Positions 1 to 38,497 of a stretch of DNA of 38,497 nucleotides are shown piece after piece; position 1 is the stretch's first letter; each line of letters begins with the position of its first letter. Both the position numbers and the translations under genes were made by a program. Under the pieces are notes generated by a model. The model saw nothing but the letters and a program-made list of their open reading frames with translations. It ran no database searches and was not told the DNA's origin. The DNA is from Saccoglossus kowalevskii (Eukaryota > Hemichordata > Enteropneusta > Harrimaniidae): NCBI RefSeq assembly GCF_000003605.2, contig NW_003108664.1, positions 3,651-42,147 on the forward strand, written 5' to 3'.

Positions 1-767
1 GTATATTTACCATATGTCATTTTCATGACAACCCCGCAGTTAAATTTCGAAAATATTAAGTAAATGTTGCGTGAATGCCTCATATATCAGCTGATTATCA
101 CAACAGTCAAGCGAAAAATCGACAACAAACTGGTTACAAAGTTGTGAAAAGCGATTGCAAAGTTGGTAGTTTCATTCGGGATTGTTACCAGTGATATCAT
201 AATAACATGTCCCATAGTTAAAAGTTCGAAAATGTGAATAAATATTTCGTACATTGATGTTAAATTACCGTAATGTTACTCCAAGTATGTAGAGGTCATA
301 GTTCAATCCTAGAAGGTATTTGTACAAGCAATATCGAATTTAAGACATCCAAAAACAAGAAATAGTCGCCAATTCGGCTTAATTTCAAATACTTTTTGCA
401 GCTGAGTGGTTGGGTGACTGACATATGTTTTAAGTAAAGCACGATCGGGCGTGGTTAGTACATGCATGGGAGACTCTCTCAATAAACGAGCTGTTGAATT
501 TACTTTTTTTTGTTCCATCACACACATGGAAATGATATATGGCAACGTTCCTGCCTCTTTGCTTACTGCGATGTCAATAATTTATAGTGGAAAATCGTGG
601 CATTTTTGTAAGTTTTTTGATTTAATGGAATGTTTTAAAATTCCTTCCAAATTTCGAGAACAAACTGTTGATGCTGTCGGCACGTAGTGGGTTGTAAGAT
701 GTTAACGCACAGCGCAAATTTGTTCAAAGTGAGTGCAAAGTTGTGCAAATCATTGAAAAGTCTATAG
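1..767 (+). repeat. Satellite unit U0 (left partial)
   Basis: The left end is cut by the window edge. The unit has TATATCAG instead of TATATAAG near 84. From about 556 it carries the variant CTCTTTGCTTACTGCGATG and then ATAGTGGAAAA, which it shares with U34 (near 32253). It also has GTACAAGCAATATCGAATTT, a variant seen again in U39 and U40. Confidence 0.95.
432..493 (+). pseudogene. 5S rRNA-like segment in U0
   Basis: This copy departs from the array consensus at four of 62 positions (T31A, C46T, G49C, C54A), so box C and the GAATAC block are both damaged. A T8 run follows. With U27 it is the most diverged copy in the window. Confidence 0.75.
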
Positions 768-1708
768 ATGTATTTGTATATATGTCCCAAGTTGTTGGCA
801 TATAGAAACGCGCAGTGTAACGTCGACAAATTTAATAAAAGCCAGTTGAAAGCAGTCAATAAATGTTCACATGAGCTGACTGTAAAATTGCAGAAAACAG
901 CGTGCAAAGTTGTAAAAAACGAAGGAAATGTTGGCGGAGTTGCTTGTATATTTACCCTAAGTCATTATCATGACATCCCCGCAGTTAAATTTCGAAAATA
1001 TTAAGTAAATGTTGCGTGAATGCCTCATATATCAGCAGATTATCACGACAGTCAAGCGAAAAATCGACAATAAACTGGTTACAAAGTTGTGAAAAGCGAT
1101 TGCAAAGTTGGTAGTTTCATTCGGGATTGTTACCTGTGATATCATACTAACGTTTCCCATAGTTAAAAGTTTGAAAATGTGAATAAATATTTCGTACAAT
1201 GATGTTAAATTACCATAGTGTTACTCCAAGTATGTAGAGGACATAGGTCAATCCTAGAAGGTATTTGTGCAAGCAATATCGATTTAAAGACATCCAAAAA
1301 CATGAAATAGTCGCCAATTCGGTTTAATTTCAAATAAGTCTTGCAGCTGAGTGGTTGGGTGACTGACATATTTTTTAAGTAAAGCACGATCGGGCGTGGT
1401 TAGTACTTGCATGGGAGATTCCCTGAATACACGAGCTGTTGAATTTACTTTTTTTTTCATCACACACATGGAAATGATATTAGGCAACGTTCCTGCCTTT
1501 TTCCTTACTGTGATGTCAATCATTTATAGTTGAAAATCGTGCCGTTTTTGTAAGTTTTTTATTTAATGGAAATGTTTTAAAATTCCTTCTAAATTTCGAG
1601 AACAAGCTGTTGATGCTGTCGGCACGTAGTGGGTTGTAAGATGTTAACGCACAGCGCAAAGTTGTTCAAAGTGGGTGCAAAGTAGTGCAAAGTCATGAAA
1701 ATCTATAG
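768..1708 (+). repeat. Satellite unit U1
   Basis: 941 bp. Diagnostic variants are TTTACCCTAAG, GACATCCCC, TATATCAG, ATACTAACGTTTCCC near 1143, ACAATGATG and GAGGACATA. The last variants recur together in U23, about 20.7 kb away. Confidence 0.95.
1377..1438 (+). pseudogene. 5S rRNA-like segment in U1
   Basis: One departure from the array consensus, C43T in box C (GGGAGATTCCC). A T9 run follows. Confidence 0.8.
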
Positions 1709-2649
1709 ATGTATTTGTATATATGTCCCAAGTGTGTCATATAGAACCGCGCAGTGTAAAGTCGACAAATTTAATAAAAGCCAGTTGAAAGCAGTCAATA
1801 AATGTTCACATGAGCTGACTGTAAAATTGCAGAAAACAGCGTGCAAAGTTGTAAAAAACGAAGGAAATGTTGGCGGAGTTGCTTGTATATTTAACTAAGT
1901 CATTATCATAACAACCCCGCAGTTAAATTTCGAAAATATTAAGTAAATATTGCGTGAATGCCTCATATATAAGCAGATTATCACAACAGTCAAGCGAAAA
2001 ATCGACAACAAACTGGTTACAAAGTTGTGAAAAGCGATTGCAAAGTTGGTAGTTTCATTCGGGATTGTTACCTGTGATATCATAATAACATGTCCCATAG
2101 TTAAAAGTTCGAAAATGTGAATAAATATTTCGTACATTGATGTTAAATTACCGTAGTGTTACTCCAAGTATGTAGAGGTCATAGGTCAATCCTAGAAGGT
2201 ATTTGTGCAAGCAATATCGATTTTAAGACATCCAAAAACATGAAATAGTCGCCAATTCGGTTTAATTTCAAATAAGTCTTGCAGCTGAGTGGTTGGGTGA
2301 CTGACAAATGTTTTAAGTAAAGCACGATCGGGCGTGGTTAGTACTTGCATGGGAGACTCCCTGAATTCACGAGCTGTTGCATTTACTTTGTTTTTTCATC
2401 ACACACATGGAAATGATATAATGCAACGTTCCTGCCTTTTTCCTTACTGTGATGTCAATCATTTATAGTTGAAAATCGTGGCATTTTCGTAAGTTTTTTT
2501 ATTTAATGGAATGTTTTAAAATTCATTCCAAATTTCGAAAACAAGCTGTTGATGCTGTCGGCACGTAGTGGATTGTAAGATGTTAACGCACAGCGCAAAG
2601 TTGCTCAAAGTGAGTGCAAAGTTGTGTAAAGTCATTGAAAAGTCTATAG
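1709..2649 (+). repeat. Satellite unit U2
   Basis: 941 bp. The unit start is AGTCATGAAAATC with a lost base before it. ATCATAACAACC and AAATATTGCG are shared with U37-U39. AATTCATTCCAAATTTCGAAAA near its end is also shared with U37 and U38 in two adjacent parts (ATTCATTCC and TTTCGAAAAC). Confidence 0.95.
2315..2376 (+). pseudogene. 5S rRNA-like segment in U2
   Basis: One departure, A53T in the GAATAC block. The T tract is T3-G-T6. Confidence 0.8.
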
Positions 2650-3596
2650 ATGTATTTTTACATATGTCCCAAGTTGTTGGCATATAGAAACGCGCAGTGT
2701 AACGTCGACAAATTTAATAAAAGCCAGTTGAAAGCAGTCAATAAATGTTCACATGAGCTGACTGTAAAATGGCAGAAAACAGCGTGCAAAGTTGCAAAAA
2801 ACGAAGGAAATGTTGGCGGAGTTGCTTGTATATTTAACCTAAGTCATTATCATGACAACCCCGCAGTTAAATTTCGAAAATATTAAGTAAATGTTTCGTG
2901 AATGTCTCATATATAAGCAGATTATCACAACAGTCAAGTGAAAAAAAATCGACAACAAACTGGTTACAAAGTTGTGTAAAGCGATTGCAAAGTTGGTAGT
3001 TTCATTCGGGATTGTTACCTGTGATATCATAATAAAATGTCCCATAGTTAAAAGTTCGAAAATGTGAATGAATATTTCGTACATTGATGTTAAATTACCG
3101 TAGTGTTACTCCAAGTATGTAGAGGTCATAGGTCAATCCTAGAAGGTATTTGTGCAAGCAATATCGATTTTAAGACATCCAAAAACATGAAATAGTCGCC
3201 AATTCGGTTTAATTTCAAATAAGTCTTGCAGCTGAGTGGTTGGGTGACTGACAAATGTTTTAAGTAAAGCACGATCGGGCGTGGTTAGTACTTGCATGGG
3301 AGACTCCCTGAATACACGAGCTGTTGCATTTACTTTGTTTTTTCATCACACACATGGAAATGATATAATGCAACGTTCCCGCCTTTTTCCTTACTGTGAT
3401 GTCAATCATTTATAGTTGAAAATCGTAGCATTTTCGTAAGTTTTTTTATTTAATGGAATGTTTTCAAATTCATTCCAAATTTCGAAAACAAGCTGTTGAT
3501 GCTGTCGGCACGTAGTGGGTTGTAAGATGTTAACGCACAGCGCAAAGTTGCTCAAAGTGAGTGCAAAGTTGTGTAAAGTCATTGAAAAGTCTATAG
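2650..3596 (+). repeat. Satellite unit U3
   Basis: 947 bp. The extra length comes from an A8 run (near 2940) where most copies have A5. GTTGCAAAAAACG (near 2791) is a variant shared with U4, U38 and U39. It also has AATGTTTCGTGAATGTCTC. Confidence 0.95.
3262..3323 (+). pseudogene. 5S rRNA-like segment in U3
   Basis: Identical to the array consensus over 62 nt. T3-G-T6 follows. Confidence 0.8.
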
Positions 3597-4544
3597 ATGT
3601 ATTTGTACATATGTCCCAAGTTGTTGGCATATAGAAACGCGCAGTGTAACGTCGACAAATTTAATAAAAGCCAGTTGAAAGCAGTCAATAAATGTTCACA
3701 TGAGCTGACTGTAAAATGGCAGAAAACAGCGTGCAAAGTTGCAAAAAACGAAGGAAATGTTGGCGGAGTTGCTTGTATATTTAACCTAAGTCATTATCAT
3801 GACAACCCCGCAGTTAAATTTCGAAAATATTAAGTAAATGTTGCGTGAATGTCTCATATATAAGCAGATTATCACAACAGTCAAGTGAAAAAAAATCGAC
3901 AACAAACTGGTTACAAAGTTGTGTAAAGCGATTGCAAAGTTTGAGGTTTCATTCGGGATTGTTACCTGTGATATCATAATAAAATGTCCCATAGTTAAAA
4001 GTTCGAAAATGTGAATGAATATTTCGTACATTGATGTTAAATTACCGTAGTGTTACTCCAAGTATGTAAAGGTCATAGGTCAATCCTAGAAGGTATTTGT
4101 GAAAGCAATATCGATTTTAAGACATCCAAAAACATGAAATAGTCGCCAATTCGGTTCAATTTCAAATAAGTCTTGCAGCTGAGTGGTTGGGTGACTGACA
4201 AATGTTTTAAGTAAAGCACGATCGGGCGTGGATAGTAATTGCATGGGAGACTCCCTGAATACACGAGCTGTTGAATTTACTTTTTGTTTTTCATCGCACA
4301 CATGGAAATGATATAAGGCAACGTTCCTGCCTTTTTCCTTACTGTGATGTCAATCATTTATAGTTGAAAATCGTGGCATTTTTGTAAGTTTTTTTATTTA
4401 ATGGAATGTTTTAAAATTCCTTCCAAATTTCGAGAACAAGCTGTTGATGCTGTCGGCACGTAGTGGGATGTAAGATGTTAACGCACAGTGCAAAGTTGTT
4501 CAAAGTGAGTGCAAAGTTGTGCAAAGTCATTGAAAAGTCTATAG
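3597..4544 (+). repeat. Satellite unit U4
   Basis: 948 bp, the longest unit. It shares the A8 run (near 3888) and GAATGTCTC with U3, so the two are a recent adjacent duplicate. TTTGAGGTTTC near 3940 is private to this copy. Confidence 0.95.
4209..4270 (+). pseudogene. 5S rRNA-like segment in U4
   Basis: Two departures, T24A and C30A, both inside the otherwise stable TGGTTAGTACTTG core. T5-G-T5 follows. Confidence 0.8.
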
Positions 4545-5484
4545 ATGTATTTGTATATATGTCCCAATTTGTTGGCATATAGAAACGCGCAATGTAACGT
4601 CGACAAATTTAATAAAAGCCAGTTGAAAGCAGTCAATAAATGTTCACATGAGCTGACTGTAAAATGGAGAAAACAGCGTGCAAAGTTGTAAAAACGAAGG
4701 AAATGTTGGCGGAGTTGCTTGTATATTTACCTAAGTCATTATCATGACAACCCCGCAGTAAATTTCGAAAATATTAAGTAAATGTTGCGTGAATGCCTCA
4801 TATATAAGCAGATTATCACAACAGTCAAGTGAAAAATCGACAACAAACTGGTTACAAAGTTGTGTAAAGCGATTGCAAAGTTGGTAGTTTCATTCGGGAT
4901 TGTTACCTGTGATATCATAATAACATGTCCAATAGTTAAAAGTTCGAAAATGTGAATAAATATTTTGTACATTGATGTTAAATTACTGTAGTGTTACTCC
5001 AAGTATGTAGAGGTCATAGGTCAATCCTAGAAGGTATTTGTGCAAGCAATATCGATTTTAAGACATCCAAAAACATGAAATAGTCGCCAATTCGGTTTAA
5101 TTGCAAATAAGTCTTGCAGCTGAGTGGTTGGGTGACTGACAAATGTTTTAAGTAAAGCACGATCGGGCGTGGTTAGTACTTGCATGGGAGACTCCCTGAA
5201 TACACGAGCTGTTGCATTTACTTTGTTTTTTCATCACACACATGGAAATGATATAATGCAAAGTTCCTGCCTTTTTCCTTACTGTGATGTCAATCATTTA
5301 TAGTTGAAAATCGTGGCATTTTCGTAAGTTTTTTTATTTAATGGAATGTTTTAAAATTCCTTCCAAATTTCGAAAACAAGCTGTTGATGCTGTCGGCACG
5401 TAGTGGGTTGTAAGATGTTAACGCACAGCGCAAAGTTGCTCAAAGTGAGTGCAAAGTTGTGTAAAGTCATTGAAAAGTCTATAG
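4545..5484 (+). repeat. Satellite unit U5
   Basis: 940 bp. Four single-base deletions fall within about 100 nt (4664-4760). The body matches U35: GTCCAATAGTT, ATTACTGTAG and ATGCAAAGTTCC occur in both. Confidence 0.95.
5150..5211 (+). pseudogene. 5S rRNA-like segment in U5
   Basis: Identical to the array consensus. T3-G-T6 follows. Confidence 0.8.
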
Positions 5485-6093
5485 ATGTATTTGTACATAT
5501 GTCCCAAGTTGTTGGCATATAGAAACGCGCAGTGTAACGTCGACAAATTTAATAAAAGCCAGTTGAAAGCAGTCAATAAATGTTCACATGAGCTGACTGT
5601 AAAATGGCAGAAAACAGCGTGCAAAGTTGTAAAAAACGAAGGAAATGTTGGCGGAGTTGCTTGTATATTTAACCTAAGTCATTATCATGACAACCCCGCA
5701 GTTAAATTTCGAAAATATTAAGTAAATGTTGCGTGAATGCCTCATATATAAGCAGATTATCACAACAGTCAAGTGAAAAATCGACAACAAACTGGTTACA
5801 AAGTTGTGTAAAGCGATTGCAAAGTTGGTAGTTTCATTCGGGATTGTTACCTGTGATATCATAATAACATGTCCCATAGTTAAAAGTTCGAAAATGTGAA
5901 TAAATATTTCGTACATTGATGTTAAATTACCGTAGTGTTACTCCAAGTATGTAGAGGTCATAGGTCAATCCTAGAAGGTATTTGTGCAAGCAATATCGAT
6001 TTTAAGACATCCAAAAACATAAAATAGTCGCCAATTCGGTTTAATTTCAAATAAGTCTTGCAGCTGAGTGGTTGGGTGACTGACATATGTTTT

Positions 6094-6155
6094 AAGTAAA
6101 GCACGATCGGGCGTGGTTAGTACTTGCATGGGAGACTCCCTGAATACACGAGCTG
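6094..6155 (+). pseudogene. 5S rRNA-like segment in U6
   Basis: Identical to the array consensus. It is followed by an uninterrupted T9 run. Confidence 0.8.
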
Positions 6156-6165
6156 TTGAATTTAC

Positions 6166-6174
6166 TTTTTTTTT
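6166..6174 (+). terminator. T9 run after 5S-like segment (example copy, U6)
   Basis: Nine consecutive T begin 11 nt after the 5S-like segment. Runs of four or more T on the non-template strand end Pol III transcripts, and genuine 5S genes end this way. Every one of the 41 copies has a run of at least five T at this place, either intact (up to T11 in U21) or split by one G, C or A. This is a candidate by position only; no transcript is shown. Confidence 0.4.
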
Positions 6175-6428
6175 CATCACACACATGGAAATGATATAAG
6201 GCAACGTTCCTGCCTTTTTCCTTACTGTGATGTCAATCATTTATAGTTGAAAATCGTGGCATTTTTGTAAGTTTTTTTTATTTAATGGAATGTTTTAAAA
6301 TTCCTTCCAAATTTCGAGAACAAGCTGTTGATGCTGTCGGCACGTAGTGGGTTGTAAGATGTTAACGCACAGCGCAAAGTTGTTCAAAGTGAGTGCAAAG
6401 TTGTGCAAAGTCATTGAAAAATCTATAG

Positions 6429-7368
6429 ATGTATTTGTATATATGTCCCAAGTTGTTGGCATATAGAAACGCGCAGTGTAACGTCGACAAATTTAATAAA
6501 CGCCAGTTGAAATCAGTCAATAAATGTTCACATGAGCTGACTGTAAAATGGCAGAAAACAGCGTGCAAAGTTGTAAAAAACGAAGGAAATGTTGGCGGAG
6601 TTGCTTGTATATTTAACTAAGTCATTATCATGACAACCCCCGCAGTTACATTTGAAAATATTAAGTAAATGTGCGTGAATGCCTTCATATATAAGCAGAT
6701 TATCACAACAGTCAAGCGAAAAATCGACAACAAACTGGTTACAAAGTTGTGAAAAGCGATTGCAAAGTTGGTAGTTTCATTCGGGATTGTTACCTGTGAT
6801 TTCATAATAACATGTCCCATAGTTAAAAGTTCGAAAATGTGAATAAATATTTCGTACATTGATGTTAAATTACCGTAGTGTTACTCCAAGTATGTAGAGG
6901 TCATAGGTCAATCCTAGAAGGTATTTGTGCAAGCGATATCGATTTTAAGACATCCAAAAACATGAAATTGTCGCCAATTCGGTTTAATTTCAAATAAGTC
7001 TTGCAGCTGAGTGGTTAGGTGACTGTCATATGTTTTAAGTAAAGCACGATCGGGCGTGGTTAGTACTTGCATGGGAGATTCCCTGAATACACGAGCTGTT
7101 GAATTTACTTTTTTTTTCATCACACACATGGAAATGATATTAAGGCAACGTCTGCGTTTTTCCTTACTGTGATGTCAATCATTATAGTGAAAATCGTGGC
7201 ATTTTGTAAGTTTTTTTTATTTAACGGAATGTTTTAAAATTCCTTTCCAAATTTCGAGAACAAGCTGTTGATGCTGTCGGCATGTAGTGGGTTGTAAGAT
7301 GTTAACGCACAGCGCAAAGTTGTTCAAAGTGAGTGCAAAGTTGTGCAAAGTCATTGAAAAGTCTATAG
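6429..7368 (+). repeat. Satellite unit U7
   Basis: 940 bp. Two clusters of 1-nt indels occur, at 6617-6690 and 7140-7250. They include lost bases in TTCG, GTTGCG, ATTTATAG and AGTTG, and extra bases in C and T runs. Confidence 0.95.
7037..7098 (+). pseudogene. 5S rRNA-like segment in U7
   Basis: One departure, C43T in box C, as in U1 and U31. A T9 run follows. The segment is free of indels although dense indel clusters lie in the same unit. Confidence 0.8.
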
Positions 7369-8311
7369 ATGTATTTGTATATATGTCCCAAGTTGTTGGC
7401 ATATAGAAACGCGCAGTGTAACGTCGACAAATTTAATAAAAGCCAGTTGAAATCAGTCAATAAATGTTCACATGAGCTGACTGTAAAATTGCAGAAAACA
7501 GCGTGCAAAGTTGTAAAAAACGAAGGAAATGTTGGCGGAGTTGCTTGTATATTTAACCTTAGTCATTATCATGACAACCCCGCAGTTAAATTTCGAAGAT
7601 ATTAAGTAAATGTTGCGTGAATGCCTCATATATAAGCAGATTATCACAACAGTCAAGCGAAATATCGACAACAAACTGGTTACAAAGTTATGAAAAGCGA
7701 TTGCAAAGTTGGTAGTTTCATTCAGGATTGTTACCTGTGATATCATAATAACATGTCCCATAGTTAAAAGTTCGAAAATGTGAATAAATATTTCGTACAT
7801 TGATGTTAAATTACCGTAGTGTTACTCCAAGTATGTAGAGGTCATAGGTCAATCCTAGAAGGTATTTGTGCAAGCAATATCGATTTTAAGACATCCAAAA
7901 ACATGAAATAGTCGCCAATTCGGTTTAATTTCAAATAAGTCTTGCAGCTGAGTGGTTGGGTGACTGACATATGTATTAAGTAAAGCACGATTGGACGTGG
8001 TTAGTACTTGCATGGGAGACTCGCTGAATACACGAGCTGTTGCATTTACTTTTTTTTTCATCACACACATGGAAATGATATAAGGCAACGTTCCTGCCTT
8101 TTTCCTTACTGTGATGTCAATCATTTATAGTTGAAAATTGTGGCATTTTTGTAAGTTTTTTTATTTAATGGAATGTTTTAAAATTCCTTCCAAATTTCGA
8201 GAACAAGCTGTTGATGCTGTCGGCACGTAGTGGGTTGTAAGATGTTAACGCACAGCGCAAAGTTGTTCAAAGTGAGTGCAAAGTTGTGCAAAGTCATTGA
8301 AAAGTCTATAG
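7369..8311 (+). repeat. Satellite unit U8
   Basis: 943 bp. Private variants are TTCAGGATTG, CGAAATATCGAC and AAGTTATGAAAAG. Confidence 0.95.
7978..8039 (+). pseudogene. 5S rRNA-like segment in U8
   Basis: Three departures: C15T and G18A in the GATCGGGC part of box A, and C46G in box C. A T9 run follows. Confidence 0.78.
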
Positions 8312-9255
8312 ATGTATTTGTATATATGTCCCAAATTGTTGGCATATAGAAACGCGCAGTGTAACGTCAACAAATTTAATAAAAGCCAGTTGAAAGCAGT
8401 CAATAAATGTTCACATGAGCTGACTGTAAAATTGCAGAAAACAGCGTGCAAAGTTGTAAAAAACGAAGGAAATGTTGGCGGAGTTGCTTGTATATTTAAC
8501 CTAAGTCATTATCATGACAACCCCGCAGTTAAATTTCGAAAATATTAAGTAAATGTTGCGTGAATGCCTCATATATAAGCAGATTATCACAACAGTCAAG
8601 CGAAAAATCGACAACAAACTGGTTACAAAGTTGTGAAAAGCGATTGCAAAGTTGGTAGTTTCATTCGGGATTGTTAACTGTGATAGCATAATAACATGTC
8701 CCATAGTTAAAAGTTCGAAAATGTGAATAAATATTTCGTACATTGATGTTAAATTACCGTAGTGTTACTCCAAGTATGTAGAGGTCATAGGTCAATCCTA
8801 GAAGGTATTTGTGCAAGCAATATCGATTTTAAGACATCCAAAAACATGAAATAGTCGCCAATTCGGTTTAATTTCAAATAAGTCTTGCAGCTGAGTGGTT
8901 GGGTGACTGACAAATATTTTAAGTAAATCACGATCGGGCGTGGTTAGTACTTGCATGGGAGACTCCCTGAATACACGAGCTGTTGCATTTACTTTGTTTT
9001 TTCATCACACACATGGAAATGATATAAGGCAACGTTCCTGCCTTTTTCCTTACTGTGATGTCAATCATTTATAGTTGAAAATCGTGGCATTTTTGTAAGT
9101 TTTTTTATTTAATGGAATGTTTTAAAATTCCTTCCAAATTTCGAGAACAAGCTGTTGATGCTGTCGGCACGTAGTGGGATGTAAGATGTTAACGCACAGC
9201 GCAAACTTGTTCAAAGTGAGTGCAAAGTTGTGCAAAGTCATTGAAAAGTCTATAG
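8312..9255 (+). repeat. Satellite unit U9
   Basis: 944 bp. CGTCAACAAATTT near 8366 is shared with U30. GTTAACTGTGATAGCAT replaces the usual GATATCAT. Confidence 0.95.
8921..8982 (+). pseudogene. 5S rRNA-like segment in U9
   Basis: One departure, G8T in box A (AAGTAAATCA). T3-G-T6 follows. Confidence 0.8.
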
Positions 9256-10194
9256 ATGTATTTGTATGTATGTCCCAATTTGTTGGCATATAGAAACGCG
9301 CAATGTAACGTCGACAAATTTAATAAAAGCCAGTTGAAAGCAGTCAATAAATGTTCACATGAGCTGACTGTAAAATGGGAGAAAACAGCGTGCAATGTGT
9401 AAAAACGAAGGAAATGTTGGCGGATTTACTGTATATTTAACTAAGTCATTATCATGACAACCCCGCAGTTAAATTTCGAAAACATTAAGTAAATGTTGCG
9501 TGAATGCCTCATATATAAGCAGATTATCATAACAGTCAAGCGGAAAATCGACAACAAACTGGTTACAAAGTTGTGAAAAGCTGTTGCAAAGTTGGTAGTT
9601 TCATTCGGGATTGTTACCTATGATATCATAATAACATGTCCCATAGTTAAAAGTTCGAAAATGTGAATAAATATTTCGTACATTGATGTTAAATTACCGT
9701 AGTGTTACTTCAAGTATGTAGAGGTCATAGGTCAATGCTAGAAGGTATTTGTGCAAGCAATATCGATTTTAAGACATCCAAAAACCTGAAATAGTCGCCA
9801 ATTCGGTTTAATTTCAAATAAGTCTTGCAGCTGAGTGGTTAGGTGATTGACATATATTTAAAGAAAAGCACGACCGGGCGTGGTTAGTACTTGCATGGGA
9901 GACTCCCTGAATACATGAGCTGTTGAATTTACTTTTTTTTTCATCACACACATGGAAATGATATAAGGCAACGTTCCTGCCTTTTCCTTACTGTAATGTC
10001 AATCGTTTATAGTTGAAAATCGGTGGCATTTTTGTAAGTTTTTGTATTTAATGGAATGTTTTAAAATTCCTTCCAAATTTCGAGAACAAGCTGTTGATGC
10101 TGTCGGCACTTAGTGGGTTGTAAGATGTTAACGCACAGCGCAAAGTTGTTCAAAGTGAGTGCAAAGTTGTGCAAAGTCATTGAAAAGTCACTAG
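9256..10194 (+). repeat. Satellite unit U10
   Basis: 939 bp. There is an indel cluster at 9378-9440. CGAAAACATTAAG and CTATGATATC are shared with U12 but not with U11 between them. The later part has the central-subfamily block CTGTAATGTCAATCG and ATCGGTGGC. Confidence 0.95.
9861..9922 (+). pseudogene. 5S rRNA-like segment in U10
   Basis: Three departures: T4A, T14C and C56T. A T9 run follows. Confidence 0.78.
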
Positions 10195-11134
10195 ATGTAT
10201 TTGTATATATGTCCCATATTGTTGGCATATAGAAACGCGCAGTGTAACGTCGACAAATTTAATAAAAGCCAGTTGAAAGCAGTCAATAAATGTTCACAAG
10301 AGCTGACTGTAAAATTGCAGAAAACAGCGTGCAATGTTGTAAAAAACGAAGGAAATGTTGGCGGAGTTACTTGTATATTTAACCTAAGTCATTATGACAA
10401 CCCCGCAGTTAAATTTCGAAAATATTAAGTAAATGTTGCGTGAATGCCACATATATAAGCAGATTATCACAACAGTCAAGCGGAAAATCGACAACAAACT
10501 GGTTACAAAGTTGTGAAAAGCGGTTGCAAAGTTAGTAGTTTCATTCGGGATTGTTACCTGTGATATCATAATAACATGTCCCATAGTTAAAAGTTCGAAA
10601 ATGTGAATAAATATTTCGTACATTGATGTTAAATTACCGTAGTGTTACTTCAAGTATGTAGAGGTCATAGGTCAATGCTAGAAGGTATTTGTGCAAGCAA
10701 TATCGATTTTAAGACATCCAAAAACCTGAAATAGTCGCCAATTCGGTTTAATTTCAAATAAGTCTTGCAGCTGAGTGGTTGGGTGACTGACATATGTTTT
10801 AAGTAAAGCACGATCGGGCGTGGTTCGTACTTGCATGGGAGACTCCCTGAATACATGAGCTGTTGAATTTACTTTTTTTTTCATCACACACATGGAAATG
10901 ATATAAGGCAACGTTCCTGCCTTTTCCTTACTGTAATGTCAATCGTTTATAGTTGAAAATCGGTGGCATTTTTGTAAGTTTTTGTATTTAATGGAATGTT
11001 TTAAAATTCCTTCCAAATTTCGAGAACAAGCTGTTGATGCTGTCGGCACTTAGTGGGTTGTAAGATGTTAACGCACAGCGCAAAGTTGTTCAAAGTGAGT
11101 GCAAAGTTGTCCAAAGTCATTGAAAAGTCAATAT
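10195..11134 (+). repeat. Satellite unit U11
   Basis: 940 bp. It has AGTCATTATGACAACC (3 nt lost), AAGCGGTTGCAAAGTTAG and GCCACATATATAAG. The central-subfamily block is present near 10930. Confidence 0.95.
10801..10862 (+). pseudogene. 5S rRNA-like segment in U11
   Basis: Two departures, A26C (GGTTCGTAC) and C56T. A26C is shared only with U12. A T9 run follows. Confidence 0.8.
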
Positions 11135-12078
11135 ATGTATTTGTATATATGTCCCATGTTGTTGGCATATAGAAATGCGCAGTGTAACGTCGACAAATTT
11201 AATAAAAGCCAGTTGAAAGCAGTCAATAAATGTTCACAAGAGCTGACTGTAAAATTGCAGAAAACAGCGTGCAATGTTGTAAAAAACGAAGGAAATGTTG
11301 GCGGAGTTACTTGTATATTTAACCTAAGTCATTATCATGACAACCCCGCAGTTAAATTTCGAAAACATTAAGTAAATGTTGCGTGAATGCCTCATATATA
11401 AGCAGATTATCACAACAGTCAAGCGGAAAATCGACAACAAACTGGTTACAAAGTTGTGAAAAGCTGTTGCAAAGTTGGTAGTTTCATTCGGGATTGTTAC
11501 CTATGATATCATAATAACATGTCCCATAGTTAAAAGTTCGAAAATGTGAATAAATATTTCGTACATTGATGTTAAATTACCGTAGTGTTACTTCAAGTAT
11601 GTAGAGGTCATAGGTCAATGCTAGAAGGTATTTGTGCAAGCAATATCGATTTTAAGACATCCAAAAACCTGAAATAGTCGCCAATTCGGTTTAATTTCAA
11701 ATAAGTCTTGCAGCTGAGTGGTTGGGTGACTGACATATGTTTTAAGAAAAGCACGATCGGGCGTGGTTCGTACTTGCATGGGAGACTCCCTGAATACACG
11801 AGCTGTTGCATTTACTTTTTTTTTCATCACACACATGGAAATGATATAAGGCAACGTTACTGCCTTTTTCCTTACTGTAATGTCAATCGTTTATAGTTGA
11901 AAGTCGGTGGCATTTTTGTAAGTTTTTTTATTTAATGGAATGTTTTATAATTCCTTCCAAATTTCGAGAACAAGCTGTTGATGCTGTCGGCACTTAGTGG
12001 GTTGTAAGATGTTAACGCACAGCGCAAAGTTGTTCAAAGTGAGTGCAAAGTTGTGCAAAGTCATTGAAAAGTCAACAG
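11135..12078 (+). repeat. Satellite unit U12
   Basis: 944 bp. It is a close copy of U10 in its first half (GAAAACATTAAG, CTATGATATC, CTTCAAGTATG, AATGCTAGAAGG). The central-subfamily block is near 11875. Confidence 0.95.
11744..11805 (+). pseudogene. 5S rRNA-like segment in U12
   Basis: Two departures: T4A (as in U10) and A26C (as in U11). The copy therefore combines variants of its two neighbours. A T9 run follows. Confidence 0.8.
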
Positions 12079-13022
12079 ATGTATTTGTATATATGTCCCA
12101 TGTTGTTGGCATATAGAAACGCGCAGTGTAACGTCGACAAATTTAATAAAAGCCAGTTGAAAGCAGTCAATAAATGTTCACATGAGCTGACTGTAAAATG
12201 GCAGAAAAACAGCGTGCAAAGTGTAAAAACGAAGGAAATGTTGGCGGAGTTGCTTGTATATTAACGTAAGTCATTATTATGACAACCTCGCAGTTAAATT
12301 TCGAAAATATTAAGTAAATGTTGCGTGAATGCCTCATATATAAGCAGATTATCACAACAGTCAAGCGAAAAATCGACAACAAACTGGTTACAAAGTTGTG
12401 AAAAGCGATTGCAAAGTTGGTAGTTTCAGTCTGGATTGTTAACTGTGATATCATAATAACATGTCCCATAGTTAAAAGTTCGAAAATGTGAATAAATATT
12501 TCGTACATTGATGTTAAATTACCGTAGTGTTACTCCAAGTATGTGGAGGTCATAGGTCAATCCTAGAAGGTATTTGTGCAAGCAATATCGATTTTAAGAC
12601 ATCCTAAAACATGAAATAGTCGGCAATTCGGTTTAATTTCAAATAAGTCTTGCAGCTGAGTGGTTGGGTGACTGACATATGTTTTAAGTAAAGCACGATC
12701 GGGCGTGGTTAGTACTTGCATGGGAGACTCCCTGAATACACGAGCTGTTGAATTTACTTTTTGTTGTTCCATCACACACATGAAAATGATATAAGGCAAC
12801 GTTCCTGCCTTTTTACTTACTGTGATGTCAATCATTTATAGTTGAAAATCGTGGCATTTTTGTAAGTTTTTTTATTTAATGGAATGTTTTAAAATTCCTT
12901 CCAAATTTCGAGAATAAGCTGTTGATGCGGTCGGCACGTAGTGGGATGAAAGATGTTAACGCACAGCGCAAAGTTGATCAAAGTGAGTGCAAAGTTGTGC
13001 AAAGTCATTGAAAAGTCTATAG
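12079..13022 (+). repeat. Satellite unit U13
   Basis: 944 bp. An indel cluster lies at 12206-12265. ATCCTAAAACATG and AGTCGGCAATTCGG near 12600 are shared with U14 and U31. Confidence 0.95.
12686..12747 (+). pseudogene. 5S rRNA-like segment in U13
   Basis: Identical to the array consensus. The T tract is weak here, T5-G-TT-G-TT. Confidence 0.8.
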
Positions 13023-13966
13023 ATCTATTTGTATATATGTCCCAAGTTGTTGGCATATAGAATCGTGCAGTGTAACGTCGACAAATTTAATAAAAGCCAG
13101 TTGAAAGCAGTCAATAAATGTTCACATCAGCTGAATGTAAAATGGCAGAAAACAGCGTGCAAAGTTGTAAAAAACGAAGGAAATGTTGGCGGAGTTGCTT
13201 GTATATTTTTCCTAAGTCATTATCATGACAACCCCGCAGATAAATTTCGAACATATTAAGTAAATGTTGCGTGAATGCCTCATATATAAGCAGATTATCA
13301 CAACAGTCAAGCGAAAAATCGACAACAAACTGGTTACAAAGTTGTGAAAAGCGATTGCAAAGTTGGTAGTTTCATTCGGGATTGTTAACTGTGATATCAT
13401 AATAACATGTCCCATAGTTAAAAGTTCGAAAATGTGAATAAATATTTCGTACATTGATGTTAAATTACCGTAGTCTTACTCCAAGTATGTGGAGGTCATA
13501 GGTCAATCCTAGAAGGTATTTGTGCAAGCAATATCGATTTTAAGACATCCTAAAACATGAAATAGTCGGCAATTCGGTTTAATTTCAAATAAGTCTTGCA
13601 GCTGAGTGGTTGGGTGAATGACATATGTTTTAAGTAAAGCACGATCGGGCGTGGTTAGTACTTGCATGGGAGACTCCCTGAATACACGAGCTGTTGAATT
13701 TACTTTTTTTTTCATCACACACATGGAAATGATATAAGGCAACGTTCCTGCCTTTTTCCTTACTGTAATGTCAATCGTTTATAGTTGAAAATCGGTGGCA
13801 TTTTTGTAAGTTTTTTTATTTAATGGAATGTTTTAAAATTCCTTCTAAATTTCGAGAACAAGCTGTTGATGCTGTCGGCATGTAATGGGTTGTAAGATGT
13901 TAACGCACAGCGCAAAGTTGTTCTAAGTGAATGCAAAGTTGTGCAAAGTTATTAAAAAGTATATAG
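13023..13966 (+). repeat. Satellite unit U14
   Basis: 944 bp. The landmark is ATCTATTTGT. ATATTTTTCCTAAG near 13202 and CGAACATATTAAG near 13248 recur together only in U31. Confidence 0.95.
13632..13693 (+). pseudogene. 5S rRNA-like segment in U14
   Basis: Identical to the array consensus. A T9 run follows. Confidence 0.8.
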
Positions 13967-14908
13967 ATGTATTTGTATATATGTCCCAAGTTGTTTGCAT
14001 ATAGAAACGCGCAGTGTAACGTCGACAAATTTAATAAAAGCCAGTTGAAAGCAGTCAATAAATGTTCACATGAGCTGACTGTAAAATGGCAGAAAACAGC
14101 GTGCAAACTTGTAAAAAACGAAGGAAATGTTGGCGGAGTTGCTTGTATATTTAACCTAAGTCATTATCATGACAACCCCGCAGTTAAATTTCGAAAATAT
14201 TAAGAAAATATTGCGTGAATGCCTCATGTAAAAGCAGATTATTACAACAGTCAAGCGAAAAATCGACAACAAACTGGTTACAAAGTTGTGAAAAGCGATT
14301 GCAAAGTTGGTAGTTACATTCGGGATTGTTACCTGTGATATCATAATAAGATGTCCCATAGTTAAAAGTTCGAAAATGTGAATAAATATTTCGTACATTG
14401 ATGTTAAATTACCGTAGTGTTACTCCAAGTATGTAGAGGTCATAGGTCAATGCTAGAAGGTATTTGTGCAAGCAATATCGATTTAAGACATCCAAAAACA
14501 TGAAATAGTCGCCAATTCCGTTTAATTTCAAATAAGTCTTGCAGCTGAGTGGTTGGGTGACCGACATATGTTTTAAGTAAAGCACGATCGGGCGTGGTTA
14601 GTACTTGCATGGGAGACTCCCTGAATACATCAGCTGTTGAATTTACTTTTTTTTTCATCACACACATGGAAATGATATAAGGCAACGTTCCTGCCTTTTC
14701 CTTACTGTAATGTCAATCGTTTATAGTTGAAAATCGGTGGCATTTGTGTAAGTTTTTTTATTTAATGGAATGTTTTAAAATTCCTTCCAAATTTCGAGAA
14801 CAAGCTGTTGATGCTGTCGGCACTTGGTGGGTTGTAAGTTGTTAACGCACATCGCAAAGTTATTCAAAGTGAGTGCAAAGTTGTGCAAAGTCATTGAAAA
14901 GTCTATAG
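13967..14908 (+). repeat. Satellite unit U15
   Basis: 942 bp. GCAAACTTG near 14104, AAGAAAATATTGCG, CCTCATGTAAAAGCAG and GATTATTACAAC match U19 four units on. The TATATAAG motif is lost. Confidence 0.95.
14575..14636 (+). pseudogene. 5S rRNA-like segment in U15
   Basis: Two departures, C56T and G57C (ACATCAGCTG). This pair defines a subgroup with U18, U19, U20 and U30. A T9 run follows. Confidence 0.8.
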
Positions 14909-15852
14909 ATGTATTTGTATATATGTCCCAAGTTGTTCTCATATAGAAACGCGCATGGTAACGTCGACAAATTTAATAAAAGCCAGTTGAAAGCAGTCAA
15001 TAAATGTTTCACATGAGCTGACTGTAAAATGGCAGAAAACAGCGTGCAATGTTGTAATAAACGAAGGAAATGTTGGCGGAGTTACTTGTATATTTAACCT
15101 AAGTCATTATCATGACAACCCTGCAGTTACATTTCGAAAATATTAAGTAAATGTTGCGTGAATGCCTCATATATAAGCAGATTATCACAACAGTCAAGCG
15201 GAAAATCGATAACAAACTGGTTACAAAGTTGTGAAAAGCGTTTGCAAAGTTGGTAGTTTCATTCGGGATTGTTACCTGTGATATCATAATAACATGTCCC
15301 ATAGTTAAAAGTTCGAAAATGTGAATAAATATTTCGTACATTGATGTTAAATTACCGTAGTGTTACTCCAAGTATGTAGAGGTCATAGGTCAATGCTAGA
15401 AGGTATTTGTGCAAGCAATATCGATTTAACACATCCAAAAACATGAAATAGTCGCCAATTCGGTTTAATTTCAAATAAGTCTTGTAGATGAGTGGTTGGG
15501 TGACTGACATATGTATTAAGTAAAGCACGATCGGGTGTGGTTAGTACTTGCATGGGAGACTCCCTGAATACACGAGCTGTTGAATTTACTATGTTTTTTC
15601 ATCACACACATGGAAATGATATAAGGCAACGTTCCTGCTTTTTTCCTTACTGTGATGTCAATCATTTATAGTTGAAAATCGTGGCATTTTTGTAAGTTTT
15701 TTTATTTAATGGAATGTTTTAAAATTCCTTCTAAATTTCGAGAACAAGCTCTTGATGCTGTCGGCACATAGTGGGTTGTAAGATGTTAACGCACAGCGCA
15801 AAGTTGTTCAAAGTGAGTGCAAAATTGTGCAAAGTTATTAAAAAGTATGTAG
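14909..15852 (+). repeat. Satellite unit U16
   Basis: 944 bp. AAAATCGATAAC, AGCGTTTGC, TTGTAGATGAGTGG and TACTATGTTTTTTC are shared with U17. An extra T is present in ATGTTTCACATG near 15005. Confidence 0.95.
15518..15579 (+). pseudogene. 5S rRNA-like segment in U16
   Basis: One departure, C19T (GGGTGTGG), shared with U17, U27 and U28. A T6 run follows. Confidence 0.8.
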
Positions 15853-16795
15853 ATGTATTTGTATATATGTCCCAAGTTGTTTGCATATAGAAACGCGCAG
15901 TGTAACGTCGACAAATTTAATAAAAGCCAGTTGAAAGCAGTCAATAAATGTTCACATGAGCTGACTGTAAAATGGCAGAAAACAGCGTGCAATGTTGTAA
16001 TAAACGAAGGAACTGTTGGCGGAGTTACTTGTATATTTAACCTAAGTCATTATCATGACAACCCCGCAGTTACATTTCGAAAATATTAAGTAAATGTTGC
16101 GTGAATGCCTCATATATAAGCAGATTATCACAACAGTCAAGCGGAAAATCGATAACAAACTGGTTACAAAGTTGTGAAAAGCGTTTGCAAAGTTGGTAGT
16201 TTCATTCGGGATTGTTACCTGTGATATCATAATAACATGTCCCATAGTTAAAAGTTCGAAAATGTGAATAAATATTTCGTACATTGATGTTAAATTACCG
16301 TAGTGTTACTCCAATTATGTAGAGGTCATAAGTCAATGCTAGAAGGTATTTGTGCAAGCAATATCGATTTAAGACATCCAAAAACATGAAATAGTCGCCA
16401 ATTCGGTTTAATTTCAAATAAGTCTTGTAGATGAGTGGTTGGGTGACTGACATATGTATTAAGTAAAGCACGATCGGGTGTGGTTAGTACTTGCATGGGA
16501 GACTCCCTGAATACACGAGCTGTTGAATTTACTATGTTTTTTCATCACACACATGGAAATGATATAAGGCAACGTTCCTGCTTTTTTCCTTACTGTGATG
16601 TCAATCATTTATAGTTGAAAATCGTGGCATTTTTGTAAGTTTTTTTATTTAATGGAATGTTTTAAAATTCCTTCTAAATTTCGAGAACAAGCTCTTGATG
16701 CTGTCGGCACATAGTGGGTTGTAAGATGTTAACACACAGCGCAAAGTTGTTCAAAGTGAGTGCAAAATTGTGCAAAGTTATTAAAAAGTATGTAG
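15853..16795 (+). repeat. Satellite unit U17
   Basis: 943 bp. Nearly identical to U16 throughout. Differences include GGAACTGTTGG near 16010 and CCAATTATG near 16311. Confidence 0.95.
16461..16522 (+). pseudogene. 5S rRNA-like segment in U17
   Basis: One departure, C19T, as in U16. A T6 run follows. Confidence 0.8.
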
Positions 16796-17737
16796 ATGTA
16801 TTTGTATATATGTCCCAAGTTGTTTGCATATAGAAACGCGCAGTGTAACGTCGACAAATTTAATAAAAGCCAGTTGAAAGCAGTCAATAAATGTTCACAT
16901 GAGCTGACTGTAAAATGGCAGAAAACAGCGTGCAATGTTGTAATAAACGAAAGGAAATGTTGGCGGAGTTACTTGTATATTTAACCTAAGTCATTATCAT
17001 GACAACCCCGCAGTTACATTTCGAAAATATTAAGTAAATGTTGCGTGATGCCTCATATATAAGCAGATTATCACAACAGTCAAGCAGAAAATCGACAACA
17101 AACTGGTTACAAAGTTGTGAAAAGCGTTTGCAAAGTTGGTAGTTTCATTCGCGATAGTTACCTGTGATATCATAATAACATGTCCCATAGTTAAAAGTTC
17201 GAAAATGTTAATAAATATTTCGTACATTGATGTTAAATTACCGTAGTGTTACTCCATGTATGTAGAGGTCATAGGTCAATGCTAGAAGGTATTTGTGCAA
17301 GCAATATCGATTTAAGACATCCAAAAACATGAAATAGTCGCCAATTCCGTTTAACTTCAAATAAGTCTTGCAGCTGAGTGGTTGGGTGACCGACATATGT
17401 TTTAAGTAAAGCACGATCGGGCGTGGTTAGTACTTGCATGTGAGACTCCCTGAATACATCAGCTGTTGAATTTACTTTTTTTTTCATCACACACACGGAA
17501 ATGATATAAGGCAACGTTCCTGCCTTTTCCTTACTGTAATGTCAATCGTTTATAGTTGAAAATCGGTGGCATTTGTGTAAGTTTTTTTATTTAATGGAAT
17601 GTTTTAAAATTCCTTCTAAATTTCGAGAACAAGCTGTTGATGCTGTCGGCATGTAGTGGGTTGTAAGATGTTAACGCACAGCGCAAAGTTGTTCAAAGTG
17701 AGTGCAAAGTTGTGCAAAGTTATTAAAAAGTATATAG
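16796..17737 (+). repeat. Satellite unit U18
   Basis: 942 bp. It starts like U17 and then changes to the ACCGACATATG / ACATCAGCTG / ATTTGTGTAAG type of U15 and U19, so it is mosaic. Confidence 0.95.
17404..17465 (+). pseudogene. 5S rRNA-like segment in U18
   Basis: Three departures: G38T (ATGTGAGAC), C56T and G57C. A T9 run follows. Confidence 0.78.
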
Positions 17738-18679
17738 ATGTATTTGTATATATGTCCCAAGTTGTTTGCATATAGAAACGCGCAGTGTAACGTCGACAAA
17801 TTTAATAAAAGCCAGTTGAAAGCAGTCAATAAATGTTCACATGAGCTGACTGTAAAATGGCAGAAAACAGCGTGCAAACTTGTAAAAAACGAAGGAAATG
17901 TTGGCGGAGTTGCTTGTATATTTAACCTAAGTCATTATCATGACAACCCCGCAGTTAAATTTCGAAAATATTAAGAAAATATTGCGTGAATGCCTCATGT
18001 AAAAGCAGATTATTACAACAGTCAAGCGAAAAATCGACAACAAACTGGTTACAAAGTTGTGAAAAGCGATTGCAAAGTTGGTAGTTACATTCGGGATTGT
18101 TACCTGTGATATCATAATAAGATGTCCCATAGTTAAAAGTTCGAAAATGTGAATAAATATTTCGTACATTGATGTTAAATTACCGTAGTGTTACTCCAAG
18201 TATGTAGAGGTCATAGGTCAATGCTAGAAGGTATTTGTGCAAGCAATATCGATTTAAGACATCCAAAAACATGAAATAGTCGCCAATTCCGTTTAATTTC
18301 AAATAAATCTTGCAGCTGAGTGGTTGGGTGACCGACATATGTTTTAAGTAAAGCACGATCGGGCGTGGTTAGTACTTGCATGGGATACTCCCTGAATACA
18401 TCAGCTGTTGAATTTACTTTTTTTTTCATCACACACATGGAAATGATATAAGGCAACCTTCCTGCCTTTTCCTTACTGTAATGTCAATCGTTTATAGTTG
18501 AAAATCGGTGGCATTTGTGTAAGTTTTTTTATTTAATGGAATGTTTTAAAATTCCTTCTAAATTTCGAGAACAAGCTGTTGATGCTGTCTGCATGTAGTG
18601 GGTTGTAAGATGTTAACGCACAGCGCAAAGTTGTTCAAAGTGAGTGCAAAGTTGTGCAAAGTTATTAAAAAGTATATAG
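17738..18679 (+). repeat. Satellite unit U19
   Basis: 942 bp. It repeats the private variants of U15 (GCAAACTTG, AAGAAAATATTGCG, CATGTAAAAGCAG) at a distance of 3771 bp. Confidence 0.95.
18346..18407 (+). pseudogene. 5S rRNA-like segment in U19
   Basis: Three departures: G41T (GGGATACTCCC), C56T and G57C. A T9 run follows. Confidence 0.78.
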
Positions 18680-19621
18680 ATGTATTTGTATATATGTCCC
18701 AAGTTGTTTGCATATAGAAACGCGCAGTGTAACGTCGACAAATTTAATAAAAGCCAGATGAAAGCAGTCAAAAAATGTTCACATGAACTGACTGTAAAAT
18801 GGCAGAAAACAGCGTGCAAAGTTGTAAAAAACGAAGGAAATGTTGGCGGAGTTGCTTGTATATTTAACCTAAGTCTTTATCATGACAACCCCGCAGTTAC
18901 ATTTCGAAAATATTAAGTAAATGTTGCGTGAATGCCTCATATATAAGCAGATTATCACAACAGTCAAGCGGAAAATCGATAACAAACTGGTTACAAAGTT
19001 GTGAAAAGCGTTTGCAAAGTTGGTAGTTTCATTCGGGATTGTTACCTGTGATATCATAATAACATGTCCCATAGTTAAAAGTTCGAAAATGTGAATAAAT
19101 ATTTCGTACATTGATGTTAAATTACCGTAGTGTTACTCCATGTATGTAGAGGTCATAGGTCAATGCTAGAAGGTATTTGTCCAAGCAATATCGATTTAAG
19201 ACATCCAAAAACATGAAATAGTCGCCAATTCCGTTTAATTTCAAATAAGTCTTGCAGCTGAGTGGTTGGGTGACCGACATATGTTTTAAGTAAAGCACGA
19301 TCGGGCGTGGTTAGTACTTGCATGGGAGACTCCCTGAATACATCAGCTGTTGAATTTACTTTTTTTTTCATCACACACATGGAAATGATATAAGGCAACG
19401 TTCCTGCCTTTTCCTTACTGTAATGTCAATCGTTTATAGTTGAAAATCGGTGGCATTTGTGTAAGTTTTTTTATTTATTGGAATGTTTTAAAATTCCTTC
19501 CAAATTTCGAGAACAAGCTGTTGATGCTGTCGGCACGTAGTGGGTTGTAAGATGTTAACGCACAGCGCAAAGTTGTTCAAAGTGAGTGCAAAGTTGTGCA
19601 ATGTCATTGAAAAGTCTATAG
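18680..19621 (+). repeat. Satellite unit U20
   Basis: 942 bp. Mosaic: AAAATCGATAAC and AGCGTTTGC as in U16/U17, then ACCGACATATG and ATTTGTGTAAG as in U15/U19. CAGATGAAAGCAGTCAAAAA is private. Confidence 0.95.
19288..19349 (+). pseudogene. 5S rRNA-like segment in U20
   Basis: Two departures, C56T and G57C. A T9 run follows. Confidence 0.8.
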
Positions 19622-20565
19622 ATGTATTTGTATATATGTCCCGAGTTGTTGGCATATAGAAACGCGCAGTGTAACGTCGACAAATTTAATAAAAGCCAGT
19701 TGAAAGCAGTCAATAAATGTTCACATGAGCTGACTGTAAAATGGCAGAAAACAGCGTCCAAAGTTGTAAAAAACGAAGGAAATGTTGGCGGAGTTGCTTG
19801 TATATTTAACCAAAGTCATTATCATGACAACTCCGCAGTTAAATTTCGAAAATATTAAGTAAATATTGCGTGAATGCCTCATATATAAGCAGATTATTAC
19901 AACAGTCAAGCGAAAAATCGACAACAAACTGGTTACAAAGTTGTGAAAAGCGATTGCAAAGTTGGTAGTTTCATTCGGGATTCTTACCTGTGATATCATA
20001 ATAACATGTCCCATAGTTAAAAGTTCGAAAATGTGAATAAATATTTCGTACATTGATGTTAAATTACCGTAGTGTTACTCCAAGTATGTAGAGGTCATAG
20101 GTCAATGCTAGAAGGTATTTGTGCAAGCAATATCGATTTTAAGACATCCAAAAACATTAAATAGTCGCCAATTCGGTTTAATTTCAAATAAGACTTGCAG
20201 CTGAGTGGTTGGATGACTGACATACGTTTTAAGTAATGCACGATCGGGCGTGGTTAGTACTTGCATGGGAGACTCCCTGAATACATGAGCTGTTGAATTT
20301 ACTTTTTTTTTTTCATCACACACATGGAAATGATATAAAGGCAACGTTCCTGCCCTTTCCTTACTGTAATGTCAATCGTTTATAGTTGAAAATCGTGGCA
20401 TTTTTGTAAGTTTTTTTATTTAATGGAATGTTTTAAAATTCCTTCCAAATTTCGAGAACAAGATTTGATGCTGTCGGCACGTAGTGGGTTGTAAGATGTT
20501 AAAGTACAGCGCAAAGTTGTTTAAAGTGAGTGCAAAGTTGTGCAAAGTCATTGAAAAATCTATAG
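19622..20565 (+). repeat. Satellite unit U21
   Basis: 944 bp. TTTAACCAAAG near 19806 is shared with U27 and U32. An extra A lies in ATATAAAGGC, and 2 nt are lost in AACAAGATTTGATG near 20460. Confidence 0.95.
20231..20292 (+). pseudogene. 5S rRNA-like segment in U21
   Basis: Two departures, A7T and C56T. The T run is the longest in the array, T11. Confidence 0.8.
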
Positions 20566-21507
20566 ATGTATTTGTATATATGTCCCAAGTTGTTGGCATA
20601 TAGAAACGCGCAGTGTAACGTCGACAAATTTAATAAAAGCCAGTTGAAAGCAGTCAATAAATGTTCACATGAGCTGACTGTAAAATGGCAGAAAACAGCG
20701 TGCAAAGTTGTAAAAAACGAAGGAAATGTTGGCGGACTTGCTTGTATATTTTACCTAAGTCATTATCATGACAACCCCGCAGTTAAATTTCGAAAATATT
20801 AAGTAAATGTTGCGTGAATGCCTCATATATAAGCAGATTACCACAACAGTCAAGCGAAAAATCGACAACAAACTGGTTACAAAGTTGTGAAAAGCGATTG
20901 CAAAGTTGGTAGTTTCATTCGGGATTGTTAACTGTGATATCATGATAACATGTCCCAGAGTTAAAAGTTCGAAAATGTGAATAAATATTTCGTACATTGA
21001 TATTAAATTACCGTAGTGTTACTCCCAGTATGTAGAGGTCATAGGTCAATCCTAGAAGGTATTAGTGCAAGCAATATCGATTTTAAGACATCCGAAAACA
21101 TGAAATAGTCAGCAATTCGGTTTAATTTCAAATAAGTCTTGCAGCTGAGTGGTTGGGTGACTGACAGATGTTTTAAGTAAAGCACGATCGGGCGTGGTTA
21201 GTACTTGTATGGGAGACTCCCTGAAAACACGAGCTGTTGAAGTTACTTTTTTTTCATCACACACATGGAAATGATATTAGGCAACGTTCCTGCCTTTTTC
21301 CTTACTGGGATGTCAATCATTTATAGTTGAAAATCGTGGCATTTTTGTAAGTTTTTTTATTTAATGGAATGTTTTAAAATTCCTTCTAAATTTCGAGAAC
21401 AAGCTGTTGATGCTGTCGGCACGTAGTGGGTTGTAAGATGTTAACGCACAGCGCAAAGTTGTTAAAAGTGAGTGCAAGGTTGTGCAAAGTCATTGAAAAG
21501 TCTATAG
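20566..21507 (+). repeat. Satellite unit U22
   Basis: 942 bp. Private variants include GATTACCACAAC, GTCCCAGAGTT and GTATTAGTGCAAG. From here rightward the central-subfamily block gives way to the CTGTGATGTCAATCATT type, apart from U30. Confidence 0.95.
21175..21236 (+). pseudogene. 5S rRNA-like segment in U22
   Basis: Two departures, C34T and T52A. A T8 run follows. Confidence 0.8.
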
Positions 21508-22453
21508 ATGTATTTGTATATATGTCCCAAGTTGTTGGCATATAGAAACCCACAGTGTAACGTCGACAAATTTAATAAAAGCCAGTTGAAAGCAGTCAAT
21601 AAATGTTCACATGAGCTGACTGTAAAATTGCAGAAAACAGCGTGCAAAGTTGTAAAAAAACGAAGGAAATGTTGGCGAAGTTGCTTGTATATTTATCCCT
21701 AAGTCATTATCATGACATCCCCGCATTTAAATTTTGAAAATATTAAGTAAATGTTGCGTGAATGCCTCATATATCAGCAGATTATCACAACAGTCAAGCG
21801 AAAAATCGACAACAAACTGGTTACAAAGTTGTGAAAAGCGATTGCAAAGTTGGTAGTTTCATTCGGGATTGTTACCTGTGATATCATACTAACGTTTCCC
21901 ATAGTTAAAAGTTTGAAAATGTGAATAAATATTTCGTACAATGATGTTAAATTACCATAGTGTTACTCCAAGTATGTAGAGGACATATGTCAATCCTGGA
22001 AGGTATTTGTGCAAGCAATATCGATTTAAAGACATCCAAAAACATGAAATAGTCGCCAATTCGGTTTAATTTCAAATAAGTCTTGCAGCTGAGTGGTTGG
22101 GTGTCTGACATACATTTTAAGTAAAGCACGATCGGGCGTGGTTAGTACTTGCATGGGAGACTCCCTGAATACACGTGCTGTTGAATTTACTTTTTTTGTT
22201 CCATCACACACATGGAAATGATATAAGGCAACGTTCCTGCCTTTTTCCTTACTGTGATGTCAATCATTTATAGTTGAAAATCGTGGCATTTTTGTCAGTT
22301 TTATTATTTAATGGAATGTTTTAAAATTCCTTCCAAATTTCGAGAACAAGCTGTTGATGCTGTCGGCACGTAGTGGGTTGTAAGATGTTAACGCACAGCG
22401 CAACGTTGTTCAAAGTGAGTGCAAAGTTGTGCAAATCATTGAAAAGTCTATAG
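21508..22453 (+). repeat. Satellite unit U23
   Basis: 946 bp. GACATCCCC, TATATCAG, ATACTAACGTTTCCC, ACAATGATG and GAGGACATA mark it as the distant partner of U1. Confidence 0.95.
22119..22180 (+). pseudogene. 5S rRNA-like segment in U23
   Basis: One departure, A58T (CACGTGCTG), shared only with U34. T7 is followed by GTTCC. Confidence 0.8.
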
Positions 22454-23393
22454 ATGTATTTGTATATATGTCCTAACTGTGGCATATAGAAACGCGCAGT
22501 GTAACGTCGACAAATTTAATAAAAGCCAGTTGAAAGCAGTCAATAAATGTTCACATGAACTGACTGTAAAATTGCAGAAAACAGCGTGCAAAGTTGTAAA
22601 AAACAAAGGAAATGTTGGCGGAGTTGCTTGTATATTTAACCTAAGTCATTATCATGACAACCCTGCAGTTAAATTTCGAAAATATTAAGTAAATGTTGCG
22701 TGAATGCCTCATATATAAGCAGATTATCACAACAGTCAAGCGAAAAATCGACAACAAACTGTTTACAAAGTTGTGAAAAGCGATTGCAAAGTTGGTAGTT
22801 TCATTCGGGATTGTTACCTGTGATTTCATAATAACATGTCCCATAGTTAAAAGTTCGAAAATGTGAATAAATATTTCGTACATTGATGTTAAATTACCGT
22901 AGTGTTACTCCAAGTATGTAGAGGTCATAGGTCAATCCTAGAAGGTATTTGTGCAAGCAATATCGATTTTAAGACATCCAAAAACATGAAATAGTCGCCA
23001 ATTCGGTTTAATGTCAAATAAGTCTTGCAGCTTTGTGGTTGGGTGACTGACATATGTTTTAAGTAAAGCACGATCGGGCGTGGTTAGTACTTGCATGGGA
23101 GACTCCCTGAATACACGAGCTGTTGAATTTACTTTTTTTTCATCACACACATGGAAATGATATAAGGCAACGTTCCTGCCTTTTTCCTTACTGTGATGTC
23201 AATCATTTATAGTTGAAAATCGTGGCATTTTTGTAAGTTTTTTTATTTAATGGAATGTTTTAAAATTCCTTCCAAATTTCGAGAACAAGCTGTTGATGCT
23301 GTCGGCACGTAGTGGGTTGTAAGATGTTAACGCACAGCGCAAAGTTGTTCAAAGTGAGTGCAAAGTTGTGCAAAGTCATTGAAAAGTCTATAG
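22454..23393 (+). repeat. Satellite unit U24
   Basis: 940 bp. The landmark is followed by GTCCTAACTGTGGC, a short loss relative to GTCCCAAGTTGTTGGC. GTTTGTGG... is not present; instead AGCTTTGTGG near 23031 is private. Confidence 0.95.
23061..23122 (+). pseudogene. 5S rRNA-like segment in U24
   Basis: Identical to the array consensus. A T8 run follows. Confidence 0.8.
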
Positions 23394-24340
23394 ATGTATT
23401 TGTATATATGTCCCAAGTTGTTGGCATACAGAAACGCGCAGTGTAAAGTCGACACATTTAATAAAAGCCAGTTGAAAGCTTTCAATAAATGTTCACATGA
23501 GCTGACTGTAAAATTGCAGAAAACAGCGTGCAAAGTTGTTAAAAACGAAGGAAATGTTGGCGGAGTTGCTTGTATATTTAACCTAAGTCATTATCATGAC
23601 AACCCTGCAGTTAAATTTCGAAAATATTAAGTAAATGTTGCGTGAATGCCTCATATATAAGCAGATTATCACAACAGTCAAGCGAAAAATCGACAACAAA
23701 CTGGTTACAAATTTGTGAAAAGCGATTTCAAAGTTGGTAGTTTCATTCGGGATTGTTACCTGTGATATCATAGTAACGTTTCCCATAGTTAAAGGTTCGA
23801 AAATGTGAATTAATATTTTGTACATTGATGTTAAATTACCGTAGTGTTACTCCAAGTATGTAGAGGTCATAGGTCAATCCTAGAATGTATTTGTGCAAGC
23901 AATATCGATTTTAAGACATCCAAAAACATGAAATAGTCGCCAATTCGGTTTAACTTCAAATAAGTCTTGCAGCTGAGTGGTTAGGTGACTGACATATGTT
24001 TAAAGTAAAGCACGATCGGGCGTGGTTAGTACTTGCATAGGAGACTCCCTGAATATACGAGCTGTTGAATTTACTTTTTTTTTGTTTCATCACGCACATG
24101 GAAATGATATAAGGCAACGTTCCTGCTTCTTTGCTTACTGTGATGTCAATCATTTATAGTGGAAAATCGTGGCATTTTTGTAAGTTTGTTTATTTAATGG
24201 AATGTTTAAAAATTCCTTCTAAATTTCGAGAACAAGCTGTTGATGCTGTCGGCACTTAGTGGGTTGTAAGATGTTAACGCACAGCGCAAAGCTGTTCAAA
24301 GTGAGTGCAAAGTTGTGCAAAGTCATTGAAAATTCTATAG
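23394..24340 (+). repeat. Satellite unit U25
   Basis: 947 bp. ATAGTAACGTTTCCC near 23770 is shared with U26. CTTCTTTGCTTACTG near 24124 resembles the U0/U34 variant. Confidence 0.95.
24003..24064 (+). pseudogene. 5S rRNA-like segment in U25
   Basis: Two departures, G37A (ATAGGAGAC) and C54T. T9 is followed by G and T3. Confidence 0.8.
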
Positions 24341-25283
24341 ATGTATTTGTATATATGTCCCAAGTTATTGGCATATAGAAACGCGCAGTGTAACGTCGAC
24401 AAATTTAATAAAAGCCAGTTGAAAGCAGTCAATAAATGTTCACATGAGCTGACTGAAAAATGGCAGAAAACAGCGTGCAAAGTTGTAAAAAACGAGGGAA
24501 ATGTTGGCGGAGTTGCTTGTATATTTAACCTAAGTCATTATCATGACAATCCCGCAGTTAAATTTCGAAAATATTAAGTAAATGTTGCGTGAATGCCTCA
24601 TATATAAGCAGATTATCACAACAGTCAAGCGAAAAATCGACAACAAACTGGTTACAAAGTTATGTAAAGCGATTGCAAAGTTGGTAGTTTCATTCGGGAT
24701 TGTTACCTGTGATATCATAGTAACGTTTCCCATAGTTAAAAGTTGAAAAATGTGAAGAAATATCGTGTACATTGATGTTCAATTACCGTAGTGTTACTCC
24801 AAGTATGTAGAGGTCATAGGTCAATCCTAGAAGGTATTTGTGCAAGCAATATCGATTTTAAGACATCCAAAAACATGAAATAGTCGCCAATTCGGTTTAA
24901 TTTGAAATAAGTCTTGCAGCTGTGTGGTTGGGTGACTGACATATGTTTTAGGTAAAGCACGATCGGGCGTGGTTAGTACTTGCATGGGAGACTCCCTGAA
25001 TACACGAGCTGTTGAATTTACTTTTTTTTTCATCACACACATGGAAATGATATAAGGCAACGTTCCTGCCTTTTTTCTTACTGTGATGTCAATCATTTAT
25101 AGTTGAAAATCGTGGCATTTTTGTAAGTTTTTTTATTTAATGGAATGTTTCAAAATTCCTTAAAAATTTCGAGAACAAGCTGTTGATGCTGTCGGCACGT
25201 AGTGGGATGTAAGATGTTAACGCACAGCGCAAAGTTGTTCAAAGTGAGTGCAAAGTTGTGCAAAGTCATTGAAAAGTCTATAG
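24341..25283 (+). repeat. Satellite unit U26
   Basis: 943 bp. It shares ATAGTAACGTTTCCC with U25. TGAAGAAATATCGTGTAC near 24755 is private. Confidence 0.95.
24950..25011 (+). pseudogene. 5S rRNA-like segment in U26
   Basis: One departure, A2G at the box A edge. A T9 run follows. Confidence 0.8.
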
Positions 25284-26220
25284 ATGTATTTTTATATATG
25301 TCCCAAGTTGTTGGCATATAGAAACGCACAGTGTAACGTCGACAAATTTAATAAAAGCCAGTTGAAAGCAGTCAAGAAATGTTCACATGAACTGACTGTA
25401 AAATGGCAGAAAACAGCGTGCAAAGTTGTAAAAAACGAAGGAAATGTTGGCGGAGTTGCTTGTATATTTAACCAAAGTCATTATCATGACAACCCCGCAG
25501 TGAAATTTCGAAAATATTAAGTAAATGTTGCGTGAATGCCTCATATATAAGCAGATTATCACAACAGTCAAGCGGAAAATCGACAACAAACTGGTTACAA
25601 GGTTCTGAAAAGCGTTTGCAAAGTTGGTAGCTTCATTCGCGATTGTTACCTGTGATATCATAATAACATGTCCCATAGTTAAAAGTTCGAAAATGTGAAT
25701 AAATATTTCGTACATTGATGTTAAATTACCGTAGTGTTACTCCAAGTATGTAGAGGTTATAGGTCAATCCTAGAATGTATTTGTGCAAGCAAAATCGATT
25801 TTAAGACATCCAAAAACATGAAATAGTCGCCAATTCGGTTTAACTTCAAATAAGTCTTGTAGCTGAGTGGTTGGGTATGTATTAAGTAAAGCACGATCGT
25901 GTGTGCATAGTACTTGCATGGGAGACTCCCTGAATACACGAGCTGTTGCATTTACTTTTTTTTATCACACACATGGAAACGATATAATATAAGGCAACGT
26001 TCCTGCCTTTTTCCTTACTGTGATGTCAATCATTTATAGTTGAAAATCGTGGCATTTTTGTAAGTTTTTTTATTTATTGGAATGTTTTAAAATTCCTTCC
26101 AAATTTCGAGAACAAGCTGTTGATGCTGTCGGCACGTAGTGGGTTGTAAGATGTTAACGCACAGCGCAAAGTTGTTCAAAGTGAGTGCAAAGTTGTGCAA
26201 AGTCATTGAAAAGTCTATAG
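25284..26220 (+). repeat. Satellite unit U27
   Basis: 937 bp. A 10-nt loss (GACTGACATA) sits near 25876, just upstream of the 5S-like segment. A 5-nt gain makes GATATAATATAAGGC near 25981. Confidence 0.95.
25884..25945 (+). pseudogene. 5S rRNA-like segment in U27
   Basis: Four departures: G17T, C19T, G23C and T24A, all in the box A/intermediate-element part. A T8 run follows. Confidence 0.75.
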
Positions 26221-26807
26221 ATGTATTTGTATATATGTCCCAAGTTGTTGGCATATAGAAACGCGCAGTGTAACGTCGACAAATTTAATAAAAGCCAGTT
26301 GAAAGCAGTCAATAAATGTTCACATGAGCTGACTGTAAAATGGCAGAAAACAGCGTGCAAACTTGTAAAAAACGAAGGAAATGTTGGCGGAGTTGCTTGT
26401 ATATTTAACCTAAGTCATTATCATGACAACCCCGCAGTTAAATTTCGTGGTTGGGTGACTGACATATGTATTAAGTAAAGCACGATCGGGTGTGGTTAGT
26501 ACTTGCATGGGAGACTCCCTGAATACACGAGCTGTTGAATTTACGATGTTTTTTCATCACACACATGGAAATGATATAAGGCAACGTTCCTGCTTTTTTC
26601 CTTACTGTGATGTCAATCATTTATAGTTGAAAATCGTGGCATTTTTGTAAGTTTTTTTATTTAATGGAATGTTTTAAAATTCCTTCTAAATTTCGAGAAC
26701 AAGCTGTTGATGCTGTCGGCACGTAGTGGGTTGTAAGATGTTAACGCACAGCGCAAAGTTGTTCAAAGTGAGTGCAAAATTGTGCAAAGTTATTAAAAAG
26801 TATGTAG
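26221..26807 (+). repeat. Satellite unit U28, truncated hybrid (587 bp)
   Basis: The only short unit. AAATTTCG (26440-26447) is joined directly to TGGTTGGGTGACTGAC, removing 357 bp that include the TATATAAG motif. The left part has GCAAACTTG like U15/U19. The right part has ATGTATTAAG, GGGTGTGG and GATGTTTTTTC like U16/U17. At most 1 nt of homology is seen at the join. Confidence 0.95.
26473..26534 (+). pseudogene. 5S rRNA-like segment in U28
   Basis: One departure, C19T. It lies 25 nt right of the deletion join and is intact. A T6 run follows. Confidence 0.8.
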
Positions 26808-27751
26808 ATGTATTTGTATATATGTCCCAAGTTGTTGGCATATAGAAACGCGCATGGTAACGTCGACAAATTTAATAAAAGCCAGTTGAAAGCAGTCAAG
26901 AAATGTTCACATGAACTGACTGTAAAATGGCAGAAAACAGCGTGCAAAGTTGTAAAAAACGAAGGAAATGTTGGCGGAGTTGCTTGTATATTTAACCTAA
27001 GTCATTATCATGACAACCCCGCAGTGAAATTTCGAAAATATTAAGTAAATGTTGCGTGAATGCCTCATATATAAGCAGATTATCACAACAGTCAAGTGAA
27101 AAATCGACAACAAACTGGTTACAAAGTTGTGAAAAGCGATTGCAAAGTTAGTAGTTTCATTCGGGATTGTTAACTGTGATAACATAATAACATGTCCCGT
27201 AGTTAAAAGTACGAAAATGTGAATAAATATTTCGTACATTGATGTTAAATTACCGTAGTGTTACTCCAAGTATGTAGAGGTCATGGGTCAATTCTAGAAG
27301 GTATTTGTGCAAGCAATATCGATTTTAAGACATCCAAAAACATGAAATAGACGCCAATTCGATTTAATTTCAAATAAGTCTTGCAGCTGAGTGGTTGGGT
27401 GACTGACATATGTTTTAAGTAAAGCACGATCGGGCGTGGTTAGTACTAGCATGGGAGACTCCCTGAATACACGAGCTGTTGCATTTACTTTGATTTTTCA
27501 TCACACACATGGAAATGATATAAGGCAACGTTCCTGCCTTTTTCTTTACTGTGATGTCAATCATTTATAGTTGAAAATCGTGGCATTTTTGTAAGTTTTT
27601 TTATTTAATGGAATGTTTTAAAATTCCTTCCAAATTTCGAGAACAAGCTGTTGATGCTGTCGGCACGTAGTGGGTTGTAAGATGTTAACGCACAGCGCAA
27701 AGTAGTTCAAAGTGAGTGCAAAGTTGTGCAAAGTCATTGAAAAGTCTATAG
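26808..27751 (+). repeat. Satellite unit U29
   Basis: 944 bp. GTTAACTGTGATAACAT near 27171 resembles U9. CGCATGGTAACG near 26850 is shared with U16. Confidence 0.95.
27417..27478 (+). pseudogene. 5S rRNA-like segment in U29
   Basis: One departure, T32A (GTACTAGC). The T tract is T3-GA-T5. Confidence 0.8.
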
Positions 27752-28693
27752 ATGTATTTGTATATATGTCCCAAGTTGTTGGCATATAGAAACGCGCAGT
27801 GTAACGTCAACAAATTTAATAAAAGCCAGTTGAAAGCAGTCAATAAATGTTCACATGAGCTGACTGTAAAATGGCAGAAAACAGCGTGCAAAATTGTAAA
27901 AAACGAAGGAAATGTTGGCGGAGTTGCTTGTATATTTAACCTAAGTCATTATCATGACAATCCCGCATGTTACATTTCGAAAATATTAAGTAAATGTTGC
28001 GTGAATGCCTCATATATAAGCAGATTATCACAAGAGTCAAGCGGAAAATCGATAACAAACTGGTTACAAAGTTGTGAAAAGCGTTTGCAAAGTTGGTAGT
28101 TTCATTCGGGATTGTTACCTGTGATACCATAATAACATGTCCCATAGTTAAAAGTTCGAAAACGTGAATAAATATTTCGTACATTGATGTTAAATTACCG
28201 TAGTGTTACTCCAAGTATGTAGAGGTCATAGGTCAATGCTAGAAGGTATTTGTGCAAGCAATATCGATTTAAGACATCCAAAAACATGAAATAGTCGCCA
28301 ATTCCGATTAATTTCAAATAAGTCTTGTAGATGAGTGGTTGGGTGACTGACATATGTTTTAAGTAAAGCACGATCGGGCGTGGTTAGTACTTGCATGGGA
28401 GACTCCCTGAATACATCAGCTGTTGAATTTACTTTTTTTTCATCACACACATGGAAATGATATAAGGCAACGTTCCTGCCTTTTCCTTACTGTAATGTCA
28501 ATCGTTTATAGTTGAAAATCGGTGGCATTTGGGTAAGTTTTTTTATTTAATGGAATGTTTTAAAATTCCTTCCAAATTTCGAGAACAAGCTGTTAATGCT
28601 GTCGGCACTTAGTGGGTTGTAAGATGTTAACGCACAGCGCAAAGTTGTTCAAAGTGAGTGCAAAGTTGTGCAATGTCATTGAAAAGTCTATAG
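27752..28693 (+). repeat. Satellite unit U30
   Basis: 942 bp. Mosaic: CGTCAACAAATTT as in U9, AAAATCGATAAC and TTGTAGATGAGTGG as in U16/U17, ACATCAGCTG and the central-subfamily block near 28490. It is an island of the central type among right-hand units. Confidence 0.95.
28361..28422 (+). pseudogene. 5S rRNA-like segment in U30
   Basis: Two departures, C56T and G57C. A T8 run follows. Confidence 0.8.
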
Positions 28694-29635
28694 ATGTATT
28701 TGTATATATGTCCCAAGTTGTTGGCATATAGAAACGCGCAGTGTAACGTCGACAAATTTAATAAAAGCCAGTTGAAAGCAGTCAATAAATGTTCACATGA
28801 GCTGACTGTAAAATGGCAGAAAACGCGTGCAAAGTTGTAAAAAACGAAGGATATGTTGGCGGAGTTGCTTGTATATTTTTCCTAAGTCATTTTCATGACA
28901 ACCCCGCAGTTAAATTTCGAACATATTAAGTAAATGTTGCGTGAATGCCTCATATATAAGCAGATTATCACAACTGTCAAGCGAAAAATCGACAACAAAC
29001 TGGTTACAAAGTTGTGAAAAGCGATTGCAAAGTTGGTAGTTTCATTCGGGATTGTTAACTGTGATATCATAATAACATGTCCCATAGTTAAAAGTTCGAA
29101 AATGTGAATAAATATTTCGTACATTGATGTTAAATTACCGTAGTGTTACTCCAAGTATGTGGAGGTCATAGGTCAATCCTAGAAGGTATTTGTGCAAGCA
29201 ATATCGATTTTAAGACATCCTAAAACATGAAATAGTCGGCAATTTGGTTTAATTTCAAATAAGTCTTGCAGCTGAGTGGTTGGGTGACTGACATATGTTT
29301 TAAGTAAAGCACGATCGGGCGTGGTTAGTACTTGCATGGGAGATTCCCTGAATACACGAGCTGTTGAATTTACTTTTTTTTTCATCACACACATGGAAAT
29401 GATATTAGGCAACGTTCCTGCCTTTTTCCTTACTGTGATGTCAATCATTTATAGTTGAAAATCGTGGCATTTTTGTAAGTTTTTTTATTTAATGGAATGT
29501 TTTAAAATTCCTTCCAAATTTCGAGAACAAGCTGTTGATGCTGTCGGCACGTAGTGGCTTGTAAGATGTTAACGCACAGCGCAAAGTTGTTCAAAGTGGG
29601 TACAAAGTTGTGCAAAATCATTGAAAAGTCTATAG
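28694..29635 (+). repeat. Satellite unit U31
   Basis: 942 bp. ATATTTTTCCTAAG, CGAACATATTAAG and ATCCTAAAACATG match U14, 15.67 kb to the left. Confidence 0.95.
29302..29363 (+). pseudogene. 5S rRNA-like segment in U31
   Basis: One departure, C43T. A T9 run follows. Confidence 0.8.
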
Positions 29636-30579
29636 ATGTATTTGTATATATGTCCCAAGTTGTTGGCATATAGAAACGCACAGTGTAACGTCGACAAATT
29701 TAATAAAAGCCAGTTGAAAGCAGTCAATAAATGTTCACATGAGCTGACTGTAAAACTGCAGAAAACAGCGTGCAAAGTTGTAAAAAACGAAGGAAATGTT
29801 GGCGGAGTTGCTTGTATATTTAACCAAAGTCATTATCATGACAACCCCGCAGTTAAATTTCGAAAATATTAAGTAAATGTTGCGTGAATGCCTCATATAT
29901 AAGCAGATTATCACAACAGTCAAGCGAAAAATCGACAACAAACTGGTTACAAAGTTGTGAAAAGCGATTGCAAAGTTGGTAGTTTCATTCGGGATTGTTA
30001 ACTGTGATATCATAATAACATGTCCCATAGTTAAAATTCGAAAATGTGAATAAATATTTCGTATATTGATGTTAAATTACCGTAGTGTTACTCCAAGTAT
30101 GTAGAGGTCATAGGTCAATCCTAGAAGGTATTTGTGCAAGCAATATCAATTTTAAGACATCCAAAAACATGAAATAGTCGCCAATTCGGTTTAATTTCAA
30201 ATAAGTCTTGCAGCTGAGTGGTTGGGTGACTGACATATGTTTTAAGTAAAGCACGATCGGGCGTGGTTAGTACTTGCATGGGAGACTCCCTGAATACACG
30301 AGCTGTTGAATTTACTTTTTGTTTTTCATCACACACATGGAAATGATATAGGGCAACGTTCCTGCCTTTTTCCTTACTGTGATGTCAATCATTTATAATT
30401 GAAAATCGTGGCATTATTGTAAGTTTTTTTATTTAATGGAATGTTTTAAAATTCCTTCCAAATTTCGAGAACAAGCTGTTGATGCTGTCGGCACGTAGTG
30501 GGTTGTAAGATGTTAACACACAGCGCAAAGTTGTTCAAAGTGAGGGCAAAGTTGTGCAAAGTCATTGAAAAGTCTATAG
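29636..30579 (+). repeat. Satellite unit U32
   Basis: 944 bp. TTTAACCAAAG is shared with U21 and U27. TAAAATTCGAAAATG near 30032 has lost two bases. Confidence 0.95.
30244..30305 (+). pseudogene. 5S rRNA-like segment in U32
   Basis: Identical to the array consensus. T5-G-T5 follows. Confidence 0.8.
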
Positions 30580-31523
30580 ATGTATTTGTATATATGTCCC
30601 AAGTTGTTGGCATATAGAAACGCGCAGTGTAACGACGACAAATTTAATAAAAGCCAGTTGAAAGCACTCAATAAATGTTCACATGAGCTGACTGTAAAAT
30701 TGCAGAAAACAGCGTGCAAAGTTGTTAAAAACGAAGGAAATGTTGGCGGAGTTGCTTGTATATTTAACCTAAGTCATTATCATGACAACCCCGCAGTTAA
30801 ATTTCGAAAATATTAAGTAAATGTTGCGTGAATGCCTCATATATAAGCAGATTATCACAACAGTCAAGCGAAGAATCGACAACAAACTGGTTACAAAGTT
30901 GTGTAAAGCGATTGCAAAGTTGGTAGTTTCATTCGGGATTGTTACCTGTGATATCATAATAAGATGTCCCATAGTTAAAAGTACGAAAATGTGAATAAAT
31001 ATTTCGTACATTGATGTTAAATTACCGTAGTGTTACTCCAAGTATGTAGAGGTCATAGGTCAATCCTAGAAGGTATTTGTGCAAGCAATATCGATTTTAA
31101 GACATCCAAAAACATGAAATAGTCGCCAATTCGGTTTAATTTCAAATAAGACTTGCCGCTGAGTGGTTGGGTGACTGACCATTGTTTTAAGTAAAGCACG
31201 ATCGGGCGTGGTTAGTACTTGCATGGGAGACTCCCTGAATACACGAGCTGTTGAATTTACTTTTTTTTTCATCACACACATGGAAATGATATAAGGCAAC
31301 GTTCCTGCCTTTTTCCTTGCTGTGATGTCAATCATTTATAGTTGAAAATCGTGGCATTTTTGGTAAGTTTTTTTATTTAATGGAATGTTTTAAAATTCCT
31401 TCCAAATTTTGAGAACAAGCTGTTGATGCTGTCGGCACGTAGCGGGTTGTAAGATGTTAACGCGCAGCGCAAAGTTGTTCAAAGTGAGTGCAAAGTTGTG
31501 CAAAGTCATTGAAAAGTCTATAG
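30580..31523 (+). repeat. Satellite unit U33
   Basis: 944 bp. AAGTACGAAAATG and CGAAGAATCGAC are the main variants. GACTTGCCGCTGAG near 31150 is private. Confidence 0.95.
31189..31250 (+). pseudogene. 5S rRNA-like segment in U33
   Basis: Identical to the array consensus. A T9 run follows. Confidence 0.8.
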
Positions 31524-32469
31524 ATGTATTTGTATATATGTCCCAAGTTGTTGGCATATAGAAACGCACAGTGTAACGTCGACAAATTTAATAAAAGCCA
31601 GTTGAAAGCAGTCAATAAATGTTCACATGAGCTGACTGTAAAATTGCAGGAAACAGCGTGCAAAGTTGTAAAAAACGAAGGAAATGTTGGCGGAGTTGCT
31701 TGTATATTTACCCTAAGTCATTATCATGACAACCCCGCAGTTAAATTTTGAAAATATTAAGTAAATGTTGCGTGAATGCCTCATATATCAGCAGATTATC
31801 ACAACAGTCAGCGAAAAATCGACAACAAACTGGTTACAAAGTTGTGAAAAGCGATTGCAAAGTTGGTAGTTTCATTCGGGATTGTTACCTGTGATATCAT
31901 AATAACATGTCCCATAGTTAAAAGTTCGAAAATGTGAATAAATATTTCGTACACTGATGTTAAATTACCGTAGTGTTACTCCAAGTATGTAGAGGTCATG
32001 GGTAAATCCTAGAAGGTATTTGTACAAGCAATATCGATTTCAAGGCATCCAAAAACCTGAAATAGTCGCCAATTTGGTTAAATTTCCAATAAGTCTTGCA
32101 GCTGAGTGGTTGGGTGACTGACATATGTTTTAAGTAAAGCACGATCGGGCGTGGTTAGTACTTGCATGGGAGACTCCCTGAATACACGTGCTGTTGAATT
32201 TACTTTTTTTTGTTCCATCACACACATGGAAATGATATAAGGCAACGTTCCTGCCTCTTTGCTTACTGCGATGTCAATAATTTATAGTGGAAAATCGTGG
32301 CATTTTTGTAAGTTTTTTTATTTAATGGAATGTTTTAAAATTCCTTCCAAATTTCGAGAACAAGCTGTTGATGCTGTCGGCACGTAGTGGGGTTTTAAGA
32401 TGTTAACGCACAGCGCAAAGTTGTTCAAAGTGAGTACAAAGTTGTGCAAAATCATTGAAAAGTCTATAG
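31524..32469 (+). repeat. Satellite unit U34
   Basis: 946 bp. TATATCAG near 31785 and CTCTTTGCTTACTGCGATG near 32253 tie it to U0. GTACAAGC is present near 32029. Confidence 0.95.
32132..32193 (+). pseudogene. 5S rRNA-like segment in U34
   Basis: One departure, A58T, as in U23. T8 is followed by GTTCC. Confidence 0.8.
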
Positions 32470-33413
32470 ATGTATTTGTATATATGTCCCAAGTTGTTGG
32501 CATATAGAAACGCACAGTGTAACGTCGACAAATTTAATAAAAGCCAGTTGAAAGCAGTCAATAAATGTTCACATGAGCTGACTGTAAAATTGCAGAAAAC
32601 AGCGTGCAAAGTTGTAAAAAACGAAAGGAATGTTGGCGGAGTTGCTTGTATATTTAACCTAAGTCATTATCATGACAACCCCGCAGTTAAATTTCGAAAA
32701 TATTAAGTAAATGTTGCGTGAATGCCTCATATATAAGCAGATTATCACAACAGTCAAGTGAAAAATCGACAACAAACTGGTTACAAAGTTGTGTAAAGCG
32801 ATTGCAAAGTTGGTAGTTTCATTCGGGATTGTTACCTGTGATATCATAATAACATGTCCAATAGTTAAAAGTTCGAAAATGTGAATAAATATTTCGTACA
32901 TTGATGTTAAATTACTGTAGTGTTACTCCAAGTATGTAGAGGTCATAGGTCAATCCTAGAAGGTATTTGTGCAAGCAATATCGATTTTAAGACATCCAAA
33001 AACATGAAATAGTCGCCAATTCGGTTTAATTTCAAATAAGTCTTGCAGCTGAGTGGTTGGGTGACTGACAAATGTTTTAAGTAAAGCACGATCGGGCGAG
33101 GTTAGTACTTGCATGGGAGACTCCCTGAATACACGAGCTGTTGCATTTACTTTGTTTTTTCATCACACACATGGAAATGATATAATGCAAAGTTCCTGCC
33201 TTTTTCCTTACTGTGATGTCAATCATTTATAGTTGAAAATCGTGGCATTTTCGTAAGTTTTTTTATTTAATGGAATGTTTTAAAATTCCTTCCAAATTTC
33301 GAAAACAAGCTGTTGATGCTGTCGGCACGTAGTGGGTTGTAAGATGTTAACGCACAGCGCAAAGTTGCTCAAAGTGAGTGCAAAGTTGTGTAAAGTCATT
33401 GAAAAGTCTATAG
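32470..33413 (+). repeat. Satellite unit U35
   Basis: 944 bp. GTCCAATAGTT, ATTACTGTAG and ATGCAAAGTTCC are shared with U5, whose length differs by exactly the four bases lost in U5. Confidence 0.95.
33079..33140 (+). pseudogene. 5S rRNA-like segment in U35
   Basis: One departure, T21A (GCGAGGTTAG). T3-G-T6 follows. Confidence 0.8.
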
Positions 33414-34357
33414 ATGTATTTGTACATATGTCCCAAGTTGTTGGCATATAGAAACGCGCAGTGTAACGTCGACAAATTTAATAAAAGCCAGTTGAAAGCA
33501 GTCAATAAATGTTCACATGAGCTGACTGTAAAATGGCAGAAAACAGCGTGCAAAGTTGTAAAAAACGAAGGAAATGTTGGCGGAGTTGCTTGTATATTTA
33601 ACCTAAGTCATTATCATGACAACCCCGCAGTTAAATTTCGAAAATATTAAGTAAATGTTGCGTGAATGCCTCATATATAAGCAGATTATCACAACAGTCA
33701 AGTGAAAAATCGACAACAAACTGGTTACAAAGTTGTGTAAAGCGATTGCAAAGTTGGTAGTTTCATTCGGGATTGTTACCTGTGATATCATAATAATATG
33801 TCCCATAGTTAAAAGTTCGAAAATGTGAATAAATATTTCGTACATTGATGTTAAATTACCGTAGTGTTACTCCAAGTATGTAGAGGTCATAGGTCAATCC
33901 TAGAAGGTATTTGTGCAAGCAATATCGATTTTAAGACATCCAAAAACATGAAATAGTCGCCAATTCGGTTTAATTTCAAATAAGTCTTGCAGCTGAGTGG
34001 TTGGGTGACTGACAAATATTTTAAGTAAAGCACGATCGGGCGTGGTTAGTACTTGCATGGGAGACTCCCTGAATACACGAGCTGTTGCATTTACTTTGTT
34101 TTTTCATCACACACATGGAAATGATATAATGCAACGTTCCTGCCTTTTTCCTTACTGTGATGTCAATCATTTATAGTTGAAAATCGTGGCATTTTCGTAA
34201 GTTTTTTTATTTAATGGAATGTTTTAAAATTCCTTCCAAATTTCGAAAACAAGCTGTTGATGCTGTCGGCACGTAGTGGGTTGTAGGATGTTAACGCACA
34301 GCGCAAAGTTGCTCAAAGTGAGTGCAAAGTTGTGTAAAGTCATTGAAAAGTCTATAG
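33414..34357 (+). repeat. Satellite unit U36
   Basis: 944 bp. First of four consecutive units with exactly equal or near-equal spacing and very few differences. GTACATATGTCCC and TTGCTCAAAG mark this type. Confidence 0.95.
34023..34084 (+). pseudogene. 5S rRNA-like segment in U36
   Basis: Identical to the array consensus. T3-G-T6 follows. Confidence 0.8.
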
Positions 34358-34976
34358 ATGTATTTGTACATATGTCCCAAGTTGTTGGCATATAGAAACG
34401 CGCAGTGTAACGTCGACAAATTTAATAAAAGCCAGTTGAAAGCAGTCAATAAATGTTCACATGAGCTGACTGTAAAATTGCAGAAAACAGCGTGCAAAGT
34501 TGTAAAAAACGAAGGAAATGTTGGCGAAGTTTCTTGTATATTTAACCTAAGTCATTATCATAACAACCCCGCAGTTAAATTTCGAAAATATTAAGTAAAT
34601 ATTGCGTGAATGCCTCATATATAAGCAGATTATCACAACAGTCAAGCGAAAAATCGACAACAAACTGGTTACAAAGTTGTGAAAAGCGATTGCAAAGTTG
34701 GTAGTTTCATTCGGGATTGTTACCAGTGATATCATAATAACATGTCCCATAGTTAAAAGTTCGAAAATGTGAATAAATATTTCGTACATTGATGTTAAAT
34801 TACCGTAGTGTTACTCCAAGTATGTAGAGGTCATAGGTCAATCCTAGAAGGTATTTGTGCAAGCAATATCGATTTTAAGACATCCAAAAACAAGAAATAG
34901 TCGCCAATTCGGTTTATTTTCAAATAAGTCTTGCAGCTGAGTGGTTGGGTGACTGACAAATGTTTTAAGTAAAGCA

Positions 34977-35038
34977 CGATCGGGCGTGGTTAGTACTTGC
35001 ATGGGAGACTCCCTGAATACACGAGCTGTTGCATTTAC
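34977..35038 (+). pseudogene. 5S rRNA-like segment in U37
   Basis: Identical to the array consensus. T3-C-T6 follows, a variant shared with U38. Confidence 0.8.
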
Positions 35039-35244
35039 TTTCTTTTTTCATCACACACATGGAAATGATATAATGCAACGTTCCTGCCTTTTTCCTTACT
35101 GTGATGTCAATCATTTATAGTTGAAAATCGTGGCATTTTCGTAAGTTTTTTTATTTAATGGAATGTTTTAAAATTCATTCCAAATTTCGAAAACAAGCTG
35201 TTGATGCTGTCGGCACGTAGTGGGTTGTAAGATGTTAACGCACA

Positions 35245-35297
35245 GCGCAAAGTTGCTCAAAGTGAGTGCAAAGTTGTGTAAAGTCATTGAAAAGTCT
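35245..35297 (+). repeat. Phased AAAG subrepeats (example copy)
   Basis: AAAG or AAAAG begins at 35249, 35259, 35270, 35280 and 35290, a spacing of 10, 11, 10 and 10 bp. The motif is roughly GCAAAGTTGT repeated with variation. The same short motif appears again at 35617-35641 (spacing 10 and 11) and at 35437. A-runs repeated once per helical turn tend to bend DNA, but these runs are only 3-4 A long, so any bend would be modest. The block is present at the same place in every unit. Confidence 0.6.
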
Positions 35298-35561
35298 ATA
35301 GATGTATTTGTACATATGTCCCAAGTTGTTGGCATATAGAAACGCGCAGTGTAACGTCGACAAATTTAATAAAAGCCAGTTGAAAGCAGTCAATAAATGT
35401 TCACATGAGCTGACTGTAAAATGGCAGAAAACAGCGTGCAAAGTTGCAAAAAACGAAGGAAATGTTGGCGGAGTTGCTTGTATATTTAACCTAAGTCATT
35501 ATCATAACAACCCCGCAGTTAAATTTCGAAAATATTAAGTAAATATTGCGTGAATGCCTCA

Positions 35562-35569
35562 TATATAAG
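35562..35569 (+). promoter_or_regulatory. TATATAAG motif, one per unit (example copy, U38)
   Basis: A perfect match to the Pol II TATA consensus (TATAWAAG) recurs at the same place in most units. It is TATATCAG in U0, U1, U23 and U34, is lost in U15 and U19, and is deleted in U28. It lies 342 nt upstream of the 5S-like segment, so it is not a Pol III upstream box for it. In DNA this AT-rich, chance origin before amplification is likely. No initiator is evident 25-30 nt downstream. Confidence 0.2.
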
Positions 35570-35910
35570 CAGATTATCACAACAGTCAAGCGAAAAATCG
35601 ACAACAAACTGGTTACAAAGTTGTGAAAAGCGATTGCAAAGTTGGTAGTTTCATTCGGGATTGTTACCTGTGATATCATAATAACATGTCCCATAGTTAA
35701 AAGTTCGAAAATGTGAATAAATATTTCGTACATTGATGTTAAATTACCGTAGTGTTACTCCAAGTATGTAGAGGTCATAGGTCAATCCTAGAAGGTATTT
35801 GTGCAAGCAATATCGATTTTAAGACATCCAAAAACATGAAATAGTCGCCAATTCGGTTTAATTTCAAATAAGTCTTGCAGCTGAGTGGTTGGGTGACTGA
35901 CAAATGTTTT

Positions 35911-35972
35911 AAGTAAAGCACGATCGGGCGTGGTTAGTACTTGCATGGGAGACTCCCTGAATACACGAGCTG
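35911..35972 (+). pseudogene. 5S rRNA-like segment in U38 (reference copy)
   Basis: The 62-nt segment follows animal 5S rRNA positions ~49 to ~113 in order. It begins with AAGTAAAGCA, which resembles the start of box A (AAGCTAAGCA in vertebrates, AAGTTAAGCA in many invertebrates). Then come TCGGGC, the 13-nt core TGGTTAGTACTTG, ATGGGAGAC from box C, CCT, GAATAC and GCTG. Against vertebrate 5S from memory, 46 of 54 aligned positions match up to GAATAC, with one 2-nt gap after CCT. The first ~48 nt of a 5S gene are not recognisable upstream; only GTCT (35872-35875) might correspond to its 5' end, and that is too short to support. The segment is identical in 12 of 41 copies. It cannot be a working 5S gene as it stands, because the 5' half is missing or unrecognisable and box C is altered. 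I call it a 5S-derived relic. Confidence 0.85.
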
Positions 35973-36245
35973 TTGCATTTACTTTCTTTTTTCATCACAC
36001 ACATGGAAATGATATAATGCAACGTTCCTGCCTTTTTCCTTACTGTGATGTCAATCATTTATAGTTGAAAATCGTGGCATTTTCGTAAGTTTTTTTATTT
36101 AATGGAATGTTTTAAAATTCATTCCAAATTTCGAAAACAAGCTGTTGATGCTGTCGGCACGTAGTGGGTTGTAAGATGTTAACGCACAGCGCAAAGTTGC
36201 TCAAAGTGAGTGCAAATTTGTGTAAAGTCATTGAAAAGTCTATAG

Positions 36246-37179
36246 ATGTATTTGTACATATGTCCCAAGTTGTTGGCATATAGAAACGCGCAGTGTAACG
36301 TCGACAAATTTAATAAAAGCCAGTTGAAAGCAGTCAATAAATGTTCACATGAGCTGACTGTAAAATGGCAGAAAACAGCGTGCAAAGTTGCAAAAAACGA
36401 AGGAAATGTTGGCGGAGTTGCTTGTATATTTAACCTAAGTCATTATCATAACAACCCCGCAGTTAAATTTCGAAAATATTAAGTAAATATTGCGTGAATG
36501 CCTCATATATAAGCAGATTATCACAACAGTCAAGCGAAAAATCGACAACAAACTGGTTACAAAGTTGTGAAAAGCGATTGCAAAGTTGGTAGTTTCATTC
36601 GGGATTGTTACCTGTGATATCATAATAACATGTCCCATAGTTAAAAGTTCGAAAATGTGAATAAATATTTCGTACATTGATGTTAAATTACCGTAGTGTT
36701 ACTCCAAGTATGTAGAGGTCATAGGTCAATCCTAGAAGGTATTTGTACAAGCAATATCGAATTTAAGGCGTCCAAAAACATGAAATAGTCGCCAATTCGG
36801 TTTAATTTCAAATAAGTCTTGCAGCTGAGTGGTTGGGTGACTGACATATGTTTTAAGTAAAGCACGATCGGGCGTGGTTAGTACTTGCATGGGAGACTCC
36901 CTGAATACACGAGCTGTTGAATTTACTTTGTTTTTTCATCACACACATGGAAATGATATAAGGCAACGTTCCTGCCTTTTTCCTTACTGTGATGGCAATC
37001 ATTTATAGTTGAAAATCGTGGCATTTTTGTAAGTTTTTTTATTTAATGGAATGTTTTAAAATTCCTTCCAAATTTCGAGAACAAGCTGTTGATGCTGTCG
37101 GCACGTAGTGGGTTGTAAGATGTTAACGCACAGCGCAAAGTTGTTCAAAGTGAGTGCAAAGTCATTGAAAAGTCTATAG
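36246..37179 (+). repeat. Satellite unit U39
   Basis: 934 bp. The first ~490 nt are identical to U38 by eye, apart from none or one change; from about 36745 it switches to GTACAAGCAATATCGAATTT. Ten nucleotides (TTGTGCAAAG, one subrepeat) are missing near 37160. Confidence 0.95.
36855..36916 (+). pseudogene. 5S rRNA-like segment in U39
   Basis: Identical to the array consensus. T3-G-T6 follows. Confidence 0.8.
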
Positions 37180-38121
37180 ATATATTTGTATATATGTCCC
37201 AAGTTGTTGGCATATAGAAACGCGCAGTGTAACGTCGACAAATTTAATAAAAGCCAGTTGAAAGCAGTCAATAAATGTTCACATGAGCTGACTGTAAAAT
37301 GGCAGAAAACAGCGTGCAAAGTTGTAAAAAACGAAGGACATGTTGGCGGAGTTGCTTGTATATTTAACCTAAGTCATTATCATGACAACCCCGCAGTTAA
37401 AATTCGAAAATATTAAGTAAATGTTGCGTGAATGCCTCATATATAAGCAGATTATCACAACAGTCAAGCGAAAAATCGACAACAAACTAGTTACAAAGTT
37501 GTGAAAAGCGATTGCAAAGTTGGTAGTTTCATTCGGGATTGTTAACTGTGATATCATAATAACATGTCCCATAGTTAAAGTTCGAAAATGTGAATAAATA
37601 TTTCGTACATTGATGTTAAATTACCGTAGTGTTACTCCAAGTATGTAGAGGTCATAGGTCAATCCTAGAAGGTATTTGTACAAGCAATATCGAATTTAAG
37701 GCATCCAAAAACATGAAATAGTCGCCAATTCGGTTCAATTTCAAATAAGTCTTGCAGCTGAGTGGTTGGGTGACTGACATATGTTTTAAGTAAAGCACGA
37801 TCGGGCGTGGTTAGTACTTGTATGGGAGACTCCCTGAATACACGAGCTGTTGCATTTACTTTTTTTTTCATCACACACATGGAAATGATATAAGGCAACG
37901 TTCCTGCCTTTTTCCTTACTGTGATGTCAATCATTTATAGTTGAAAATCGTGGCATTTTTGTAAGTTTTTTTATTTAATGGAATGTTTTAAAATTCCTTC
38001 TAAATTTCGAGAACAAGCTGTTGATGCTGTCGGCACGTAGTGGGTTGTAAGATGTTAACGCACAGCGCAAAGTTGTTCAAAGTGAGTGCAAAGTTGTGCA
38101 AAGTCATTGAAAAGTCTATAG
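37180..38121 (+). repeat. Satellite unit U40
   Basis: 942 bp. The landmark is ATATATTTGT. GTACAAGCAATATCGAATTT continues from U39. GAAGGACATGTTGG near 37335 and AACTAGTTAC near 37486 are private. Confidence 0.95.
37798..37859 (+). pseudogene. 5S rRNA-like segment in U40
   Basis: One departure, C34T (CTTGTATGGG), as in U22. A T9 run follows. Confidence 0.8.
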
Positions 38122-38497
38122 ATGTATTTGTATATATGTCCCAAGTTGTTGGCATATAGAAACGCGCAGCGTAACGTCGACAAATTTAATAAAAGCCAGT
38201 TGAAAGCAGTCAATAAATGTTCATATGAGCTGACTGTAAACTTGCAGAAAACAGCGTGCAAAGTTGTAAAAAACGAAGGAAATCTTGGCGGAGTTGCTTG
38301 TATATTTAACCTAAGTCATTATCATGACAACCCCGCAGTTAAATTTCGAAAATATTAAGTAAATGTTGCGTGAATGCCTCATATATAAGCAGATTATCAC
38401 AACAGTCAAGTGAAAAATCGACAACAAACTGGTTACAAAGTTGTGAAAAGCGATTGCAAAGTTAGTAGTTTCATTCGGGATTGTTAACTGTGATAAT
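38122..38497 (+). repeat. Satellite unit U41 (right partial)
   Basis: The first 376 nt of a unit, cut by the window edge before its 5S-like segment. CGCAGCGTAACG and GGAAATCTTGGC are private variants. Confidence 0.95.

What the first reader, a model, noticed from the sequence alone, without database searches (positions are those of the whole stretch)
35911..35972. Every satellite unit carries a 5S rRNA-like segment
Seen: TCGGGC, TGGTTAGTACTTG, ATGGGAGAC, CCT, GAATAC and GCTG occur in the order and nearly the spacing of animal 5S rRNA from box A to the 3' end, in 41 of 41 copies that reach this point, always on the same strand. Known: these blocks are the conserved TFIIIA/TFIIIC control region of 5S genes. 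Inference: the satellite contains a 5S-derived relic, and this identifies the genome as animal. A repeat-only annotation would miss it.
Basis: partly seen in the sequence, partly recalled or inferred. Interest (0 to 1): 0.85.

Follow-up and report, generated by a model that had tools for sequence, protein, structure and literature searches.

The report
Satellite DNA carrying 5S gene promoter
Each unit of this animal tandem repeat carries the promoter core of a ribosomal 5S RNA gene, and the same core sits in several other repeat families of the genome, so these repeats may be able to recruit the machinery that reads small-RNA genes.

Summary
The window is a tandem array of ~944-bp units, and all 41 copies that reach the point carry a block matching 5S rDNA on one strand. 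The six quoted strings are all exact in only 21 of 41. Rfam misses it unless the stretch is cut (18.8 bits, E 0.037, cut-off 38). The genome's own 5S gene settles it: 40 of 48 bases of the internal control region (ICR) match, 30 in a row.

The unit is composite: about 3.2 diverged ~172-bp modules plus a ~395-bp non-modular segment holding the 5S block. The ICR core occurs 3,675 times in the assembly, against 50 exact copies of the genuine 5S 3' signature. It lies in 216-, 728- and 941-945-bp arrays and in short dispersed arrays. Across diverged copies the ICR is kept better than the rest of the 5S sequence, modestly, and a T-run follows. Within the window's own array it is not better kept.

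It is a 5S-derived satellite, a known kind, in an unusual promoter-only form. Pol III activity is inferred, not shown.

The parts
1..38497 (+). Tandem array of ~944-bp units filling the window; 41 copies of the 5S-like block (first 429-527, last 37785-37880)
   Evidence: blastn of one unit against the window, block listing
35911..35972 (+). 5S-like block of the finding
   Evidence: Alignment to the genome's own 5S gene, nt 49-114
35912..35959 (+). Internal control region in register with 5S nt 50-97: box A 10 of 15, intermediate element 6 of 6, box C 15 of 18 identical to host 5S in the unit consensus
   Evidence: box limits recalled from Xenopus 5S numbering
35987..35992 (+). T-run, possible Pol III terminator; T>=5 downstream of the block in 41 of 41 copies, T>=6 in 37 of 41
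35730..36125 (+). Non-modular segment of about 395 bp that holds the 5S block (edges uncertain by about 15 nt)
   Evidence: No similarity to the modules on either strand above shuffles
35480..35729 (+). Diverged ~172-bp modules M3 and part of M4
   Evidence: M2/M3 107 of 157 identical, z 13.6; M3/M4 z 8.1
36126..36423 (+). Diverged ~172-bp modules M1 and M2
   Evidence: M1/M3 z 7.8, M2/M3 z 13.6, M1/M2 z 2.9

Best explanation
Shown: the ~944-bp satellite contains a fragment of the host's 5S rRNA gene and is one branch of a family of satellites in this genome that share the fragment. The internal control region (box A, intermediate element, box C) is in register, and a T-run follows. The rest of the 5S sequence has decayed or gone. 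Inferred: a 5S gene copy joined an older ~172-bp repeat, and the composite unit was multiplied by unequal exchange or rolling-circle amplification and seeded as short arrays elsewhere. While the family diverged, the promoter core was kept by weak selection, most likely because binding of TFIIIA/TFIIIC and low-level Pol III transcription of a short RNA ending at the T-run helped the repeat persist or be copied. The RNA is not expected to work as 5S rRNA. In the present, homogenised array the fragment may be carried passively.
For: ICR 40 of 48 identical to host 5S with 30 in a row. Consensus of 26 diverged copies: ICR 40 of 48, other 5S sites 20 of 47, p 4.5e-5. Copies picked by flanks only: ICR slower than the other 5S parts when pooled (2.71 against 4.00 and 3.80 changes per site, p 0.0024), slower than the unselected upstream flank (tail-picked, 2.12 against 2.61, p 0.04) and than the unselected tail (upstream-picked, 0.75 against 1.44, p<0.0001). 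T>=5 at the expected place in 34 of 39 diverged copies against 33% of control windows. Composite anatomy. Dispersed short arrays.
Against: Inside the window's array the block varies as much as the rest: 0.025 against 0.0246, rank 568 of 882 windows; ICR substitutions 0.0167 against 0.0222, rank 145 of 896, not significant. In one search the ICR is not slower than the other 5S parts in the tail-picked set (p 0.21) nor than the pooled tail (p 0.49), and other windows are as slow (183 of 376 tail-picked, 77 of 383 upstream-picked, 60 of 376 pooled). Copies without a 5S trace were dropped, which favours conserved ICRs. Box A is only 10 of 15. No RNA or binding data.
Confidence: 0.5

Rival explanations
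1. Passive relic: the 5S fragment was captured once, has no activity, is carried along by satellite amplification and decays neutrally.
For: No better conservation of the block inside the window's array; other windows evolve as slowly as the ICR.
Against: ICR kept better than the other 5S sites and T-run kept.
Confidence: 0.3
2. Gene conversion: genuine 5S genes or the 216-bp 5S satellite repeatedly overwrite the middle of the block, so its likeness to host 5S needs no selection.
For: The 30-base core is identical to host 5S in 21 of 41 window copies; many 5S-like donors exist.
Against: Fixed differences flank the core on both sides in the family consensus, so tracts would have to be very short.
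Confidence: 0.1
3. Mobile-element origin: the non-modular segment is a 5S-headed SINE or part of a TRIM such as Ajax that landed in an older satellite.
For: Ajax LTRs hold only box A, IE and box C with a diverged upstream part (PMC10886601, section 3.7), like this block; the segment is of SINE size.
Against: No primer-binding site better than shuffles and no purine run of 9 or more. No clear target-site duplication. Array edges differ among the eight dispersed loci examined.
Confidence: 0.15
4. Decayed 5S rDNA array: the unit is an old 5S rDNA repeat whose gene died and whose spacer became the satellite.
For: Unit length is of the order of the true 5S repeats (about 1,139 and 1,580 bp); some relatives keep traces of the 5' half.
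Against: The unit has no blastn similarity to either genuine 5S spacer outside the gene, and the modules point to an older repeat.
Confidence: 0.1

Closest known systems
PcP190 satellite of frogs (PMC11675491; two passages seen)
   Same: Satellite with a part derived from 5S rDNA beside an unrelated part. The 216-bp arrays of this genome resemble it most: a whole 5S copy plus a spacer that varies more.
   Different: PcP190 has ~190-bp units with a 120-bp 5S part; the 944-bp unit keeps mainly the promoter and has modules.
5SHindIII-DNA of the fish Hoplias malabaricus (PMC2713275; passages seen)
   Same: Tandem satellite holding a partial 5S (95 of 360 bp).
   Different: The rest of its unit resembles the true 5S spacer; here it does not.
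Ajax, a TRIM of ribbon worms (PMC10886601; abstract, passages, sections 3.7 and 4.2 seen)
   Same: Keeps only box A, IE and box C of 5S.
   Different: Ajax is an LTR element with PBS, PPT and 5-bp duplications; none of these was found here.
Cassandra of plants, also in tandem arrays (PMC7215508 and PMC10853983; passages seen)
   Same: 5S promoter in tandem units; its boxes mirror those of the host 5S, as the block here shares host bases.
   Different: LTR retroelements of plants.
SINE-derived satellites of reptiles (PMC10702118; abstract and outline seen)
   Same: Satellites built from pieces of a Pol III-transcribed element.
   Different: The source here is 5S, and no SINE was identified.

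Membership tests
5S rDNA-derived satellite DNA | Long head-to-tail tandem array | tested here: met
   About 40.7 units in the window; further arrays on other contigs
5S rDNA-derived satellite DNA | Part of each unit descends from the host's 5S gene | tested here: met
   40 of 48 ICR bases, score 67 against shuffle maximum 28
5S rRNA gene (RF00001) | Reaches Rfam's gathering score, whole gene present | tested here: not met
   No hit at default; 18.8 bits on a cut stretch, cut-off 38; 5' half at chance level
TRIM with 5S promoter (Ajax, Cassandra) | PBS and polypurine tract | tested here: not met
TRIM with 5S promoter (Ajax, Cassandra) | Target-site duplication and fixed element ends | tested here: inconclusive
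   No clear duplication at the segment edges; edges of eight dispersed loci differ
5S-derived SINE (SINE3) | 5S head, LINE-like tail, solitary copies | not tested
   No SINE library was at hand
Pol III transcription unit | Box A, IE, box C in register and a T-run | tested here: met
   box A is only 10 of 15
Pol III transcription unit | TFIIIA/TFIIIC binding and a Pol III transcript | not testable with these tools
   No RNA or binding data were at hand

The most novel reading that the evidence does not exclude
These repeats are promoter-bearing selfish satellites, a tandem-repeat counterpart of SINEs and Cassandra. Several satellite families of one animal genome carry a working 5S promoter, kept by selection because Pol III factor binding or transcription aids their amplification. 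With cores outnumbering assembled 5S genes by about 70 to 1, they could titrate TFIIIA/TFIIIC or organise chromatin.
Probability: 0.22. Interest if true: 0.75.

Novelty: new variant of a known kind. Interest (0 to 1): 0.48.

Why it matters
5S-derived satellites are usually read as dead gene copies. Here the parts that decayed and the parts that stayed differ by function: the promoter is kept, and the RNA-structure parts are largely lost. The core is spread over families of 216, 728 and 941-945 bp. That makes the idea that a satellite can be kept by its promoter directly testable with small-RNA and Pol III binding data. It also warns annotators: thousands of 5S cores in this genome are not intact 5S genes, and Rfam at default missed all 41 copies of this window.

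Tried and rejected
Rfam at default or on a 2-kb stretch: no 5S hit, presumably because the 5' half is missing. tRNA genes in the window: none. Selection on the block inside the window's array: none detectable. A first cross-family profile was set aside because its copies were picked by the 5S pattern itself; mix such copies in, so (flank-picked only) is the fairer test. Dropped rows: 5 of 31 copies; 4 of 32, 1 of 11 and 5 of 43 (no 5S trace at score 36, or N's). At least three of the dropped ones lie at array edges or in truncated units, but the rule favours conserved ICRs. Relatives elsewhere: viral contigs 0, 0 and 7 matches, the 7 with unrelated flanks; genome contigs 0 and 0. Other RNA families in the non-modular segment: only weak matches. 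LTR signs: none found. Paper searches; this satellite was not seen in their listings, of which I saw titles, starts of abstracts and the passages cited.

Full report
What is there. The window is one tandem array of ~944-bp units. The 40 complete or nearly complete monomers share a mean pairwise identity of 0.953. It lies in a 572-Mb assembly of 4,830 contigs, at contig C324:3651-42147; the bases before it read N. All 41 copies of the relevant point carry the 5S-like block on the same strand.

Is it 5S? Rfam does not report it at default nor on a 2-kb stretch. With the stretch cut at the 5S half, 5S is the only one of 4,227 families listed at E<=10 (18.8 bits, E 0.037; another copy 19.2 bits; one control stretch gave no 5S hit). 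On the 401-nt non-modular stretch it scores 13.3 bits, E 6.3. A direct comparison is stronger. Once the genome could be searched, genuine 5S genes were found in arrays of about 1,139 and 1,580 bp. Against that gene the ICR matches at 40 of 48 sites, with 30 identical in a row, and the score is 67 against a shuffle maximum of 28. The block shares CGTGG and GCATGGG with the host gene, where the recalled human gene differs. A 4-bp pairing of a 5S helix survives in 34 of 41 copies. The 5' half of 5S is at chance level upstream in this array.

Anatomy of the unit. Comparing the unit with itself shows about 3.2 diverged ~172-bp modules: M2/M3 107 of 157 identical, z 13.6; M1/M3 z 7.8; M3/M4 z 8.1; M1/M2 weak, z 2.9; M4 against M1 or M2 not above chance. 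The remaining ~395 bp resemble no module on either strand above shuffles and hold the 5S block. A T-run follows the block: T>=5 in 41 of 41 copies, T>=6 in 37 of 41.

The rest of the genome. The 22-base ICR core occurs 2,142 times forward and 1,533 times reverse, and the reversed control pattern never. The 944-type core with its own ending is exact 588 times, a 216-type 3' ending 808 times, the genuine 5S 3' signature 50 times. Collapse of true 5S arrays in the assembly could change that ratio. Among the contigs sampled, the core lies in 216-bp arrays whose unit holds a whole 5S copy 90.8-91.7% identical to the gene, in 728-bp arrays about 69% like the 944 unit, in ~941-945-bp arrays about 85% like it, and in short arrays inside large contigs. 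The 216-bp and 944-bp units match each other, and the genuine 5S repeats, only in the 5S part at blastn sensitivity. The arrays of the eight dispersed loci examined begin and end at differing points of the unit, which speaks against a discrete mobile element.

Selection or not. Inside the window's array the block is not better conserved. Across diverged copies the picture changes. The consensus of 26 copies agrees with host 5S at 40 of 48 ICR sites and 20 of 47 other sites (p 4.5e-5; this set includes copies found by the 5S pattern, and the alignment of the 5' half is uncertain). Of 14 copies picked by the downstream tail, 13 show a 5S trace in the fetched stretch (in one of them only in a neighbouring unit), and 6 align with host 5S from nt 23-35 onward, so the ancestor probably held more of the gene. 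To avoid picking copies by the ICR itself, I picked them by the downstream tail (queries) or by the upstream flank (query). Tail-picked (28 of 32): ICR 2.12 changes per site, upstream 2.61 (one-sided p 0.040), other 5S parts 2.52 and 2.25 (p 0.21), the tail used for picking 1.48. Upstream-picked (10 of 11): ICR 0.75, tail 1.44 (p<0.0001), other 5S parts 1.37 and 1.90 (p 0.0001), the flank used for picking 0.75. Pooled (38 of 43): ICR 2.71 against 4.00 and 3.80 in the other 5S parts (p 0.0024), upstream 3.32 (p 0.042), tail 2.67 (p 0.49). Other 48-nt windows are as slow as the ICR: 183 of 376, 77 of 383 and 60 of 376 in the three sets, counting those that overlap it (all). The effect is modest and the copies are related, so these p values are a guide only. 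The T-run is kept too: T>=5 in 34 of 39 copies against 33% of 193 control windows, T>=6 in 27 of 39 against 12%.

Reading. The segment is 5S-derived beyond reasonable doubt. The best account is a 5S fragment captured by an older modular satellite, with its promoter core kept preferentially while the family diverged. That fits retained Pol III factor binding or transcription, which no data here can show. A passive relic is the main rival.

Compared with what is known. 5S-derived satellites are known: PcP190 of frogs (passages), 5SHindIII of a fish (passages) and PLsatB of Plantago (mentioned in a passage of PMC11202950). Promoter-only 5S pieces are known in the TRIM Ajax (section 3.7), and Cassandra promoters mirror the host's boxes (passages). 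SINE-derived satellites are known in reptiles (abstract) and retrotransposon-derived ones in a legume (abstract). The window fits the satellite kind. It fails the TRIM marks that could be tested, and at most works like those elements.

Noticed in passing
L050 and L052 (contigs C111 and C242 of the same genome): A separate 216-bp satellite whose unit holds a whole 5S copy (90.8-91.7% identical to the gene); its spacer varies about twice as much as its 5S part (0.09-0.11 against 0.04-0.07).
   Followed up: partly
window 26372-26958: One short unit lacks about 356 bp (consensus 77-432), but keeps the 5S block.
   Followed up: no
window 1858-2800 and 4694-5635: These monomers are closest (99%) to monomers 28-34 kb away rather than to neighbours, a sign of long-range exchange or of assembly folding.
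   Followed up: no
window 35236-35467 and the same place in other units: The modules contain short, 10- and 21-bp repeats of GCAAAGTTG type, perhaps an older layer of the satellite.
   Followed up: no
L105 (contig C4830): Mitochondrial contig: COX1 match with seven in-frame TGA and an ND1-like frame with AGA at a Ser position and AAA at Lys positions (names recalled). It could name the species.
   Followed up: partly
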